A stretch of DNA of 55,498 nt from a virus: positions 1 through 55,498 of the IMG/VR virus record IMGVR_UViG_3300042946_000772; one strand, 5' to 3'. This document shows positions 1 through 55,498 of the stretch, one piece after another; positions within the stretch are counted from its first letter, which is position 1; each line of letters starts with the position of its first letter. Position numbers and translations under genes: made by a program. Under the pieces are notes generated by a model, which was not told where the DNA came from, did not search any database, and saw only the letters and a program-made list of their open reading frames with translations.

Positions 1-1140
1 CGCTTCAGCAAACGCATCAGCACCACCGCCCGCTCCGCCAAAGCCTTTCTTGAGATCCTCAAGAGCGTCGGCAAGCTCTTCCTCTGCTTCAATGATCGCG
101 CGCTGCGCGTCACGCCGCGCACGCTCCGCGTCGACAACAGCGTCCTGGTAATCACGGAATGCGTCAGCCTCGCGCTGCTTAGCGTCTGCCACGTCCTTGC
201 TCGCGTCGGCGAGAAGATCGGCGCCGGCGGACCCAGCCTGCGCAGCCTCCTCTTGTTCTTGACGCAGATCATTATTTCGGTCGATCGAGCGACGGTACTC
301 GAGCTCAGCCTCGCGAAACGCGAGCTCGGCTTCGCGCCGGGCAGCGCTGTCGACCGGGAGATCAGAAGCCGCTGCCAACTGTGTGCGCGCCTGCTCGAGC
401 CGCATCCCTGCGCGTTCTTGCGCGAGCGCGGCTTCCTCGACATCAAAGCCGAGCTGCTGCGTCATCTCAGCAGCTTCGCGTTGCGCGTCCTTTAGACGAT
501 CAACAGCGTCGGTAGTTTCTTCAATCGACTCCTGGTAGTCGCTCCAGGCGTCTTCAACCATTCGCGCCGCGCGCTCTTCGACCTCGGCCGCGTTTTCAAT
601 CGCGTCCGCGAGACGGCGGCGTGCATCCTCTACGCGCTTCGCTGCAGCCTCAGCGGCCTCAGCGCTACCGCCACCGCCGCCACCTCCACCGCCGGCGTTC
701 AATCCAGCAGAAATAGCAGCGCCTACGCCAATGAACGCTACCTTGAGAGCTATTGCGCCTTGGATAAGTGCAGAAAACACTCCAAGAAGGCTGAGTAGAG
801 CTGGCCCTGCCGCTGCTGCCTGAGCGCCAAGCGCAACAAGCCCACTGCCCAGCGCCGATATCGCGGCACCTGCACCGGCGAATGCCGGGCCAAGAACGTA
901 GCCCAGCGTGATGAGGCGACTTAGCGAGCGAAATGTGTTTCGCGCGTCGTTCTGGAATTGCCGGCCAAAAAGCCCGCCACCGCCGCCTCCACGCCGGAAT
1001 CCTTGCTGAAAACTGCGCCCTACACGGTTGCCCGCGTCGTTTCCAATTCGATCCGCGTCACGAAAGCCCTGCCGAATATCGTTCGGGACGCCGCGAGTAA
1101 TCGCGTGGACAATTACATAAGCGTCACCCACGACTGCCAT
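1..1140 (-). CDS. Tape measure protein, N-terminal part (gene runs off the left edge)
   Basis: The reading frame is open from an ATG at 1140 to the window edge, so only about the first 380 residues are present. The start follows AAAGGAGGTGAG at a usable distance. The N-terminus is followed by a Gly-rich stretch, an Ala/Gly/Leu-rich hydrophobic section around residues 80-130 that could contain membrane-seeking helices, a poly-Gly linker, and then a long Ala/Glu/Arg-rich coiled coil. This is the usual build of phage tape measure proteins, which set tail length and are ejected during infection. Its place directly after the frameshifted tail-assembly chaperones is the standard order. The C-terminal domains are not visible. 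Confidence 0.85.
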   Translation of the reverse strand, partial: MAVVGDAYVIVHAITRGVPNDIRQGFRDADRIGNDAGNRVGRSFQQGFRRGGGGGGLFGRQFQNDARNTFRSLSRLITLGYVLGPAFAGAGAAISALGSGLVALGAQAAAAGPALLSLLGVFSALIQGAIALKVAFIGVGAAISAGLNAGGGGGGGGGSAEAAEAAAKRVEDARRRLADAIENAAEVEERAARMVEDAWSDYQESIEETTDAVDRLKDAQREAAEMTQQLGFDVEEAALAQERAGMRLEQARTQLAAASDLPVDSAARREAELAFREAELEYRRSIDRNNDLRQEQEEAAQAGSAGADLLADASKDVADAKQREADAFRDYQDAVVDAERARRDAQRAIIEAEEELADALEDLKKGFGGAGGGADAFAEA

Positions 1141-1200
1141 AGACTCTACTCACCTCCTTTCCCGCTAGATCTATTCTTACCTGTTTTTAAGAACTGACTC

Positions 1201-1662
1201 CTACTTTAGAGGCGCGTCCAAGGCGCTTCCGAACGGCAACTTCGCGTCTGAGTCAAACGTTGACGCCGGAGTGAACGGCTTAACCGTCTTTGGCTTCGGG
1301 CTGAACGGGTCCGGAAGTGGCTCGATCTCAGTGTCTAGGTCGATGTCGTCCGGTACGCCGAAACGCCCGTCTGAGGGGTTCTTGTCCTTAGGCAGGGCAT
1401 AGCGGTAGGGGGTGTTATACAGCGCCGGATAGATACTTTCCCGGATAGCTGACTTTGAGCGCGCCGACTCTTCGCTGGGAGGAGTGTGGTCGGTCTCAAA
1501 CATGTAGTGGAGTACGTCCAGCATGTCAGATGCATCCATTTCTGCCAAGTTGAGACCGTTCATTTGCGCCCAACCATTCACGTAAGGCCAGAGATCTAAT
1601 CCCCAGGTGGCGAAGGATCGGGCTGCGTCGTAGGGCGCGTCGCGTACTGCTCCACCAACCAA
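1201..1662 (-). CDS. Tail assembly chaperone, downstream (T-type) frame
   Basis: This frame overlaps the end of the upstream chaperone gene and lies in the -1 frame relative to it. It is read as the C-terminal extension of that protein, as in the G/GT arrangement of lambda-like phages. The product part is Pro/Asp-rich at its end. There is an ATG at 1662 but I do not think it is the real start: the usual expression is by ribosomal slippage. A G-run (CCTGGGGATTAG, around 1602-1613) sits at the stop of the first frame and is the most obvious slip candidate, although it is not a textbook heptamer. The gene lies immediately before the tape measure gene. Confidence 0.7.
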   Translation of the reverse strand: MVGGAVRDAPYDAARSFATWGLDLWPYVNGWAQMNGLNLAEMDASDMLDVLHYMFETDHTPPSEESARSKSAIRESIYPALYNTPYRYALPKDKNPSDGRFGVPDDIDLDTEIEPLPDPFSPKPKTVKPFTPASTFDSDAKLPFGSALDAPLK

Positions 1663-1946
1663 CCCGTGATCTCGCCAAGCGTCTCGACCGAGACGATGCG
1701 ATCTGGGTCATCAAGAAGAGCTTCAAAGCGCGCGTAGTCTTCAGAAACGATCACGTAGTTGAAGAACTTAGTGACAGTTTCAGCAGCAGCACTTGGGTCA
1801 TCGTCGTCTGTGCCGGCCACTAGACTAAGCAGGAACTTACCCTGAATGGCCGGACGGCAGGAGAAAGTCTCGCCGTGAAGAGCGAACTGCAAAGGCTCGG
1901 CGCTTGCCTCGCCGCCGCTGCCAAAATCCTTGAATCGAGTAGTCAT
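1596..1946 (-). CDS. Tail assembly chaperone, upstream (G-type) frame
   Basis: This 116-aa protein starts at the ATG at 1946. Size, position two genes before the tape measure and overlap with a second frame all match the first tail assembly chaperone of siphophages. It would bind the tape measure protein and help polymerise the tail tube. The N-terminal half contains a beta-rich segment (residues 20-45) and the rest is helical. The protein ends in a Pro/Asp-rich tail at a TAG. The identification rests on context and the two-frame arrangement, since I see no diagnostic motif. Confidence 0.7.
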   Translation of the reverse strand: MTTRFKDFGSGGEASAEPLQFALHGETFSCRPAIQGKFLLSLVAGTDDDDPSAAAETVTKFFNYVIVSEDYARFEALLDDPDRIVSVETLGEITGWLVEQYATRPTTQPDPSPPGD

Positions 1947-2008
1947 GCGGTAAATTCCTCCGTCTTTATCGTGGTGTCTTAGCTACTGAGCTATTCAGCA
2001 ACATGGGT

Positions 2009-2389
2009 CTACAGTATCAAACGAAGAGCGTCCGTGAGGTAGTGATTGGCGCGTGTCCCCGGGTGAGACACTGACCTGGTGTAAACGATTCGCCCTCCGG
2101 CGGCGAACCGTAGGTGTTGGCCTTTGCCGACGATCTGATGCGGACGAGTGCCTTCGTGGTGAAGCAGAGCGTAGCCTAGCGGCGAGCCGATCTTGAGCTC
2201 TTGCCCTGGGCCACGGCGATAGTGCCGCATATGTATCGAGTTCATCAATCTGCCAGAGCGCCTACCTACGCGCGCCTTTGCAGCCATGACAATTAACTGA
2301 CCGCGACGGCGAAGCCAGCGGCCGACCGCTCCAGGGGGCTCGTTCAAGAAAAAATCGAGCTCCGCGGCGCGCAAGCGGACAATTGCCAT
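2009..2389 (-). CDS. Tail completion / neck protein, HK97 gp10-like
   Basis: This 126-aa basic protein starts at ATG 2389, which overlaps the stop of the upstream gene as TAATG. It reads through Arg-rich helices and then a segment around residues 60-90 with 'GxxLGYALLHHEGTRPH', resembling the gp10/neck family (Y-A-x-x-x-E-x-G-T). Such proteins sit at the head-tail joint and stop or complete the tail. It lies between the putative tail terminator gene and the tail chaperones. The assignment is a family-level inference. Confidence 0.6.
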   Translation of the reverse strand: MAIVRLRAAELDFFLNEPPGAVGRWLRRRGQLIVMAAKARVGRRSGRLMNSIHMRHYRRGPGQELKIGSPLGYALLHHEGTRPHQIVGKGQHLRFAAGGRIVYTRSVSHPGTRANHYLTDALRLIL

Positions 2390-2892
2390 TACGGGACGCC
2401 GAGCGTGAGCTGCATGTTGACTACCTGAAAACCGCCCTCGGGCACGGGAGCCTCGACCGTCGAGATCACTCCCAGGCCGAACCCTGTGTCGTCCCAGCCG
2501 TCCAGGTCGGCCGCGATCTGCATAAGTGTCCACGCGTCAACCGCGCTGATCTGCGCGCCTTCTTGGATCTTTTCTGCCGCAGGCGCTTTGCCGTTGTTGC
2601 CAACTACGGGAATGCTCCGTGCGATGGACACCTGTAGTACCGCACTGCGTGGAGAATTGCACCGCTGAGGGCGCGAGGCTTCGTCTCCGGGCGGTCCGAG
2701 GTACATCTGAATGAAGGCGACCACTAGCTGTTCACAGTCAATCGACGGCGTCCCCATGGCCCAATAGCGCCGAGAAGGCAAAGGCACGTTGTAAGACTCA
2801 AAACCTGCCACAGCGCGCTCGAGCACCCCGTCCATAAGCTGAGCGAGGTTGATTGCGTCTGGGTGAACGTCGGCGATAGGAGTAATAGGCAT
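2389..2892 (-). CDS. Putative tail terminator / minor head-tail protein
   Basis: This 167-aa protein starts at ATG 2892. It has a helical N-terminus, a central Gly/Pro-rich region and a C-terminus rich in beta-strand residues ending in 'QLTLGVP'. It contains two Cys residues that form no obvious metal site. Position and size fit a tail terminator or a tail-to-head joining protein. The stop overlaps the next start (TAATG), so the two are probably translationally coupled. No conserved catalytic motif is visible. Confidence 0.45.
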   Translation of the reverse strand: MPITPIADVHPDAINLAQLMDGVLERAVAGFESYNVPLPSRRYWAMGTPSIDCEQLVVAFIQMYLGPPGDEASRPQRCNSPRSAVLQVSIARSIPVVGNNGKAPAAEKIQEGAQISAVDAWTLMQIAADLDGWDDTGFGLGVISTVEAPVPEGGFQVVNMQLTLGVP

Positions 2893-2897
2893 GTGGG

Positions 2898-3089
2898 CTA
2901 CGCTTCGGTATTAGAGGGCTTCTGAGCGCTTTTAGCCGTCTTGCGGCTAGTACGGCTGGCAGCAGGCTTTGAGTCCGTCTCGACGGTCTGAGCGGCCTCA
3001 GTTTCAGCGGTAGAAGGCTTTGGAGCAGCCTTTTTGGCCTTCTTTTGATAGCCAGGCATGTCTTCGGGCCTAAAGTTCGTGATAATCAT
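2898..3089 (-). CDS. Small Lys/Ala-rich structural-region protein
   Basis: This 63-aa protein begins with about 12 ordered-looking residues and continues as a low-complexity tail of Lys, Ala, Ser and Thr. It is likely disordered. It sits between the head-tail connector gene and the putative tail terminator, so it may be a minor connector or decoration peptide. I do not recognise its family. Confidence 0.6.
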   Translation of the reverse strand: MIITNFRPEDMPGYQKKAKKAAPKPSTAETEAAQTVETDSKPAASRTSRKTAKSAQKPSNTEA

Positions 3090-3119
3090 CTTGTCACTCC
3101 TTCTTCCGACGGTCGCACG

Positions 3120-4262
3120 CTACTGAAGCGTGTTTCCAATCGTATACGCGTTGATGACGCTAGAAGCAAGACTGATGCGAACATTTCCAGACGTTACGCG
3201 AACGGTCTCGGGTACTTCAGGATCTTCAACAGAAGGCCGCGTGGCGTACAAATCATACTGACCAATGTCGACCATTCCAAGAATACGAAGAGCATCGGCG
3301 TAGCCTGCCGACAACTTGACAAGAGCCTCAGCCTCATCAAAAACCGCTCCGCCAGGAACAGTAAAGCTCTTGCTTCCCGAGTAGTTCATGATGTCAAGCG
3401 AAAGCTCCCAGCCGATCTCTTCGTCAAGCCACTCTGCATTGAGATAGTCTAGAGTCAAGTCAACTGATCCGCCGTCCGGTGTCACTACTAGATCGCCAGG
3501 CCCTTCGCCATACAGAGCCGGCTTAGACACAGAGCGCCTGGCGCGAGGCATGTCAGGAGAAAAGACTCGCGACTTAGCACGGGCACGGTCCGGGTTCACA
3601 GACTTAAGAAAAAGGTCGACCGCGTACAGGCCGGTACGCATATCATCAACAAAGTCTTGATTGTCAAGCAGAGTAAACGACACGCCCTGGCGCGAGATTG
3701 TCGTAACGCGCTCTGGAAGAGCGCAGTCGTCGCCAGCCCAGAGCTTGGCAAACTCGAGGGCCAGAATACGCGCGGCAGCTCGCCCCGCGGCAGGCGGGTA
3801 GGCTCCGTACGTGTATGTGACCTCAACGTTACACGGAGTCCAGGGGATGCCGGCCGCGGCTTGAATTGTTGAATGATCTACGAGGTAGTATTTGCTGGGG
3901 TCGATAACCCCGCCAGACCGGTTACGCACCGTGTGAATCTTGACGACGGGGCGGCCGCGTAGGCGAATACGGGACATCGGTGACAATCCGTCAGAAGTGA
4001 TTTCGGCATAGTTGTCGAACTCCTCCGAAGGAATATTGTAGATATCTCGATCAAGCAAGACAGGGTTATATGTCTTGGACGAGGCGCCTAGGCGATAAGA
4101 CTTCGCAGCGCATACGTAGCGCTCAGTCACCGTCGCGATTCCCCCAAACTTGCGCCCCGACAGAGACCACAGAATCTGCGAAGCTGCCTTGCACGCGTCA
4201 TAGGAGTAATCCGACTCGGCATAGTCGCCGAGCTCGTCTGACGTCACCCAGAGATTTGTCAT
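3120..4262 (-). CDS. Head-to-tail connector (adaptor) protein
   Basis: This 380-aa protein starts at ATG 4262. The first 200 residues look like a head-completion adaptor: an N-terminal helix with 'DACKAASQILWSLSGRKFGG', a beta section ending in 'VEVTYTYGAYPPAAGRAAARILALEFAKL', and a helix rich in Ala. This pattern is common in actinophage gp6-like adaptors that dock under the portal. The C-terminal 130 residues are a second, beta-rich part with acidic patches that may be a separate domain. It follows the major tail gene and precedes the small tail genes. Confidence 0.65.
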   Translation of the reverse strand: MTNLWVTSDELGDYAESDYSYDACKAASQILWSLSGRKFGGIATVTERYVCAAKSYRLGASSKTYNPVLLDRDIYNIPSEEFDNYAEITSDGLSPMSRIRLRGRPVVKIHTVRNRSGGVIDPSKYYLVDHSTIQAAAGIPWTPCNVEVTYTYGAYPPAAGRAAARILALEFAKLWAGDDCALPERVTTISRQGVSFTLLDNQDFVDDMRTGLYAVDLFLKSVNPDRARAKSRVFSPDMPRARRSVSKPALYGEGPGDLVVTPDGGSVDLTLDYLNAEWLDEEIGWELSLDIMNYSGSKSFTVPGGAVFDEAEALVKLSAGYADALRILGMVDIGQYDLYATRPSVEDPEVPETVRVTSGNVRISLASSVINAYTIGNTLQ

Positions 4263-4353
4263 CGAAGACCTCGCTGCTAAAGGCGGCTAATACGCGAAAC
4301 GGGCGACGCGCTTGTGTTGTAGTAACACGTCAGCGCGCCGCCCGTCAAGCGCA

Positions 4354-5172
4354 CTAGGCTGTCGGGTCCTCCGTCGACGCGATGATGAAGTCGATCGCGT
4401 TGTCGGGGTTGTACTCCTCGCTGCCAGGGACGTTGTAAGCCGTGGTCGAACCCTGCGATGAGAAGTCGGTAACTGCGGTGTAATCGCCGTCCTCGTCGTC
4501 CCAGGTGTAGAAGCCCTTCAAGCCGCTGCCGGGGGCCCACTGAGAGCGAGCGTATGAGTACGGACGCTCTGCCGCTACTGGGAACTCCCAGCGCCCGTCG
4601 GGTCCAGCGCCGAACGTCGCATTACCAAGGCCGTAGCCCTCGAACGTGTTGGCGAGCAGGCCGTTCTCGATCACGCGATCGCCAGACTGGCGAAGCTTCG
4701 CGAACGGGAACACCCAGTGGAAGAACGGGAGGGTAGCAGCACGGCGGCCCTCCTTGATCGCGTACGACCAAACCTCGAGCGCCACACCATTGCCGGCGGG
4801 ATCGTCACCGACCGCAGGGGCGGCCCAGCCGATGCTGCTGCGGCTCGGCGCGCCAAACGTGCCGAGATTCTTGCGAAGCAGCAGACCGCCTGAGATCAGA
4901 GCGGTGAGCTCGGGATCGGGCTCGCAGATTGCGAGCTCCATGGTGATACGCTTTAGAGTATCGGGGGACTTGTAGGTGACGCACACTGTTCCGTCCGCAG
5001 ACTTCTCAGTGATCTCGTCGCCTTCCTCGTACTCGGGCGTGAACGACACGCGCATAAACGCAGAGGTCGTGTAGCTGTCACCAGCATTGTTAAGCAAGTT
5101 TCCATCGGCGTCCAGTCGAGTTACTCGAATCGACACGCCCTGGATACTCGCGGCGTAATCTTGAGTAGCCAT
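4354..5172 (-). CDS. Major tail (tube) protein
   Basis: This 272-aa protein starts at ATG 5172 after a TTAGGAGAAAG ribosome site. It has the profile of actinophage tail tube proteins: an N-terminal strand with 'VSIRVTRLDADGN', a segment 'SFTPEYEEGDEITEKSADG' and 'TYKSPDTLKRITMELAICEP', then a Gly-rich beta sandwich. The protein is acidic and has no signal sequence. It would polymerise into the tail tube. Its place between the capsid genes and the connector gene is a little unusual but is seen in some actinophages. I rate the assignment as likely. Confidence 0.65.
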   Translation of the reverse strand: MATQDYAASIQGVSIRVTRLDADGNLLNNAGDSYTTSAFMRVSFTPEYEEGDEITEKSADGTVCVTYKSPDTLKRITMELAICEPDPELTALISGGLLLRKNLGTFGAPSRSSIGWAAPAVGDDPAGNGVALEVWSYAIKEGRRAATLPFFHWVFPFAKLRQSGDRVIENGLLANTFEGYGLGNATFGAGPDGRWEFPVAAERPYSYARSQWAPGSGLKGFYTWDDEDGDYTAVTDFSSQGSTTAYNVPGSEEYNPDNAIDFIIASTEDPTA

Positions 5173-5213
5173 ACCAGCTTTCTCCTAATTTAGTTACTCG
5201 TGGCTGCCGTGGA

Positions 5214-6077
5214 TTAAGCCGTCAGATCAACTCTGACAGCGAAGTGGCATGATGGGTCAAAGTACGCCGCAGCCGGGCGAACCGCCTTGATGCGCATGTC
5301 GTTGATTGCCACGTCGGCACCCTGAGCAAGATTCTCATTCATAAGCTCAGGCTTACCAAGGTGGACGTCTACAGGTCCTGTGCCGTACATCCACTTGTTA
5401 GTCAGGGTCGCTGCGGTGTGCTGTACGTCGATCGGGCCGTCTCCGGAGTATCCGGATCCAACCACGACTGGGGTACCAAGCATTGTGGTCAGCTTATCGT
5501 CTGATCGGTACAAGTGCTCAGACCCAAGCGCCGAAGCAACGTCCCTGGTTACGTGGATAACGCCACCGGCTCCAGATGGAGAATCAGCGAGCGCGCCTTC
5601 AAGATACGCAAGAGCCCGTGCTGCTGATGCTGCCGAAGTGCCGTTGACTAGCGACGCGGCGTCCTCCTTGCGGAGATACGCGTTGCTGTTTGTGGCTTCT
5701 TGGGCGGCAACGCCAGACCAAAGCTCGAACTCAACTGCCTTCTGCGTCGCCGCTTCAAGCTGCGTGAGAACCCGCCTTAACCGGTCCTCGCCCGTGATAC
5801 TGAAGATCGAGCGAAAATCCTCGACCTCGATGCCGAACGGAACATACTCGCGAAAGCGAACATCTCCATCGGCGTCATAGATTTCTCCGTTAGTAGCCTC
5901 GACGTCTTCGAGGGTGAGCAGGGAGAGGGTCATCTGCGAGTCGAACTCGTATGAAAACCCTCGCACCCAGCGCTCGTCATACTCGCGTGCCGTGTGCTTC
6001 ATCACACGCGCGACGCTCAGAAGCCCAAAGGGGGCGGGTTCCAATTCAGGAGCAGGGTACACTCCACGAAACACCAT
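5214..6077 (-). CDS. Second capsid-type protein (HK97-like; possibly pentamer or minor capsid)
   Basis: This 287-aa protein starts at ATG 6077, directly after the major capsid gene. It has an N-terminal arm, then a long helix-rich segment around residues 95-125, a central domain with 'GVIHVTRDVASALG' and 'GTPVVVGSGYSG', and a terminal beta region. The 'vh.t...a.......tplgtpVvvgsgY' pattern is seen in actinophage capsid-like proteins, so I read it as a second HK97-fold shell protein. It could form vertices or be an internal minor head protein. The alternative is a decoration protein. Confidence 0.5.
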   Translation of the reverse strand: MVFRGVYPAPELEPAPFGLLSVARVMKHTAREYDERWVRGFSYEFDSQMTLSLLTLEDVEATNGEIYDADGDVRFREYVPFGIEVEDFRSIFSITGEDRLRRVLTQLEAATQKAVEFELWSGVAAQEATNSNAYLRKEDAASLVNGTSAASAARALAYLEGALADSPSGAGGVIHVTRDVASALGSEHLYRSDDKLTTMLGTPVVVGSGYSGDGPIDVQHTAATLTNKWMYGTGPVDVHLGKPELMNENLAQGADVAINDMRIKAVRPAAAYFDPSCHFAVRVDLTA

Positions 6078-6141
6078 TTGATTCTCCTCCAGGTCCTGAG
6101 CGTCGCGCCGTGTGACTATGGCTTGCTATTCGCGATTCGGC

Positions 6142-8187
6142 TTAGTACTCGATAGCCGCTGCGGTCGCGCCACCGGTCGTGTCGCGGAGAGCCGCGGCAA
6201 CGCCGTTGATGCTAATCGTCGAGGTAACCTTGAGGCCCTCAACGCCGACCTTGGCAACGCCCTCGAAGGTCTCAACGAACATCTTGTAGTCGTTGGTGCC
6301 AACGAGGCTGGAGTCGCGGATGATACCGAGATCCAGGGTGCCGCCGTCGAGGAACAGGAACGTGCCCTCGGCGAACAGGTACCACGTGAATGAATCAGCG
6401 AACTCGTTGAGCGCGCCGGTGCCCTGGGCACCGTACACGTTCTGATCGAGCGAGTACGAAGCAACCACGCCGCGGGCGTTGAGGTAACCATCAACCTCGC
6501 CGTAAGCGTTGAGCAGGTTGTCACCGGGCATCGACAGCGCGAGGTCAGCAACCATCGCGTCCTTCACCCACGACGGGGCGATGAGACGGAGGGGAGCGTC
6601 GGCCTCGAGACGGTGACGCGAACGGTAGGCAACAGCGGCGCGAGCAACCTGCACGAGGAAGTCGCGGCCGAAGCCGATGAGCGACGTCGTCGTGACGGCG
6701 GTGCTAGCATCGCCAATCTTGCTGAGGATGTACTGCTCTGCCTCGCGGGCATGCTGGATCAGACCGAGCTCGTTGTGACGAGCGATCAGCTCCGGGTATG
6801 CCCGAGTGGCGAGGTTGCCGAACTGCATCTGCAGCGTAACGGCATCGGTAGCAACCGTGGTCTCAGAAGCCGCGGTCACCGTGAGGCTCGCCTTGGTTGC
6901 GGGATCCGGCGTGTTGTCCGCGTCGTTGGCTGCCGTCCACACGCCGACAGCGTTGGCGTAGTCGGTCAGAACCGGCGGGGTCACGAAACGGATGCCACCA
7001 CGATCGGCCTGGAAGCGCGGGAGCGCGTCACGAACCGGACGAGAGGTGGTGCCGATGCCGAAGATCTCGTAACGGTTGACAAACGGGGCCTGATGACCGC
7101 CGGCGGCGACCAGCGCCTCGGGGCCGACCACGTTCTGAATCTTCGACCAGTTCTCCTCGGGATCCGAGGTGAGGACGCGGTCCTCAGGGAACTGAGTGGT
7201 GACGCTAGCAACAATGTGCTGCTCACCGTCGCCGCCGTTGACACGGCGGAGTGCGTGAAGTCGCTTGGACATTGCCTCTGCGACATCGGTCATGTTGTTG
7301 AGGGGGCTGCCGGCCGTGTAACCCGGAATATCAGCGCCCGCCGTGATAGCCACGGGAGCGGCGGTGGTCCGGGAAGTCGGACGACGGTCAGCCGGAACCT
7401 CGATCTCGAGGCTGTCGCCCTCGTGGGCTGCGGCAGTCACTGGTGCCTCCGGGTTCTCTTGCGTTGTGGTGGACTCTTCAGTTGTTGAAAGCTCAGCGAT
7501 TGCTTCGCTCTCAGTTGATGCCTCGGACGCCTCGGGCGCATCGGCAGCAGTGTCAGTAGTGGTCTCCTCGCTGGCGGCCAGTTCGGCCTCAACGGGAGTC
7601 TCCTCTACAGTGGTCTCCTCAGATGCAGCCTCGGCTGCCTCCTCGACGACCACGGAAGCCTCGGCAACAGCCTCGGCCTCGGTATCAACGGCAGCCTCGG
7701 CCACCGTCTCGGTCTCGACTGCAGCCTCGGCGACCGTCTCGGTCTCCGCTGCAGCGGTCTCAGTTGCATCGGTCGAAAGCTCGGAAGCCTCGTCCGCAGT
7801 TGTCGACGCCTCGGTCATCGGCTTCTTCGACTCCTCCTCGTCCATGGGAGCGGGAGCCGGCGCGGGCGCCTCGTCCTCGTCCTCGTCCATGTCCTCGGAA
7901 GCGTCGACAGAGTCGCCGTCCTCGGTCTCGGCGCCCTCGCCCTTAACGCGCATTGCAGCCTCAGCAGCTCGGTTAGCGAGCTCCTGGCCAGCAATCTCAC
8001 GGCGCTTGACTTCACCGCGCACGGTGTCAAGCATATCGGCGAGCGACGTCATCGCGTCGACTGTCTGCGGAGTAGGATCCTCCTTCTCGACCGTCTCGAA
8101 TTCGCTGATGATAGCACTCTGGAGCTCAGCGAGCTGATCCTCGCCAAGCTCGGAGAGCTGATCCAGCATCTCCTTGATACGGTCCAC
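6142..8187 (-). CDS. Major capsid protein fused to N-terminal scaffold
   Basis: This 681-aa protein starts at GTG 8187 after GGAGGGACA. Residues 1-80 are helical and scaffold-like. Residues about 90-260 are a very acidic low-complexity tract of Glu, Ala, Thr and Val with imperfect repeats of the type 'ETVAEAAV'. Residues about 290-681 are an HK97-fold-like capsid domain with an N-arm, a spine helix ('YPELIARHNELGLIQHAREAEQYIL') and an A-domain ending. Scaffold fused to capsid is known in actinophages; the scaffold would be cut away by the protease encoded just upstream. The size of the acidic tract is unusual. Confidence 0.8.
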   Translation of the reverse strand: MDRIKEMLDQLSELGEDQLAELQSAIISEFETVEKEDPTPQTVDAMTSLADMLDTVRGEVKRREIAGQELANRAAEAAMRVKGEGAETEDGDSVDASEDMDEDEDEAPAPAPAPMDEEESKKPMTEASTTADEASELSTDATETAAAETETVAEAAVETETVAEAAVDTEAEAVAEASVVVEEAAEAASEETTVEETPVEAELAASEETTTDTAADAPEASEASTESEAIAELSTTEESTTTQENPEAPVTAAAHEGDSLEIEVPADRRPTSRTTAAPVAITAGADIPGYTAGSPLNNMTDVAEAMSKRLHALRRVNGGDGEQHIVASVTTQFPEDRVLTSDPEENWSKIQNVVGPEALVAAGGHQAPFVNRYEIFGIGTTSRPVRDALPRFQADRGGIRFVTPPVLTDYANAVGVWTAANDADNTPDPATKASLTVTAASETTVATDAVTLQMQFGNLATRAYPELIARHNELGLIQHAREAEQYILSKIGDASTAVTTTSLIGFGRDFLVQVARAAVAYRSRHRLEADAPLRLIAPSWVKDAMVADLALSMPGDNLLNAYGEVDGYLNARGVVASYSLDQNVYGAQGTGALNEFADSFTWYLFAEGTFLFLDGGTLDLGIIRDSSLVGTNDYKMFVETFEGVAKVGVEGLKVTSTISINGVAAALRDTTGGATAAAIEY

Positions 8188-8315
8188 TGTCCCTCCTCCG
8201 GGCCAGTCATGACGAACGAGACATGATTCGTTCGTCTCGCTTATCAGTCAAGGCTGAGGGACTTCAACGCATTCGCGCGGAGGCACTCCACCCAGGACTG
8301 AATATTACATGGTTT

Positions 8316-11300
8316 TTACGTCAGCAAGCGAAGAAGCTTGCTTAGTTCACTTGAGATTTCAGATTGGTTCATAAAGTCCCCGCCGCCCTTGTAACTCTCG
8401 AGAACCTTTGTTGCTTCCGCCGCATCTTCATCGCCGATCTTGTCGGCGACACGAATAATCATGTCCTCGATCAGATCCTTTAGTGCGGGGGGAAGATCAC
8501 TATAGCGAACCTTGGCAGCATCCTGCCCGAACGGCAAAGGAAGATTGGCGACAACGCGCCCAAGTTCCGCCGCGGTCGCTCTTACATTCTCAAGAGCGCG
8601 CGGATTAAGCGCGCCGGTGTCGATACGGTCAATCATGTCGATCAACTCACCGGCAGAGCCTGCCGCCTGCTCATAGTCGCCGGCGTTCTCGTTATTCTCG
8701 GCCTCTTCGATCTTCTCAATGATATTGGTAAGACCAGAATCTCCGATATTCTGCTTGAGTCGCGCTAGCACTCGACGAAACCGCCCACTATCGTCCCGCG
8801 GCTGAGTTTCAGGGGTGTACCTACCCCGCTCATCGACGCTTTCACCTACCGCGGGGACCATTTCTTCAGCCTCGACGGCTACCGCTAGAGCCCCAGTGGC
8901 AGTTAGACTCGCGATACGCAACCGCATTTCATCGAGCGTCTCATCGATCTCAAACGTGCCCATGCTCTTCCACTTCTCAGGGATGAGATCCGGGCGATCG
9001 AGTTGGCGCGCGCGCTTCATAATGTGGCGACGAATCTGCGCGCGCTTCGACTTCTTGCCTCGGCCGTACGCTTGAATAGAATCTTTAAGAGAGTCGATGT
9101 TGCCGATCGGGTACGACCCGTCTGGGAGCGCCTTGCCCTCCTTGGCCATCTTCATGCGGTACGCGGTGCTGTCGCCGAAGCCGTCGTCATAGCTCGGCTC
9201 GCCCTTGACGCGAAGAGTGAGCTCAGACATTCGTGAGCGCAGGCGCCCCTCCTGCTCGGCCTTGGCCGCCGCGAAGGTCTCCTTGATCGGGTCAATCTTG
9301 GCAGAAAGTTCCGCTTGCTCCAACTGCTCTAGTTTCTCGACACGAGACGCAAGATCTGCCATCGGGTCAGACTTAAGCTTGGCAAGGACGCTCGCGCCGG
9401 CAGCGACAAGCGCCATTACCTGACCGGACGCGACACGGGCACGAGCGATCGGGAATCCTGGAACATTCACCTGGCAAACTGCGACCAGCTCAAGGTTGCC
9501 CTTGATCGGCCGCCAGTCCCCTGACGGTGCTGAGGCGCGTAGCGCGCGAACTTGCTCCGGTGTTACGCCAGGGCGAAGCGCGCCAGCGACCCAGATCCCA
9601 AACCGATCCTCGCCCGCGTGAACATCAGCAATTGCGGACGCGGTGTCATCGTAGTGACGAACCGCCTGTTCCGCGCTTGCCTCAAGAGCAGCGTGGCCGC
9701 CAGCAAGCGTTAGCTGGCCGACTGGAATATCCTCGCCGTTCTCCGCGCGAAGCACACCCGTGTGGAAGTAGGCGTACCTGCTCTTGCTACGCGGAGGGCG
9801 GGTGCCAAAGGCCATTCCAATGTGATCAACGTGCCAGGCGGCAATGTGCCCAAAGACGCGCCCGTCATCCGTCACGGTAAGCGCCGCTGGCTTATCGAGC
9901 TCCGGGTTGTCGAACCACTCGCGAGGGGGAACAACCGGAATAGCTCCGGCAATCATGCCGCAGGCGACAATGGCCGCTGCCTCGCTCGGGTCAACCTGCT
10001 CGACGTAGACTCCGTCGGGGATCACGTCGCCCTCCTCTTCAGTAGCCTGCTCGGGCTGCTCATTTTCATCCTCTATGAGTTGGATGCTGCATTCCTGGAA
10101 CGCAGGCTTAGGTACAAGGGTAACTGCCATCACTCGGGCCTTGTGGATCCGAATCTTGTCTCCACCGATTCGGTCCTCGCTATCATCGCCAGCCTCGGAC
10201 TGCCCATGCTTAGCCTCGAACTGGTCAAGGTCGGCGGATACACCGCGGATAAAGCCCTCGCGAACAAGGCGCTCGGCCTCGCGGCCGTACGCACCGGTGT
10301 CAAACACTCCGTAGGCGTTTCCAATGCCATTTTCGACGCGCTCCATCGTGTCAATGCGACCGACCACGACAGAGCCTTCGTGCCCATCGGCTGTCTTGAT
10401 CTGCCACATTAGCGGGAGTGGTAGATCTCGCACTCCAATTGAGTCAGGTTCGAAGCTGCGCCCGTCACCAGACTCCATATCCTCTGGAATCACCAACGGA
10501 ATGCAGAACTTAGCGCCATCCGCTCGCTGCGCGCCGCCAGCCATAAGCACTCGATCCTTCGCTGCTCGAGCCTGCGCGCTTAGCGCAGTCGTGAACGTGA
10601 CCTCGTCTTCGGTATGAATAACGTCAGTCGAGAACATACCCTTGTTGCGGCCGTACATCTGGCGATGCAGCTTGTCGCCCGTCCAGAGACCGGTAGCCTC
10701 CTTGTGACGAAGAGCGCAGTACCCCTTTGCGCGGGGTCCCATATACTTGGCAAGGTAGCGCACACAGCGCGTCCAGTCGCCGGGAGTATTCCAGCGAATC
10801 TTCGCCGCGCCCTTGCCGTGCAGCCAGTAGCGGCGGAGCTTCTCGGCATTACCACGATTACGGTCGAGACCGCCCGCGGAAACCAATGCAGCAATCTCGC
10901 CCTTTGGTCCCCACAATGGCATCAACATCGCGTCGCGCATTTGCTCGAGCGCTGCGGTCAGTGCTGCGTCGCCGTCAACTTGCTTAAGCACGTCGTCAAG
11001 CGTCGGGTCGTCAAGAACGATGACGGGAGGCGGCGTCGGAGAATTAAGATCGCGCAGGATCTTCTCGTCCGCTACCCACTCGCCATTCAAACGCTTAAAT
11101 GTTGCAGGCTCGAGTGACGTCGAAGTGGCGGGAACAAGTGAAACGAGCTCCATAACCGCACGCGGGTCGTCCGCGGCAACGATCGCCATATACAGCGGCG
11201 CGACGTCAGATGTCTCCGGAGTGAGCGCCTTGCCTTCCTTGGCCGGAGCCTTCTTCTCGTCCGTGTTCTTATCTGGCTCGCCGGACGCGTACACAGCCTT

Positions 11301-13025
11301 GCGGGACTTCTTATCCTCGATAATTTCCGGGTCGTTCAGAATTGGGTTGTACCAGCTCCGGTTCGGGTAAACGTGCTTCTTACCTTTGCCCTTGTGCCGC
11401 TCGTCGAGCCAATCGCGCAGCATTGGGTGGTTATACGCATTCTGAACCTTCTGCGGCTCGTACCCGGAATCCTTTATCTTCGGGTCATCGTAGTAGCGCG
11501 TCTCGTCACCGTCAATCTGCTCTTCAACGCGGTTCTCGTCGTACGTCTTTCGCTGATCCGATACCCATGACGGCCAGTCGGACAGTAGAAGCCGCAGATC
11601 GTTTGAGGTAAGCGGCGGTAGACGATTTGGGAGCGACGCGACAGGCTGATCAATTGGCGCGCGAGGCTCGGCAACGATCCCGCGGAGATCAAGAGGCGAG
11701 TCGTCGATAATCTGAGGCCGCTGGGTAGGAGGCGGCGCGCCTTCCTCGTCCGTCGGACCAGTCTGTGACGCTGGGACGGTCGCCGATGAGCCATCGTCAA
11801 ACTTAACCGTGACGGTCTTGTCGGCAGGGTTGATCGACGAGATGTTGCCAGAACGCCCGGACGTGTCGCCAGTGATCGTGACGCGCGAACCATTCTTCGC
11901 GAAACGCCCTGTGCGATCACGCACCTGTTGACTAGCCTTCTTGCTGCGCTCCTCTGGCGTGTAGTTGCCGTCGCCATCCGAGACCTTGATGTCTGTTTCG
12001 CCGGCCGCGGTTACAGTGACAAGATCAGCGAGCTCCCAGTCAACCTCAGGCATGGCGTTCTCGACGAGAGTTGCCTCGTCAGCGTCAAGGTCATACACCG
12101 AAACCGGAGTGAACGGGTTCTGCTGCAAATGCGCCGAGACGGTGACAGCCGCGATGGGGTCGATGACAACGTGCATTTTCTCGCAGCGGTCATACGGGTC
12201 GTCGAGCATGCGGTCATAGCCGAGCGGGTCGCCGTCAACTGTGGCGAATCGCGTCCAGCAGCCGTCGTCCCAGAGAAGAACGTCACCGGCCTCGTTCACC
12301 ATATAGAGACGGTCGATACCAGTGCCGTCGAGGCGCACGCGTGCAACAAACTCTGGTGCTGCATCTTCGTCGAGCTCAAATGCGAGCTTGAACGGATCAA
12401 CGTCGGCGTCATAGCTCGTTGCCAGCTCGTACTCCGAGCCGTCGCCAAACAAATCAACGCCTGGGTAGCCGCCAGACGTCAGCGCGCGCTTGTTCTCGCG
12501 CTCGACGATCGCCTTCGACCAGCGCCACGCCGCGTCACCACCCCACAACGCCCAGGCAATGCGCCCGCGCGACGGAAAACCGTCTTCACCAGGCTCGTAG
12601 CCCTTCGCCTTCTTATCAATTTCATGACGAGGAAAGTACTTTGCGATGTGGCGAATCTTCTCAATACCAATCTGACCGCCTCGCGCAAGAGTACGCGCCG
12701 TGTTCATACCCACCGGGGTACCACCGCGCTTAAACTCCTTGCGCCACTCCAGCGCGCGCTTAGCCTCGGCTTGCACGCCCTTCGGAATCGTGTACATGCG
12801 CCCGGAAGCGGTCAACACGCGAATATCGAGACTCGAAACAGCGCTCGAGGCAAGGTCAAACGTCGCAGGCAAAGCGGAAAGCTCGTCGGACGACCAGCTC
12901 TCACGCGCACGAAACTCCGCCGCGCTTCCGCTCGCGACAACAGTGTTCGTGCTCTCGTCAACAATAGCTGCGGCATCGTCATCCGCGAAGAGAAGACGTG
13001 AACCATTGCGCCCAACGAGTTCCAT
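8316..13025 (-). CDS. Capsid maturation protease within a 1569-aa multidomain fusion
   Basis: The protein starts at ATG 13025. Residues about 75-190 hold a helical actinophage domain with 'RALEWRKEFKRGGTPVGMNTA' spacing. An SH3/KOW-like strand region lies near 375-420 after an 'RDRTGRFA' linker. Residues about 730-790 contain 'WTRCVRYLAKYMG..AKGYCALRH'. Residues about 840-980 resemble the HK97-family prohead protease ('FCIPLVIPEDMESGDGRSF', 'GFIRGVSADLDQ', 'LVPKPAFQECSI'). Residues about 1050-1210 match the domain that often follows it ('GHIAAW.VDH'). Residues 1280-1340 repeat the 'LPDGSYPI' helical domain. It should process the scaffold-capsid fusion. Fusion to so many other domains is unusual. 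Confidence 0.7.
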   Translation of the reverse strand: MELVGRNGSRLLFADDDAAAIVDESTNTVVASGSAAEFRARESWSSDELSALPATFDLASSAVSSLDIRVLTASGRMYTIPKGVQAEAKRALEWRKEFKRGGTPVGMNTARTLARGGQIGIEKIRHIAKYFPRHEIDKKAKGYEPGEDGFPSRGRIAWALWGGDAAWRWSKAIVERENKRALTSGGYPGVDLFGDGSEYELATSYDADVDPFKLAFELDEDAAPEFVARVRLDGTGIDRLYMVNEAGDVLLWDDGCWTRFATVDGDPLGYDRMLDDPYDRCEKMHVVIDPIAAVTVSAHLQQNPFTPVSVYDLDADEATLVENAMPEVDWELADLVTVTAAGETDIKVSDGDGNYTPEERSKKASQQVRDRTGRFAKNGSRVTITGDTSGRSGNISSINPADKTVTVKFDDGSSATVPASQTGPTDEEGAPPPTQRPQIIDDSPLDLRGIVAEPRAPIDQPVASLPNRLPPLTSNDLRLLLSDWPSWVSDQRKTYDENRVEEQIDGDETRYYDDPKIKDSGYEPQKVQNAYNHPMLRDWLDERHKGKGKKHVYPNRSWYNPILNDPEIIEDKKSRKAVYASGEPDKNTDEKKAPAKEGKALTPETSDVAPLYMAIVAADDPRAVMELVSLVPATSTSLEPATFKRLNGEWVADEKILRDLNSPTPPPVIVLDDPTLDDVLKQVDGDAALTAALEQMRDAMLMPLWGPKGEIAALVSAGGLDRNRGNAEKLRRYWLHGKGAAKIRWNTPGDWTRCVRYLAKYMGPRAKGYCALRHKEATGLWTGDKLHRQMYGRNKGMFSTDVIHTEDEVTFTTALSAQARAAKDRVLMAGGAQRADGAKFCIPLVIPEDMESGDGRSFEPDSIGVRDLPLPLMWQIKTADGHEGSVVVGRIDTMERVENGIGNAYGVFDTGAYGREAERLVREGFIRGVSADLDQFEAKHGQSEAGDDSEDRIGGDKIRIHKARVMAVTLVPKPAFQECSIQLIEDENEQPEQATEEEGDVIPDGVYVEQVDPSEAAAIVACGMIAGAIPVVPPREWFDNPELDKPAALTVTDDGRVFGHIAAWHVDHIGMAFGTRPPRSKSRYAYFHTGVLRAENGEDIPVGQLTLAGGHAALEASAEQAVRHYDDTASAIADVHAGEDRFGIWVAGALRPGVTPEQVRALRASAPSGDWRPIKGNLELVAVCQVNVPGFPIARARVASGQVMALVAAGASVLAKLKSDPMADLASRVEKLEQLEQAELSAKIDPIKETFAAAKAEQEGRLRSRMSELTLRVKGEPSYDDGFGDSTAYRMKMAKEGKALPDGSYPIGNIDSLKDSIQAYGRGKKSKRAQIRRHIMKRARQLDRPDLIPEKWKSMGTFEIDETLDEMRLRIASLTATGALAVAVEAEEMVPAVGESVDERGRYTPETQPRDDSGRFRRVLARLKQNIGDSGLTNIIEKIEEAENNENAGDYEQAAGSAGELIDMIDRIDTGALNPRALENVRATAAELGRVVANLPLPFGQDAAKVRYSDLPPALKDLIEDMIIRVADKIGDEDAAEATKVLESYKGGGDFMNQSEISSELSKLLRLLT

Positions 13026-13026
13026 G

Positions 13027-14073
13027 CTAGTCAGCCTTCTCCTCTGTCACGGGACCACCTGCAACCCACGCGCGGCACGTTCTTGCCGCCGCGCACTTAA
13101 AGTCAAACGCTTCGCAGTAGCCAAGCTCGCCAGCTTCATCAATCGCGTCAAACTCGTCCGCGTCATCGGTAAGACCAGACGCGATGCAGTCCTTCATACG
13201 CGGAGTGATCACGAACACGGCGCAGTTACCGCAGCGCTGCTTCTTAGCCTCGTCCGGGCGCACCTGCCACTCGCTGGCAAGAGCCGCCCAGTACTCGTCG
13301 TTCGGCTCCGCTGGGTTCAACGGGCCGTACATCGCTGTCTGAATCGCGTTCTGCCGATTCTTTAGATTCAGGCCAATATCCCGGGTCGCGGGCGGGCAGG
13401 CGCCAGCGGCAGCCGCGGTAAGACCTTCCTGCACGTCCTCGTACTTCTTAACCTCGGCGAACGTCAGCTCGTCGTCATCGGAGAGCTTGGCCCAGGCTTT
13501 GATAATTTCCGGCTTGACGTCGATGACCTGTAGCCCGTCAAGCGACTCGTCATCGGCTGGAAGCTTAAACCACCCGTCACCTTCGCGCAGATAGATGCCA
13601 TCAGCGCCGCTGTAGATTAGATCCTGAACTTCCTGAGTGTCAGGGTCAACCGTTACGAACAGCGACTCGTCCGCCGCGGGCGCATCCGGGCTGAACGCCA
13701 TTGCTACCTCCAAGTCGATGCTTCTCTCGATTGCCTCGGCGGGAACCTCAGCGGCCAGAGAAGATGCCCACAGGCCATCGGAATCTTCAACTGCTCGTAT
13801 CGTATAGATCCTACCAAGACTCGAGAACGTTATAGCTCCAGTTTTAGGGTCAATGTCAACCGAATCACGCGAATCTACCGGGTACTGGCGCGCAACTCCG
13901 TCGTACCCGCCGACGTAGACATACGTGATCCCGTCCTGCTCAACAACTATCCGTGGAGAGTACGCTACTCGGTGGACAACCTGACCCTCGTCCTCGCTAT
14001 CCAGAACCGCCGGACCCCAGGCAAGATACCCCTGGTCTTTAACCTCGTCAGGTGCCTGTCGTAGTTTACGCAC
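13027..14073 (-). CDS. Structural-region protein with Cys-rich C-terminal domain
   Basis: This 348-aa protein ends two bases before the maturation-protease gene begins, so the two are co-translated. The N-terminal 130 residues are beta-rich. The C-terminal 110 residues are a recognisable actinophage domain: 'NLKNRQNAI..A.YGPLNP', then 'KKQRCGNCAVFV', 'DCIA', 'YCEAFDFKCAAARTCRAW'. The set of seven or so Cys residues suggests a metal or Fe-S site. This domain often travels with maturation protease or portal-associated proteins. The function is unknown; it is likely a virion or assembly protein. Confidence 0.65.
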   Translation of the reverse strand: MRKLRQAPDEVKDQGYLAWGPAVLDSEDEGQVVHRVAYSPRIVVEQDGITYVYVGGYDGVARQYPVDSRDSVDIDPKTGAITFSSLGRIYTIRAVEDSDGLWASSLAAEVPAEAIERSIDLEVAMAFSPDAPAADESLFVTVDPDTQEVQDLIYSGADGIYLREGDGWFKLPADDESLDGLQVIDVKPEIIKAWAKLSDDDELTFAEVKKYEDVQEGLTAAAAGACPPATRDIGLNLKNRQNAIQTAMYGPLNPAEPNDEYWAALASEWQVRPDEAKKQRCGNCAVFVITPRMKDCIASGLTDDADEFDAIDEAGELGYCEAFDFKCAAARTCRAWVAGGPVTEEKAD

Positions 14074-14084
14074 GTCATTCTCCC

Positions 14085-17000
14085 TTAGCTAATCTTGTCC
14101 ATGGCGGCCTTGAGCTTCGCGCGCTCCTCAGGTGAAATATCAGGCAGATCCTCGCCCTTGGAGATAAAGATCTGCTCGATCGGGATGCCTCCGAGAGAGA
14201 AGATCCCGCGGGCTTTCAAGGCAGCGATTAGATCATCGCGCATACGAGCCTCGGGGATGAGCACATGGTCGAGGTCAGACCAGTCAAGACGATGCTTGAG
14301 CATCAGCTCATACGTGTACGGAGTAATGTTTTTGATGATGTCAGCCGTGTTGGAGCGCTTTCCGAACTTGTCGTTTTGGTTCGCGTACATATCCAGGCGC
14401 TCGAACACAGCCTCGGGCCTAAACACGATGCGAGGTCCGGAATTATACGAGTCCGAATACACTGTCGTGTCCGGGCGATAGCCCTTCGGAGCAGTAAACA
14501 CGTAGTCAGCTCCGCCAGTCACGGCATCACTGGTAGACGACATTCCGTTGCGGCCAATACCCTCAGTCCAGCGCGTTGTCGTCGACAGCAGACCGTCATG
14601 CGGGCTGCCGAACAGCTCCAGGTAGTACTCAAGCCACGCCGCGCGGCGCTCATCCTCTGGCCCGCTATAGAGCAGCTTCCCTGTCGCCGTTTCCGACGGC
14701 GGAGTAATTGAATGAAGAATCGCCTTAACACCAGTAGCCTTAGCGATTTTCTCAGCAACCTCGGGAGGAAGCCTGTACTCAATGCGCCCGTCCGCTCCAG
14801 ACACGACGCGAATGTCTTCTAACGCAAAACCCCACTTCTTGTAGATCTCCTCAAGCTTAGCTTCGCGCGCCGGGCCGGAAAGATTCTTAGTCGGGTTAGT
14901 CTCCTTGCCGAACAGGCTAAGCACACGATTCTCAATCAGTACCCGTGCATCTTCCTGAACGGCCGGACGCGCATCGCGCACGCCTGCCGCGGTCATTACC
15001 TTGGCGATGTCATCCTCGGTAGCGTTACCGGGGAGAACCACCTGCACAAGATTATGGAACGCCTTAGGGCCGCTCGATGACGGGTTAGCCCCGTCGCTCG
15101 TGTTTGCCCGGTGCAAGATAACCGTAGCGGGGCCGCTATCCGTGTCGACAGTGAACTCGTACGTTCGACCGTACCCGTTCTTGTACGCCGAGTCCGGCGC
15201 AATGCGCATCAGCCCGTCCTGATCACGACGGAGCTTACGGATTCTCAACTCCGTGCTCTTTACATCCGGATCGCCAAACACCTTCTTAGCCAAAACGGCA
15301 CCGGCCCAGCTGGTCAGACGATACTTGAGCATGAGCTTCTCGTCGCCGCCCTGATCGAGCACACGAGTGACGCGCACATCCAAGTCTTCAACATCACCCG
15401 CGTCAGTCGCAACAGATGCACCTCGAGTTGCGGAGTCGGCGTCTTGACGAACATAGTCAATTGCTCCGCTCATTGACTTCACGTCTTCAAAGTTTGACTG
15501 ATTCCAAGACTGCGGCTCATCGACGACAACCGCGGGCGCACCAGTCTGAATCGGCTTGCTTGACTTCTTAGGAGTGTTGCTCTTCGCGACCGGCATGTCA
15601 CCAGTGCCAGACACGACAACCTTCTTGATCGAGCGAGCCTTCTTGGTCTCGTCCGGGAACTTCACGTCGACGTATGTCCCGTTCGGCTGCAGCTTGACGA
15701 CAGTACCCTCGTTGCCCTGCGCGTCAGTAACCTTCGCGCCGACCCAGATCGGGTTGCCATTTGCGTCAGGCAGCGTGGGCGCGCCTGGCGGAGGAGTAGG
15801 CACGTCGACTGCCTCCGCAGCAGCGGGCGGCGCCTCTGGCTCAGATACGTCAGCCTCGGGCTCGCTGTCGTTGTTGTCATCCTTGAACGACGTGTAGTGC
15901 TCACCGGAGACCGGGCCGATCTTCTCGAGGCCACCGTAGATTGATGCAAGCGCGTCATCAAGCGTGCCAACGCCCATTCCGGGCTTTAGTGTAATCGACC
16001 ATGACTTATCGTCACCGTTGTAGCGATAGCCAGCCTTCTTCAGCGCGTCCTTAATCGGGAAGGTCTTACCCTTCACGGTCAGAGTGACACCGGCTACCTT
16101 ACCGGTGTACTTGCCCCCGACGTTGTAGTCGCTAACAAGATCGCCCTTGATGCTGTATTCGACTCCGTCACCGACTGTGCCCGAGTAGTCGATCGCTTCG
16201 AGCGCACTCTTTGGCACGGACTTGACTACGCTGCCTGGCGTCTCCATATTTGGCAGCTTGAGATCGAGAGAATCCGCAGCAGTAGGTTCACTTGCGACAG
16301 GCTCCGGCTCCGGCGTTTCTTCAATCTCTGGAGCCGCAGGCTCTGGGGCCGCAGGCGTTGGCATCGTCGGAGCATTGTCCTTGGGCTCTGGAACCGACCA
16401 GCCCTTGTCCTCGAGCACGGAGATCAAGGCGCTTACGCTGATCGGAGTTTCGTACCCTCCGGGAGGAGCGATGTCGACAACGGAGTCGCCGCTGTACATT
16501 GCCTCGTAGATATTCCAGCGCTGATCCTTAGCCAGGTCAAAGATATCGGCATTCGAGTATTTACCGTTTTCACCGTCGGCCAGTGATTCTGCGATGTCCG
16601 CGTAGGCCGCACTAATCGGCATACGCTCGTACTCGTACGCGGCCTTCGGCCCATTCAGCACAACGTCGGACACGATCGCGTCGATGTCGTCACGCCCATC
16701 GCTTGTTAGACCGTCGCGTATCGCAGGAAGTAGCGCGCTTGGGATGAAAACCGATTCTGGATTCTTATCGTAGTACGCGGGATGCCGAAGTCGCAGATAG
16801 TTGTACATGTCCACGGCAGGCTCAATACCAAGGGCATCAGCGATAGCGTCCACGCCAACCCCTCCCTGCAGGACGGGCTCGAGAGCCATGAGCGCATCGA
16901 TCTTGCTCTGGAACGTGGAAGTGTCCTCAGGCTCCCCCGGGGAAGGCGCTTCAGGCGCTTCAGGCGCTTCAGGCTCAGAAGCTGGAGACTCGTCAGAGTC

Positions 17001-20000
17001 TGTCAGAATCTCAAGCGTCTTCGTCGAACGCACAATCTTCTTACCCGACGCGTCCTTGACAAACACATACTTTGGGTTCTTATCAAACTTGACAACCTCA
17101 GCCTCGAGCCCGTCCTTTGTAGAACGAACCTTCATGCCGATCTGCAACGGCGTTCCGTCACTTGACAAATACGAATCCGCTACAGGAGCAGACTCAGGCT
17201 CAGGCTCAGGCGACGGCTCATCAACCGTAGCAGCAGGCGGAGTGTAGTCGTCAGGAACACCAGCGGGCTCCGGCGTAGCAACACCGGCGGGCGTTTCCTT
17301 CTCGTCATCAACGTACGTGTTAACATGAGTCTCTGGCTGCTCATCATTCAAGCTCACGTAATCAAGAATGTACTGACGACGCGCCTTTAGCTTATCCGAC
17401 AGCTCCTTGGCTTGCTCGGGATCCTGCACGATCGCGCCGACCATGTCTTCGATCTTGTCCGGAGTCATCGGCAAAAGCTTACGCGCGCTCTCGCGCAACT
17501 GATCCGTCGACATGCTACCAAACACTGCAAACGACTGCGCGTTCTTATTCGGGTCGCGCAGTGTGTCAAGCTCAGTGACTTCGTTGCCAAACGCGCCACC
17601 CTTCGGCGCGCCCTGCGCCCGGAAGATAAGCGCACCACCCGGGTCAACACGCACCGGGTTACCATCCGCGTCAGTGACAACGTTATCAAACACGAGACCA
17701 GCGACATCCCAGTTCGCGAGCCAGGCGTCAACAGCGAAACCGTCCTGCACCTTCTCGAGGTAGTCCTGCTCGTCGAGGCGCGAACCAAAATCGCTTGTTG
17801 CGCCGTCAATCATCGGCGACACCGTCACCAGGTCGCCATTGCCGTCGCGACCCAGATAAATTCCTGCCGCGTCAACACCAGCCGCACGATACAAAGCCGA
17901 CGCGAGCGTTTCGTTCTGCGCGTGCAAATCGCTCTTCGGGTACTTCACGTAGTAGCGGTTACCATCCGCGTCCTCGTACGTGCCACCCTTGTTCGAGCCC
18001 ATCTGACCGCCGACCTGCTTCCAGTCAGAGATATCAAACTCTGACAGCGCAGTCTCGTCCCGGACCGCTGCGATCTCATCAGCCGCGATCGACTCAGCAG
18101 GCTCAATGTCAGGCTCATCGGTCTCAGTATCAGCGTCAACGCCATCACCGGCGTTCGCCACGTCGCGCAGAATTTCGTCCGTGTCGAATCCCTGAATCTG
18201 CAGCGCGTCGCGAATAGCCTCGACGGGGATCTGTGCAGTGTAACCCTCGTCAAGCGGGTACTCAAACGAGCCAAACCCGGTGCCATCCTCGACACCGGCG
18301 CGAAGCTGCTCGATCAGATCGTTCGTTTCCCACATCTCCGCAAGATACAGAGGGCTATCCGTAAAGCCTTCCGGAACCCCCTCATAGTTATCGCCCTCAG
18401 GGTACTCAGGCTCATACGTGTCAGGGCTAACGTCGTGGTAACCTTCCGGCATCTCGACGTATTCATTCTCAGACAGCAATGACGAGTAATCGCCATTCGC
18501 GTTGTACCGCGCCCACTCTGGCGTAGTCATCGGGCGAAGATTAACGACGTACGTATCCTTGGTTTCGCCACCGTACGTAGGCGCGGTCTCCTTTGTCACC
18601 GAATCCACGACGTACTGGCCCCAGACGACATCCTCGTGCTCGTGGAAGAACCAAGAAAGACGCTCGATGTTCATTGACGTAGCTTCACCGGCGTCCAGTC
18701 GAAAAACAACACCCGCCGTGTTATCATCTGACTTAAAGTTACGCTTCGCATACGAATCAGCGGTCGACTCTTCCCAGGTCCAGCTAGACGGAGCAAAGTT
18801 AATAACTGAACCCTCAGTCGTGTACAACTCAAAGTCTTCGTCAAAGATCGACATGTCAACGCCTCGGAACACCGGCCTCTGATTCGCTGACGCGCCAGCG
18901 GCAAGGATTTCCGCGAACGCACGATAGATTTCAGAGCCTTCCTCACCCGCCGCGAACGCGCTCTTTGACTCCTTAAAATCGTCAATACTGCCAAGCTGCT
19001 TGTAGATCTCGCTAGCGAGCGCAGAAACTGCGTTGTAATCAGAATCGTCAATACCGCTGTAGTCCGCGAGGGCTTTAGCCACTTCCCTTAGCCCAGTGCT
19101 GACTACTCCCCCGTCCCCATTGTCGATGTGCTGGAACAGTCCCCACCAACTTGCAATAAGAGCCTTATCGCTGTCGCTTGCCGTGTCGCTCATCACTCCA
19201 GCAAGCGCTGGCGCCAAGAACTCAGCAATGGCGGCGCGATTTGCCATAGCCTCAGATTCATCGGCGGGGATCGGAAGCTGCATCGCGAAATTGCGAAGCT
19301 CACGAACACCAGGCTGGAGCTCATCGACATCGATCGCGGAGATTTCCGCCGCGATATTAAGCTTCTCGAGCTGGCGCTGGCTAACGTAGACATCAGGCTC
19401 GGCTTCCTCTACGCTTTCTTCCTCGAGAATCTCGTCAAGCTCATCGGCAACAACCTCTGGCTCCTGCTCGCGAATCTCAGCCAGCGGCACGCTGCCGCCT
19501 TCGCCGCGCGACTCGTTGAGTGCGTCACGGTTCTGCGAATCACCAGCGCGCGAGTCGTACATGTCCGCGACAAGCCCGTCAATGTCAACACCGCGCTCCT
19601 GCAGCGCCAGGTACAGCGCCTCGGCAGGGACGTACTCGTCGCCGCCGTCAAACGCGAGCTTGCCCGAACCGGTCGCCGTGTTATTCGTCTTCTTCTTAGG
19701 CTTCGGGCCAGGCTTGCTCTTCTTAGGCTTCGGCGCATCCTCGTCATCCTCGCTCGGCTCGTCGTCGAGCTGCTCAAGGAATGAATCAGCGAAACTCTTA
19801 TCGTTGACCAGCGCCTCGGCAAGCGCCTCGGTCAGCTGCTCCTCGCTGAACTTCTGCGCAAGAACACGCGGGTCATCAGTGTAATCAGCGCTATCCTCGT
19901 CAACACGACCCTCGGGCTCAAAGAAGTCCAGGTTCATCTTGTACGCGCCCTCAGGCACGTTGACGAAATCAAAAGACTGCGAAGACGCAGGCGAGGGCGG

Positions 20001-22739
20001 CTCTTTCGCTTCAGGTGCGTCCGGCAATTCGACGATCGACTCCGGCACGCTCGGCTGCGACGAAGAGGCGCCCTCCTCCGCAAGAGCTTTAACCTCGGCG
20101 AGATCAGAGCTAACCTGCTCTTCAACGTCCTTAGGCTTTCCAAGAGGGCGATCCTTAACCCATCGCCCTCTACCGTCTAGAGTAAACCCGAGCTCTTCCA
20201 TCTTCGCCGGGTCAAGTTTTTCAGCCTCAGGGCCGTCAATGATGATTTGACCAGGAACTCGACCGCCGGGGTATCGCTGACCGTCTTCAGTAACCTCAAA
20301 ACTAAGTCCGGGGAAAAGCTTACCCTTAGCTTTACCTCCAGAAGTATCTGGGTTAAAAATCTTGTCTAGTTTTTCAGCGGCGGACCTAAGCTCTACCGCG
20401 CGCTTCATGTCCAAAGCGTCGCCGGAAATAACTTTGCCATCGGGTCCGATGAAAGACATGCCACCGCGCTCGATGTCATACATGGTCTGACTTATCGCGC
20501 GCGCCGCCTTGCGATCTTCCGCGTCGAGGTTAGCAGCACGGATCTTCTTTTCGCGATCCATAGCCTTGAGCCAGGCCTTGAGCGTCTCTGCATCGCCAGG
20601 GCCTAGTGACGCTTCGCCAGCTTCTACCTTTTCCTTGAAGTCATTAGCTTCATTGATCGCTTCTTCAATTTCTTCATCCGACATCTTTTCAAGATCAGGG
20701 AAGCGCTTGTCTCTCGACAGGTACGGATGCTGCTCGGACTCCGGCGCTGATTCGGCGCCGGGCAGCTTGGCGATCTCCGGCTTATTCTTAAGCCCGCTCA
20801 GCGCATCGTCGGCCTCACGAGTCGCGTCCCAGCGATCCTTCTGAAACTTCTGCGGCAAATCAACGTCGCCCGACGTCGCCAAATCGTTCTGCGCGTCGCT
20901 CCATGTTTCATCGTCGCTCAGCGCCTCAGACACGGCATCGCGAGATTCGCCATTGCGAACCATATCCACGATGCTCGAGTCGACGCCAACCTTCTCAAGC
21001 GCTGCAGCCATGCGCTCACGAGACTTGTCATAGCGCTCCTGAGCAATATCGGGCAGCGCCGCCTGTACGCCGTCCCAGTTATAGAACGACCTGCCTTCGA
21101 TCTCAAGGGTACCGTTAGGGCCCTGCTTAACACGGACTGTGTCGCCGTTCAGATCAGCCGTAAACTCGAGATCGTCAATGAAGTCCGTCGACCTCTTATC
21201 AAACGACGGAGCAGCGTCCGGATTCGACTGCTCGGCCTGCCACTGCGAACGCTCCTCGGCACTGCCAGGCGCGTCAAGCTTCCGCGGGCTATCCGCCGTC
21301 TCCGGAAACTCCGCGCTCCAGTTGTCAGGGACGCTTCGGCCAGACGCATCGACGCCACGAGAAACCTGGTCCTCGAGATCGGCTGTGCGCGTGTAAACAT
21401 GCTTATCGTACTCAGCCTGGCGCTTCTTCGACCAAGCAGCGACCTTCTCAGCAGTCGCCGCATCATCAATCTCCGCCTTAGCCTTCGCGTCAGCGTCCGC
21501 GGCCTTCTTTGCGTCAGCCGCTACCGAGTTATCCTCGACGATGCCGAGCGTGTCCGCCCAGTCCTGCGCGTAGCCAACAACACGCTTGCTACCATCCGTG
21601 GAGCGAATCTCATAGAGAGGAAGATCCTTATTCCACTTACCAGACGGGTCAGCACCACCGCCGCGAAGATCAAACGTGCCCGGATTCTTCTGATTAACGC
21701 CGCCAGCCTTGTTGACGCGGGCGCCAAGTTCCTTGTCGATCTTGCTGTAGCGCGCGATTGTGTACTCATCGTCCGTGAACACGTCAATACCATCACTGGA
21801 CGCGCTCTCGTCCTTGCGCCATCCCGCGGGCGCGCCAACCATCTCAGGAACAACAGTCTCGAAGTCACTCGTAATCGCGTCATCCGGCCCGTCACTATCG
21901 ACGCCGTCTGGCAACGCGGTATCCGGCAGCATTGCCTTCGCGCCCTCGGTCTTGTTCGCGGGCACGCGAACAACTGAGCCGTCCGGCAACTGTAGATCAA
22001 GACTTGACCCGTCGTTCGGGTAGCCGACAACACGACCAATCGTCATCTCCGAGCCGCCGCCAGGCAGACCCATGCGGAAACGCATCGGCGCGCCCATCTC
22101 CGCGAACCGGCCCTTACGGTCACGGCGCTGTGCACGAGCGCGCGCCGAGCGCGCCGCACGCGAGTTACCGTCAGCGATCAACGCCTTGAGCGGGTCTCCA
22201 ACAACAAACACTGCGGGGACAGACCCGGGAGGTAGCGCGGCCAGACGGGCACGAGCGTGATCCGCCTCGACGCTGCCCGGCTCATACGAAAACGCCGCCG
22301 CGACCAGCGGTCGAGCATCAGGAGCAATCTCCGGGTCAACGCTCAGCCACTGCGCCTGACTGCGACGCAGCGCCGATGCGGTCATCGCGTGAGGCGCCGT
22401 CGAGGAAGGGTGCCCAACCGGCAACAGGTCAGTGTTACGAGGCTCCACACCCTCTCTAGCCCCGCGAGCAGCCAACGAAAGAAACGCCGACAGCGCCCGA
22501 ATCGCCGCTAGGCGACGAGCCTCAGGCTCAAGAGTGCGGAACTCGTCCAGTGCCCGGTTCACAACGCGCGCCGCGGACAAGTACGTCACCTGGCGTTCAG
22601 GCGCGATCATCGCATTGTTGTCACGAAGCAGAGACAGCACGTCACGGCGCAACGAGGAACGCTTAGACGGCGAGAAGTTCTTCGCGCGGGCAGGATTACG
22701 CGAACCAGCCTCGACAAGACGGTCGATCGGGCTTCTCAC
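14085..22739 (-). CDS. Giant polyvalent head protein (2884 aa) with ADP-ribosyltransferase-like and kinase-like domains
   Basis: The start at 22739 overlaps the stop of the upstream gene. The N-terminus (to about residue 200) resembles phage head proteins and carries 'NTDLLPVGHPSST'. Long acidic linkers follow. Residues about 1270-1400 look like an R-S-E ADP-ribosyltransferase: 'RPVFRG', then 'NFAPSSWTW', then 'HEHEDVVWG' (an ExE motif). Residues about 1570-1790 resemble a HipA/PI-kinase-like domain seen in effector and polyvalent proteins ('GSNKGGTYEDADG', 'YYVKYPKS', 'NWDVAGLVFDN', 'RVDPGGAL'). Two KOW/SH3-like units lie near 1865 and 2330. Residues 2690-2884 form another ART-like domain. 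It is probably packaged and injected with the DNA. Confidence 0.7.
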   Translation of the reverse strand: MRSPIDRLVEAGSRNPARAKNFSPSKRSSLRRDVLSLLRDNNAMIAPERQVTYLSAARVVNRALDEFRTLEPEARRLAAIRALSAFLSLAARGAREGVEPRNTDLLPVGHPSSTAPHAMTASALRRSQAQWLSVDPEIAPDARPLVAAAFSYEPGSVEADHARARLAALPPGSVPAVFVVGDPLKALIADGNSRAARSARARAQRRDRKGRFAEMGAPMRFRMGLPGGGSEMTIGRVVGYPNDGSSLDLQLPDGSVVRVPANKTEGAKAMLPDTALPDGVDSDGPDDAITSDFETVVPEMVGAPAGWRKDESASSDGIDVFTDDEYTIARYSKIDKELGARVNKAGGVNQKNPGTFDLRGGGADPSGKWNKDLPLYEIRSTDGSKRVVGYAQDWADTLGIVEDNSVAADAKKAADADAKAKAEIDDAATAEKVAAWSKKRQAEYDKHVYTRTADLEDQVSRGVDASGRSVPDNWSAEFPETADSPRKLDAPGSAEERSQWQAEQSNPDAAPSFDKRSTDFIDDLEFTADLNGDTVRVKQGPNGTLEIEGRSFYNWDGVQAALPDIAQERYDKSRERMAAALEKVGVDSSIVDMVRNGESRDAVSEALSDDETWSDAQNDLATSGDVDLPQKFQKDRWDATREADDALSGLKNKPEIAKLPGAESAPESEQHPYLSRDKRFPDLEKMSDEEIEEAINEANDFKEKVEAGEASLGPGDAETLKAWLKAMDREKKIRAANLDAEDRKAARAISQTMYDIERGGMSFIGPDGKVISGDALDMKRAVELRSAAEKLDKIFNPDTSGGKAKGKLFPGLSFEVTEDGQRYPGGRVPGQIIIDGPEAEKLDPAKMEELGFTLDGRGRWVKDRPLGKPKDVEEQVSSDLAEVKALAEEGASSSQPSVPESIVELPDAPEAKEPPSPASSQSFDFVNVPEGAYKMNLDFFEPEGRVDEDSADYTDDPRVLAQKFSEEQLTEALAEALVNDKSFADSFLEQLDDEPSEDDEDAPKPKKSKPGPKPKKKTNNTATGSGKLAFDGGDEYVPAEALYLALQERGVDIDGLVADMYDSRAGDSQNRDALNESRGEGGSVPLAEIREQEPEVVADELDEILEEESVEEAEPDVYVSQRQLEKLNIAAEISAIDVDELQPGVRELRNFAMQLPIPADESEAMANRAAIAEFLAPALAGVMSDTASDSDKALIASWWGLFQHIDNGDGGVVSTGLREVAKALADYSGIDDSDYNAVSALASEIYKQLGSIDDFKESKSAFAAGEEGSEIYRAFAEILAAGASANQRPVFRGVDMSIFDEDFELYTTEGSVINFAPSSWTWEESTADSYAKRNFKSDDNTAGVVFRLDAGEATSMNIERLSWFFHEHEDVVWGQYVVDSVTKETAPTYGGETKDTYVVNLRPMTTPEWARYNANGDYSSLLSENEYVEMPEGYHDVSPDTYEPEYPEGDNYEGVPEGFTDSPLYLAEMWETNDLIEQLRAGVEDGTGFGSFEYPLDEGYTAQIPVEAIRDALQIQGFDTDEILRDVANAGDGVDADTETDEPDIEPAESIAADEIAAVRDETALSEFDISDWKQVGGQMGSNKGGTYEDADGNRYYVKYPKSDLHAQNETLASALYRAAGVDAAGIYLGRDGNGDLVTVSPMIDGATSDFGSRLDEQDYLEKVQDGFAVDAWLANWDVAGLVFDNVVTDADGNPVRVDPGGALIFRAQGAPKGGAFGNEVTELDTLRDPNKNAQSFAVFGSMSTDQLRESARKLLPMTPDKIEDMVGAIVQDPEQAKELSDKLKARRQYILDYVSLNDEQPETHVNTYVDDEKETPAGVATPEPAGVPDDYTPPAATVDEPSPEPEPESAPVADSYLSSDGTPLQIGMKVRSTKDGLEAEVVKFDKNPKYVFVKDASGKKIVRSTKTLEILTDSDESPASEPEAPEAPEAPSPGEPEDTSTFQSKIDALMALEPVLQGGVGVDAIADALGIEPAVDMYNYLRLRHPAYYDKNPESVFIPSALLPAIRDGLTSDGRDDIDAIVSDVVLNGPKAAYEYERMPISAAYADIAESLADGENGKYSNADIFDLAKDQRWNIYEAMYSGDSVVDIAPPGGYETPISVSALISVLEDKGWSVPEPKDNAPTMPTPAAPEPAAPEIEETPEPEPVASEPTAADSLDLKLPNMETPGSVVKSVPKSALEAIDYSGTVGDGVEYSIKGDLVSDYNVGGKYTGKVAGVTLTVKGKTFPIKDALKKAGYRYNGDDKSWSITLKPGMGVGTLDDALASIYGGLEKIGPVSGEHYTSFKDDNNDSEPEADVSEPEAPPAAAEAVDVPTPPPGAPTLPDANGNPIWVGAKVTDAQGNEGTVVKLQPNGTYVDVKFPDETKKARSIKKVVVSGTGDMPVAKSNTPKKSSKPIQTGAPAVVVDEPQSWNQSNFEDVKSMSGAIDYVRQDADSATRGASVATDAGDVEDLDVRVTRVLDQGGDEKLMLKYRLTSWAGAVLAKKVFGDPDVKSTELRIRKLRRDQDGLMRIAPDSAYKNGYGRTYEFTVDTDSGPATVILHRANTSDGANPSSSGPKAFHNLVQVVLPGNATEDDIAKVMTAAGVRDARPAVQEDARVLIENRVLSLFGKETNPTKNLSGPAREAKLEEIYKKWGFALEDIRVVSGADGRIEYRLPPEVAEKIAKATGVKAILHSITPPSETATGKLLYSGPEDERRAAWLEYYLELFGSPHDGLLSTTTRWTEGIGRNGMSSTSDAVTGGADYVFTAPKGYRPDTTVYSDSYNSGPRIVFRPEAVFERLDMYANQNDKFGKRSNTADIIKNITPYTYELMLKHRLDWSDLDHVLIPEARMRDDLIAALKARGIFSLGGIPIEQIFISKGEDLPDISPEERAKLKAAMDKIS

Positions 22740-23866
22740 TGCTCGACTCCTTCAATGCGTGGTAGCAAATCCGCGTCCCGAGAAACACGACCGCGGCTAG
22801 CGAGTTCGTACGCGCGACGATACGGGTCATCGCCGTCGCGTACAGCGCGCTGCCATGACGCGCGCAAAGGCTCAATCATCTCGTAACCCTCGCCAGAGAA
22901 CTCGGCAAGCGCGAAGATCGCCTGCTCAGGGCTGTCATAGTCCATTGGGTTCAACAACGTGACCTCAAGCTCGGCCGCGTACAGATCCGCACCAACCGCA
23001 GCGACAATAGACGCGGTTGACTTCGGGTGTGCCGATGGCAACAGGTCGTTATCCTGCACGTAACTCGAACGCGCAGGGCGCCCGGAACGCAACAAACGCA
23101 GAAACGCATTCACTCGAGCCATCGCCCATGCGTCGCGAGACACTCCAGGGCGATGCGAACTCGAGTACGCACCAGCACCACGGCGATACACAGCCTTAAG
23201 CATACTCAGTGTCGCGCGGCGGCCGTCGCTAGCTGTCGCGTTATGCTTTGTCACCTTGCCGCGGAGCGTGTCCTCGGTCTTCTTTGAAAACTTAATCGAC
23301 CGCGCCTTACCACGCTGCGCAGAACCGGGCGCATTGCGTTTTGACCCTTTAACGCGATCCTTCTTAGGCGCAGGGCGAGATGCCGCCGCAGAAATCGAAA
23401 TCTCGATCTCAGTCTCGTTATCGTCATCGTCGCCCGCGCACTTCTGACAGTCGCAGTCCTCGGCGCAGTCGCAACCGGCAGGTTTCCCTGGGCAATCGCA
23501 CGACGCGGACAAACACGGGCAATGCTTAGGTTCGTCGTCATCGTCTGACTTACCAGACATGTTCACAACGCCATCAGGAATCACCGCAAGGCGGCACTTA
23601 CCCTCCGGCTCAACCTCACGGGCAATAATCCTGCACTCGGTACCGCCGAGATACAGCACGCAGTTCGCGCACTTAACACCAATATTCGCGTCCTTGTTGA
23701 TCTCCGCCGGTGCATACGCCGCGTAGATACCCGTGCCATCCTCATTGAACTTGCCATACTTCTCAGCAATCTCAATAAGAGCCTTAGCCATCTCCTGCTC
23801 TTCTGGCACGAGTTGAATCGCCGCGGTAATCGCGTCCGTGACCTCGTTACTCGGGAAGGAGCTCAT
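22736..23866 (-). CDS. Head protein with metallothionein-like Cys cluster
   Basis: This 376-aa protein starts at ATG 23866, inside the end of the portal gene. It has an N-terminal helix bundle, then 'CANC...C' around residue 65. Between residues about 112 and 142 nine Cys residues fall mostly in C-x-C pairs, like a metallothionein. A basic stretch follows, and then a helical domain containing 'RRATLSMLKAVYRRGAGAYSSSHRPG' spacing and 'DNDLLPSAHPKST'. The last motif recurs in the next gene. Position between portal and the giant protein points to a minor head protein. The Cys cluster may bind Zn or other thiophilic metals. Confidence 0.65.
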   Translation of the reverse strand: MSSFPSNEVTDAITAAIQLVPEEQEMAKALIEIAEKYGKFNEDGTGIYAAYAPAEINKDANIGVKCANCVLYLGGTECRIIAREVEPEGKCRLAVIPDGVVNMSGKSDDDDEPKHCPCLSASCDCPGKPAGCDCAEDCDCQKCAGDDDDNETEIEISISAAASRPAPKKDRVKGSKRNAPGSAQRGKARSIKFSKKTEDTLRGKVTKHNATASDGRRATLSMLKAVYRRGAGAYSSSHRPGVSRDAWAMARVNAFLRLLRSGRPARSSYVQDNDLLPSAHPKSTASIVAAVGADLYAAELEVTLLNPMDYDSPEQAIFALAEFSGEGYEMIEPLRASWQRAVRDGDDPYRRAYELASRGRVSRDADLLPRIEGVEQ

Positions 23867-25625
23867 CCGCGCCCTCTCCAGTTGACTCGGGAGCCGCTGG
23901 GCTCACGGTGTCAGCGGGTGATGGCGTCGTTGTGTCCGTAGCAGGCGACGCAGGCGCGCCACCCTTCAACATTTGCTGAACCTCGGGTGGAATCGGCGCC
24001 GGCGAGGCAGCCTGCGAAGCACCGCGTGCCGCGTTCATCATCTCTGGCGCGATCGCGTTCAACATCGACTCGACAAGCTCAGGCAGCATCTGCCCCTTCT
24101 CGAGCATCATGCGCAACGCGAGCTCATTCGGCGTCGGGGCGTCCGCGTCCGAGAACCCGTGTGCGCGGCGCCACGTATCAAACGAAACCGCGTGGCGATC
24201 AAAGCCCATATCCGCGTCAGCCGCGCGATCATTGCGAGTTGCCACAGCAGTCGGGTCATACCAGACCACAACCTTCTCGACGTCGCCGGGCGACCAGCCC
24301 TGCGCGAGAAGATACGGCCGCAGGTACATAACCGTGAGCGCGTCAACAATGAGAAGCATCAACGGCTCAATATGAGCCTTGTACAGGTTCTCGTCAATCT
24401 GCATCGCGTTGCTGTACTTCACGTTCGCGAGACCGGTAACGACATCCTTCGGAACATCGAGCCCCTGCAGAATACGCTCAAGCACGCGATCCGCGCGCTG
24501 CGCAAGCGCCGGATCAAACGACCGCTCAAACTTGAACTGCTTAATCTTGTCGCCAAGCTCCGCAGGCCCGCGAATAATGAGAGGCACAACAGCGGACGCG
24601 GAGTCCTCGTCACGAATTGGCGTCGTCATCGCGTCGATAAGCTGATCCTCGAACTCGTCCGCGGCCTCTTCAGCGGTAATACCCGGATTCAGATCAAGAT
24701 CATCATCGTACGGGTAGTCAGGGTCCGGTGACGCGGCAACCGAGAGACCGTCCGGCAGATACAGCGCGCCAGCATTAAGACGCGAGCGAGCAGTAGCCCG
24801 GAATGTGCGATTCAGTAGCAGAAGCTCCGAGCACAGATCGAGCAGCCCGCGCAGGCTTGAGTCCGCCTCGTCCGAATAGCGAGGGTGCGGACGCCAGATA
24901 CGACCAACAAACGCCTTATTCGGAAGCTGGAACCCTCCCTTATTGCTTGACATGCCGCCACCGGCAAGATCGCGGCGAGGAGTCACCATGGTGCCACCGC
25001 GCGGATCAACGCTCAGCTCGTCCGTGGAACGAATATCCCAGGTCTCCGGCAAACCCTGCCCGGGACGCTCAGGAACCTGCACCAGGTAACACTCGCCGGT
25101 CACGGACAGATTTAGCGCCGCGTCACGGAGCAGGCCAGGCTGACCACCATACGCGGAGTTCAAACGCGCCAGCGCGCGCTGAGCCGCGCCCGCAAGCGCT
25201 GGATCCAACCGAGCATCCGAATCGACAGGAACCGGAGCGTCCGACGGGTCATTCGTCACCGCGGCGTACAGGCGAATTCGAGAGATGACCGAGGCAACCA
25301 GATTGAACGCGTATTTGACCTCGCCAATCGCGTCGTAGTACTCCCACGCCTCGGTCTGCCAGGCGGACGCGGCCGAGGCCCGACGATTCTTAAACTGTTC
25401 AACCTCGCCCTTATCGTTGATCTTGATAATCGCGGCGGCGGCGGTCAACGGGCGATAGACTGAATACGGTGGAATCTCCTGAGTTGACGAGAACACCGCG
25501 AGCGGGCCAGCCGAGGCAACAACCGGAGAGGTCACGGGTGTGAGCGCGGACGATGCGCTACGAGCGCGAACGCGAGAAGACGACCGATCAGCCGCGGACG
25601 AATCGTCCCGCGAGAAAATCCCCAC
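23847..25625 (-). CDS. Portal protein
   Basis: This 592-aa protein starts at GTG 25625 with an AAGGAGCTAG ribosome site. It has the actinophage portal pattern: a disordered Ser/Arg-rich N-terminus, 'WQTEAWEYYDAIGEVKYAFNLVASVISRI', a wing with 'GECYLVQVPERPG', 'GRIWRPHPRYSDEADSSLRGLLDLCSELLLLNRTFRATARSRLNAGALYLPDGLS', a clip region and 'ILQGLDVPKDVVTGLANVKYSNAMQIDENLYKAHIEPL'. It forms the dodecameric DNA channel at the head vertex. The C-terminus is Ala/Pro/Thr-rich and overlaps the next gene by 20 bases. Confidence 0.9.
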   Translation of the reverse strand: MGIFSRDDSSAADRSSSRVRARSASSALTPVTSPVVASAGPLAVFSSTQEIPPYSVYRPLTAAAAIIKINDKGEVEQFKNRRASAASAWQTEAWEYYDAIGEVKYAFNLVASVISRIRLYAAVTNDPSDAPVPVDSDARLDPALAGAAQRALARLNSAYGGQPGLLRDAALNLSVTGECYLVQVPERPGQGLPETWDIRSTDELSVDPRGGTMVTPRRDLAGGGMSSNKGGFQLPNKAFVGRIWRPHPRYSDEADSSLRGLLDLCSELLLLNRTFRATARSRLNAGALYLPDGLSVAASPDPDYPYDDDLDLNPGITAEEAADEFEDQLIDAMTTPIRDEDSASAVVPLIIRGPAELGDKIKQFKFERSFDPALAQRADRVLERILQGLDVPKDVVTGLANVKYSNAMQIDENLYKAHIEPLMLLIVDALTVMYLRPYLLAQGWSPGDVEKVVVWYDPTAVATRNDRAADADMGFDRHAVSFDTWRRAHGFSDADAPTPNELALRMMLEKGQMLPELVESMLNAIAPEMMNAARGASQAASPAPIPPEVQQMLKGGAPASPATDTTTPSPADTVSPAAPESTGEGADELLPE

Positions 25626-25683
25626 GAACTAGCTCCTTGTCGTCGTCACGTGCAGGAACGGAGCGAGGCGGTTCATGCTCATA

Positions 25684-26007
25684 CTATGAACCGTCACGCG
25701 CGGCCAGCAAACCAATCACCGCGCTGATCGCGAAAACTACCGCGACAACCGTGGTTGGCCCTGGAACCATAATATAGGCGATCACGAGAAGTGATGAGAC
25801 CCAGAAACCCGTGCACCACGGGCACGTGAACAAATAGCCGATCCCTCCGCGCTCCGGCGGGCGATGCCGCCATAGCCATTCCCGAAACCCGTCAAGAACG
25901 TGATCCCAGAGTAACAACCGCGTGATGCGATATCCGGCAAGACCGAAAATCACGAGCGCGGTCAAGTAATAGATCGGCGTCCAATCGGACGAATAACCTG
26001 TGATCAC
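25684..26007 (-). CDS. DUF1360-like small membrane protein
   Basis: This 107-aa protein starts at GTG 26007, whose bases overlap the stop of the upstream gene. It has two or three hydrophobic segments (residues 12-30, 60-82 and 84-104). Between them is 'YLFTCPWCTGFWVS', the signature of the DUF1360 family found in phages and Bacillus. The family's function is unknown; members are probably membrane proteins. It sits just before the portal gene. Confidence 0.65.
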   Translation of the reverse strand: MITGYSSDWTPIYYLTALVIFGLAGYRITRLLLWDHVLDGFREWLWRHRPPERGGIGYLFTCPWCTGFWVSSLLVIAYIMVPGPTTVVAVVFAISAVIGLLAARDGS

Positions 26008-26390
26008 AATGTTGGGTCCTTAATCGAGTTGAGCGTCTTATACGGATTCCACGCGCGTAGCCGGCTGCCACAGCCGCAATTATCCTGCCGGCGAAACGCG
26101 AGACCCTTACCAGACTCCGTCAAGAGCTGAGAATCAACGTCACGGGAACCAGAAAGATTCACCGCGCGCACACCCTCACGAAACACGAGCTGCGGCCCGT
26201 TGCCCGCAACGCCGTCAACCGCGACAAGCACCAGCTCCTCGAACACGATGATCCGCGCACGATCAACGCCCATCGCACCGGAAGGGCGCGAAGAACCCGT
26301 GCCCAGCAACGTGTAATCGCCAAAGGAGCCAGACGGAGCCGCGACAACAATCGCCGGAAACACGTCGGACACAACCTTCACCGCAGGCAC
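26004..26390 (-). CDS. Virion-region protein of unknown function (128 aa)
   Basis: I choose GTG 26390 because the upstream gene ends at 26395 and a GAGCGGG ribosome site lies just before this GTG; the frame is open further upstream but inside the neighbouring gene. The protein has a beta-rich start ('VPAVKVVSDVFPAIVVAAPSG'), a 'RARIIVFEELVLVAVDG' segment and a C-terminal 'NCGCGSRLRAWNPY' motif. This suggests a small head or portal-associated protein. The family is not recognised. Confidence 0.6.
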   Translation of the reverse strand: MPAVKVVSDVFPAIVVAAPSGSFGDYTLLGTGSSRPSGAMGVDRARIIVFEELVLVAVDGVAGNGPQLVFREGVRAVNLSGSRDVDSQLLTESGKGLAFRRQDNCGCGSRLRAWNPYKTLNSIKDPTL

Positions 26391-26394
26391 CCGC

Positions 26395-26715
26395 TCACTT
26401 GCTCGAGATCTCAAACATCTCCCACCCGAGAAACGCTCGAGCAAGAGGAATCGGAACAATCACCGGACGGGACTCAGTCGCCAGCGCGACACCCGCCGCG
26501 TTCGCGTTCAACCAGTATGAGACGTCATCACCGGACAACATCACCGCGCAGCCAGCCGTTGATGGCTCGCGGCGAAGCGCGACGAGCGGACGAGCAAGAG
26601 GGCGACCCGTACGCTCACCCGTCACCGCGACCAGGTACCGAGCACGAGACGAGAACGCCGCTCGAGGATTCGTCCACACGATCACTCCGAAATCGGCCTC
26701 CTCGAGCGTTGACAT
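26395..26715 (-). CDS. Unknown 106-aa protein upstream of the head genes
   Basis: The gene starts at ATG 26715 behind AAAGGGAGCG. It appears to be a mixed alpha/beta protein with 'FGVIVWTNPRAAFSSRARYLVAV' near its start and two regions of small residues. It is tightly linked to the next two genes, so it probably belongs to the same head transcription unit. No known motif was found. Confidence 0.6.
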   Translation of the reverse strand: MSTLEEADFGVIVWTNPRAAFSSRARYLVAVTGERTGRPLARPLVALRREPSTAGCAVMLSGDDVSYWLNANAAGVALATESRPVIVPIPLARAFLGWEMFEISSK

Positions 26716-26780
26716 CTCTGGGCGCTCCCTTTCCGGTTCATTCGCGCGGAGGCGCGAGGCATACTGCTTGTCTTACTAAA

Positions 26781-27293
26781 TTACTTGACTCGAACAGACA
26801 TCGCGCGGTACGTCACGCCAGCCGCGTTCGCGAGCGCGCGAATCGGCACGCCATGCGAGTGAAGCTCCCGACACAGCGCGGTCAGATCCGCGTGCGCCTG
26901 CCCGATTGGCGAATTCGGATTCGTCCGCGCCCGATACCGACGCGCCACGGGAGCTAAAGCTGCAATTCGCTGCCGCGCGTGCTCAGGAATACCCGGTGCA
27001 AGAGAACGCGCACGAGACGGCACAGGCTGAGAGGATGACGGCGAAGGAGGCGGAGGAGCGGCGACAAGCGGAAGATCCTCAACAGGGAGTGTGCACGCGT
27101 TGATCCAGGAGCGCACGGTGGTGCGAGCTCGCGGCGGAGAAAACGCGTCACCGATACTGCTCAACGACCAGCCCGCCTCGTACAGCGCGCGAACACGCGC
27201 GTGCAGTCCGTCGCTTGACAGCGCGGCGAGAACTTCGCACTCGGAGGTTGGTAGCGGCGCACGGCGTGCAGATGTGCGGGTGCGCTCGATCAC
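26781..27293 (-). CDS. Two-HTH DNA-binding protein; first gene of the head block
   Basis: This 170-aa protein starts at GTG 27293. Residues 15-60 form a helix-turn-helix ('ARVRALYEAGWSLSSIGDAFSPPRARTTVRSWI'), a Pro/Ser-rich linker follows, and residues 130-170 form a second HTH ('HGVPIRALANAAGVTYRAMSVRVK'). Size and place at the head of the packaging/head block would suit a small terminase subunit or a late regulator. A better small-terminase candidate lies at 48.9-49.9 kb. The -10 TATAGT ends six bases before the GTG, which suggests a leaderless mRNA. Confidence 0.65.
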   Translation of the reverse strand: MIERTRTSARRAPLPTSECEVLAALSSDGLHARVRALYEAGWSLSSIGDAFSPPRARTTVRSWINACTLPVEDLPLVAAPPPPSPSSSQPVPSRARSLAPGIPEHARQRIAALAPVARRYRARTNPNSPIGQAHADLTALCRELHSHGVPIRALANAAGVTYRAMSVRVK

Positions 27294-27299
27294 CGAGTC

Positions 27300-27308
27300 A
27301 CTATATCA
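27300..27308 (-). promoter_or_regulatory. Extended -10 promoter for the head block (leaderless type)
   Basis: On the minus strand this reads TGATATAGT, an extended -10 (TGnTATAnT). Only six bases, GACTCG, separate it from the GTG at 27293, and no ribosome-binding site fits between. The mRNA would begin at or next to the start codon. Confidence 0.5.
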
Positions 27309-27480
27309 CTCCGGGCGCGCAGTGTACACAGGCGAACATCGACGCGGTGACGAAGAGTTGTACAAAGAGGGGGACGAAGAGTAGGTTTAGGTTAAGTGGC
27401 TTTGGCGTGAGAGAGCGATATTGTATATTTCGAGGCGATAAGAAAACACTTCTAAAAAGTAGCGGCCTCCTGCACTTAAG

Positions 27481-27522
27481 AAAACTTATAAGAAAACTTA
27501 TCTAAGGTTTCTTATAAGTTTT
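27481..27522. repeat. Perfect 15-bp inverted repeat, AT-rich
   Basis: AAAACTTATAAGAAA at 27481-27495 is the exact reverse complement of TTTCTTATAAGTTTT at 27508-27522, with 12 bases between. Part of the left arm (AAAACTTAT) is also directly repeated just downstream of it. The T-run after the right arm, and the A-run on the other side, could make it a two-way terminator; an origin-type palindrome is the alternative. Confidence 0.75.
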
Positions 27523-27764
27523 TCCATTGATGAATTCTAGTGGCGAGCTGGTCGACCTACCTGCCTACCTTCCTGCCACCTTCCTGCCACCTGCCTGGCT
27601 ATTAGTCTAGTACTAGTCCTTGCCTTGGCTTGTGCCTTGCGCCTGGTTTGATGGCTAGGTTTAGCTGAGCTTGTCAGGTTGCTTGTGTGTAGTAGCTGGG
27701 TGTAGTCGATTGGGTGCAGCTACGTTAGCGCTAGACTAAGTGCGCGTGCCATGGGCTAATAGCA

Positions 27765-27795
27765 AAGTGGCACCCACCCCCGGTGGATGCCACTT
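27765..27795 (-). terminator. Hairpin terminator of the peptidoglycan-binding gene
   Basis: AAGTGGCA-c-CCACC pairs with GGTGG-a-TGCCACTT around a three-base loop. It lies 24 bases after the stop of the gene at 27819. The tail after it on the minus strand is TTTGCTATT. Confidence 0.6.
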
Positions 27796-27818
27796 CGTTG
27801 TGTGCTGGTTTGCTGGTG

Positions 27819-28346
27819 TTAGACGTGGACGACCACGATCGGGTCGCCCTTGAAGATCGCCTGGAATGTTTCCTCGTCGACGATGCCTGTCTCCTCGAGA
27901 CCAATGGCTGCTTGGAAGGCGGCTACGGCGCCAATGGTCAGATTGCCATAGTACCCGTCTCTGTCGTCAGCGGCCTGCGTGAAGCCGAGCTGGTACAGGC
28001 GACGCTGCAGATGATGAACGGTGAGGCTCTTACGGTTATAGAGGTTCTTGACGATGCACTTGTCGAGGTACACGTTGTCGCGACTTCCAGTCACCGCAGC
28101 TGCGTATACCGCATTGTCGTCGGCGTCGCTAGCTAGAGACTGAGGCTGCGACTGTGATTCAGGCGCAGGCGCCGACTCGTGGGGCTCCGGCTCACCGTCG
28201 ACCTCAAGAGCTGGGTCGGGGTCCTGGGTGTCCACGGGCTGTGGGTCAGGCCTGTGCTTGATGCGAGGCTGGGGTCGCCCTACCTCAACCGCGTCAGCCT
28301 CGACCTCAGCCGCAGCCTCAGTCTGGTCTGTGGTGTGCTCGTTCAT
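27819..28346 (-). CDS. Peptidoglycan-binding domain protein
   Basis: This 175-aa protein starts at ATG 28346. Residues 1-85 are acidic, Pro-rich and probably disordered. Residues about 108-170 form a PG_binding_1-like domain ('LTVHHLQRRLYQLGF', 'GYYGNLTIGAVAAFQAAIGLEETGIVDEETFQAIF'), as found at the ends of lysins and cell-wall enzymes. There is no catalytic domain and no signal peptide. It may be a virion wall-binding protein or a targeting partner for the lytic enzymes encoded elsewhere. Confidence 0.75.
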   Translation of the reverse strand: MNEHTTDQTEAAAEVEADAVEVGRPQPRIKHRPDPQPVDTQDPDPALEVDGEPEPHESAPAPESQSQPQSLASDADDNAVYAAAVTGSRDNVYLDKCIVKNLYNRKSLTVHHLQRRLYQLGFTQAADDRDGYYGNLTIGAVAAFQAAIGLEETGIVDEETFQAIFKGDPIVVVHV

Positions 28347-28403
28347 CCGCGCTTGCTCACTCTCGTCGGCGGTGTCGGTGCGTTCGTTGTTGATGGTATC
28401 GAG

Positions 28404-28670
28404 CTAGAAACCGAGGTATGCTCGAACTTTGTTCCAGGTCTGCCGCATGCGCCCAGTGGGCTTGGGCTCGATTGGAGCTGGAGCTGCTGCCTTCTTAGCT
28501 GTTGCCTTGCGAGGCGCGGCTGCCTTCTTGGTGGCGGCTGGCTTCTTAGCTGCTGGTTTCTTTGCCGCAGGCTTCTTAGCTGCTGGCTTGGCTGCTGCTG
28601 CCTTCTTGGGAGCTGGCTTCTTGGCGGCCGGCTTCTTGGCGGCAGGCTTGGATGCCTTAGGGGTTGCCAC
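28404..28670 (-). CDS. Histone H1-like Lys/Ala/Pro-rich DNA-binding protein
   Basis: This 88-aa protein starts at GTG 28670. Residues 5-65 are made almost only of Ala, Lys and Pro in repeated 'AKKPAAKK' units, like the tails of bacterial and eukaryotic H1 proteins. The last 20 residues ('GRMRQTWNKVRAYLGF') form a possible amphipathic helix. It would coat or bridge DNA, either the phage genome or the host nucleoid. A leader of about 45 bases with AGAGAGGA precedes the start, behind the -10 at 28714-28719. Confidence 0.8.
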   Translation of the reverse strand: MATPKASKPAAKKPAAKKPAPKKAAAAKPAAKKPAAKKPAAKKPAATKKAAAPRKATAKKAAAPAPIEPKPTGRMRQTWNKVRAYLGF

Positions 28671-28713
28671 GGTTCGAGTGTCCTCTCTGGTTACCGTACT
28701 GCTATTGCTTCAG

Positions 28714-28719
28714 ATTATA
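28714..28719 (-). promoter_or_regulatory. -10 box of the H1-like gene
   Basis: TATAAT on the minus strand, preceded by CTCGAGTGACCG. The same CTCGAGT-N4-G arrangement precedes the -10 of the divergent plus-strand gene at 28855, so both may answer to the same factor. Confidence 0.6.
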
Positions 28720-28809
28720 CGGTCACTCGAGCTTGGTGAGGCTTTGTGAAGCTGAGTAACGGTTTGGTAACTGTGGCCGGCTGAGTGCGAGCTTGAACTC
28801 GAGTCATGG

Positions 28810-28815
28810 TATAAT
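28810..28815 (+). promoter_or_regulatory. Plus-strand extended -10 promoter
   Basis: TGGTATAAT (TGnTATAAT) is preceded by CTCGAGTCATGG. The leader CCCAACGACGAAAGGA that follows matches the leader shared by the minus-strand gene array. Confidence 0.65.
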
Positions 28816-28854
28816 AGTTCTATCAGCACGGCCCAACGACGAAAGGACAGGACC

Positions 28855-29040
28855 ATGGCACAGACCACCAGCCAGCCGGCCGCCACGAAGGCGAGCCTCT
28901 ACAACGTCACGATCTGGGGCTTCGATCGCTGGGGCGACGTCGCGAAGATCGAGGCGGCCGGTGTTCATTCGGTGAGCTCAGTCCTCCGCGAGGTCGAGGA
29001 GCTCGGCTGGCAGCGAATCAATGGCATCCAGCTCTGGTAA
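28855..29040 (+). CDS. Small plus-strand protein (61 aa), own promoter and terminator
   Basis: One of only three convincing plus-strand genes. It starts at ATG 28855 behind GAAAGGACAGGACC. After about 14 Ser/Thr/Ala-rich residues the protein has 'YNVTIWGFDRWGDVAKIEAAGVHSVSSVLREVEELGWQ', a compact alpha/beta fold with repeated Trp and Gly. No family is recognised. The strong promoter, shared leader and clean terminator suggest high-level single-gene expression. Confidence 0.75.
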   Translation: MAQTTSQPAATKASLYNVTIWGFDRWGDVAKIEAAGVHSVSSVLREVEELGWQRINGIQLW

Positions 29041-29055
29041 GCTTGCCGCAGGGCG

Positions 29056-29090
29056 AAGGGGCGGGGCGAAAGCTCCGCCCCTTCTCTTTG
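29056..29090 (+). terminator. Strong terminator after the 61-aa gene
   Basis: AAGGGGCGGGGC and GCTCCGCCCCTT form a 12-bp stem (one G-U) closed by a GAAA tetraloop. It is followed by CTCTTTG. Confidence 0.8.
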
Positions 29091-29160
29091 TGGTTAGTAA
29101 CAGAGAGATAACAACTCAAGTTTTTTGGCAATTCTGGTTTACTTTGGAGTTCAGACAGAG

Positions 29161-29166
29161 TATAAT
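29161..29166 (+). promoter_or_regulatory. Plus-strand -10 promoter
   Basis: GAGTATAATAG with an upstream AG-ACA element that aligns with the promoter at 28810. The leader contains CAACGACGAA and then AACGGAGGACAAC before the ATG. Confidence 0.6.
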
Positions 29167-29208
29167 AGAAACATCAGCAAGCCACAACGACGAACAACGG
29201 AGGACAAC

Positions 29209-29337
29209 ATGTACGCACTCACCCTCAAGGGCGACGTTCTTGGCCGCGGCTCACGCGAGGTCATGTCCGCGATGCGCGAGCAGCTCGCCCGGTTTACCGG
29301 CCGCGACATCTCGGAGTACCGAATCGAAGCCATCTAA
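29209..29337 (+). CDS. Plus-strand microprotein (42 aa)
   Basis: The ATG at 29209 follows CGGAGGACAAC. The 42-aa product ('LTLKGDVLGRGSREVMSAMREQL' near its start) looks like a beta hairpin plus a helix and is basic. The frame is open further upstream but that part precedes the promoter. A GAAA-loop terminator follows 14 bases after the stop. No family is recognised. Confidence 0.7.
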   Translation: MYALTLKGDVLGRGSREVMSAMREQLARFTGRDISEYRIEAI

Positions 29338-29351
29338 CCTACCCGCAAAGG

Positions 29352-29391
29352 AAAGGGTCCCCGAGCGAAAGCTCGAGGACCCTTTCTCTTT
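29352..29391 (+). terminator. Terminator after the 42-aa gene
   Basis: AAAGGGTCC-C-CGAGC pairs with GCTCG-A-GGACCCTTT around GAAA, followed by CTCTTT. It lies between converging genes and could stop transcription in both directions. Confidence 0.8.
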
Positions 29392-29405
29392 GTGGTAACC
29401 GTCGG

Positions 29406-30095
29406 CTAGCTCTTCTTCGGCGGAGTGTCCTTGCACGGGTATTGACTCATGAACTGACGGAACGGAGCCATGATCCAATTCTCATGCTGCCATGAAGACC
29501 ACCCGCCGTAGTGGCTGGCGTTGAGCGATCCATCGGGATTGAGTCCCCACGGCACCCAATACTTGCCCTTGTTCGTCATGTGCTTGTAGACGATGCGCGA
29601 CTGAGTGTATGGGTCGAGCATTGCACCGCGCGACCACCAGTGCTTACCGGAGTGCGCGGAAGTTTGTATCTGCCAGATACCAAGGGCGCCTGAGTACCAG
29701 GGCGAACTCTCGTCCAGGTTTTGTCCCTTGGACTCGCGCATGGTGATTGCCCATGCCATTTGGTGCGAGTAGCCGGTGAATCCTGCCGCGTAGAGCGTCT
29801 TCGCGAGCTGGTTCTTGCATTTCCACACCGGCTTTGGGTTTAGTGGCTTTGGGTCTGGTTTTGGCTTGTCAGCCTGCGTCGTTGAGTCGGTTGCGCTATT
29901 ATCGAACCGTGCAGGCGTAGCTGTCGTTGTCGTCTGTGCGACGGATTTCGCGATTGGTGCGCGTGTCGCTGCGGATGCGTTGCTGCTGTGCGAGTAATAG
30001 GAGGTTACTGAGAAGATTGTCGCCGCAATGATTGCTGCGATGCTGAACGCTAGCAGTAGCGTTCGGCTCTGTCTATTGCTATCAGTGTTCTTCAT
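29406..30095 (-). CDS. Membrane-anchored lytic transglycosylase-like protein
   Basis: I choose ATG 30095 (229 aa). Residues 10-35 are a single membrane segment or uncut signal ('TLLLAFSIAAIIAATIFSV'). A Thr/Ala/Pro-rich linker follows. Residues about 110-229 have the SLT/lysozyme-like pattern: 'AWAITMRESKGQNLDESSPWYSGALGIWQIQ', in which the Glu of RESKG would be catalytic, then 'AMLDPYTQSRIVYKHM'. It would cut glycan strands of peptidoglycan from outside the membrane. It could serve in entry or lysis together with the amidase at 50.1-51.0 kb. Confidence 0.75.
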   Translation of the reverse strand: MKNTDSNRQSRTLLLAFSIAAIIAATIFSVTSYYSHSSNASAATRAPIAKSVAQTTTTATPARFDNSATDSTTQADKPKPDPKPLNPKPVWKCKNQLAKTLYAAGFTGYSHQMAWAITMRESKGQNLDESSPWYSGALGIWQIQTSAHSGKHWWSRGAMLDPYTQSRIVYKHMTNKGKYWVPWGLNPDGSLNASHYGGWSSWQHENWIMAPFRQFMSQYPCKDTPPKKS

Positions 30096-30190
30096 AAGTA
30101 TCCGATCTCTCGGGGACAGGGACAACGCCCGCGACGTGCACGGGCGCTCGCGCCTTCAGCGTTTAAGCTTGTTCATATGCGAAGGCGAGC

Positions 30191-30568
30191 TCAGACGGCC
30201 GTCTTGTTGTGACGGCGTGGTGGGCGTGCGTCGATGTCTTCGACGCTATGCATGATTGACCAGACTTGGTGAAGTGGAAGTTCGAAGTCGTCACCGCGTG
30301 TGTGGTGTACTCGGCTCTTGAAGTTGTCGTAGTCGATTTCGTACGTCTGATCGACGAGCCACCGCGCGAACTGCGAGCGGTCGATTTCAAGTCGGTAAGG
30401 GTAGTCCGCTCGGGGCGTGTGATGGATTTCGTTTGGCAGGTCTGGCGAACCGCAGTAGCCAATGAGTGAGTCGAGCGACTGCCTGTCGCGCGCACGCACG
30501 AGTATGACACCGATCTTGTCTCGGTGCGCTACCGCGCTAATGAATCCGTCTTGTGTGAATAGCCACAT
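30191..30568 (-). CDS. Conserved actinophage protein of unknown function (125 aa)
   Basis: The ATG at 30568 follows GAGAAGGAGAACAGC. The protein begins 'MWLFTQDGFISAV', contains 'ADYPYRLEIDRSQFARWL' and 'YEIDYDNFKSRV', and ends with a His/Arg-rich tail. I recognise this as a small family widespread in actinobacterial phages with no known role. No catalytic motif is evident. Confidence 0.7.
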   Translation of the reverse strand: MWLFTQDGFISAVAHRDKIGVILVRARDRQSLDSLIGYCGSPDLPNEIHHTPRADYPYRLEIDRSQFARWLVDQTYEIDYDNFKSRVHHTRGDDFELPLHQVWSIMHSVEDIDARPPRRHNKTAV

Positions 30569-30622
30569 AAGCTGTTCTCCTTCTCTCTGTCGTTGCGTCC
30601 TTGCGTTGACGACTAGCTGTTG

Positions 30623-30814
30623 CTAGTCTCCGAGCTTTTCTTGAATCTCTTCTGCGCTTACTTCGGTGACCTCGACGGCGCAGCCTTCCTGCTCGTACAT
30701 TCGCTTGACTCCGTGCTTCTCGTCTGCGCGAACGTACGTGACGAATGTGATGTCATCGCCTCGGTCTTGTGGCTTGGTGATGGTGAGCTTGTAGCCAGCT
30801 GCGTTCTCGTTCAT
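30623..30814 (-). CDS. Small acidic protein (63 aa)
   Basis: The ATG at 30814 lies behind AAGGAGGTGACATGAA. The product has a central segment 'DDITFVTYVRADEKHGVKRMYEQ' and an acidic C-terminal helix. A variant -10 (TACGAT, 30839-30844) lies just upstream. Function unknown. Confidence 0.65.
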   Translation of the reverse strand: MNENAAGYKLTITKPQDRGDDITFVTYVRADEKHGVKRMYEQEGCAVEVTEVSAEEIQEKLGD

Positions 30815-30856
30815 TTCATGTCACCTCCTTGGTGAAGTATCGTATCGCTAACGACT

Positions 30857-30892
30857 GTGCCCCACCCTGGTTTGGGTGGGGGCAGTCAGCGA
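30857..30892 (-). terminator. Terminator hairpin after the DUF6011-like gene
   Basis: CCCCACCC and GGGTGGGG pair around TGGTTT, and the stem extends with GACTG/CAGTC. It lies just after the stop at 30896 and just before the next gene's promoter. Confidence 0.65.
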
Positions 30893-30895
30893 GTT

Positions 30896-31471
30896 TTAGA
30901 GCCCGAATACCTTTCGGCAGTCGGGGCCGAGCTGGAACTTGCGGCTCACGGGATCGGTGAGCTCGGCGCCACACTTACCGCAGCAGCTGTAGTGCAGCCC
31001 GAAGAGCTTCGCGTATTTGTACGGGTCGCGCTCGAGGAGCTCAACGATGGCGAGCGTGTCCTTGTGCGTGAGCTTGTGCCGCGTGAATGAACCGACGCTG
31101 CCGGTGAGGCGGCGCATGTAGAGCGTGCGCATGTACTCGCGGACCTCGATGAAGAGCAGGTCGCCGTGAATGCTGGGCGCTGCCTCGAGCTCGAGGAACT
31201 CAAGCTCCTCGACGGGGATGGCGTACTTGCTCTTGGGGATACCCGCAAGAGCTGATTGCGTGGGTGAGGGTGAGCTGGTTGACGTGTACTTGGGCGCGGC
31301 CGGCAGTGTCTTGAGGTGGTCGATTGTGCGGCTGGCGGCTGCCTTGTCCATGAGGGGCAGGCTGTCGCGAATGATGGATGCCGCGACCTCGTCGACCGCG
31401 CGGAGCTCGAGCAGGTTGCGAATGTACGCGACCTGTGCGCCGGTGGCGGGTACGATTGTGGCTGTTGTCAT
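30896..31471 (-). CDS. Zinc-finger protein with DUF6011-like C-terminus (191 aa)
   Basis: The ATG at 31471 is preferred over an in-frame GTG three codons upstream, because that GTG is too close to the ribosome site. The N-terminal 60 residues are helical ('QVAYIRNLLELRAVDE'). The last 35 residues hold 'SCCGKCGAELTDP' followed by 'LGPDCRKVFG', the C-x2-C ... G-P-x-C pattern of DUF6011-type zinc fingers. Members are common in actinophages and probably bind nucleic acid or protein. Confidence 0.7.
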   Translation of the reverse strand: MTTATIVPATGAQVAYIRNLLELRAVDEVAASIIRDSLPLMDKAAASRTIDHLKTLPAAPKYTSTSSPSPTQSALAGIPKSKYAIPVEELEFLELEAAPSIHGDLLFIEVREYMRTLYMRRLTGSVGSFTRHKLTHKDTLAIVELLERDPYKYAKLFGLHYSCCGKCGAELTDPVSRKFQLGPDCRKVFGL

Positions 31472-31511
31472 CGTGTGCACCGTCCTTTCGTCGTCGTCGT
31501 CGTTGTAGTAC

Positions 31512-31523
31512 TATTATATCAGG
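31512..31523 (-). promoter_or_regulatory. Array promoter, copy 1
   Basis: CCTGATATAATA on the minus strand: extended -10 TGATATAAT. Drives the gene ending at 30896. The leader ACAACGACGACGACGAAAGGA follows. Confidence 0.75.
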
Positions 31524-31535
31524 TGCCCCTATAAA

Positions 31536-31582
31536 CGAGCAACCCTCCCGAGGGCATGTCACTCGGGAGGGCCAGTGCTCGT
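31536..31582 (-). terminator. Hairpin between adjacent array genes
   Basis: CCCTCCCGAG and CTCGGGAGGG form a perfect 10-bp stem with an outer CGAGCA/TGCTCG. It lies after the stop at 31588 and directly before promoter copy 1. A TTTAT follows on the minus strand. Confidence 0.75.
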
Positions 31583-31587
31583 GAAGT

Positions 31588-31833
31588 TTAGAGGCTGTTG
31601 ACGACGCACTCGATGGGCTCGGCGATGATGAGCTCCTGCGTCTCAGAGTTGAAGAGGCGGACCTCCTCGAGCTTGGCGCCTGCCGCGAAGGCAGAGGTCA
31701 CGAAGTCGGCAACCTTGCCGTCGCCCAGGGTAGTGACGAACTCACCGGCCCAGATCATTCCGGTGTCTGACGTGATGAGTGAAAGCCCGTCGACCCAACG
31801 GCCGGCGATGTTTTCGGTGATGAGAGTTGCCAT
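31588..31833 (-). CDS. Unknown array protein (81 aa)
   Basis: The ATG at 31833 follows GACGAAGGGACACCGAAC. The product is a beta-rich acidic protein ('GRWVDGLSLITSDTGMIWAGEFVTTLGDGK'). It may be a small OB- or SH3-like fold. It is transcribed alone from the promoter at 31879. Function unknown. Confidence 0.7.
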   Translation of the reverse strand: MATLITENIAGRWVDGLSLITSDTGMIWAGEFVTTLGDGKVADFVTSAFAAGAKLEEVRLFNSETQELIIAEPIECVVNSL

Positions 31834-31878
31834 GTTCGGTGTCCCTTCGTCATTGGCCAGGCTCCCTGGCGATGGTAC

Positions 31879-31890
31879 TATTATATCAGG
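31879..31890 (-). promoter_or_regulatory. Array promoter, copy 2
   Basis: CCTGATATAATA on the minus strand, 46 bases before the ATG of the 81-aa gene. Confidence 0.75.
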
Positions 31891-31895
31891 TAGAG

Positions 31896-32090
31896 CTAGT
31901 CGACGCGAGTGGCAATCGCGACGGTGGTCTTGGTCCAGGTGCCGCCCTGCGCCTCGACCGCGCGAATGATGTTGAGCTCGGTGGTTATCGGGTCGGGCAT
32001 GTCGGGCCAGAGAACGGTGACGCCGCTTTCGATGCCGGCGGCATCAGGGACCTGCCACTCAATGGCGGGCATCGTGGTGGTTGTGGACAA
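31896..32090 (-). CDS. Unknown array protein (64 aa, TTG start)
   Basis: I choose TTG 32090 because GAAAGGA lies eight bases before it, while the later in-frame ATG has no ribosome site. The product has a Thr-rich start and a beta-rich body ('TELNIIRAVEAQGGTWTKTTVAIATRV'). It is probably read from the promoter at 32284 together with the 45-aa gene upstream. Function unknown. Confidence 0.6.
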   Translation of the reverse strand: MSTTTTMPAIEWQVPDAAGIESGVTVLWPDMPDPITTELNIIRAVEAQGGTWTKTTVAIATRVD

Positions 32091-32112
32091 GGCGGTAGTC
32101 CTTTCGTCTCGT

Positions 32113-32250
32113 CTAGCGAAAGATCTGGTGGCTGGCGCAGAACCGGCCAGAGAATCGGTAGTGCTTGCAACCTTCGTAGTCGCACTGACCCTTGAAGGCG
32201 ACCTGGCCGTAGTGAAGTGTCCGGCCTTGGCGATCGATCCTGCTGTCCAT
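32113..32250 (-). CDS. Zinc-finger-like microprotein (45 aa)
   Basis: The ATG at 32250 follows GGAGGACAAC. The C-terminal half is 'CDYEGCKHYRFSGRFCASHQ', a C-x4-C...C-x2-H set that could hold one zinc ion. The N-terminal half is basic with 'RQGRTLHYGQVAF'. It is the first gene behind promoter copy 3. Too small for confident family assignment. Confidence 0.6.
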   Translation of the reverse strand: MDSRIDRQGRTLHYGQVAFKGQCDYEGCKHYRFSGRFCASHQIFR

Positions 32251-32283
32251 GTTGTCCTCCAGTCCTTGGCGTCCTTGTAGAAC

Positions 32284-32295
32284 TATTATATCAGG
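32284..32295 (-). promoter_or_regulatory. Array promoter, copy 3 (carries a stop codon)
   Basis: CCTGATATAATA on the minus strand. The TGA inside it is the stop codon of the upstream 48-aa gene. Confidence 0.75.
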
Positions 32296-32437
32296 CAGGC
32301 GGCTTGAGCTGGCCTTGAACCAGCTTGAGCTGATCGATGACCAGCCCGCATGGACAATGAACCTTCAGAAAGCCGCCCGAGAAGGCATGGAGACGCCTAC
32401 ATGACGGGCAGTGGTAGAATCCACGGATAGTCGTCAT
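32291..32437 (-). CDS. Zinc-ribbon microprotein (48 aa)
   Basis: The ATG at 32437 starts a protein with 'FYHCPSCRRLHAFSGGF' and 'VHCPCG', a C-x2-C ... C-x-C zinc ribbon. The C-terminus is amphipathic. The stop lies in the next promoter. It follows the WGR-domain gene by 20 bases, so both share promoter copy 4. Confidence 0.65.
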   Translation of the reverse strand: MTTIRGFYHCPSCRRLHAFSGGFLKVHCPCGLVIDQLKLVQGQLKPPA

Positions 32438-32457
32438 GTAGGCGCTCCATTCCCTTC

Positions 32458-32700
32458 TCAGACCGCGTACGCCAGCTCGTATCCCTTGGCGAGCTTCTCG
32501 TAGCGCTTGTTGAACGCGAACTGCCGCGCCGCGGACTCGGTGGCGAAGTACTGCGAGGAGTGCTGGCGCCGGGTCTTCTCGGCCATTCCCCACGAGGTCC
32601 GCACGATCGACCCGTCGATCACGATCTCGTACACCTTCTTCTTGCCATTGGCTCCGCGAGTCCCATCGGACTCCTTCAGCAGGCACCACTTCGAGTTCAT
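32458..32700 (-). CDS. WGR-domain-like protein (80 aa)
   Basis: The ATG at 32700 follows CGGAGGACAA. Residues 20-75 fit a WGR domain: 'KKKVYEIVIDGSIVRTSWGMAEKTRRQ' with WGM in place of WGR, then 'YFATESAARQFAFNKRYEKLAKGYELA'. WGR domains occur in PARPs and in bacterial MolR-type proteins and bind nucleic-acid ends. Here the domain stands alone. A phage protein that binds DNA ends or modulates a host WGR protein is possible. Confidence 0.6.
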   Translation of the reverse strand: MNSKWCLLKESDGTRGANGKKKVYEIVIDGSIVRTSWGMAEKTRRQHSSQYFATESAARQFAFNKRYEKLAKGYELAYAV

Positions 32701-32753
32701 TTGTCCTCCGTCGTTTCGTCGTTTTCGCCGGTTCGTCGTTCCGGCGTTGGTAC

Positions 32754-32765
32754 TATTATATCAGG
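32754..32765 (-). promoter_or_regulatory. Array promoter, copy 4
   Basis: CCTGATATAATA on the minus strand, upstream of the WGR-domain gene. The leader contains AACGACGAA twice. Confidence 0.75.
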
Positions 32766-32784
32766 TACTCGAGTTCAGGGGTAA

Positions 32785-32817
32785 ACAAAAACGCCGCCCA
32801 TCTTTCGATGGACGGCG
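32785..32817 (-). terminator. Rho-independent terminator on the minus strand
   Basis: CGCCGTCCATC and GATGGGCGGCG (minus strand) pair around GAAA and are followed by TTTTTGTTT. It ends the small membrane-protein gene at 32838. Confidence 0.85.
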
Positions 32818-32837
32818 CTCTTGTGGGCTAGATGAAG

Positions 32838-32999
32838 CTAGTCCTCGCGAAGTGAAAGAACCGCGACCGTGACGCTCGCGATCAGCAGACCAAGAGCTCC
32901 GATCTCTCTCGAGGTCTGGCTAAGCGCGAGGAGGATCAACCCAACCGAGCCAAGCCCGGCGGCGATGATCGGGAAGATAGCGACGCGACGACGCTTCAC
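32838..32999 (-). CDS. Small membrane protein (53 aa)
   Basis: The GTG at 32999 lies four bases after the stop of the HTH gene. After a basic start (KRRRVAI) there are two hydrophobic stretches (residues 7-26 and 33-50) joined by a short polar turn, so it is a two-pass membrane protein or hairpin. It could be a holin-like or immunity-type peptide. Nothing in the sequence decides between these. Confidence 0.65.
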   Translation of the reverse strand: MKRRRVAIFPIIAAGLGSVGLILLALSQTSREIGALGLLIASVTVAVLSLRED

Positions 33000-33002
33000 G
33001 TC

Positions 33003-33347
33003 TTAGCTTACCTCACCGGTTGCCGGCTTACGCGTACGCCCCTTGAGTCGTGAGCTTGCGTCACGAATCGGCGTGCCGGAATCGACAATGAGCTTGCGCG
33101 CCTTGCCGTACGTGATGCCGAGCTCGGATGCGACCTCGACGACTGACTTGCCTGCTGTGTAGAGCGAGGCTGCCTGAGTTGCACTAGCTGCGCTAGTGGG
33201 GTTGGTTGTGTCCATTACGGTTTTCTCCTTGGAGTGTCGTTCTGTTGTTTGTTGTGGTTCAGCTGCGAGTTCTTCTCGAGCTCGAGAAGTTAACCGCGCA
33301 GCTTCGGCAAGGAGATCTCTGCCTGCCGAAGTTTGGTTGTCGATCAT
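33003..33347 (-). CDS. HTH regulator (114 aa), paralogue of the plus-strand HTH protein
   Basis: The ATG at 33347 follows GACGAGGTGAC. A second in-frame ATG at 33215 has its own GGAG and could give a short form. The HTH is at residues 60-95 ('AASLYTAGKSVVEVASELGITYGKARKLIVDSGTPIRD'). It aligns with the protein at 40512-40811. A basic tail (KGRTRKPA) follows. It is likely a regulator of the array or of the phage cycle. Confidence 0.7.
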   Translation of the reverse strand: MIDNQTSAGRDLLAEAARLTSRAREELAAEPQQTTERHSKEKTVMDTTNPTSAASATQAASLYTAGKSVVEVASELGITYGKARKLIVDSGTPIRDASSRLKGRTRKPATGEVS

Positions 33348-33416
33348 GTCACCTCGTCGTTTCGTGCCGTACGGGATCTACAGTACTACAGGTTGAGTAG
33401 AAAGTACATTGGAAGT

Positions 33417-33707
33417 TTAGATGACTAGAATCATCGCAGGGAGATCTCCGTACTGGGCTTGCTCCTTGGCGTATGTCAAGTATGCGTCGATGACGTCGGG
33501 GAAGGTGTTGAACACTTCGCTCCACTCGTCAATCGCGTCCCATCGGCTGCCGCAGCACGGGCAGTCTCGTTCGGAGTCGAAGTAGACTCCGATCTTCTCT
33601 GCCTTGTTGTTTGCTTCATCGGCACTCTGGGATTCGACGACTACGACGATCGCAGGGGTGGTGAAGCTACCTCCGCTATTGTTTTGGCTGAAGACGTAGA
33701 ACGCCAC
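33417..33707 (-). CDS. CPCC-motif phage protein (96 aa)
   Basis: The GTG at 33707 lies nine bases from the stop of the gene before it. The protein has 'FYVFSQNNSGGSF', a segment of five Val or Ile, then 'CPCCGSRWDAIDEW', a half zinc knuckle. The C-terminal part has 'AYLTYAKEQAQYG'. I recognise this as a small family common in phages. Its role is unknown. Confidence 0.7.
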   Translation of the reverse strand: MAFYVFSQNNSGGSFTTPAIVVVVESQSADEANNKAEKIGVYFDSERDCPCCGSRWDAIDEWSEVFNTFPDVIDAYLTYAKEQAQYGDLPAMILVI

Positions 33708-33715
33708 TGGCTAGC

Positions 33716-33886
33716 TCACCTCGTCTCTGGGATCATTGGCTGAACCGCGCACGGCTCGATTGAACCTCCGCGCCAGTCGCAGGCGATGTTCTTTCCCCAG
33801 ACAAGAGAATTGACGCCAATGGCTGTGGCGATGATCGCGATGGCAAGAACGATCTTGCCGCGTCGTGTGAGTCGAACGTCGTTCAT
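33716..33886 (-). CDS. Small single-pass membrane protein (56 aa)
   Basis: The ATG at 33886 is preferred because CCAAGGAGGCAAAG precedes it and the promoter at 33916 lies just upstream. Residues 12-30 are a membrane segment ('KIVLAIAIIATAIGVNSLVW'). The rest is polar with two Cys that could form a disulfide outside. Function unknown. Confidence 0.65.
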   Translation of the reverse strand: MNDVRLTRRGKIVLAIAIIATAIGVNSLVWGKNIACDWRGGSIEPCAVQPMIPETR

Positions 33887-33915
33887 CTTTGCCTCCTTGG
33901 TCGGTGCCGTAGATC

Positions 33916-33927
33916 TATTATATCGGG
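33916..33927 (-). promoter_or_regulatory. Array promoter variant
   Basis: CCCGATATAATA on the minus strand: one base off the array consensus, so the TG of the extended -10 is lost. The TAA inside it ends the upstream HTH gene. Confidence 0.6.
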
Positions 33928-34502
33928 TAGATCCGACTTTTGGCCGCATTACGCCACGCTGAATCTTCGATAAGCTTTAGATCCGGCTGAGCAAGCTCGG
34001 AGTCAAGGTCTCCCTGCCTCCACGCCCACCCGGGAACGTATCCGAGCTCGCGAGAGAGCTTTATGACCCTTTCAGCCTGCCAACCAGTCCGCGGAGTCAT
34101 TCTTAGCTCATCATAGACTCGAGCTACCGCGCTCGCTGTGCTTGCGTACACCTTTCGACGCATGTTGACCGGTCGAAGCGTTGACTTTGACAGTCCCGCA
34201 CGATCGGCAATCTCACCGCGGGTCCAGCCAAGCAGAGCTAGAGCTTCAATTCTCCTTCGCGTTCCGGCTCCAGAAACCATTCGCCTGCTTGCAGGCAACA
34301 ACGGCAGCGACATGAGCCTCGAGGCTGTTCGACGATACACAACGCGCTCGGGTGGAGCACTAAGGACGTATCGAACCGTGCGTTCGCTGATTCCCGTCCG
34401 CGCCTCGACGTCCTTGTAGCTAGCTCCCTGCCTCATCACTGCTCGAAGATGATTCGCTACTATCTTCGCCGGCAGCCCTCTCGGCTTGGTCGTTGTTGTC
34501 AC
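33918..34502 (-). CDS. HTH DNA-binding protein (194 aa)
   Basis: The GTG at 34502 lies inside the preceding gene. There are two HTH-like parts: residues 12-45 ('VANHLRAVMRQGASYKDVEARTGISERTVRYVL') and 85-112 ('ALALLGWTRGEIADRAGLSKSTL'). The rest is basic and helical. It looks like a resolvase- or sigma-type tandem HTH regulator. The stop codon lies inside the next promoter. Confidence 0.7.
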   Translation of the reverse strand: MTTTTKPRGLPAKIVANHLRAVMRQGASYKDVEARTGISERTVRYVLSAPPERVVYRRTASRLMSLPLLPASRRMVSGAGTRRRIEALALLGWTRGEIADRAGLSKSTLRPVNMRRKVYASTASAVARVYDELRMTPRTGWQAERVIKLSRELGYVPGWAWRQGDLDSELAQPDLKLIEDSAWRNAAKSRIYPI

Positions 34503-34716
34503 TAGTCTCTACCTTCGCTACAGTGCTCCAGTGTTCATCCGCGCATGGGCAGCCGCAGATCCATAGATTCTCGTACCAGGCTACTTCTCTCTTACACTTC
34601 GCGTGTTCCTCTGAATCTTGTTCTTCGCCCATGCACCACCCGCAGCGCGCGCGAAGTCGAATTGGCGTTCGCGGGCCGTCGTAGTCTTTATGCGCTTCGA
34701 GCTTCTTCTTGCTCAC
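34420..34716 (-). CDS. Cys-rich acidic protein (98 aa)
   Basis: The GTG at 34716 overlaps the previous gene by 29 bases. Residues 20-65 contain 'CGWCMGEEQ', 'KCKREVAWYENLWICGCPCADEHW', about six Cys and one His, enough for two metal sites or one ribbon. The C-terminal 30 residues are Ser/Glu-rich and disordered. It sits in a run of four overlapping genes, so expression is coupled. Confidence 0.65.
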   Translation of the reverse strand: MSKKKLEAHKDYDGPRTPIRLRARCGWCMGEEQDSEEHAKCKREVAWYENLWICGCPCADEHWSTVAKVETSDNNDQAERAAGEDSSESSSSSDEAGS

Positions 34717-34912
34717 AGCGGGATTCTCCGTTTCGCGGCTCGTCGTCGAGAATGTGTTCTGAGCAGTAAGCGAGCTTGCCTTCTGAGATGAAGTCCGCAA
34801 GCAGCGGGCAGCTCGGTACAGCGCAAAACGGCCTGCCGCAGGTATAGCAGACGACGTTGCCTTCGTCCGTCACGTCGAGTTCGAAGTGAAAGCATACGTC
34901 GCCGACCCTCAC
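34688..34912 (-). CDS. Zinc-binding protein (74 aa)
   Basis: The GTG at 34912 overlaps the upstream stop (GTGA). The protein has 'CFHFEL', 'VVCYTCGRPFC' and 'CPLLADF', a likely zinc ribbon or knuckle, and an acidic tail. It is one of several Cys-rich small proteins in this array. Confidence 0.65.
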   Translation of the reverse strand: MRVGDVCFHFELDVTDEGNVVCYTCGRPFCAVPSCPLLADFISEGKLAYCSEHILDDEPRNGESRCEQEEARSA

Positions 34913-35079
34913 GCGGTTGCCTTGGTCGTTCGAGCTTCACGCTCGCCAACCGGCACCACCTCATGTGTCGTTACGTCTTTTTTCGTCTTTTGAAGCCAGT
35001 CCCGCGCGAGCTCGTCGCTCATGAACATGCCAAGCCATTCGCCTGTCGGCGCGAATACGTTGACGTACGGGTAGTTCAT
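34909..35079 (-). CDS. Unknown array protein (56 aa)
   Basis: The ATG at 35079 follows GAAAGGAGGTACGCA, an excellent ribosome site. The product begins 'MNYPYVNVFAPTGEWLGMFMSDELARDW', which looks like a small alpha/beta fold, and ends in a basic tail. Function unknown. Confidence 0.65.
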   Translation of the reverse strand: MNYPYVNVFAPTGEWLGMFMSDELARDWLQKTKKDVTTHEVVPVGEREARTTKATA

Positions 35080-35105
35080 TGCGTACCTCCTTTCGTCTCT
35101 AGCGC

Positions 35106-35117
35106 TATTATATCAAG
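35106..35117 (-). promoter_or_regulatory. Array promoter variant
   Basis: CTTGATATAATA on the minus strand, with the extended -10 intact. It drives the overlapping four-gene run 35079 to 33918. Confidence 0.7.
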
Positions 35118-35120
35118 TAC

Positions 35121-35690
35121 TTAGGAATACTGTACCGCGATCGCGTATGGCGGGCCTGTTCCGTTGTCGAGCTTGCCGGCAACTCCAAGCGCATACTTTA
35201 CCGCGGCCTTGGCGTGTTCAACGTCTCGGGCGTCGATTGGGTCTTCGACCAGTGCGTGTAGCGCACCGAGCGCGTAGTCACCGCCGGACCCCGCGGCATA
35301 CAGGCCGAGCGAGTCCCGCATGTAGCTGTAATCCTCGCCGAGTTCGTAGATAACTCCGCTGACGCAGACAAAGATTGTTGAGCTGTGCGAGTGGTCCTTG
35401 CCGTATCCGGCTGACTCAAAGCACTCTTTTAGCTCAGGGAGAAACACTGTTGACATGAAGCGATCGAGCTTGCGCCCGGTTTTATCACTCGGGCTGGGAG
35501 GATCGAATACATGCTCGAGAATGTTTACCGCGCGAAGATCTCCTGCCGCGCTCATGAAGTACGGGCCTCGACGAAGAAGCTTTGATTGATTGGCCGGTAA
35601 CGTGAATACTCGACCGCGGTCTTCTACCACGCGAGAGTCGACGCCAAACACGGCCCAACCGTGCCCTTGAACAGCCGCCATCGTCGTCAT
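35121..35690 (-). CDS. Proteasome beta / HslV-like Ntn peptidase
   Basis: This 189-aa protein begins MTTMAAVQGHGWAVFGVDSR. Removal of Met (or Met-Thr) would expose an N-terminal Thr, the nucleophile of proteasome and HslV peptidases. The Asp in 'GVDSR' and the Lys in 'QSKLLRRG' are at the spacing of D17 and K33. Further on, 'YAAGSGGDYALGALHALVEDPIDARDVEHAKAAVKYALGVAG' closely follows the HslV pattern (GSGGxYAxxAAxALxE). It would be a compartment peptidase, perhaps with a phage or host unfoldase. The start codon is very close to a -10 box, so translation may be leaderless. Confidence 0.7.
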   Translation of the reverse strand: MTTMAAVQGHGWAVFGVDSRVVEDRGRVFTLPANQSKLLRRGPYFMSAAGDLRAVNILEHVFDPPSPSDKTGRKLDRFMSTVFLPELKECFESAGYGKDHSHSSTIFVCVSGVIYELGEDYSYMRDSLGLYAAGSGGDYALGALHALVEDPIDARDVEHAKAAVKYALGVAGKLDNGTGPPYAIAVQYS

Positions 35691-35697
35691 GGGAGCT

Positions 35698-35703
35698 ATT
35701 CTA
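35698..35703 (-). promoter_or_regulatory. -10 box of the HslV-like gene (leaderless type)
   Basis: TAGAAT on the minus strand within GATAGAATAG, one base from the array core GATATAATAG. Seven bases separate it from the ATG and no ribosome site lies between. Confidence 0.5.
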
Positions 35704-35717
35704 TCTGAGAGGTAGAA

Positions 35718-36302
35718 CTAGACCTCTTCAAGAAGTTCCCGTATCGCCGAATAGAGCTCGGGGTGATTGCTGACATACCGTGTCCAAACGGCACCGACTA
35801 CGCCCACGCGGGTAAGCTTGTATAGGTCATCGAGATCTGCCCCTGCTTGAGTCACGTCAATGGTCATTCCCGGGCGGTAGATGCAGATCTCGTCGTTCTG
35901 GTAGATCCACCCGTATCCATTGGTTCGGCTCAAGATGTCCGCGGCCCAGCTCATGGTGACGGCGCCCAGTACACTTGGTTTTGGCATCGGTAGCACGCTC
36001 GAGTAGTCATCGGCGTAGAAAGATGAAAGAAGCGACTCGGCTGCATGAGCTGATCTAAGCTTTCGAACGTCGGCTACGGTTTCGCGCTTGACGGTGGCGT
36101 CCCACTCGTCCCACTCATACTTGAATCGCTCTGTGATGTCGCTGTGGGTTTTCGTGCGAATCTCGACCGTAGCGCCTATGCGATTGAAGATGTACAGGTA
36201 GTGCGCCGAGTATGGCTTGAGTTCGACGTACTGAAGCGCGTAGGAGTATCGCCCGCCTAATCGAGACTTTGCTGGCGTGCTCGGGTGAATAGCTGCAGTC
36301 AT
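35718..36302 (-). CDS. Unknown protein (194 aa)
   Basis: The ATG at 36302 lies just after the stop of the 63-aa HTH gene. It is a mixed alpha/beta protein. It contains 'YSYALQYVELKPYSAHYLYIFN' and 'YKYEWDEWDATVKRE'-like aromatic segments, and ends in an acidic helix. No catalytic motif is seen. Its neighbour downstream is the HslV-like peptidase, so it could be a substrate adaptor, but that is only inferred from proximity. Confidence 0.65.
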   Translation of the reverse strand: MTAAIHPSTPAKSRLGGRYSYALQYVELKPYSAHYLYIFNRIGATVEIRTKTHSDITERFKYEWDEWDATVKRETVADVRKLRSAHAAESLLSSFYADDYSSVLPMPKPSVLGAVTMSWAADILSRTNGYGWIYQNDEICIYRPGMTIDVTQAGADLDDLYKLTRVGVVGAVWTRYVSNHPELYSAIRELLEEV

Positions 36303-36304
36303 GA

Positions 36305-36496
36305 CTACTCGCCTTTCTCCAGCTCGCGGACGGCGGCCATGATGCGTTCGAGGTCGCGCATGGTGATCTTGGTGAAGTCGTTGCAGAACTTCATAACCGT
36401 GCGACGCGGCACGCCTGCCTTGTCCGCGACACGATCGACGCCGTGCGTCTTCTTGATTGTGTAGCCGACGTCCTGCATGCGATCTTTGTTCATCAT
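36305..36496 (-). CDS. Small HTH protein (63 aa)
   Basis: The ATG at 36496 follows AAGGGGGAACTGAC. Residues 15-40 form an HTH: 'KTHGVDRVADKAGVPRRTVMKFCNDFTKIT'. The rest is a helix for dimer contact. It is a likely transcriptional regulator of Cro/C1 type. Its ribosome site is inside the end of the upstream gene. Confidence 0.7.
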   Translation of the reverse strand: MMNKDRMQDVGYTIKKTHGVDRVADKAGVPRRTVMKFCNDFTKITMRDLERIMAAVRELEKGE

Positions 36497-36497
36497 G

Positions 36498-36656
36498 TCA
36501 GTTCCCCCTTGAGTCAGCTATAGCTGCGCGTCGCTTGTCTCCACGGGAGCGGCGTCGCTTGGTTGTGCGGTGCTGGTACTTGGTGATGACGCGGTTGATC
36601 ACGCTGATCCCGCGCGACGCCGGAGTTACGAGCGCCGGCTTCTTTGTCTTCGCCAT
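36498..36656 (-). CDS. Basic microprotein (52 aa)
   Basis: The ATG at 36656 follows GAAGGAGACCACA. About a third of the residues are Lys or Arg ('KYQHRTTKRRRSRGDKRR'), so the peptide probably binds nucleic acid. The stop precedes the HTH gene's ATG by only one base. It shares promoter copy 5 with the HTH gene. Confidence 0.55.
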   Translation of the reverse strand: MAKTKKPALVTPASRGISVINRVITKYQHRTTKRRRSRGDKRRAAIADSRGN

Positions 36657-36684
36657 TGTGGTCTCCTTCCCTCGGCGTTAGTAC

Positions 36685-36696
36685 TATTATATCAGG
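36685..36696 (-). promoter_or_regulatory. Array promoter, copy 5
   Basis: CCTGATATAATA on the minus strand, upstream of the basic microprotein, the HTH gene and the unknown gene. Confidence 0.75.
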
Positions 36697-36715
36697 CGAG
36701 GGCGGAGATTGAAGT

Positions 36716-36955
36716 TTAGTAGTAGTCTGGGTCCTGAAGTCGAAGCGCGGGGTAGTCTGAGTTCTCGCCAGGGCGAGGCGTTCGACCTGGCGCCGCGACG
36801 TCTCGCTGAATGAGCTGTGAGATGCGCTCAAGGCTTCGCCGCGCGACCTTTTCGCTCGAGTTTGACGCCGGGCGGGTTGGATCGAGCTCTGCGACGTCTC
36901 GAAGAGCTCGTAAAGCTTCCTCGAGCGCCGCGGAGATCTCTGCAGGGTTACTCAC
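36716..36955 (-). CDS. Helical array protein (79 aa)
   Basis: The GTG at 36955 overlaps the stop of the preceding gene. The first 55 residues are two helices of Ala, Leu, Glu and Arg ('SAALEEALRALRDVAEL', 'KVARRSLERISQLIQRDVA'). The end is Pro-rich. Function unknown. Confidence 0.6.
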   Translation of the reverse strand: MSNPAEISAALEEALRALRDVAELDPTRPASNSSEKVARRSLERISQLIQRDVAAPGRTPRPGENSDYPALRLQDPDYY

Positions 36956-37226
36956 TGGCTTCCTCCGACCAAAGTTCGTCGCGGAGATGAATCTCGTAGT
37001 AGTCGCCGCGCCAGGAGTTGTCGCCGAACTCGATGTTGGCGTCTTCCTGAAGCTGGGCGAGCGAGAGGACCGCGGTATGCCACTTGTCCTCGAACATGAT
37101 GACGAGCTTGACGTCGTCCTCGAGCGGGTCGGCGACAACCGCAACCTTGAACGGCGCGCCGCCAATGCCGTTTCGATGATAGGCGGACTTGAGAATCGAG
37201 AGCTGGTGATCGAATGTCTTTGGCAT
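36948..37226 (-). CDS. Unknown array protein (92 aa)
   Basis: I choose ATG 37226 because AAAGGGG lies eight bases before it; an earlier ATG at 37244 lacks a site. The protein has 'TFDHQLSILKSAYHRNGIGGAPFKVAVVAD' and 'VKLVIMFEDKWHTAVLSLAQL'. It could be a ligand-binding fold of phage regulators. It is acidic at the end. Confidence 0.65.
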   Translation of the reverse strand: MPKTFDHQLSILKSAYHRNGIGGAPFKVAVVADPLEDDVKLVIMFEDKWHTAVLSLAQLQEDANIEFGDNSWRGDYYEIHLRDELWSEEASE

Positions 37227-37258
37227 TCGGACTGCCCCTTTCATTTCGTCGTTGGCAC

Positions 37259-37270
37259 TATTATATCAGG
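37259..37270 (-). promoter_or_regulatory. Array promoter, copy 6
   Basis: CCTGATATAATA on the minus strand, followed by the leader CCAACGACGAAATGAAAGGGG. Confidence 0.75.
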
Positions 37271-37280
37271 TAAGTGCGAA

Positions 37281-37308
37281 GGCAGGGCAAGCTTTTGCTC
37301 ACCCTGCC
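37281..37308 (-). terminator. Terminator-type hairpin
   Basis: GGCAGGGCAAGC and GCTCACCCTGCC pair (two G-U) around TTTT. It lies after the stop at 37319 and before promoter copy 6. Confidence 0.65.
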
Positions 37309-37318
37309 CGCAACTTCT

Positions 37319-37597
37319 TTACGCTGCCTCGAGCTTGAGCTCGCCCTTCCGGATCTGCGACATCGTCTCGCTTGCGACCTTGCACGTCGTCGCAACCATG
37401 CTTGCACCGGTCGACGTGTTGAAGATCAGGTAGTGCGAGCAATCGTTGGCACGGAGGACCGCAAGGCTCGCGCGCTTGCGGAAGTAGGCAGGCGTATACC
37501 CGCTGGGCAGCTTCACGCCCTTGGCAACCACTCCCGGCTGCTCGACTCGCGTCCACGGCTTCCACCGCGGCTTCTTCTCGGCTACTGTCGTCGTCAT
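37319..37597 (-). CDS. Unknown basic array protein (92 aa)
   Basis: The ATG at 37597 follows GATGGGGTGAACAG. The protein has a Trp/Lys-rich start ('KKPRWKPWTRVEQPG'), then 'RANDCSHYLIFNTSTGASMVATTCKVASE' and a helical end. Function unknown. Confidence 0.6.
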   Translation of the reverse strand: MTTTVAEKKPRWKPWTRVEQPGVVAKGVKLPSGYTPAYFRKRASLAVLRANDCSHYLIFNTSTGASMVATTCKVASETMSQIRKGELKLEAA

Positions 37598-37651
37598 CTG
37601 TTCACCCCATCTCGTCTTCCGTCGTTTCCCGGCGTGCCGGGCTGTTAGTAC

Positions 37652-37663
37652 TATTATATCAGG
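37652..37663 (-). promoter_or_regulatory. Array promoter, copy 7
   Basis: CCTGATATAATA on the minus strand. A GGCACGCC palindrome and GGAAACGACGGAAG follow in the leader. Confidence 0.75.
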
Positions 37664-37674
37664 TACCGCGCGGG

Positions 37675-37842
37675 CTACCACTCCTGGCGAGCCAGGATCT
37701 CTCCTTCTGGAGACAGAAGTCGCTTGCGGTAGTCTCCGAAAGTATTCAGACTGCGGTAGTAGAAAGCTGCCTGTGCCGCAGTGTCGAGAGTGTAGCGTGT
37801 CGTCCACTTGCCGTGCGTCTTGCGCACCTGAACCTGGTACAC
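37675..37842 (-). CDS. Unknown array protein (55 aa)
   Basis: The GTG at 37842 follows GAAAGGACACCAAG at the usual distance. The product ('YQVQVRKTHGKWTTRYTLDTAAQAAFYYRSL') looks like a beta strand pair plus a helix and resembles short single-domain phage proteins that contain 'W..RYtldT..qA'. Function unknown. Confidence 0.6.
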   Translation of the reverse strand: MYQVQVRKTHGKWTTRYTLDTAAQAAFYYRSLNTFGDYRKRLLSPEGEILARQEW

Positions 37843-37874
37843 CTTGGTGTCCTTTCGTCGCTGGCTGATAGTGC

Positions 37875-37886
37875 TATTATATCAGG
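37875..37886 (-). promoter_or_regulatory. Array promoter, copy 8 (carries a stop codon)
   Basis: CCTGATATAATA on the minus strand. Its TGA is the stop of the 90-aa gene upstream. Confidence 0.75.
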
Positions 37887-38154
37887 CAGAGACTCCAGAA
37901 GGGGTCGCAGTCCAGAGAATCTCGCCGGTCGACGTATCGACGATGCCGAGGATCATGTTCCGAGTCCACAGCTCGTAGCGCTTGCCGAGCTCGGGATGAT
38001 TCTGCAACCACCAGTAAAGCTCGCCTGCCGTAAGACCAGGGTCAGCTAGGACGTGGTACTCGACCACATCGTTAGTGCGCGGATCGGCGCTGTACGTCGA
38101 TCGATCGCAGATGTAAAAGACGTAGTCGGTGAATAGAGCAGTGCCCGGTCTCAT
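37882..38154 (-). CDS. Unknown array protein with STGE-W ending (90 aa)
   Basis: The ATG at 38154 overlaps the stop of the 34-aa gene (ATGA). The protein contains 'YVFYICDRSTYSADPRTNDVVEYHV' and ends in 'GIVDTSTGEILWTATPSG'. The same ending pattern (D-x-STGE-x-x-W) is found in the protein at 41246, so the two may share a fold. Function unknown. Confidence 0.65.
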   Translation of the reverse strand: MRPGTALFTDYVFYICDRSTYSADPRTNDVVEYHVLADPGLTAGELYWWLQNHPELGKRYELWTRNMILGIVDTSTGEILWTATPSGVSA

Positions 38155-38255
38155 GCGCGACTCCTCTCGCTTCGAAAGTCTCTCGCGATCCGCCGCAGCC
38201 AGCGGCTGTACGACCAGACTACAAACAAGACCGGACTGCGCTCGTGAATCATCAT
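38151..38255 (-). CDS. Possible membrane microprotein (34 aa)
   Basis: The frame starts at ATG 38255, overlapping the stop of the upstream gene, and ends in ATGA overlap with the next gene. The coupling on both sides supports a real gene. Residues 7-18 are hydrophobic ('PVLFVVWSYS') and the rest is strongly basic. It could insert in the membrane or be only a coupling ORF. Confidence 0.45.
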   Translation of the reverse strand: MMIHERSPVLFVVWSYSRWLRRIARDFRSERSRA

Positions 38256-38590
38256 GCCGGGTCCACGATTGAGGTCGGCACGACGATCTCGGGTGAGACG
38301 CAGGCGCCGTCAGAGTTTATTCGAGAGAATCGGCCGATCGGCTTGTCGAGCATGACGACGATCTTGGTCCGGCGCAGGGCAACGACAGTGCCGACCGAGC
38401 CAATCAGGTACTTCGTGCCGCACAGGTTGTTGAATCGAATCTTCTGCCCGAGCCCAAAGTCGCTCTTTGAGCGAGTGGTCCGCAGCTCGACCTGGCGCTT
38501 TTTCACCGCAGCCTCGATGTCGGCGAGCTGCTTGTCGTACACGCCGGTTGAGATATCGATCACGATCTCTTCGAGTAGCAGCATGCTCAT
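38252..38590 (-). CDS. Unknown array protein with KOW-like strand region (112 aa)
   Basis: The ATG at 38590 overlaps the upstream stop (ATGA). The N-terminal 40 residues are helical ('DKQLADIEAAVKKRQVEL'). The C-terminal 60 have 'GLGQKIRFNNLCGTKYLIGSVGTVVALRRTKIVVMLD', a typical small beta barrel of the KOW/SH3 type. It may bind RNA or protein. Confidence 0.6.
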   Translation of the reverse strand: MSMLLLEEIVIDISTGVYDKQLADIEAAVKKRQVELRTTRSKSDFGLGQKIRFNNLCGTKYLIGSVGTVVALRRTKIVVMLDKPIGRFSRINSDGACVSPEIVVPTSIVDPA

Positions 38591-39033
38591 GTCTCCTCTC
38601 CGAATGAGTAGGTGAGACGTCCCTCGAGCACCTGCATGCGCGTGCCGTCGAACGAGTAGCGCCAGATGGCGTCATCCTCGCCGCGCCAATCGATCGCCGA
38701 ACCGGGTTCGACGAAGTGCGCGATGGTGGCGAGAAACAACTCTTCCTGCCCGGTCTTCGAGTCGTATCCAACGATCCGGGTGCCTTCGGGCTCGACCTTG
38801 GTCTCGAAGCCGAGCATCTCGAGAATCTCGGCTACGGACGTGACGGTCTTGTCGTAGTCAGACGGCATCCAGGAGAACCAGGACTCGGTCTTTCCGCCCT
38901 CCGCGTAGCGTCCGCCGCGCTTGAGGTGGTTGTTGTCGCTTGAGTTGAGCTTCTTGAGCGCGTCGAGGGCCGCGGACTCGTTGACGATCGGCAGAAGCCA
39001 GTTCGTCGACGTGATTGAAACGTAGTAGCCCAT
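38587..39033 (-). CDS. Conserved actinophage protein of unknown function (148 aa)
   Basis: The ATG at 39033 follows GAAAGGACACGAC. The protein has 'GYYVSITSTNWLLP', 'ESAALDALKKLN', 'SWFSWMPSDYDKTV' and 'GSAIDWRGEDDAIWRYSFDG', a pattern I recognise in actinobacterial phages and some host genomes. It is soluble and alpha/beta. Function unknown. Confidence 0.7.
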   Translation of the reverse strand: MGYYVSITSTNWLLPIVNESAALDALKKLNSSDNNHLKRGGRYAEGGKTESWFSWMPSDYDKTVTSVAEILEMLGFETKVEPEGTRIVGYDSKTGQEELFLATIAHFVEPGSAIDWRGEDDAIWRYSFDGTRMQVLEGRLTYSFGEET

Positions 39034-39070
39034 GTCGTGTCCTTTCGTCGTTGGGCCGTGCTGTTAGTAC

Positions 39071-39082
39071 TATTATATCAGG
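39071..39082 (-). promoter_or_regulatory. Array promoter, copy 9 (carries a stop codon)
   Basis: CCTGATATAATA on the minus strand. The TAA inside its -10 box is the stop of the upstream gene. Confidence 0.75.
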
Positions 39083-39366
39083 TGCCACTCGCACGTGGAG
39101 CCGGATCCAGCCGCATGGCGATCGCAGCTCGAGTACGCGCAAAAGCGTTCCTCGATGCGAAGAGGAGTCTCGAAGGTGACAGTCATCGACTCGGGCGCGC
39201 CCTTGACGTCGCCCGCATCCGCGAACTCGACGTAGACTTCGTTTGAGCTGACGCGGACAACGTTGGAGACGGTGACGAGGCACTCGTCGCCGGAAGCTGT
39301 TGGCAGGGCAACGGCGTCACCGACTCCGATGCTGAAAGCGTAGATGGGCCGGGCGATCACGGTCAT
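39073..39366 (-). CDS. Beta-rich protein with C-terminal Cys/His site (97 aa)
   Basis: The ATG at 39366 overlaps the stop of the previous gene. Strand-rich middle ('VTVSNVVRVSSNEVYVEFADAG') and a C-terminal 'CAYSSCDRHAAGSGSTCEWHL', a C-x4-C-x2-H...C-x2-H set able to bind zinc. Last gene of a three-gene run from promoter copy 10. Confidence 0.65.
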   Translation of the reverse strand: MTVIARPIYAFSIGVGDAVALPTASGDECLVTVSNVVRVSSNEVYVEFADAGDVKGAPESMTVTFETPLRIEERFCAYSSCDRHAAGSGSTCEWHLI

Positions 39367-39578
39367 GTAAGAATCTCCTGGTCCTTGATGGAAAAGACGG
39401 GCGCACCGGTCGTATCGAATACGCGAATGCGCCCATCGAACCATTCGCCTAGCGGATCTTGCTCGATCTTATCTCGCACCAGGTCGAGGGCGCGCGACTT
39501 GGCGTCCTCGAGCTGATCGGCTTCGAAGTAGATGACGAACGTCTTGCCGCGTCGGCGCGATGTGAGCCTGTAGATCAT
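39363..39578 (-). CDS. Small alpha/beta protein, tandem paralogue A (71 aa)
   Basis: The ATG at 39578 overlaps the stop of its neighbour by ATGA. The protein aligns over its length with the one encoded just upstream: start 'YRLTSRRRGKTFVIYFEADQLEDA', end 'GEWFDGRIRVFDTTGAPVFSIKD'. It looks like a product of tandem duplication. Function unknown. Confidence 0.65.
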   Translation of the reverse strand: MIYRLTSRRRGKTFVIYFEADQLEDAKSRALDLVRDKIEQDPLGEWFDGRIRVFDTTGAPVFSIKDQEILT

Positions 39579-39787
39579 GCCGGAGCCTTAGCGTTCATGG
39601 AGTGAATGATCTTGCCTTCACAGTCCTTGAGGACGATGCGTCCGAGCGCCCATGGACCGGTAGGGAAGCGCGCTGCGCGTTGAATGATGATGTCGACCGC
39701 GTCGAGAGTTGCCACCATCGAGTCGGCCGCGATGATGATAGCTTGGGACTTGCGGCGCCCGAGCTGGGCGGTGAGCTTATACCGCAT
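39575..39787 (-). CDS. Small alpha/beta protein, tandem paralogue B (70 aa)
   Basis: The ATG at 39787 follows CAGGAGGCATC. It aligns with paralogue A: start 'YKLTAQLGRRKSQAIIIAADSMVAT', end 'GPWALGRIVLKDCEGKIIHSMN'. Both share a strand-helix-strand layout. It is the first gene behind promoter copy 10. Confidence 0.65.
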   Translation of the reverse strand: MRYKLTAQLGRRKSQAIIIAADSMVATLDAVDIIIQRAARFPTGPWALGRIVLKDCEGKIIHSMNAKAPA

Positions 39788-39819
39788 GATGCCTCCTGTT
39801 GTCGTTCCGTCGTTGGTAC

Positions 39820-39831
39820 TATTATATCAGG
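39820..39831 (-). promoter_or_regulatory. Array promoter, copy 10
   Basis: CCTGATATAATA on the minus strand with the leader CCAACGACGGAACGAC. Confidence 0.75.
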
Positions 39832-39914
39832 ACGAGTATGACGTGCGGGTGGCGGTTGAGGTAGCTACTCTCCCTGTCGTGCGACCTGCCCTTACCGAAG
39901 AGATGACCCGTCAC
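39822..39914 (-). CDS. Possible 30-aa microprotein ending inside a promoter
   Basis: A GTG at 39914 opens a 30-codon frame whose TAA stop is the -10 of promoter copy 10. The peptide is basic with 'HPHVILVLI' at the end. There is no strong ribosome site, and a hairpin lies just upstream. Weak candidate, listed because the stop placement follows the pattern of its neighbours. Confidence 0.2.
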   Translation of the reverse strand: MTGHLFGKGRSHDRESSYLNRHPHVILVLI

Positions 39915-39921
39915 GCGACCC

Positions 39922-39962
39922 AGGCGCCCGACCTTCGATCCGACAAAGAAGGCCGAGCGCCT
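39922..39962 (-). terminator. Long hairpin after the 110-aa gene
   Basis: AGGCGCCCGACCTTC and GAAGGCCGAGCGCCT form a 15-bp stem (two G-U) with an 11-base loop. It begins 14 bases after the stop at 39976. No T-run follows. Confidence 0.6.
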
Positions 39963-39975
39963 GGACAGCTGCGTC

Positions 39976-40308
39976 CTACTTGGCGATGAGCACCGTGTAG
40001 GGCGACTCGTACAGCGAAGCCTGGTAGGCCTCGGGGAACGCGTTCTGAAGGACCTTGCGGTCGATGTTCGACCGGTTGCGCTGCGCGATGCGAACGCGCT
40101 CGACGCCAGCGATGATGCCGACCTCGGCATCACCGAGGAGCTCGCGGATGGCCGCCTCGGCGGTCTCCTTCTCGGCCTCGAGCACCTTCATGGCCGCCTT
40201 GGCCGCAGTGAACCGCGCGATAAGCTGCGCGGCATCGGTCGAATCGAGCTCGACGGTCGTCGTGCTGGTGACCACCTCGGTGGTCTTGGTAACTACGGTG
40301 CTAGTCAT
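39976..40308 (-). CDS. Coiled-coil array protein (110 aa)
   Basis: The ATG at 40308 follows GAAGGGAAGTAGTCG. A Thr/Val-rich start leads into a long helix ('RFTAAKAAMKVLEAEKETAEAAIRELL'). The C-terminus 'NRSNIDRKVLQNAFPEAYQASL' resembles segments found in phage recombination-associated proteins. This is not enough to claim a function. Confidence 0.65.
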   Translation of the reverse strand: MTSTVVTKTTEVVTSTTTVELDSTDAAQLIARFTAAKAAMKVLEAEKETAEAAIRELLGDAEVGIIAGVERVRIAQRNRSNIDRKVLQNAFPEAYQASLYESPYTVLIAK

Positions 40309-40359
40309 TCGACTACTTCCCTTCGTCTCTTGAGGTGCCCTTTGGCGCCTCGTTGGTGC

Positions 40360-40371
40360 TATTATATCAGG
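40360..40371 (-). promoter_or_regulatory. Array promoter, copy 11
   Basis: CCTGATATAATA on the minus strand. It directly abuts a hairpin at 40369-40398. Confidence 0.75.
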
Positions 40372-40398
40372 TGCCTCTGGCCGAAGGAAGAGGCACCT
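40369..40398. terminator. Hairpin abutting promoter copy 11
   Basis: AGGTGCCTCT and AGAGGCACCT form a perfect 10-bp stem with a 10-base loop. There is no leftward gene just upstream, so besides acting as an insulator it could be an operator for the divergent pair. Confidence 0.55.
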
Positions 40399-40456
40399 GC
40401 CCGGTTGTGACTAGTCAATGACCGCTCAATGGGTGTTTAGCTAGCGGGTCGACAGG

Positions 40457-40462
40457 TACAAT
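40457..40462 (+). promoter_or_regulatory. Plus-strand -10 of the HTH gene
   Basis: GGTACAATAG resembles GGTATAATAG of the other plus-strand promoters. The leader holds AATGACAAAACGACAAGGGAG. Confidence 0.5.
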
Positions 40463-40511
40463 AGAAACGTGCGGAACACCGCGCAATGACAAAACGACAA
40501 GGGAGAAGATA

Positions 40512-40811
40512 ATGGCGAACACTATTGAAAACGACATCACTCAGGCGATCTCGCTTCTAGCTGATGCCCTCGGCATCATCCGAGGAGCGCCAGAGGCGTC
40601 CGGCACCCAGGGGCGAGGGCGACCGCGCAAAAGCGGGGGCGAGCATGCCGCCGAGCTCTACAGTCGAGGGCTGTCCGTCAAGGAGGTCGCAGGGAAGCTC
40701 GGCGTGAGCTATCCGACAGCGCGTCGGATGATCACCGGTACCGGCACGAGCATCCGGTCAACCGAAGAGCGCGCCGCCGCGCGTCGCCGTGCGACACAGC
40801 ACGCGGCGTAG
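40512..40811 (+). CDS. HTH regulator on the plus strand (99 aa)
   Basis: The ATG at 40512 follows AAGGGAGAAGATA. The HTH is at residues 47-80 ('HAAELYSRGLSVKEVAGKLGVSYPTARRMITGTGTSIRSTEER'). It closely resembles the minus-strand regulator at 33003-33347. A Gly/Arg linker (GRGRPRKSGG), like an AT-hook, precedes the HTH, and the tail is Arg-rich. It probably acts as a repressor or activator of the array. Confidence 0.75.
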   Translation: MANTIENDITQAISLLADALGIIRGAPEASGTQGRGRPRKSGGEHAAELYSRGLSVKEVAGKLGVSYPTARRMITGTGTSIRSTEERAAARRRATQHAA

Positions 40812-40812
40812 A

Positions 40813-40849
40813 CGAAGAGCCCCGGCGGGGAGTTCCGCCGGGGCCTTCG
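40813..40849. terminator. Two-way terminator between converging genes
   Basis: CGAAG-a-GCCCCGGCGG and CCGCCGGGGC-CTTCG pair around GGAGTT. It lies between the stops of the plus-strand HTH gene and the leftward gene at 40853. Confidence 0.75.
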
Positions 40850-40852
40850 CGT

Positions 40853-41206
40853 CTACTTTGAGAGCGTGAGCCAGTAGTCTGCCCCGCGGTCTCCACCTTC
40901 GATTACAAACCCCGGGCTGCACGGGCACATTCCGCATCCGGCGCTCTGGCTCCAGCGCAGCTTGCCGAAGCGAATGCCGTTCGCGCGAAGGATATCCTCG
41001 AGCGGCTTGCGAAGAAGCGTGTACGGACGTGTCCGCCGGGCATATAACTGCTCGGTGATCGTCTCGCCCTTGACCTCGATGTAGACGATGCTCTGGCCGT
41101 CCGGGCGATCGCTGAATCGGATCGGGCCGTTTGCCCAGGTGCGTCCGTACGGTGACTTCTTGAAGCTCAGCGTGCCGAGCGTCTTGTGGATGACTTCGGT
41201 TGTCAT
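40853..41206 (-). CDS. Conserved CGMCPCSPG phage protein (117 aa)
   Basis: The ATG at 41206 follows GAAGGGGGAACCAC. The protein has a basic beta-rich first half and 'ANGIRFGKLRWSQSAGCGMCPCSPGFVI' near the end. The Cys group is a likely metal or redox site. I recognise this motif from several actinophage small proteins. Function unknown. Confidence 0.65.
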   Translation of the reverse strand: MTTEVIHKTLGTLSFKKSPYGRTWANGPIRFSDRPDGQSIVYIEVKGETITEQLYARRTRPYTLLRKPLEDILRANGIRFGKLRWSQSAGCGMCPCSPGFVIEGGDRGADYWLTLSK

Positions 41207-41238
41207 GTGGTTCCCCCTTCATTTCGTCGTTGTAATAC

Positions 41239-41250
41239 TATTATATCAGG
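41239..41250 (-). promoter_or_regulatory. Array promoter, copy 12 (carries a stop codon)
   Basis: CCTGATATAATA on the minus strand. Its TGA ends the gene at 41246. The leader is ACAACGACGAAATGAAGGGGG. Confidence 0.75.
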
Positions 41251-41503
41251 CAGCCTGCCAGACGACTTCGCCGGTGGACTGGTCGATCACGGCGATGACC
41301 TCGAGGTGAGGGCCGTCATATCCCCAGTCCGAGCTCGCCGCGGCGGCGCGGATGACGTCCGCGGCGGTCGCGGAGCTAGGCGCGGGAAGATCGAACTCGT
41401 CATAGCTGAAGTCCGTCGGGAATGCCTTGCGCTCCGCACGGTCCGCGATGCAGACTGTGTACATGTGCGTTCCGGCTGGCAGCGTGTGCAGGTTCACGTA
41501 CAT
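41246..41503 (-). CDS. Unknown array protein with STGE-W ending (85 aa)
   Basis: The ATG at 41503 follows ACGGAGGACGGA. Starts 'YVNLHTLPAGTHMYTVCIADRAERKAF' and ends 'EVIAVIDQSTGEVVWQA'. The ending matches that of the protein at 37882. It is acidic and alpha/beta. Function unknown. Confidence 0.65.
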   Translation of the reverse strand: MYVNLHTLPAGTHMYTVCIADRAERKAFPTDFSYDEFDLPAPSSATAADVIRAAAASSDWGYDGPHLEVIAVIDQSTGEVVWQAA

Positions 41504-41531
41504 TCCGTCCTCCGTATGTCGTCGTTGGTAC

Positions 41532-41543
41532 TATTATATCAGG
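41532..41543 (-). promoter_or_regulatory. Array promoter, copy 13
   Basis: CCTGATATAATA on the minus strand; the leader is CCAACGACGACATACGGAGG. Confidence 0.75.
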
Positions 41544-41552
41544 AGGGAAAAG

Positions 41553-41622
41553 GACCGGCGCGCCAAGAGAGCGAGTCGATGTCACCGGGGGAAGTGACAG
41601 GTCGCATACTCTCGGCGCGCCG
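41553..41622 (-). terminator. Large two-part hairpin after the Cys-rich microprotein
   Basis: CCGGCGCGCC at the left pairs with GGCGCGCCGG at the right, extended by GAGAG/CTCTC. Inside is GTCAC-N8-GTGAC. It lies between the stop at 41632 and promoter copy 13. Confidence 0.65.
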
Positions 41623-41631
41623 GGGTCTGTG

Positions 41632-41721
41632 TTAGCGGCGTCTGCCGCCGCACCCTCGATGACCGCAGCCTCCACAGAAGCCACCGGAGCTGCAGGCGCA
41701 CCCGCAGCTGCCCACGGTCAC
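41632..41721 (-). CDS. Cys/Gly-rich microprotein (29 aa)
   Basis: The GTG at 41721 overlaps the stop of the upstream gene as GTGA, which supports translation. The whole product is 'MTVGSCGCACSSGGFCGGC' followed by GHRGCGGRRR: six Cys, nine Gly and one His in 29 residues. That is a good metal-binding or redox-active composition. A very strong hairpin follows. No family can be assigned at this size. Confidence 0.5.
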   Translation of the reverse strand: MTVGSCGCACSSGGFCGGCGHRGCGGRRR

Positions 41722-41921
41722 CACCACCTCTCGCACGCCTCGCGACGGAATCGCGCGCGGAACTCCGGGTCGCAGTCGCTGGCGAGCTGGGAGATGATGT
41801 CCTGGATCGCCTCGCGGATCATGTCCTCGCCGTACTCGGCGGCGACGTCGTGCTCGCAGTCGCGGAGGGCTTCGCGCGCCTGCTCGATCGTAGTGTACGT
41901 GTACTGCGTTGCCTTTGCCAT
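41718..41921 (-). CDS. Helical array protein (67 aa)
   Basis: The ATG at 41921 follows GAAGGGACACGGAA. The product is mainly helical with acidic and basic patches ('EQAREALRDCEHDVAAEYGEDMIREAIQDIISQ'), two Cys, and ends CERWW. Function unknown. Confidence 0.65.
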   Translation of the reverse strand: MAKATQYTYTTIEQAREALRDCEHDVAAEYGEDMIREAIQDIISQLASDCDPEFRARFRREACERWW

Positions 41922-41951
41922 TTCCGTGTCCCTTCGTCGTTGGCGTAGTAC

Positions 41952-41963
41952 TATTATATCAGG
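41952..41963 (-). promoter_or_regulatory. Array promoter, copy 14 (carries a stop codon)
   Basis: CCTGATATAATA on the minus strand. Its TGA ends the gene at 41959. Confidence 0.75.
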
Positions 41964-42240
41964 CGCCTTGAAGGCACCTGATCTCGTACGCTTCCCACAG
42001 GTCGAAGGTCGCCTCGAAGTCTCCGGTCTCGTGGTAGAAGCCCTCGAGCTTAGGCAGGTCGCCCCAGATGCTGGCAACGAGCACGGCCGAGCGCCATCCG
42101 ATCTCATCGGTGGGGTCGACGCAAGGGCATTCCCTGACGAACGCTTCGGCGAGGCCGCTGTACGGGTTGGTGCGATCGCCAGCCTCGACGTACCCTTCGC
42201 CTGAGCAGGCGACGCAGTTGGCGGTGATGGTGTCAGTCAT
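41959..42240 (-). CDS. DnaJ-type zinc-finger-like protein (93 aa)
   Basis: The ATG at 42240 follows GAAAGGACACCTC. Residues 8-20 are 'ANCVACSGEGYV' (C-x2-C-x-G-x-G as in DnaJ zinc repeats), with 'ECPCVDP' about 25 residues later. The second half is acidic and aromatic. It could be a chaperone-like or RNA-binding small protein. Confidence 0.65.
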   Translation of the reverse strand: MTDTITANCVACSGEGYVEAGDRTNPYSGLAEAFVRECPCVDPTDEIGWRSAVLVASIWGDLPKLEGFYHETGDFEATFDLWEAYEIRCLQGA

Positions 42241-42272
42241 GAGGTGTCCTTTCGTCGTTGGTGCGTTGGAAC

Positions 42273-42284
42273 TATTATATCAGG
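42273..42284 (-). promoter_or_regulatory. Array promoter, copy 15 (carries a stop codon)
   Basis: CCTGATATAATA on the minus strand. Its TGA ends the gene at 42280. The leader is CCAACGACGAAAGGACACC. Confidence 0.75.
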
Positions 42285-42528
42285 CAGGCCCGTCGCGCCA
42301 GGAGTCGTACGGATCCGTGTAGTCCTCGGGTGAATCGATCTTCCGGTCCCACTCGTACTCGCACACCGTGCACACGCAGGAGTCCACGTCGTCGTATCGG
42401 TGCAGCGTCGTGACCACGTGCAGGGTCGGCTTCTCGCACTCGGGGCAATCGAGGGTCTCCTCGGTCTCCGCGTACGGGCCGGCGATCTGCCACTCGTTGC
42501 CGGTGACGCCGGGCGGGTAGTTGCTCAT
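42280..42528 (-). CDS. Zinc-ribbon protein (82 aa)
   Basis: The ATG at 42528 follows CAGGAGGAAACCG. It contains 'DCPECEKPTLHVV' and 'SCVCTVCEYEWDRK', two Cys pairs in a classical zinc ribbon as seen in TFIIS/DksA-like small proteins. It is acidic outside the ribbon. A role in transcription control is possible but not shown. Confidence 0.7.
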   Translation of the reverse strand: MSNYPPGVTGNEWQIAGPYAETEETLDCPECEKPTLHVVTTLHRYDDVDSCVCTVCEYEWDRKIDSPEDYTDPYDSWRDGPA

Positions 42529-42560
42529 TCGGTTTCCTCCTGTCGTTCCGTCGTTGGAAC

Positions 42561-42572
42561 TATTATATCAGG
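42561..42572 (-). promoter_or_regulatory. Array promoter, copy 16
   Basis: CCTGATATAATA on the minus strand; the leader is CCAACGACGGAACGACAGGAGG. Confidence 0.75.
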
Positions 42573-42576
42573 AGGG

Positions 42577-42636
42577 CCGGCCCGGAGAGGGACGGGACGA
42601 AAGGACGGACGAAACAACCGTCCCTCTCCGGGCCGG
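42577..42636 (-). terminator. 19-bp hairpin after the VWA gene
   Basis: CCGGCCCGGAGAGGGACGG and its exact reverse complement flank a 21-22 base loop. It begins four bases after the stop at 42640 and ends four bases before promoter copy 16. Confidence 0.8.
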
Positions 42637-42639
42637 TGT

Positions 42640-44502
42640 CTATGCGGCGTTGCGCGTGCCCGCGTTGGTGAGCTGGCGGGCTGCCGCCGTGCCGATCTCG
42701 GTCGCGGCCTTCGCCGGATCGAGGTAGCCCGGGATGATCGCGGCACTCGCCGTGCCGATGATCTCTTTGGCGTAGTAGTCAGAATCGAACGGCAGCCACA
42801 GGACTGCGACGCCCGCCTGGTCGCACCGCTGCACCCAGCGGCGAGCGTTCCGCTGCTCGGTCGGCGTGTAGCACCCGTCACTGACGATGACGAGCAGACG
42901 CGCGCCGGTGCCGTGCAGCAGGTTGAGCCCGCCGTCCAGCGCCTTGAAGGCATCGTCGAAGCGCTCCGTGCCGTCCGGTGCAGTGTACACGTGCACCTCG
43001 GACAGATGCTGCCCAGGCTTGAGCGTGGGGAACACGCCGCTGCCGTAGTACACCATCGCCGCGCGCGCCTGGATGCGACGAGCCGCCTCGGACATGACCC
43101 ATGCCGTGACTGCCATCGGCTCCATCGCCGAGCTCATGCTGCCGGAGATGTCGACCATGACGCCGATGTTGAGCGTCGGGTCGTCGGTGTGCTTGCGCGC
43201 CGTGCGACGCCAGGGCTCGATCTCGGCGCGGATGCCCTTCGACTTCAGAGCGGCGCCCTGCACCATTGCGCGCGTGCGCAGTCGACCGGGAGGAAGAACC
43301 GAGTGAATCTCGACCTCGTCACGCTCACGGTACTTCGCCTTGTCGAGCATCTGCGCAACTCGAACTGCTGCCGCGCGTTCCGGACCGGTGGGCGGACGCG
43401 TCGCAACGAGTCGCGACGCGGACCTGCTTGTTGCGGATGGGCCGGTCCCCTTGGCGAAGAGCTTCGAGGCAGCGGACTCGTGCTCGCGGCGCTCGGTGCT
43501 CGCGGAGCTGCGCGCCTTGACCTCGCGGTCCCACTCCTCTGCCATCTGCTGATCGGCGGCGTCGTCCGCGGCTGAGATCGCGACCATGTCGCGCATGTCC
43601 TCGAGCGCGTCGAGGATGTCGCTCATGCTGATGCCGGAACCTTCGCCTTCACCTTCGCCGGACTCACCGGTGCCTTCACCTTCGCCGGACTCACCGGAGT
43701 CACTCGGATCGCCAGACGTGCCGGACGTGCCACCGGGTGTTCCGGTCTCGCCCTTCTCCTTGGCGCGCTCCTTGAGAAGCTCGACCCAACGGTAGGCGAG
43801 GCCGTACATCGACTCGACGTTGTAGTGATTGGCGTGAGACTGGAAGGTGAGCCAGATGCTGCGGAGCTCCTTCATGAGCTCGGCGCCCAGGTGTTCGTCG
43901 ATGATGCCGATGACCTCATTGACGTCGTCGCGATCGAGAACGCCGGCGTCAACGCGAGCGTGAAGCAAACCAGCGAGGTGCGCCGCGTTCCAGGTGTCGA
44001 GCTCAGCGCCCGGGTTCTCGCGAATGTCAGCAAGGACAATGTCGAGCGCACAGGCGCGAAGAAACGCGCGGTTGCTCGGGATCTCGCGAACGCCCCATGC
44101 TTCGATGCGGGACTCCTCGAGAAGCGTAAGCGCCTGGTAGACACGAGCAGGAAGCTCGGCGATCGCGGCGTCAAGGTTCCAGCGCGAGTAGCGAGCGTGC
44201 AGTGCCTCGTGGAAGATGGCGCCAGCGGCGCGCGGCCAGTCAAACTGCGTATCGCGCTCGCGCAGGTCGCCAATAAACTCTGGCGACACTGTGCCGAAGG
44301 CGACGTCGACGTTGACCTCGACCTCGGCGAGCTTCGGGTTGTAGCATGCGGGCGCTGGTCCGCCGGCGCCAGGTCCGACGTATGCGACCAGGTCGCTGCG
44401 TCCTGCCCAGGTGTTCACCAGCTCGCCGAGCTGGGCGCCAGTGCGCAACCACTCGGAGGGCGTTGCCTCCGCGCGGGTGACGCTGTGCTTGATGTGCGCC
44501 AT
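42640..44502 (-). CDS. VWA-domain protein with HExxH metallopeptidase-like motif
   Basis: This 620-aa protein starts at ATG 44502 after GAAAGGACACGGAC. Near residue 95 it has 'AGAIFHEALHARYSRW', an HExxH motif as in DUF2201-type putative metallopeptidases. Residues 240-300 are a Gly/Glu/Ser-rich linker. The C-terminal 200 residues are a VWA domain with MIDAS 'MVDISGSMSSAM' and 'VIVSDGCYTP'. The gene before it encodes a MoxR-type ATPase, its usual partner. Such pairs remodel or insert metals in target complexes. In phages CobS/CobT-like pairs are known but poorly understood. Confidence 0.75.
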   Translation of the reverse strand: MAHIKHSVTRAEATPSEWLRTGAQLGELVNTWAGRSDLVAYVGPGAGGPAPACYNPKLAEVEVNVDVAFGTVSPEFIGDLRERDTQFDWPRAAGAIFHEALHARYSRWNLDAAIAELPARVYQALTLLEESRIEAWGVREIPSNRAFLRACALDIVLADIRENPGAELDTWNAAHLAGLLHARVDAGVLDRDDVNEVIGIIDEHLGAELMKELRSIWLTFQSHANHYNVESMYGLAYRWVELLKERAKEKGETGTPGGTSGTSGDPSDSGESGEGEGTGESGEGEGEGSGISMSDILDALEDMRDMVAISAADDAADQQMAEEWDREVKARSSASTERREHESAASKLFAKGTGPSATSRSASRLVATRPPTGPERAAAVRVAQMLDKAKYRERDEVEIHSVLPPGRLRTRAMVQGAALKSKGIRAEIEPWRRTARKHTDDPTLNIGVMVDISGSMSSAMEPMAVTAWVMSEAARRIQARAAMVYYGSGVFPTLKPGQHLSEVHVYTAPDGTERFDDAFKALDGGLNLLHGTGARLLVIVSDGCYTPTEQRNARRWVQRCDQAGVAVLWLPFDSDYYAKEIIGTASAAIIPGYLDPAKAATEIGTAAARQLTNAGTRNAA

Positions 44503-44543
44503 GTCCGTGTCCTTTCGTCGTTGGTGTTTCCGTCCGTGAGCAC

Positions 44544-44555
44544 TATTATATCAGG
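44544..44555 (-). promoter_or_regulatory. Array promoter, copy 17
   Basis: CCTGATATAATA on the minus strand. The leader has CACCAACGACGAAAGGACACGG. Confidence 0.75.
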
Positions 44556-44563
44556 TGCCCTGT

Positions 44564-44603
44564 GAGGGGCGCCAACCAACCAGCCAGGTGGTCGACGCCC
44601 CTC
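44564..44603 (-). terminator. Hairpin after the MoxR-type gene
   Basis: GAGGGGCG and CGCCCCTC pair around a 24-base loop. It lies between the stop at 44623 and promoter copy 17. Confidence 0.6.
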
Positions 44604-44622
44604 GGCGCGAAGATACCGGAGG

Positions 44623-45618
44623 CTAGATCTTCGCGGGTCGGCACTCGTCGCCGAAGACCCGAGTAAAGACGTCCGCAACGACGGGGCGGTCCATCTCCGG
44701 GGCAGCGGCCAAGAGGTTCGCGATCGCGAACTTCGTGCCGAACATCTCGGACAGATCACGGAAGGCGAGCAGCTCGCGCATCTGCGGAGCCCAGCTCACC
44801 TCCGAGCTCTGCTGCTTCTTGCTCAGGTTCTGCGCCGCAGTCACGATCTGCGCGGGAACGCCGAGCTTCTTGGCGAGACCCCAGTCCGTGGTCATCTCCA
44901 CCTGGATCGTGAAGCGGGACAGCAGAGCCTCGGACAGTCGAACGCCGGGAGCGTTCGGATTGGTGGCGGCGATGACGTAGAACCCGTCCTCCGCGTGAAC
45001 CACGCCGCGCTCAGGGTTGGCGGTCACGTTGTACTCGCGGCGGCCGTCCATGAGGCCGTACACGATCGACAGCACCTTCGGGTCGATGAGACCGATCTCG
45101 TCGATGAGGAAGGGCTTGCCTGACGCGGCAGCCTTGAGCAGAGGGCCGTCCTCCCAGACGAAACCGCCGGACGGAGTCTGCACATAGCCACCGACCAGGT
45201 CGGCGACCTCCGTGTCGCCGGAGCCGAGCAGCGTGAAGGCGTCGTCAAACGCCGCCTCGACCAGTGCGGTCTTGCCACAGCCAGGCGCGCCGTAGAGCAA
45301 GACAAACTGCATCGCATTGCGCGCCTTGCGCAGAACCTCGACGTCGTCGTGCTCACCCCACTTGCGGGTGTGGTACACGTCGCCGTTCGGGCGAAGGTAC
45401 GTCGAGCTGCCGGTGAGGGCATCGGCGTTGATCACGACAGGCGCCTTCTTGGTCGCGTGCCGCTTGGTCGCGCGGCCCTGGGTCTCGATCATACTATCGA
45501 GTATGTCGTCCAGGTGAGGGTTGGCGGACTGCACTCCGGCAGCCGCGATGATCTCGGCGAGGTGTGTGGTGCTCGGGTCCTCGACGAGCTCCTCGAAGAC
45601 TGTGCTGGGAATTGCCAT
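44623..45618 (-). CDS. MoxR/CobS-type AAA ATPase (331 aa)
   Basis: I choose ATG 45618 after AAAAGGACGTGATCCCC. The ATPase core has Walker A 'GAPGCGKTA' near residue 112, 'DLVGGYVQTPSGGFVWEDGPLLKAA', Walker B 'PFLIDEIGLI' and 'YVIAATNPNAPGVRLSEALLSRFTIQVEM' (sensor 1 and arginine-finger region). The N-terminal 90 residues are a separate helical domain. It probably powers the VWA/HExxH protein encoded next. Each gene has its own promoter. Confidence 0.85.
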   Translation of the reverse strand: MAIPSTVFEELVEDPSTTHLAEIIAAAGVQSANPHLDDILDSMIETQGRATKRHATKKAPVVINADALTGSSTYLRPNGDVYHTRKWGEHDDVEVLRKARNAMQFVLLYGAPGCGKTALVEAAFDDAFTLLGSGDTEVADLVGGYVQTPSGGFVWEDGPLLKAAASGKPFLIDEIGLIDPKVLSIVYGLMDGRREYNVTANPERGVVHAEDGFYVIAATNPNAPGVRLSEALLSRFTIQVEMTTDWGLAKKLGVPAQIVTAAQNLSKKQQSSEVSWAPQMRELLAFRDLSEMFGTKFAIANLLAAAPEMDRPVVADVFTRVFGDECRPAKI

Positions 45619-45666
45619 GGGGATCACGTCCTTTTCGTCGTTGTGGCTGGTGCGCGGTGCTAGTGC

Positions 45667-45678
45667 TATTATATCAGG
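45667..45678 (-). promoter_or_regulatory. Array promoter, copy 18 (carries a stop codon)
   Basis: CCTGATATAATA on the minus strand. Its TGA ends the gene at 45674. The leader is CACAACGACGAAAAGGACG. Confidence 0.75.
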
Positions 45679-46144
45679 AGGCGAAGAGGGCCTCGCCGAA
45701 GCCGAGCGCGCGACGGACTCGAGTGATGCGGGCAACCACCTTGTACGGCGTCTTGCCCTGGCGAACATCGTCCATGTCCTGAGCAGTCACCTCGACGATC
45801 ACCGGCTTCTTGTAGAGCTTCCAGCCACGGGACGACAGGTTGACGAGCGTCCCCTCCATGAACTCGAAGCGGGAGAGTCCGAAGGCGTGCGCTGAATCGT
45901 CGGCAATCGCCGGGCGAACACCGTGCCATGGCTCGGCAACTGCGGACGAGGTCTTCCACGACTTGCGCGGAGCATCGGCGCTGATCTGCCGGCGGTACAG
46001 CGTGTGGGGAACGTAGACGCCCATCGGGTTGTGGCCGTCCGGCATCAGAATCATCTGAACCGTCCACGAAGCCTTGCGGAACTCGAGGTAAACGGCCTTG
46101 CCGGTCACGACGGCCTTGCCGGTCGCGTCGGTGGCTGAATTCAT
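45674..46144 (-). CDS. Unknown protein upstream of the ATPase (156 aa)
   Basis: The ATG at 46144 follows GAAAGGACACGGAA. It is a basic, beta-rich protein: 'KAVYLEFRKASWTVQMILMPDGHNPMG', 'HAFGLSRFEFMEGTLVNLSSRGWKLYKKPVIVEVT'. The order (this gene, then ATPase, then VWA) suggests it may be a third component or substrate of the ATPase pair. That is inferred from gene order only. Confidence 0.65.
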   Translation of the reverse strand: MNSATDATGKAVVTGKAVYLEFRKASWTVQMILMPDGHNPMGVYVPHTLYRRQISADAPRKSWKTSSAVAEPWHGVRPAIADDSAHAFGLSRFEFMEGTLVNLSSRGWKLYKKPVIVEVTAQDMDDVRQGKTPYKVVARITRVRRALGFGEALFAS

Positions 46145-46192
46145 TTCCGTGTCCTTTCGTCGTTTCCGGCTCCTCCGTGCCGGCGTTGGTAC

Positions 46193-46204
46193 TATTATAT
46201 CAGG
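46193..46204 (-). promoter_or_regulatory. Array promoter, copy 19
   Basis: CCTGATATAATA on the minus strand. A GCCGGC hairpin and AACGACGAAAGGACACGG follow in the leader. Confidence 0.75.
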
Positions 46205-46218
46205 CGTGGTGAAGCAGG

Positions 46219-46440
46219 CTAGTCGACACCCACCGGAGCCACAACATTTGGTTCCGAGACGCGAAGACCGTTTAAAAGACGAGTTGTCGTCTCAAGCGAC
46301 AGCGTCGACTCCAGATGAGTATCGCCAGCCATTAACGTGACCAGCGCCAACTCAAGTACGTCCGTGCGGGAAAGCTTCACACCGCTGCGCTCAAGCTGCG
46401 CCTCAAGCGCGTCCGCGGCTGTCTCAACTCTCGTCTTCAT
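46219..46440 (-). CDS. Ribbon-helix-helix-like small protein (73 aa)
   Basis: I choose ATG 46440, since GGAG lies six bases before it; a GTG one codon upstream is possible. The sequence 'RVETAADALEAQLERSGVKLSRTDVLELALVTLMA' has the length and spacing of a strand followed by two helices. It resembles ParD/CopG-type proteins. It is the last gene of the run from promoter copy 20. Confidence 0.55.
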   Translation of the reverse strand: MKTRVETAADALEAQLERSGVKLSRTDVLELALVTLMAGDTHLESTLSLETTTRLLNGLRVSEPNVVAPVGVD

Positions 46441-46576
46441 CACTCACTCCAAGCATCCGCGCAAACATCTCACCATCAGGCTGCCGAAGAACAAGCTCAC
46501 GCACGCGTGCCACCTCCTCCGGTGACGGAGGCTCGATCTTGTCGAGAAGAATGGCAGCACTGTCGACTTTGCTCAC
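46424..46576 (-). CDS. Helical microprotein (50 aa)
   Basis: The GTG at 46576 overlaps the stop of the preceding gene (GTGA). The end overlaps the next start by 17 bases. The protein is acidic and helical ('SAAILLDKIEPPSPEEVARVRELVL', 'GEMFARMLGVSDEDES'). Coupling to both neighbours supports its reality. It may act with the RHH-like protein as a pair. Confidence 0.55.
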   Translation of the reverse strand: MSKVDSAAILLDKIEPPSPEEVARVRELVLRQPDGEMFARMLGVSDEDES

Positions 46577-47742
46577 TTAGCAATTTTAACACTTGCCAGG
46601 TTCGAGGCCGTCAACTCCGCCAGCTGTCGCAACGGCTCAAGAGCTTTAAGCTCAGCAGCAAGCCGGTCACGCTCCGCTGTCATCTTCGCGAGCCTGTCCT
46701 CGACGACCGCGATCCGCGCGGTGACCTCGCGATCGATCAGGCCGCTAACCGCCGCCGCGATGCCCGTCAGGTCTGCGCCAGCCAGGCCGGTGTCCGTCCC
46801 CGTCATCGCCGGCGTTGGCTCCTGCGGGCCGGACGTTGCACCAAACCGGGCCGCCCAATCAACCTCGAGAATCACGCCCGTCACAGCCTCGCGCTCCGTG
46901 CGGGCCGGTACCTCGCCCGGCGGCGCCCAGTACAGCATTGCGTGCGCGCCGGTTGCCGTGCCGCCTGCACGAAGATTTCGCTCGTCGGGAGACTCCTTCC
47001 GTGAAGAGATTTTCTTCTCCGCGAGAAGTTCCTTGATCGCGTTGCGAACCGTCGTGATCTCGTAGACGTAGTTCAGCTCCCGCTCAAGGTACTGCTGAAG
47101 CTCGAGCGCGGTCAACGGCTGAGACGAGTCCTCGAGAACGAGCTGCACCATGCCGACCAGGTCGACGTGCTCACGGGACCGCTTCTCTAGATACGGGCGA
47201 AGCTTGTCCACCGCCTCGGTCGACTTCGTCAGCGAGGCCGGCTCCATGAACCGAACCTCGACCGGCGCAGCAGGCCGGTCCTCGCCGACCTCCGTCGGAG
47301 TGAGCTGCTTCTCGCGCCGCGACAGGTACGAGTCCTCGCTGCGCGCCGCCATGCCGACGTGCACCGCGAGAACCTCGAGCCACTCGCCGCGAAGCCACCA
47401 GACAGGCCGCCGGCCTGAACCGGGCAGCGGCTGCAGCACGCACCGCGCGTTGCCGGATTTCTTGAGATACTCGTAGATCGGTGCGATGAACGCATCCATC
47501 TCGGGCCGCTTGTCGCTCGCCGCGAGCTCAGGCCACAGCCTGCACACGACACCGCGAAGATTCAGCTCGCCCGCGATACCCGGCATGCCGTCAAGCGAAT
47601 GAGGCTTGCCGCCGCCGTCCGCGAGCAGAGAGTGAGCTCGCGCCCACACCAACCAGCTTTTCTGTTCGATCGCCGCGTCGCGGGCCTCGGCGGCATCTCT
47701 GCCGGTGATGGAGACTCGGGCGGTAGATGAGAGTCGTGCCAT
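46573..47742 (-). CDS. Winged-helix and coiled-coil protein (389 aa)
   Basis: The ATG at 47742 lies behind CGAAACGGACTACGCC. Residues 1-160 are alpha/beta ('VSITGRDAAEARDAAI', 'ARCVLQPLPGSGRRPVWWLRGEWLEVLAVHVG'). Residues 190-260 look like a winged helix ('LVGMVQLVLEDSSQPLTALELQQYLERELNYVYEITTVRNAIKELLAEKKI'). Residues 320-385 form a coiled coil. It is probably a DNA-binding regulatory or partition-like protein. No catalytic site was found. Confidence 0.6.
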   Translation of the reverse strand: MARLSSTARVSITGRDAAEARDAAIEQKSWLVWARAHSLLADGGGKPHSLDGMPGIAGELNLRGVVCRLWPELAASDKRPEMDAFIAPIYEYLKKSGNARCVLQPLPGSGRRPVWWLRGEWLEVLAVHVGMAARSEDSYLSRREKQLTPTEVGEDRPAAPVEVRFMEPASLTKSTEAVDKLRPYLEKRSREHVDLVGMVQLVLEDSSQPLTALELQQYLERELNYVYEITTVRNAIKELLAEKKISSRKESPDERNLRAGGTATGAHAMLYWAPPGEVPARTEREAVTGVILEVDWAARFGATSGPQEPTPAMTGTDTGLAGADLTGIAAAVSGLIDREVTARIAVVEDRLAKMTAERDRLAAELKALEPLRQLAELTASNLASVKIAK

Positions 47743-47792
47743 GGCGTAGTCCGTTTCGTCGTTGTGATGCCGGCCGTCGTGCCGGTAGAGCC

Positions 47793-47804
47793 TATTATAT
47801 CAGG
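47793..47804 (-). promoter_or_regulatory. Array promoter, copy 20
   Basis: CCTGATATAATA on the minus strand; a leader with CACAACGACGAAACGGA follows, then the 389-aa gene. Confidence 0.75.
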
Positions 47805-47985
47805 TGAGTGAGCAGTTTCCACCAGCACGTGCTCAGGTGCTCTCTCCAAAGAGAGCCTCGCAAGGGCCGGAAGCCGAAGGAGGGGCGGGCAGTTTAACTA
47901 TCACTCATGCCCCGAGGAGCGGAGAGGTTTTAGTCGCCGGCTGGCCATACTCTCGTCAGGGGCCGACGGAGCTTTTATTGCTCGT
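47805..47985 (-). ncRNA. Candidate non-coding RNA 1, from promoter copy 21
   Basis: No frame longer than a few codons is open on the minus strand behind the promoter at 47990. The segment contains GCTCTCTTTGGAGAGAGC-type and CGACGAGC/GCTCCGTCG hairpins. The first of these lies at the expected 5' end. No leader of the shared coding type is present. I infer a structured RNA of up to about 180 bases. Confidence 0.4.
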
Positions 47986-47989
47986 CGAC

Positions 47990-48001
47990 TATTATATCAG
48001 G
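47990..48001 (-). promoter_or_regulatory. Array promoter, copy 21 (no coding gene downstream)
   Basis: CCTGATATAATA on the minus strand. It is followed by GTCGACGAGC, not by the coding leader. Confidence 0.7.
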
Positions 48002-48002
48002 T

Positions 48003-48113
48003 AGGTGAAGCAGGCCACCGGCCAGCTCGCGATTGCGCCGCAGACTGACCGAGCGGTTCCGACTCCCACGGAACACCGCGACGGATTCACAGTCCGCTGG
48101 CCCTGCTTCAATT
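48003..48113 (-). ncRNA. Candidate non-coding RNA 2 with closing stem and tRNA-like arm
   Basis: TGAAGCAG (48006-48013) and GGCCAGC (48020-48026) pair exactly with GCTGGCC (48096-48102) and CTGCTTCA (48103-48110). Inside are GCGGTTCCG/CGGAAC-ac-CGC and a small arm with loop CTGTGAA on the minus strand, which looks like a His(GTG) anticodon arm. There is no good T arm or CCA end, so it is not a normal tRNA. A promoter sits directly upstream and no coding frame is seen. Confidence 0.45.
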
Positions 48114-48115
48114 GT

Positions 48116-48127
48116 TATTATATCAGG
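48116..48127 (-). promoter_or_regulatory. Array promoter, copy 22 (carries a stop codon; no coding gene downstream)
   Basis: CCTGATATAATA on the minus strand. Its TGA ends the LuxR-type gene at 48123. It points into candidate RNA 2. Confidence 0.7.
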
Positions 48128-48527
48128 TAGTGAGACCGAGGGCCTCGGCGGGGGGCGAGGCGGGAGGCGAATTGCCAAGATCAAGCAAGCCCCACTCACG
48201 GGAACGAATCACTGCCGCGTCGCGCCCGCTTACGCCAAGCGCGCGATAGATCGAGATCGTCTCCTGACGAACAGTCGACTCGCTGAACCCGAGCTCCCGC
48301 GCGATCGAGCCATTCGTCTTGCCAAGAGACATCATGTGAACAATCTGAAGCTGCCGATCCGACAACTCGTTGGACATGGTCCAGTACAGAATGGATTCAC
48401 GAAGAAAGTTATACGTGTCGCGGCCGTGCCGCAGCGAAACAACTCCAGAATCTGAATCGACGTCAACAACTTCTCCGGAGAATGTCATCGCTTCTCCATT
48501 ATTGAACTTAACTGTAAATGTGCTCAT
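48123..48527 (-). CDS. LuxR-type HTH regulator (134 aa)
   Basis: The ATG at 48527 follows GACGGAGTTCGAA. Residues 1-50 are a small beta domain ('FTVKFNNGEAMTFSGEVVDVDSDSGVVSL'). Residues 54-112 are a LuxR/GerE-type HTH: 'ELSDRQLQIVHMMSLGKTNGSIARELGFSESTVRQETISIYRALG'. It has no receiver domain. It probably controls phage promoters; the repeated ACCGGT sites lie just upstream. Confidence 0.75.
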   Translation of the reverse strand: MSTFTVKFNNGEAMTFSGEVVDVDSDSGVVSLRHGRDTYNFLRESILYWTMSNELSDRQLQIVHMMSLGKTNGSIARELGFSESTVRQETISIYRALGVSGRDAAVIRSREWGLLDLGNSPPASPPAEALGLTT

Positions 48528-48593
48528 TTCGAACTCCGTCTCTCATGTCACTCTATCGTTTTGTTGATACCACTTCCCCGCGGCATCGTTAAC

Positions 48594-48605
48594 TATTATA
48601 TCTCT
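48594..48605 (-). promoter_or_regulatory. Promoter of the LuxR-type gene
   Basis: AGAGATATAATA on the minus strand, with a second related TGATAATAG eight bases upstream. The -10 TATAAT is intact but the TG is lost. Confidence 0.6.
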
Positions 48606-48640
48606 ATTATCAGAGGAAATCTAACTTCAAAGCCTAAAAA

Positions 48641-48692
48641 CGGTCAAATAACCGGTCATACAACCAAATGACCGGTCAAATAACCGGTCATA
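48641..48692. repeat. Direct repeats with ACCGGT palindromes (operator-like)
   Basis: CGGTCAAATAACCGGTCATA occurs at 48641-48660 and again at 48673-48692, a 32-base period. The cores are TGACCGGTCA and AACCGGTCA palindromes. They lie upstream of the LuxR-type promoter and within the 3' end region of the small genes before it. They are good candidates for a binding array. Confidence 0.75.
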
Positions 48693-48703
48693 GCGCCAAA
48701 TGA

Positions 48704-48787
48704 CTAGCCGCGACGATGCAACTCCGCCAGCAAAACGACAAGCCCGGCCGCGCCCGTCACCGTCAAAATAAACTCGGAAACGCTCAT
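48704..48787 (-). CDS. Tiny membrane peptide (27 aa)
   Basis: The ATG at 48787 overlaps the stop of the upstream gene (TGATG). The product 'MSVSEFILTVTGAAGLVVLL' followed by AELHRRG is one hydrophobic helix with a charged tail. This is typical of small phage membrane peptides. Without a database match it remains a candidate. Confidence 0.45.
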   Translation of the reverse strand: MSVSEFILTVTGAAGLVVLLAELHRRG

Positions 48788-48942
48788 CAGGCCGGCGACA
48801 GATGCTGCAACATGTACGCAATCCGAGCCGCTTCATTCGCACGAGCCGTCACGCGAATATGCTCCTCACGAGTCTTTGCCTGCTCAACGTCCGCCGCCAG
48901 CTCATCCGCGAGCTGCCGAGCCGCTGCCGCCGCCTCCGTCAT
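48787..48942 (-). CDS. Helical microprotein (51 aa)
   Basis: I choose ATG 48942 because GGGAG lies nine bases before it; an ATG three codons upstream is too close. The product is Ala/Glu-rich and helical ('AARQLADELAADVEQAKTREEHIRVTARANEAARIAYML'), probably a coiled coil. It follows the small-terminase-like gene. Function unknown. Confidence 0.55.
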   Translation of the reverse strand: MTEAAAAARQLADELAADVEQAKTREEHIRVTARANEAARIAYMLQHLSPA

Positions 48943-48943
48943 G

Positions 48944-49870
48944 TCACTCATCTCCCTCGCCGCCAGCTTCCTCTTCAACAACCTCGACGACCTCCGCGTC
49001 AACGATCTCCGCCGACTCGCCGAGCGCGCCAGCCACCGCCACCGCTCCAGCCGCCAGCCGCTGCAACCGCTCCAGCACAATCGCCTCGGCCGGCCGGCCG
49101 TCATTCACCTCAACACGAGCATCCAGCTCCACGCCGCCGCGAACACCCGCCCGGTCAAGGATCTCCGTGCTCGCCTTCAAGCGAACCGGCTCCGAGGAGG
49201 CGTTCTCCATCAAATCCTCGAGAACGTCCACCGCGTACGGCGCCGCCTGCGTAAGCTTCTCCCGAGCCCGCTCCACGTCATCGCCAGGCCGCTTCTTCGT
49301 CGACCGCAGATGCACACGGCACAGACCGTCATCCTTCGGCCGCCCGGAACTCCACAACAGACAACGAATCCCATCATCCTTGATGTGGCGGCACCGATGA
49401 GGAAGAGCGGTCGGCTGCTTCTTCGGGTTCGGCTGACCACCCGCCTCCTGCTCCGCAATCCACATTTTCGTCGCGCCCAACACCCACGGAGGAACCAGGT
49501 AATCCGACGCGGACTCCACAACGAGATCCAAACCCGTCAAGTAATCCGAGTTCGGAGCATCGGGGTCAACCATGATCGGACGCCGCTGCGACAACGACAT
49601 CACTACACGGGACTTCTCCTGCTCAGGAGAGCGAGCCTGAATCAACCCGGTCGGCGCGCCATTCGCCGCGAACACGGGAACCCAGTTCATCTTCGCCTTG
49701 CGCAAAACCCGCCGATGCTCAAACGTGTCCTCACACACGCCGCGCTCAACTTCCTCAATCCCGAGATCACTCAGAATCGGGCGCATGTCAAACGCTTCAT
49801 CGATCACAGGCAGCGCACCCGCGGCATCCTCATCGGACACCGAGGCCGGAAGCGCATCACTCACGAGCAC
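48944..49870 (-). CDS. Putative small terminase subunit (308 aa)
   Basis: The start GTG at 49870 has no strong ribosome site; a GTG two codons later is possible. Residues 130-170 hold 'HRCRHIKDDGIRCLLWSSGRPKDDGLCRVHL', a Cys/His zinc-like site. Residues 195-240 ('AREKLTQAAPYAVDVLEDLMENASSEPVRLKASTEILDRAGVRGG') match the helical domain of many actinophage small terminases. The C-terminus is very acidic. It would recognise phage DNA for packaging. No large terminase lies next to it here. Confidence 0.6.
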   Translation of the reverse strand: MLVSDALPASVSDEDAAGALPVIDEAFDMRPILSDLGIEEVERGVCEDTFEHRRVLRKAKMNWVPVFAANGAPTGLIQARSPEQEKSRVVMSLSQRRPIMVDPDAPNSDYLTGLDLVVESASDYLVPPWVLGATKMWIAEQEAGGQPNPKKQPTALPHRCRHIKDDGIRCLLWSSGRPKDDGLCRVHLRSTKKRPGDDVERAREKLTQAAPYAVDVLEDLMENASSEPVRLKASTEILDRAGVRGGVELDARVEVNDGRPAEAIVLERLQRLAAGAVAVAGALGESAEIVDAEVVEVVEEEAGGEGDE

Positions 49871-49973
49871 AAAGGTAACACGAGTCTGCGCAAGCGGACA
49901 CAGGGGACTCGAAAGATTTTGGCGAGAGAGGAGCGAGACCGCCTCGCTTAGAACCCTGCACTAACAGTAGCTC

Positions 49974-50018
49974 CCGGGGAAGTTGCCCGTTGAGGCGTAC
50001 TGCTTCAACTTCCCCCGG
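49974..50018 (-). terminator. Hairpin after the endolysin gene
   Basis: CCGGGGAAGTTG and CAACTTCCCCCGG form a 12-bp stem with one bulge. A second imperfect hairpin (CCTCC/GGAGG) lies between it and the stop at 50084. The rest of 49871-50083 holds no gene I can support. Confidence 0.65.
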
Positions 50019-50083
50019 AAACAAGAACACCTCCGGCCTCGAGGTTACCGAGGGCGCGGAGGCGTCTTGCTGGCAGAACTAGC

Positions 50084-51010
50084 TTATGGCTTGTCCTTGC
50101 CGAACAGGCGGACCCAGGTCTTGCGATCCGGGCGACCCGTCTGCTCGAGAGCTTGATCCTTCTGGAACTTCTTGTACGCGTTCATCGGCCACCGCTGCTC
50201 TCCTGCTGGGAGCGAAATCTCTTTGCGGAAGCCAAGGTCATGCAGGCGGCACGCGGTGCGCCAGGCTGCGAGGTTGGCCATGTTCCCGTCGATCGCTCGC
50301 TGAGCTGCAGCCCGGCTCGGGATCGTCTTGTCCCAGGTCTCAGGACGAGCGTTCGCTCGGTACTTGGCAGCGTGCTCACGCCAGAACACGGGGTTGTAGT
50401 TCTCTGCCACCTTGGACCCTGGGTACTCAGACCAGGCCTTGTGCAGCGTGTCGCCCTTACGCCCTAGGAACGGCGACGGACCCTTCGGATTCACCCCGTA
50501 GGAACCGTCCGTCCACGCCTGGTGAGTGATGATCCGCTTGTCGTCCGGCCACTCGCACAGGTCCCAGAGCGCTGCCGCGGTTCGCGAAGCATTCTCGATC
50601 TGATAGTCCGTGAGTGTGGTGCCGCGGCCAGGGTCATCGATCTCGATACCGAACAGCTGATGATGCCCAACATTCGCGGCACGGTTGATCCCGATGGCCG
50701 GAAACGGCCCACCGTCACCGGAGTGGTACGAAGGCTTGGCCGACAGCAGGTACGTGTCGCCGGGTCCGCGTCCGATGAGCATGTTTGAGATCGCCCAGTC
50801 GTACGTGTTCGCACACCAGTAGAGCGTCGGCGCTCCGCTGTTCCCGGTCGCGGATGCCGTTGCCGTGTTGTGCATAACGATGCCGTCGAGACCACCGCCC
50901 TGCGAACCCCAGGTACCGCCGCGAGTGTCCCAGCGGGTGTAGGTCTTGAGGTCGACGCCGTGGTCGCGAAGTGCGGCGAGAAGCTGTGAAGGGGTCGGGT
51001 GATTGCTCAT
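50084..51010 (-). CDS. Endolysin: N-acetylmuramoyl-L-alanine amidase with wall-binding end
   Basis: The ATG at 51010 overlaps the stop of the preceding gene. Residues 40-190 form an Amidase_2/PGRP-type domain with 'GIVMHNTATA', 'PSYHSGDGG', 'NVGHHQLFGIEIDDPG' and 'IITHQAWTDG', which supply the zinc His residues. The C-terminal 90 residues resemble a peptidoglycan-binding domain ('WPMNAYKKFQKDQALEQTGRPDRKTWVRLFG'). It cuts the amide between muramic acid and the peptide to release phage. It is the last gene of the lysis cassette. Confidence 0.85.
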   Translation of the reverse strand: MSNHPTPSQLLAALRDHGVDLKTYTRWDTRGGTWGSQGGGLDGIVMHNTATASATGNSGAPTLYWCANTYDWAISNMLIGRGPGDTYLLSAKPSYHSGDGGPFPAIGINRAANVGHHQLFGIEIDDPGRGTTLTDYQIENASRTAAALWDLCEWPDDKRIITHQAWTDGSYGVNPKGPSPFLGRKGDTLHKAWSEYPGSKVAENYNPVFWREHAAKYRANARPETWDKTIPSRAAAQRAIDGNMANLAAWRTACRLHDLGFRKEISLPAGEQRWPMNAYKKFQKDQALEQTGRPDRKTWVRLFGKDKP

Positions 51011-51144
51011 GCGTCCGGCTCCTGGTCGAGATCCTCAACGTCGGAGGGTTCCGGATCGGCGTCGACAACTTCAGGTGACCAATCCGCGGGAGGTTCGGTC
51101 ACCTCGATGTCGGCGGCGTCAATGTTGGCTTCGTCGTCACTCAC
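51007..51144 (-). CDS. Acidic microprotein in the lysis cassette (45 aa)
   Basis: The GTG at 51144 overlaps the stop of the holin-like gene (GTGA) and its own stop overlaps the endolysin start (ATGA). The product is almost entirely Asp, Glu, Pro, Ala and Val and is probably disordered. The tight coupling suggests a real gene, perhaps a regulator of holin or endolysin. Confidence 0.6.
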   Translation of the reverse strand: MSDDEANIDAADIEVTEPPADWSPEVVDADPEPSDVEDLDQEPDA

Positions 51145-51365
51145 TTGGATCCACCGCCATAGCGGGTGTCCTTCGGGTTGAGCCAGTTGATGACGACGGG
51201 CACCGCGCTTGCAAGACCGGCGATGACCCAGGTCTGCCAGGAGGCGAAGTTGATGGTGCCCTTGGACACGAAGTCGGCGATCGCCATGGAGAGCACGATC
51301 GCGATGAAGACCTTGACAGCCGAGGCGAGCGGGCTTACGGCGAGCCAGTTCTCGAACTTTTCCAC
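51141..51365 (-). CDS. Holin-like membrane protein (74 aa)
   Basis: I choose GTG 51365 because AAGGAG lies six bases before it. There are two membrane segments, residues 10-32 ('LASAVKVFIAIVLSMAIADFV') and 40-60 ('TWVIAGLASAVPVVINWL'), with a Lys/Gly-rich end. The size, topology and place just before the endolysin match phage holins. It would form the membrane lesion that starts lysis. Confidence 0.75.
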   Translation of the reverse strand: MEKFENWLAVSPLASAVKVFIAIVLSMAIADFVSKGTINFASWQTWVIAGLASAVPVVINWLNPKDTRYGGGSK

Positions 51366-51441
51366 TGAGTTCTCCTTAGGAGCGTTGCGCGTCATCCGCG
51401 CACTCAGCTATCTTAGTCCGATCTCGAGTTCCCGATGTCTC

Positions 51442-51633
51442 TTACTCGTCTCGAAGAAACTCTTCTGGCACGACAAGCTCGCCCTCGAGCATGGTCTCGT
51501 CGATGATCACATACTCGCCGTCGGGCCATTTCGCGAGACCAGACAGCTCCTCGGGGTGCTCCTGTTTCATGTGCGCGAGAACGGCTTTGACGTCACCTGA
51601 CTCGTCGAAGAACTCGCAGAATCCGCAAGCCAT
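51442..51633 (-). CDS. C2H2-like zinc protein (63 aa)
   Basis: I choose ATG 51633 because CTGGAGGATGAATCC precedes it; the frame is open further but overlaps the upstream gene. The start is 'MACGFCEFFDESGDVKAVLAHMKQEH', a C-x2-C...H-x4-H finger. An acidic tail follows. Possibly a DNA- or RNA-binding regulator. Function not known. Confidence 0.6.
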   Translation of the reverse strand: MACGFCEFFDESGDVKAVLAHMKQEHPEELSGLAKWPDGEYVIIDETMLEGELVVPEEFLRDE

Positions 51634-51688
51634 GGATTCATCCTCCAGCAGGTACGCGAGAGGTCGGTACCCGTCGCGGGTTGCTACT

Positions 51689-52174
51689 TTACACTGCTTC
51701 GCGACAGCCTGGGCAGAGGAGCACATCGTAGCCGGTCGGGTAAGAGACTCCCACACCGTTTGAAGTAACCGCCGCAGGAACCACATTCGCGTCCTCCGCT
51801 CCGCATCGATCGCACACCAGGTCAACAAGCCATCGGGCGTTTCGCCCTTTCTGCGCGAGCCCGACAAGGCCGAGCGACAGCGCGTGCATTGCGCCGGAGC
51901 CTCCGGTTCGCCTCAGGAACGGCCGAGTGTCATCAACCTCGATGACGGCGCGCACCTTCTTGCACGGGCACTCCATACGCGTAGGCTTACAGTACACAGC
52001 TCCGTTAGTGACGGTGTGTCTTGAAACTCCGTGCCCACAGACGCAGATCCGCCCGTCTCGTCCGTGCGCTGGTCGCACTCGCAGGTTCTCGTCAGCCTCC
52101 TCGGCTTCCTCCATCGAGATCCCCATGCTTGCCAGCATCTCTTCCGGCGTCATCATCTTTTCGTCGTCACTCAT
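51689..52174 (-). CDS. Two-ribbon zinc protein (161 aa)
   Basis: I choose ATG 52174 because CGGGAGAAAAA precedes it. The N-terminal 35 residues are acidic. 'ICVCGHGVSRH' and 'YCKPTRMECPCKK' follow, then 'VCDRCGAED' and 'LLCPGC' near the end, which together suggest two metal sites. It contains no enzyme motif. It may be a transcription-related or recombination-related small protein. Confidence 0.65.
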   Translation of the reverse strand: MSDDEKMMTPEEMLASMGISMEEAEEADENLRVRPAHGRDGRICVCGHGVSRHTVTNGAVYCKPTRMECPCKKVRAVIEVDDTRPFLRRTGGSGAMHALSLGLVGLAQKGRNARWLVDLVCDRCGAEDANVVPAAVTSNGVGVSYPTGYDVLLCPGCREAV

Positions 52175-52214
52175 TTTTTCTCCCGACTCTGCGTCGCCTG
52201 TCTCTGACAAGTCA

Positions 52215-52223
52215 ACTATAGCA
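52215..52223 (-). promoter_or_regulatory. Extended -10 promoter of the 161-aa gene
   Basis: TGCTATAGT on the minus strand (TGnTATAnT), about 40 bases before the chosen ATG. Confidence 0.55.
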
Positions 52224-52280
52224 TAGTTTTCTCTTCTAGTACACTAAGAGATACTTGAAACTTTTGCTAAAAAATAATCA

Positions 52281-52382
52281 ACTAATCATAAACCCGTTAA
52301 CGAGACTATTTCTGAGATAGGGCCCACGCTACACGTATACGCGTATTAGAAAGATAGTCTCGTTAATAGTTTTAAGATTAGT
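52281..52382. repeat. 29-bp imperfect inverted repeat with exact 13-bp core
   Basis: The left arm 52281-52309 and right arm 52354-52382 match as reverse complements at 25 of 29 positions. The inner 13 bases, TTAACGAGACTAT, are exact. The 44-base centre contains the palindrome CGTATACG and GGGCCC. Confidence 0.8.
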
Positions 52383-52612
52383 AGTTTAGTTCCGTACTGC
52401 ATCACTTTTTCTTTTCGCTGATTTCGTTTTCTCTTAGTACGTCTCTTCGCCGCTTTCTCCCCCGAGTTCATATAGTGAATCATAGACATTAGTGCGCGAT
52501 GGTGCGCAATGGTGAATGGTCTCGCGGCTAGAGAAAGTTTTTGATTTACTTTTTGTCGTCAGTATGTTTCGCGCGTAACTGATAGTTAAACTTTTTTATT
52601 TGTAAACAAGCA

Positions 52613-52630
52613 GACTTCTACACAGAAGTC
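52613..52630 (-). terminator. Hairpin after the thioredoxin-like gene
   Basis: GACTTCT and AGAAGTC pair around ACAC. It lies about 40 bases after the stop at 52669; TGCTTGTTTA follows on the minus strand. Confidence 0.55.
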
Positions 52631-52668
52631 GACCCCAAAATAAAATAAATAAACTAGAGAGTCTACTT

Positions 52669-53022
52669 CTACCCGCGCGAAAGCGTGCCGTCGAGATCCT
52701 CGAGTATGGCGTACGCCGGGCGCGCTCCTACCATTTCCCGTACACGAATCTCATAGGAGTAGAACAGCGTCGTGGGCACGGCAGTGACGCGCATGCGTCG
52801 CGCAAGCAGCACGTCGTCTTCGGCGTCGACTCCGTAGATGATCGTGTCGAGTCCCGTGCGTTCGCGTACCTCGTCGCTCACCTCGCGCAGGGTCGCCCAG
52901 TAATCGGCGCACGAAGGGCACCAGGTCGCATAGAACACGACGGCGATGAGTTTATCCCTCCCATCTCTTAGCGCCGTCTCGAGCCCTCCGTGTTCGAGGG
53001 GCACGTATCTCGTCTCCGTCAT
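52669..53022 (-). CDS. Thioredoxin-like protein (117 aa)
   Basis: The ATG at 53022 overlaps the stop of the membrane protein gene (ATGA). It has the redox centre 'VVFYATWCPSCADYW' near residue 35 and cis-Pro 'RVTAVPTTLFYSY' near residue 80, with the thioredoxin strand order. It would reduce or shuffle disulfides. Its length is normal for a single thioredoxin domain. Partners may include the Cys-rich phage proteins. Confidence 0.8.
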   Translation of the reverse strand: MTETRYVPLEHGGLETALRDGRDKLIAVVFYATWCPSCADYWATLREVSDEVRERTGLDTIIYGVDAEDDVLLARRMRVTAVPTTLFYSYEIRVREMVGARPAYAILEDLDGTLSRG

Positions 53023-53159
53023 CGCCGGCTTCCTCGCGCTCTCGCGGTGACGATTTCCGCCAGTCCGACACCGGCTAGTACTCCTAACCCGAGAGCGCAT
53101 CCTCCGAGAAGAAGGATGGCGGTACGGTTACGGCGCACCCCTCGAGCGCTCTTACTCAT
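53019..53159 (-). CDS. Single-pass membrane protein (46 aa)
   Basis: The ATG at 53159 lies inside the end of the upstream gene. Residues 12-35 are one hydrophobic helix ('AILLLGGCALGLGVLAGVGLAEIV') flanked by Arg-rich ends. It is coupled to the thioredoxin-like gene. The positive ends fit insertion with either orientation. Function unknown. Confidence 0.65.
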   Translation of the reverse strand: MSKSARGVRRNRTAILLLGGCALGLGVLAGVGLAEIVTARARGSRR

Positions 53160-53424
53160 GAAGATGTTCCAGGAGCCCGAGATGTGACAGGGCTGACCCA
53201 AGGCAGCTCGCGCACAGTAGTATACGCATGTCTGGCTCTCCGGCGAGTTGGCGTTCAACGTTGTCGACCGCCATCCCGTAGCCTCCATGCACCTCCACCC
53301 AGGCGGCGTCTGCATATTGATATACGCGCGCCCCGGGCGATCCCTCCGGGTAGACAAGCTCAAGCTCGCGAGCGCACGTGTCGCATCGCCGCGTCTCTCC
53401 CGACGCGCTTGACTCAATAGCCAC
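53152..53424 (-). CDS. Zinc-ribbon protein, leaderless start (90 aa)
   Basis: The GTG at 53424 is six bases from TATAAT, so the mRNA is probably leaderless. The protein has 'RCDTCARELE' and 'LLCASCLG' Cys pairs about 50 residues apart, enough for a zinc ribbon. It is acidic. It starts the three-gene run that includes the thioredoxin-like gene. Confidence 0.65.
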   Translation of the reverse strand: MAIESSASGETRRCDTCARELELVYPEGSPGARVYQYADAAWVEVHGGYGMAVDNVERQLAGEPDMRILLCASCLGSALSHLGLLEHLHE

Positions 53425-53427
53425 CTG

Positions 53428-53439
53428 CTCATTATATCA
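53428..53439 (-). promoter_or_regulatory. Extended -10 promoter (leaderless type)
   Basis: TGATATAATGAG on the minus strand holds the array core TGATATAAT. Only GAGCAG separates it from the GTG at 53424. Confidence 0.6.
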
Positions 53440-53441
53440 TT

Positions 53442-54494
53442 CTAGACTGTTCGTAGCAGGCGAGGTACCTTACTTACTGGTAGCCAGGCGACCCATGATT
53501 CGATGTCGCCTCTCCCAAGCGTCACGACAAGGTTCCCGTCTCGTACTCCGATGCCCGCGGCGAACTCGATTCCCGCTCCGGCGAATTGGAATGGTTCACT
53601 GATCGCGGTGATGTTTCCCGACTCGTCGAAGCGCGCAAGAAAGTGGTGATAGTCCTTGTGGCAGAAGTCGACGTTTCCGAATCGGCGGCTGTCCCACATC
53701 TTCCCGCGCTTGGTTAGTAGCCGGTGCATGACGCCCAAGTACCCCCCGTTTCTACCCTTTTCTCCCACCTCCACCTCCGCCCAAGGGATCAAGTGCGTGT
53801 TTCCCCGTAGGCCGAGCGCCCAGTCGTCATCGTGCCCGAGCGCGGTGATCAATTCCCCTGAGCGGATCACGGCGTACGGCCCGTAGATGAAGTCGAACTG
53901 CTTCGAGTGTTCGTACATTGGCGCCATCCAGTTTTTCTCTGGTTTGACGCTCAGTGCACCAGGGTGCTTCACCATTGTTACTGCCCGCGCCTTGCGTGCT
54001 TCGATTTCTAGTTCGCACGTGACCTGGCGCGCGACGGGTGTGTGCCCGCGCTCAAGTAGAACACCGGTCATCATCCATTTCCCGTCACGGCGGTAAAGTT
54101 TCGCGTCTTCGATGCCCCGGTCTACTCGCATCCCTGTTTCGCGCGCGGCGTCGTCGAATGACACGCGGCGATAGTTTCGTAGCGACCAGCTATCCAGTGC
54201 CGGTTTCTTACCCGGCTTGTGCTCGAGGTCCGCGATGTAGACGCGATTTCGGATTGGGCCTCCGGTTGACACGTGCAGTTCACCGTGTTCGAGAATGACA
54301 TAGTTGCTGGAGCGCACGGCAACGAGCGTGTCTCCAGTCTCGGCAATACATAGTGATGGGTTGAACGCGGACCATTCAATGCTGCGCGCGCTGATGTAGC
54401 GTTCCATGCGAGCGACGTGTCCGCCGAACTTGGACCAGAGCGCGGGTGCTCCTTGTTTTTCCAGTGTTGTCGCTCCGGCCCAGACGCTAGGCAT
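53442..54494 (-). CDS. GH130-like five-bladed propeller protein (350 aa)
   Basis: I choose ATG 54494, overlapping the methyltransferase stop by eight bases. It has the GH130 pattern: 'FNPSLCIAETGDTLVAVRSSN', 'RNRVYIADLEHK', 'RGIEDAKLYRRDGKWMMTGVL' (the conserved I-E-D), 'KNWMAPMYEHSKQFDFIYG' and 'GIEFAAGIGVRDGNLVVTLGRGDIESWVA'. GH130 enzymes phosphorolyse or hydrolyse mannosides; some members are glycan-modifying. It sits with a methyltransferase and a pyruvyltransferase-like gene. Confidence 0.65.
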   Translation of the reverse strand: MPSVWAGATTLEKQGAPALWSKFGGHVARMERYISARSIEWSAFNPSLCIAETGDTLVAVRSSNYVILEHGELHVSTGGPIRNRVYIADLEHKPGKKPALDSWSLRNYRRVSFDDAARETGMRVDRGIEDAKLYRRDGKWMMTGVLLERGHTPVARQVTCELEIEARKARAVTMVKHPGALSVKPEKNWMAPMYEHSKQFDFIYGPYAVIRSGELITALGHDDDWALGLRGNTHLIPWAEVEVGEKGRNGGYLGVMHRLLTKRGKMWDSRRFGNVDFCHKDYHHFLARFDESGNITAISEPFQFAGAGIEFAAGIGVRDGNLVVTLGRGDIESWVAWLPVSKVPRLLRTV

Positions 54495-55278
54495 CGTAGA
54501 TTGGTGACGGGTAGCGATTGGTGACGGGTCCGGTTTTGTTGACGAGTGCAAAGATGTTGTCGCCGGTTTCGGTGAGCTTGTACCCCGCCTTGGCGAGCGC
54601 GTTTAGCGTGTGCAGTTCTGGGTCCTCCCAGGTGTCCTCGGTCCAGATGTCTCCGGTGAACCCTGCGGCACGAAGCAGGTGTTTTAGCGACCAGACAGAG
54701 TACTCATAGTTGTGTCGATGATAGGTCGCCCCGGGCTGGTATTGCATATAGAAGTATGGGTCTCGGCCGGCAAGGATTTTGGTAATGCCTCGCGAGGACG
54801 CGATGTTTGGCGTCGTGAGTAGCAGCGTCCCGCCGGGTTTGAGTATTCGGTTGATTTCGCTTAGGAGCGCCATGGGGTCGACCTCCATGTGCTCGAGCAC
54901 CTCAAGGCAAAGTACCATGTCGTAGCGCTCGTTCTCGCACTGGATGCGCTCGAACTCAAGGTCCGCGGTGTATGCGCGAACGGTTCGTGTTTCGTCTCTG
55001 GAACCGGTTAGCGTAAGTTCTCTGACGGGCTGGTCGCCGGTGAAGTCTGTGACCTCGACGTCAACGTCAGGAGCGAGTGTACCAAGGACGAGCGGAATGG
55101 TTGTGCTGGTACCGATTTCTAGTACCCGCGATGTCGTGCCATGTAGCTTGTCGAGTGCGACATGCAGGCTTCGCGCGTAGCGTCGCCAGTGCACACGCGT
55201 GTACTCGTCTTTTGGCGCGCACGCATTAATGGCGTCTTTGATGCTGGCGGGTATCCCGTTGTCCTGATTGCTGATCAT
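54487..55278 (-). CDS. SAM-dependent methyltransferase (263 aa)
   Basis: The ATG at 55278 follows the pyruvyltransferase-like gene by nine bases. It is a class I enzyme: motif I 'VLEIGTSTTIPLVLG', 'MVLCLEVLEHMEVDPMALLSEINRILKPGGTLLLTTPN', then an aromatic C-terminal region 'YHRHNYEYSVWSLKHLLRAAGF'. The last part is typical of sugar or lipid O-methyltransferases. The likely target is a glycan. Confidence 0.8.
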   Translation of the reverse strand: MISNQDNGIPASIKDAINACAPKDEYTRVHWRRYARSLHVALDKLHGTTSRVLEIGTSTTIPLVLGTLAPDVDVEVTDFTGDQPVRELTLTGSRDETRTVRAYTADLEFERIQCENERYDMVLCLEVLEHMEVDPMALLSEINRILKPGGTLLLTTPNIASSRGITKILAGRDPYFYMQYQPGATYHRHNYEYSVWSLKHLLRAAGFTGDIWTEDTWEDPELHTLNALAKAGYKLTETGDNIFALVNKTGPVTNRYPSPIYDA

Positions 55279-55287
55279 GTGTGTATC

Positions 55288-55498
55288 CTATCGGTTCATC
55301 CCGTGTCTGTGTTTTTCCCACCAGTTGATTCCGTCCCAGCTGTGCCCCCAGTGGTTTTGCTGCGCGGTGTCGATTTCAAGCCACTCGAGCCAGTCGTCCC
55401 ATTTGGCCGGGCAGTCGATGTTTCTGCTGGTTCCACCGTTGTAGAACGCGAAGGGAACGGAGTACGCGTGCGCAACAATTGCTGCGTGCATTGCTCCG
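55288..55498 (-). CDS. C-terminal end of a polysaccharide pyruvyltransferase-like protein (cut by window edge)
   Basis: The frame is open to the right edge, so the start is outside. The visible 70 residues contain 'HAAIVAHAYSVPFAFYNGG' and 'CPAKWDDWLEWLEID', which resemble the end of the pyruvyltransferase family (R/L-HAA-I-A-A---P). It stops nine bases before the methyltransferase. Family assignment is tentative because the catalytic part is missing. Confidence 0.5.
   Translation of the reverse strand, partial: GAMHAAIVAHAYSVPFAFYNGGTSRNIDCPAKWDDWLEWLEIDTAQQNHWGHSWDGINWWEKHRHGMNR

Follow-up and report, generated by a model that had tools for sequence, protein, structure and literature searches.

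Genomic context

The window analysed here is a stretch of 55,498 nucleotides from IMG/VR virus record IMGVR_UViG_3300042946_000772, and it carries on its minus strand a gene for a proteasome-like Ntn-hydrolase with the features listed in Table 1. The product of this reading frame (35690..35121) begins with MTTM, and the block GSGGxYAxGALHALxE (GSGGDYALGALHALVE) occupies residues 134-149 with the initiator Met counted, both as an earlier note on this DNA had read them; active-site residues are numbered below without this Met. Upstream of the ATG, nine in-frame codons lead back to a stop codon and none of them is a start codon, so the peptidase has no propeptide. Removal of the Met alone would expose Thr1, and the reading frame thus gives no sign of a Thr that stays covered, the outcome that the earlier note had named as speaking against its proposal.

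Table 1. Coordinates of the peptidase gene, its predicted active-site residues and the neighbouring features in the window.
Feature	Position	Strand	Remarks
Proteasome-like Ntn-hydrolase gene (group I, HslV/BPH/AAH-type)	35121..35690	minus	189-aa ORF, ATG start, no propeptide
Predicted catalytic nucleophile Thr1 (Thr2 with Met)	35685..35687	minus	Thr 48/49, Ser 1/49 in alignment
Predicted catalytic Asp17 (D18 with Met)	35637..35639	minus	Asp 48/49, Glu 1/49
Predicted catalytic Lys36 (K37 with Met; equivalent to Lys33 of the proteasome and Lys37 of Td-BPH)	35580..35582	minus	Lys 49/49
Predicted oxyanion-hole Gly49 (G50 with Met; equivalent to Gly47 of the proteasome and Gly50 of Td-BPH)	35541..35543	minus	Gly 48/49
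Predicted active-site Ser134, GSGG motif (S135 with Met; equivalent to Ser139 of Td-BPH)	35286..35288	minus	Ser 33, Thr 15, Ala 1 of 49
194-aa ORF	35718..36302	minus	27 nt upstream of the peptidase; probably same operon
63-aa helix-turn-helix ORF	36305..36496	minus	Probable leading gene of the operon; its LacI-type HTH match is weak and falls below the curated cut-off
TGATATAATAG promoter-like element	36684..36694	minus	Upstream of the putative HTH / 194-aa / peptidase operon
TGATATAATAG promoter-like element	35105..35115	minus	Just past the stop codon of the peptidase gene, oriented towards the following gene

The dN/dS ratio of the peptidase is 0.036 against a relative that is 94% identical and 0.14 against one that is 77% identical; the two relatives' genes have 85% and 74% DNA identity, with differences chiefly at third positions. 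These low ratios (about 0.04 and 0.14) mark the gene as real and maintained by purifying selection. A copy identical to the window's in DNA sequence is present on another contig (L062).

The portal protein of the window is 77% identical to that of Actinomycetia phage DSL-LC01 and 66% identical to that of Microbacterium phage Pumpernickel. The window also shares most of its gene order with DSL-LC01 (MoxR-like ATPase, CobT-like protein, peptidase, and portal included), whose genome was assembled from a metagenome and whose predicted host is an actinobacterium (PMC10611076). Both observations support the actinophage origin assumed in the earlier note. WhiB-family genes lie shortly 3' of the peptidase gene in 22 loci (two representatives Pfam-confirmed), which fits actinobacterial hosts. 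20S proteasomes occur in this phylum. Nothing in the window matches the terminase large-subunit gene of DSL-LC01 (lowest E about 2), whose collinear place is 28347-32291; a lysozyme-like (SLT_3) ORF lies within that stretch. Like DSL-LC01 and Pumpernickel, the window has very large ORFs between the portal and major capsid genes (8316-22739); of these, one is 1569 aa long, and the other, of 2884 aa, has no Pfam or PHROG match.

The 194-aa ORF also has no match in Pfam or PHROG, and its homologue is located directly 5' of the peptidase in all four loci that carry it. Across the neighbourhoods examined there is no universal partner gene, and recurring neighbours are local only: a metallophosphoesterase directly 5' of the peptidase in 20 of the 31 loci of a distant subgroup, and an 80-aa protein 5' of it in 15 loci. 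In the distant subgroup (L103, L112, L119, L126 and others) the metallophosphoesterase is calcineurin-like, and the peptidase gene directly 3' of it lies between terminase and portal.

The sequence TGATATAATAG occurs 26 times in the window, versus 0.08 copies expected, and all copies fall within 28807-48603 (the 28-49 kb part) and none in the structural module; 25 are on the minus strand and one is on the plus strand, usually in front of a gene. The consensus of the element, CCTGATATAATAGtaC, is extended -10-like without a conserved -35, and a 'acgacgaaaggac' stretch often follows it ahead of start codons. The peptidase gene lies inside this promoter-rich region and outside the structural module, and since one such element stands 5' of its putative operon, it is apparently expressed with the non-structural genes. 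A short ORF (48123-48527) at the upstream end of this region has a helix-turn-helix of the LuxR/sigma-70 region 4 type and could encode a phage transcription factor.

Predicted fold and active site

A single-sequence Pfam scan of the peptidase gave no match even at E<=10, and the PHROG_1040 profile ('peptidase HslV family') matches it with E=1.7e-17. NCBIfam HslV models score 14.6-16 bits, far under their curated cut-offs (157.75 and 137), and among solved structures a sequence search puts BPH nearest (E about 0.01). An AlphaFold2 model built from 49 sequences from IMG/VR and GTDB loci has a mean pLDDT of 95.3 and a pTM of 0.89. Foldseek places BPH first among PDB structures (5OVS, 5OVT, 5OVU; PMC5777263; E=3e-12, TM up to 0.77), followed by HslV (E=7e-11) and then 20S beta, each with a probability of 1.00; phage HslV-like models align with a TM of about 0.9. 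The model has the two central beta sheets flanked by helix pairs that characterize the superfamily, a strand-helix order like that of proteasome beta, all four flanking helices, and a long helix H2 (residues 72-93); it is compact, lacks the C-terminal elements S12/H5, and ends in a strand at 183-188. The window peptidase is intact and belongs to group I of the proteasome-like Ntn-hydrolase superfamily. The HslV/proteasome-beta-type hydrolase that the earlier note had proposed is thus borne out by PHROG_1040 and by the Foldseek matches to BPH, HslV, and 20S beta, and the layered fold on which it had staked that proposal is the one predicted. Anbu and actinobacterial PrcB were also considered as identities and rejected, given the missing C-terminal helix H5 and the empty Pfam scan.

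Equivalents of Thr/Ser1, Asp17, Lys33, and Gly47, the residues that mark membership of the superfamily, are all present, and the catalytic columns are conserved among 49 aligned sequences (alignment A3; counts in Table 1), in keeping with the intact active site claimed before. The catalytic spacing of 1/17/36/49/134 is close to the 1/17/37/50/139 of Td-BPH (PMC5777263), whereas the Lys is displaced by +3 residues relative to HslV and to proteasome Lys33; the 'proper spacing' of Asp and Lys in the earlier description therefore holds for BPH and fails for HslV and the proteasome. One viral homologue (L066, 6001-6567) has a natural Asp17 to Glu change (VTTIAAIQGEGWAVVGYESRV) with the rest of the site intact. 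By analogy, the layout would predict an active enzyme with peptidase activity. BPH has the same active site yet is inert on standard peptides and casein, and its Thr1 reacts with epoxomicin (PMC5777263); given this inertness in standard assays, catalysis by the window peptidase may need a cofactor.

Relatives and class assignment

Relatives of the peptidase were found in 16 records of the phage collection, in at least 521 IMG/VR loci, and in 35 bacterial loci that include many BPH-like ones, with further rhizobial and Streptomyces plasmid homologues. They include the homologue of phage DSL-LC01 (46% identity, E=6e-51) and also occur in phages of the non-actinobacterial hosts Geobacillus, Vibrio, and Xanthomonas. 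With the PHROG_1040 match, the DSL-LC01 match, the viral loci, and the dN/dS ratios, the similarity of this ORF is not due to chance.

In a maximum-likelihood tree the window peptidase falls in a clade of 27 rows (support 96/96) that is virus-only and actinophage-dominated in this sampling, and whose outer members are the homologues of Microbacterium phage Pumpernickel (gene 135), Arthrobacter phage Hum25 (gene 81), and ct2KA10. The clade adjoins an AAH set (n=15, 100/98) from Rhizobiales, Streptomyces, Paraburkholderia, Myxococcota, and other phages, and BPH and HslV fall outside both. A sister relationship to AAH is moderately supported (88-90), in a tree that has several long branches and some forks under the star threshold and in which Rhizobiales and Streptomyces homologues stand in for the published AAH alignment. 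Profile scores of the window peptidase (AAH 74-84, BPH 51, and HslV 16 bits) agree with this placement.

In 2021 Fuchs, Alva, and Lupas described PPH and AAH, two proteasome-like homologues of group I that phages carry, and could find no Actinobacteria-specific phage encoding AAH (PMC8665760). Like AAH, which is the strongest profile match among AAH, BPH, and HslV, the window peptidase belongs to group I, lacks a propeptide, falls near 180-190 aa with relatives in phages and bacteria, and has four flanking helices; unlike the reported AAH, it comes from an actinophage. On the tree it is AAH-like, yet outside the AAH clade as sampled with the stand-in references, and was not assigned to AAH for that reason. 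BPH shares the Thr1/Asp17/Lys36-37/Gly49-50/Ser134-139 spacing, the absence of a propeptide, and the absence of a dedicated unfoldase, but is only 17-22% identical, forms a separate clade, and has a long acidic pore loop, whereas the window loop from helix 2 to the next strand (GYGKDHSHSS) is not acidic; membership of BPH was therefore rejected. HslV (ClpQ) is alike in fold, active site, and the GSGGxYAxxA motif, but its 16-bit score is under the cut-offs, the Lys is shifted by three, and no HslU partner is encoded in the window, which is a fragment, or in three complete relatives, so an HslV equivalog was also rejected. PPH is likewise a phage-borne group I member, but one of about 140 residues without helix H2, and the 189-residue window peptidase with its long H2 is excluded from it. 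Phages also carry CPH, a proteasome homolog of cyanobacteria. The family of PHROG_1040, which includes DSL-LC01 and Pumpernickel, is the same as that of the window peptidase, which differs from it only by divergence. Proteasome-family genes of phages were already known, and that of the window falls in a virus-only branch whose relatives number in the hundreds.

Proposed function

The reading we favour, at a probability of roughly 0.6, is a self-assembling, propeptide-free Thr peptidase of group I that works without a dedicated phage unfoldase and cleaves host or phage proteins. Profile search found no HslU/ClpX-type AAA+ (AAA_2, ClpB_D2-small) in the window, where the earlier note had also seen no HslU-like ATPase near the gene, or in the complete genomes of DSL-LC01, Pumpernickel, and Hum25, which argues for a free-standing peptidase. 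One related 216-kb phage contig does carry a ClpB/ClpX-type AAA+, and host unfoldases could serve the peptidase. Host methionine aminopeptidase would remove the start Met and expose Thr1, and the subunits would most likely form a homo-oligomeric ring with the active sites inside, by analogy with HslV and BPH. As no matching phage unfoldase is present, the substrates would probably be peptides and proteins that are unfolded, flexible, or small, or else specific proteins delivered to the ring, a mode proposed for BPH (PMC5777263). Expressed alongside regulatory and small non-structural genes, the peptidase would most likely cleave host (or phage) proteins during infection, presumably to the benefit of the phage.

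More tentatively, the actinophage clade could be a distinct virus-only class, separate from AAH, BPH, HslV, and PPH, that acts as an unfoldase-free protease of host takeover or counter-defence or as a specific processing enzyme; we regard this as possible but doubtful.

A classical ATP-dependent degradation machine, in which the peptidase is served by an AAA+ unfoldase of the host or the phage, such as the MoxR/CobS-like ATPase at 44626-45768, is unlikely. HslU activates HslV, and the collinear DSL-LC01 has both a MoxR-like ATPase and the peptidase, but in the window 9 kb separate the ATPase from the peptidase, the ATPase is instead paired with a CobT-like gene (the pair being 77.9% and 52.8% identical to that of DSL-LC01), no AAA+ gene recurs beside the peptidase in the neighbourhoods examined, and none of the AAA models tried hits the complete Hum25 genome. 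The link to the phage MoxR ATPase suggested in the earlier note accordingly found no support.

Somewhat less likely still is a role as a head-maturation or scaffold protease, an idea that draws on the distant subgroup (L103, L112, L119), where the gene lies between terminase and portal and the genes beyond the portal resemble those for scaffold and capsid, without an evident protease in between. Separate 'capsid maturation protease' genes adjoin the major capsid gene in the collinear DSL-LC01, and the 1569-aa ORF corresponds to them next to the capsid gene of the window, which together make head maturation improbable for this peptidase. Its gene is also among non-structural genes in the window, Pumpernickel, Hum25, Geobacillus E3, Tunturi_5, XacN1, and SCTP-2.

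Some proteasome-like homologues have turned into specific monomeric ligases, and in connectase the fold does not necessarily come with protease activity or rings (PMC8665760). A specific processing enzyme or connectase-like ligase, rather than a degradative one, would suit the sporadic presence of the gene and the absence of an unfoldase; nevertheless, it is very unlikely here, as all four ring-contact flanking helices are predicted in the AlphaFold2 model, while connectase lacks H1/H2 and has a two-helix S3/S4 insertion that is absent from the model.

Least likely of all, the peptidase would mimic or poison the host 20S proteasome through mixed rings or capture of Mpa/ARC, for which its likely hosts, in a phylum with 20S proteasomes (PMC8665760), and its predicted resemblance to 20S beta subunits might speak, but it is a group I protein placed with AAH/BPH/HslV by profile and tree, its complete catalytic set is under purifying selection and would be needless in a pure decoy, relatives occur in Geobacillus, Vibrio, and Xanthomonas phages, whose hosts are outside the actinobacteria, and no Pup or ARC context was found. 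The earlier suggestion of a link to the host 20S core or Mpa/ARC is thus unsupported, the peptidase belonging to group I and not to PrcB. A search of the literature on phages and the proteasome or pupylation found nothing relevant.

Significance

The window peptidase is a real, well-conserved member of a known and functionally unexplored kind: among phage proteasome-like proteins, described in 2021, the literature search found none with a known function, phage HslV included. With this gene, the 2021 statement that no AAH-type actinophage could be found is updated, at least for the sister branch of AAH. Because the clade is common, with relatives encoded in the IMG/VR loci counted above, and its outer members are carried by cultured Microbacterium and Arthrobacter phages, it could be tested which proteins such a homologue degrades, by removing the gene in laboratory phages. 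Among the AAH genes themselves, that of Sinorhizobium americanum plasmid B (L143) is annotated as hypothetical and is located inside the nif region of the symbiotic plasmid (NifQ, sigma-54, NifS, and NifW).

Follow-up and report, generated by a model that had tools for sequence, protein, structure and literature searches.

A candidate noncoding unit at the head of a promoter array in a phage genome

A stretch of about 300 nt that consists of two parts, R1 and R2, heads an array of promoters in the window (the whole 55,498-base virus record analysed here), and we give roughly even chances to the reading that it is a functional noncoding unit, most likely transcribed as a structured RNA from the promoter at 48116-48128 (Table 1). 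If the stretch is functional, it is probably best read as RNA. Transcription of R1 from this promoter would start, judging by the distance from the -10 element, within a few nucleotides of the closing helix, the R1 RNA would fold as a four-way junction, and R2 would be part of the same transcript (as in the relative L124, see below) or, in the window phage, would also be made from its own promoter at 47990; both the transcription and the action as RNA are what we infer for this locus. In terms of the initial annotation of this DNA, R1 is the "second transcript" and R2 is the "first".

Table 1. Features of the R1/R2 region, in the order of transcription
Feature	Position in the window	Strand	Remarks
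Array promoter, 24th by coordinate, first transcribed	48116..48128	-	extended -10 ACCTGATATAATA; version in L124 GCCTGATATAATA
R1, candidate RNA domain	48112 to 48003	-	MFE four-way junction closed by UGAAGCAGG/CCUGCUUCA; conserved in L124
Hairpin resembling a His anticodon arm, GCGGA-CUGUGAA-UCCGU	48081..48097	-	5 bp, 7-nt loop
Array promoter, 23rd by coordinate	47990..48002	-	not in L124
R2, noncoding stretch	47984 to 47806	-	5' and 3' parts conserved, middle strongly diverged
Inverted repeat, perfect, 7-4-7 (GCTCTCTTTGGAGAGAGC), close to the 3' end of R2	47839..47856	-	identical in L124
Array promoter, 22nd by coordinate, serves the 389-aa protein gene	47793..47805	-	element scan and downstream ORF
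389-aa protein gene, next downstream of R2	46573..47742	-	homologues in relatives

A scan for the 13-base element TATTATATCAGGT with up to 2 mismatches identifies 24 copies in the virus record, compared with a mean of 0.22 in shuffled sequences (n=100). All 24 elements are on the minus strand, span positions 31512-48128 and read RCCTGATATAATA or near variants, which we take to be an extended -10 of the TGnTATAAT type; inspection by eye indicates that GTACYAACGACG and a purine-rich start region often follow 3' of the promoters. An ORF of at least 45 aa begins 14-54 nt downstream of 22 of the 24 promoters, and the two exceptions, copies 48116 and 47990, are the first two in the order of transcription: the longest frame within 54 nt of the former is 32-33 aa (with ATG and GTG starts allowed), and no ORF is found within 54 nt downstream of the latter. 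These two copies, numbered 21 and 22 in the initial annotation and 23rd and 24th by coordinate here, do break the pattern of one promoter to one gene, as had been claimed. On the minus strand, promoter 48116 is followed by R1, promoter 47990, R2, promoter 47793 and the 389-aa gene, and R1/R2 is located between the endolysin side of the genome and the promoter array. Two of the array promoters, 46193 and 47990 (46193-46220 and 47990-48016), both have CCTGCTTCACC just upstream, as if one were a copy of the other; in L124, the stretch corresponding to 46193 reads CCCGCTCCACC.

All the genes examined in the window are on the minus strand, those for the major head protein, portal, head-tail adaptor, endolysin and an AAA ATPase among them. 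The 389-aa protein matches neither Pfam nor PHROGs at E 0.001. In a noncoding stretch upstream of a LuxR-type gene, tandem inverted repeats on TGACCGGTCA/TGACCGGTTA occupy positions 48641-48691; they include a 10-bp hairpin with a T-rich tail, the tile that covers them (48619-48729) ranks fourth in stability among 499, and a repressor may use the repeats as operators.

A search with the 389-aa protein identifies two viral contigs, L123 and L124, that carry R1/R2. The first of these is the same phage (99.9% over 901 bases; identical across 47700-48200) and hence adds no information. L124 is a diverged relative, with 86% identity in the best segment of the 389-aa protein, and has the sole diverged version of R1/R2 found. 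The alignment of the window with L124 covers, among other stretches, 42543-48127 and 48708-55498; between these, the window encodes the LuxR-type protein whereas L124 has a 69-aa ORF with no nucleotide match, so that the upstream neighbour is swapped between the two phages and R1+R2 is retained. Promoter 47990 is missing in L124 (19 bases are absent in the alignment) and R1 is continuous with R2 as one unit. The two-promoter layout is therefore confined to the window phage, and the promoter was either gained there or lost in L124; the idea of two RNAs made from two promoters as a fixed plan fails for L124, which has one promoter and an unbroken R1+R2.

In the comparison of the window with L124, 36 of the 290 sites of R1+R2 are changed, whereas the four-fold degenerate sites of the 389-aa gene are changed at 44 of 205 (Fisher one-sided P 0.005); the earlier suggestion of promoters that lack genes and lead into noncoding sequence is supported, and this sequence is conserved. 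By the same test, R1 alone has 11 of 111 sites changed (P 0.006) and R2 alone 25 of 179 (P 0.04). The changes are distributed unevenly. In R1, 9 of the 11 lie at the closing helix or close to it, and the three arms have 2 in 79 sites (P 2e-5); in R2, the 5' part has 3 changed sites out of 80 (P 8e-5), the middle 19 of 41 and the 3' part 2 of 57 (P 5e-4). The boundaries of these sub-parts were set after the changes had been seen, which makes their P values optimistic, and the test on the whole unit is weaker than the hand-picked sub-parts suggest. The conservation extends into the next promoter, with the 5' leader of the 389-aa gene likewise nearly unchanged in L124.

The predicted fold of R1 includes a closing helix of 9-12 pairs and three arms, in this order: the anticodon-like one, one with a 7-nt loop and a long one. 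The MFE of R1 is -55.1 in the window (z -3.05; more stable than 200 of 200 shuffles) and -57.6 in L124 (z -4.56), with the same topology. The MFE and centroid structures are concordant in L124 and discordant in the window, where the R1 ensemble is mixed and the probability of the anticodon-like arm is about 0.4, versus 0.86-0.97 in L124. Among 499 minus-strand tiles (2 of which overlap R1), 16 have z of -3.05 or lower and 4 have z of -4.56 or lower; the stability of R1 is in the top few per cent of the genome and is not unique. The highest stability of the 499 tiles relative to shuffles (z -6.4) belongs to 41515-41625, at promoter 41532. The differences between the window and L124 in the closing helix include A-U to G-U, C-G to U-G and G-C to U-A, which keep the pair, and others that break pairs. 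With two diverged versions to compare, covariation in the R1 helices is no better than expected from random substitution: 38 of 41 pairs are retained in L124, random mutants retain 36.4 on average and 405 of 2000 reach 38, and 530 of 2000 have an equally low MFE. On these predictions, the four-way junction is plausible, not proven. The 15-bp closing stem of the initial annotation (8+7, as reconstructed) is not favoured in either phage; its letters are present, and forcing the inner part raises the energy by 6.6 kcal/mol in the window and by 22.7 kcal/mol in L124.

R2 shows no excess stability (z -1.3, with 21 of 200 shuffles as stable; z -0.56 and 56 of 200 in a second run), and the stretch that contains its 3' hairpin does not stand out in stability (z -0.97). 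The 7-4-7 inverted repeat in this stretch could be either an RNA hairpin or a DNA operator. By eye, R2 also contains a hammerhead-like CUGANGA string; the GAAA part is missing, Rfam gives no match, and this candidate was rejected.

Among the other explanations, the one that survives best is control at the DNA level, whereby the inverted repeats would be operators for a phage regulator (e.g., the 389-aa or the LuxR-type protein) and transcription would be incidental; we consider this somewhat unlikely. Its weight comes from the dyad-like motif that is present in relatives and from the perfect 7-4-7 dyad of the window and L124, which lies just upstream of the promoter of the 389-aa gene; the lack of excess RNA stability in R2 agrees with it as well. 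Homologues of the 389-aa protein are encoded in 37 of 85 loci and, after the removal of near-duplicates and short stretches, yield 25 upstream regions of 650 nt, L123 and L124 included. The motif CTTC[CT][GT][TA]GT[AGC] occurs 23 times in these regions, 16 of which have at least one copy, versus 11 copies in 416 kb of these loci outside the upstream regions, an enrichment that is a lead and not a test given that the motif was picked after reading the upstream regions and that the 25 loci are mutually related. In some loci it is part of a dyad (e.g., ACTTCTTAGTACTAAGAAGT), in some it reaches into the end of the ORF upstream, and altogether it resembles a set of operators or a family of small hairpins. 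Up to three copies of ACTTC[CT][GT][TA]GT... are found in L133, L134, L138, L149, L151, L155, L164, L168, L175 and L177; they lie between the homologue of the 389-aa gene and the gene upstream of it, which is lysin-like by eye in several loci, or at the end of the latter. However, the motif is absent from the 650 nt upstream of this gene in the window and in L124, which carry the 7-4-7 dyad instead. Furthermore, R1 is no simple dyad, its arms are conserved over 79 nt, exceeding the length of an operator, and two array promoters aim into R1/R2, where there is nothing else to express.

Quite unlikely, in our assessment, is a boundary element, in which the hairpins of R1/R2 would stop transcription arriving from the lysis side and insulate the array, as terminators or as a cis-acting antitermination site. 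The location between the endolysin side and the array is compatible with such a role, and the hairpins 5' of the 24 array promoters have a mean z of -1.0, versus -0.1 at 200 random places (P 0.014). Nevertheless, a consensus scan finds no terminator-like minus-strand site within R1/R2, the 3' hairpin of R2 lacks special stability as noted above, and the promoter ahead of such an element would be unexplained.

The coding potential of R1/R2 was assessed by listing ORFs of at least 8 aa in the window phage and L124. Two short frames are open in both phages, namely a GTG frame at 48090 in R1 (32 aa in the window, 29 aa in L124) and an ATG frame in R2 (15 aa and 27 aa, respectively); the ends of both differ between the phages, and no Shine-Dalgarno sequence precedes either of them in either phage (five tetramers tried). 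A 39-aa TTG frame of R1 is closed in L124. The longest candidate, a 95-aa TTG frame, starts at 47849, crosses the next promoter and enters the 389-aa gene out of frame with it; the TTG frame is open and has GAGG at a fair distance upstream in both phages. Between the phages it carries 13 changes. Of these, 7 fall on its second codon positions and 8 replace a residue, and those inside the 389-aa gene follow the codons of that gene (4, 0 and 7 at positions 1, 2 and 3), which suggests that the frame is carried along and not selected. No frame accounts for the conservation of R1/R2 between the window and L124, and the claim that the stretch is noncoding withstands a check for a conserved short frame in the relative. 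A tiny peptide encoded by the 48090 GTG, R2 ATG or 95-aa TTG frame would fit with all three being open in both phages and with the GAGG before the last, but is very unlikely in view of the differing ends and missing Shine-Dalgarno sequences of the first two, the closure of the 39-aa frame in L124 and the second-position and protein-altering changes in the 95-aa frame.

The hairpin at 48081-48097 has, besides its 5 bp and 7-nt loop, the U33 and GUG of a His anticodon arm. In L124, the loop and the upper four pairs are identical, and the lowest pair, G-U in the window, is A-U. The His-like arm of the initial annotation is therefore present and kept in L124 save for the lowest pair, but its occurrence does not rise above chance: 57 comparable arms are found across the window, 3 of them with GTG. 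ARAGORN detects 0 tRNA genes in the window, and Rfam 15 yields 0 matches at the gathering score in the window and none up to E 5 over 47740-48180. As judged by eye from the sequence and fold, R1 has no T arm, the loop motif of which is UUCRANY, in cloverleaf order, and the anticodon-like arm comes first. The 16-mer core of the arm occurs in 56 stretches of genome contigs, versus about 120 expected by equal-base chance (257 Gb, both strands), and none of the 56 is inside a tRNA recognized by ARAGORN. A search of these 56 loci with the R1 covariance model produces nine weak matches at E up to 1, the best of which (21.4 bits, L259) is off the 16-mer; in L214, the model gives 21.1 bits at the 16-mer and 15.1 bits (E 0.64) over a tRNA-Tyr gene. 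These matches are taken as chance. That R1 is a derivative of tRNA-His or a tRNA mimic, for which the U33, GUG and A37 of the arm, the A-C-C after the closing stem, the identity of the loop and upper pairs in L124 and the single weak match on the tRNA-Tyr gene could be cited, is extremely improbable given the ARAGORN and Rfam results, the missing T-arm motif, the wrong order of arms and the chance-level frequency of the arm and its 16-mer, and the tRNA-derived reading is abandoned.

The covariance models made for R1 and R2 match the window, L123 and L124. The search of relatives with such models, which had been proposed as a check, finds these two contigs and gives nothing convincing beyond them, with covariation at chance. 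When the models are run on 34 sources, the remaining matches are weak (E of at least 0.55 for R1 and at least 2.8 for R2). Two of the 80 loci with a relative of the AAA ATPase are the L123 and L124 contigs; in the rest, the R1 model has no further match up to E 2 and the R2 model reaches at most 14.9 bits (E 0.2), in L201 and L203. When the complete records of 50 loci are searched, the R1/R2 models match in 1 of 50, L124's own. A blastn search with R1/R2 finds no match in 50,697 phage records (at E 1) or in 72,556 plasmids, and exact 18-base core patterns of R1 and R2 are found, in viral contigs, only in those of L124 and L123. Given that these models and searches are convincing only in L123 and L124, the R1+R2 unit appears to be narrow in range. 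A literature search found no paper on the R1/R2 element.

By analogy, R1+R2 might work like the Pleft RNAs of mycobacteriophages L5 and D29, a possibility that we regard as rather doubtful. The Pleft RNAs of L5, D29 and relatives are described as the most abundant transcript, about 500 bp long and stable, with no ORF above about 30 codons, and are encoded at the right genome end of L5, D29 and StarStuff; they are toxic to M. smegmatis, and part of the region is seemingly needed for lytic growth (PMC5712189). The likeness would consist in a noncoding stretch of a few hundred nucleotides, without a conserved long ORF, that separates the first early promoter from the first early gene. If the promoter array is the early region, as we infer, the position of R1/R2 before the first array gene would fit the Pleft type. 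The Pleft phages are actinobacterial, and so is the window phage, judging by its relatives. R1/R2 is unrelated to the Pleft RNAs in sequence, with no blastn match in phages at E 1; it stands behind array-type promoters and is known from sequence alone. On the last 2.1 kb of D29, the R1 and R2 models give noise (best 5.4 bits for R1 and 6.1 bits for R2, the latter at E 0.07 in a small search).

Other actinobacteriophages offer further comparisons. Kampy is named alongside the Pleft phages (PMC5712189) and has expression peaks in noncoding regions (PMC4626039), and in the Rhodococcus phage WC1, RNA-seq identifies the highly transcribed intergenic noncoding regions nc_1 to nc_3 (PMC10986025); phage small RNAs are the subject of a review (PMC12197685). 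R1/R2 resembles the WC1 regions as a noncoding region of an actinobacteriophage, but those were measured by RNA-seq whereas R1/R2 was recognized in the genome sequence, and R1/R2 has no blastn match in the phage collection. Actinomycetia phage DSL-LC01 (OQ999401, L127) is the top match for the AAA ATPase in this collection (77.9% over 75% of the query) and has related genes in a similar order; it also has small genes behind a repeated TATAAT-type element. This element, approximately ATTCTAAAGATGTTATAAT (about eight copies by eye in 4.2 kb), differs in its upstream half from that of the window, ACCTGATATAAT. In DSL-LC01, 99 nt separate the endolysin gene from the homologue of the 389-aa gene, and there is no R1/R2 match in the whole record; the main text of the respective paper does not contain the words "promoter" or "non-coding" (PMC10611076). 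Several actinobacteriophages are reported to make abundant noncoding RNAs close to where early transcription begins, and these RNAs are still unexplained. R1/R2 would add a case, unrelated to them and from an uncultured lineage, that combines a unit defined by its sequence, a natural one- or two-promoter variant and two versions that can be compared, which makes its structure and role testable.

A bolder version of the RNA reading, which we consider unlikely, is that R1+R2 represents a new two-domain class of phage RNA, in which a four-way-junction RNA would be the first product of the 24-promoter array and would act in trans on the host or on the leaders that the array genes share. If so, promoter 47990 would be a case of spreading array promoters splitting one RNA into two that are made independently. 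With respect to the leaders, the predicted duplex energy of R1 with the 22 array leaders is below that of 40 of 40 mononucleotide shuffles; the comparison with genome tiles gives a weak hint, in that R1 pairs better than 144 of 150 random tiles, and 6 of 150 do as well. For R2, 15 of 40 shuffles are as low. The 7-mer TCCGTCG, which is present in both R1 and R2, is complementary to 4 of the 22 leaders.

As a minor observation on the rest of the array, strong hairpins (z -2.9 to -4.5) are located directly 5' of some promoters (31522-31579, 32764-32821, 37269-37326 and 44554-44611), one of them with a T run, as if some array genes had a terminator of their own.
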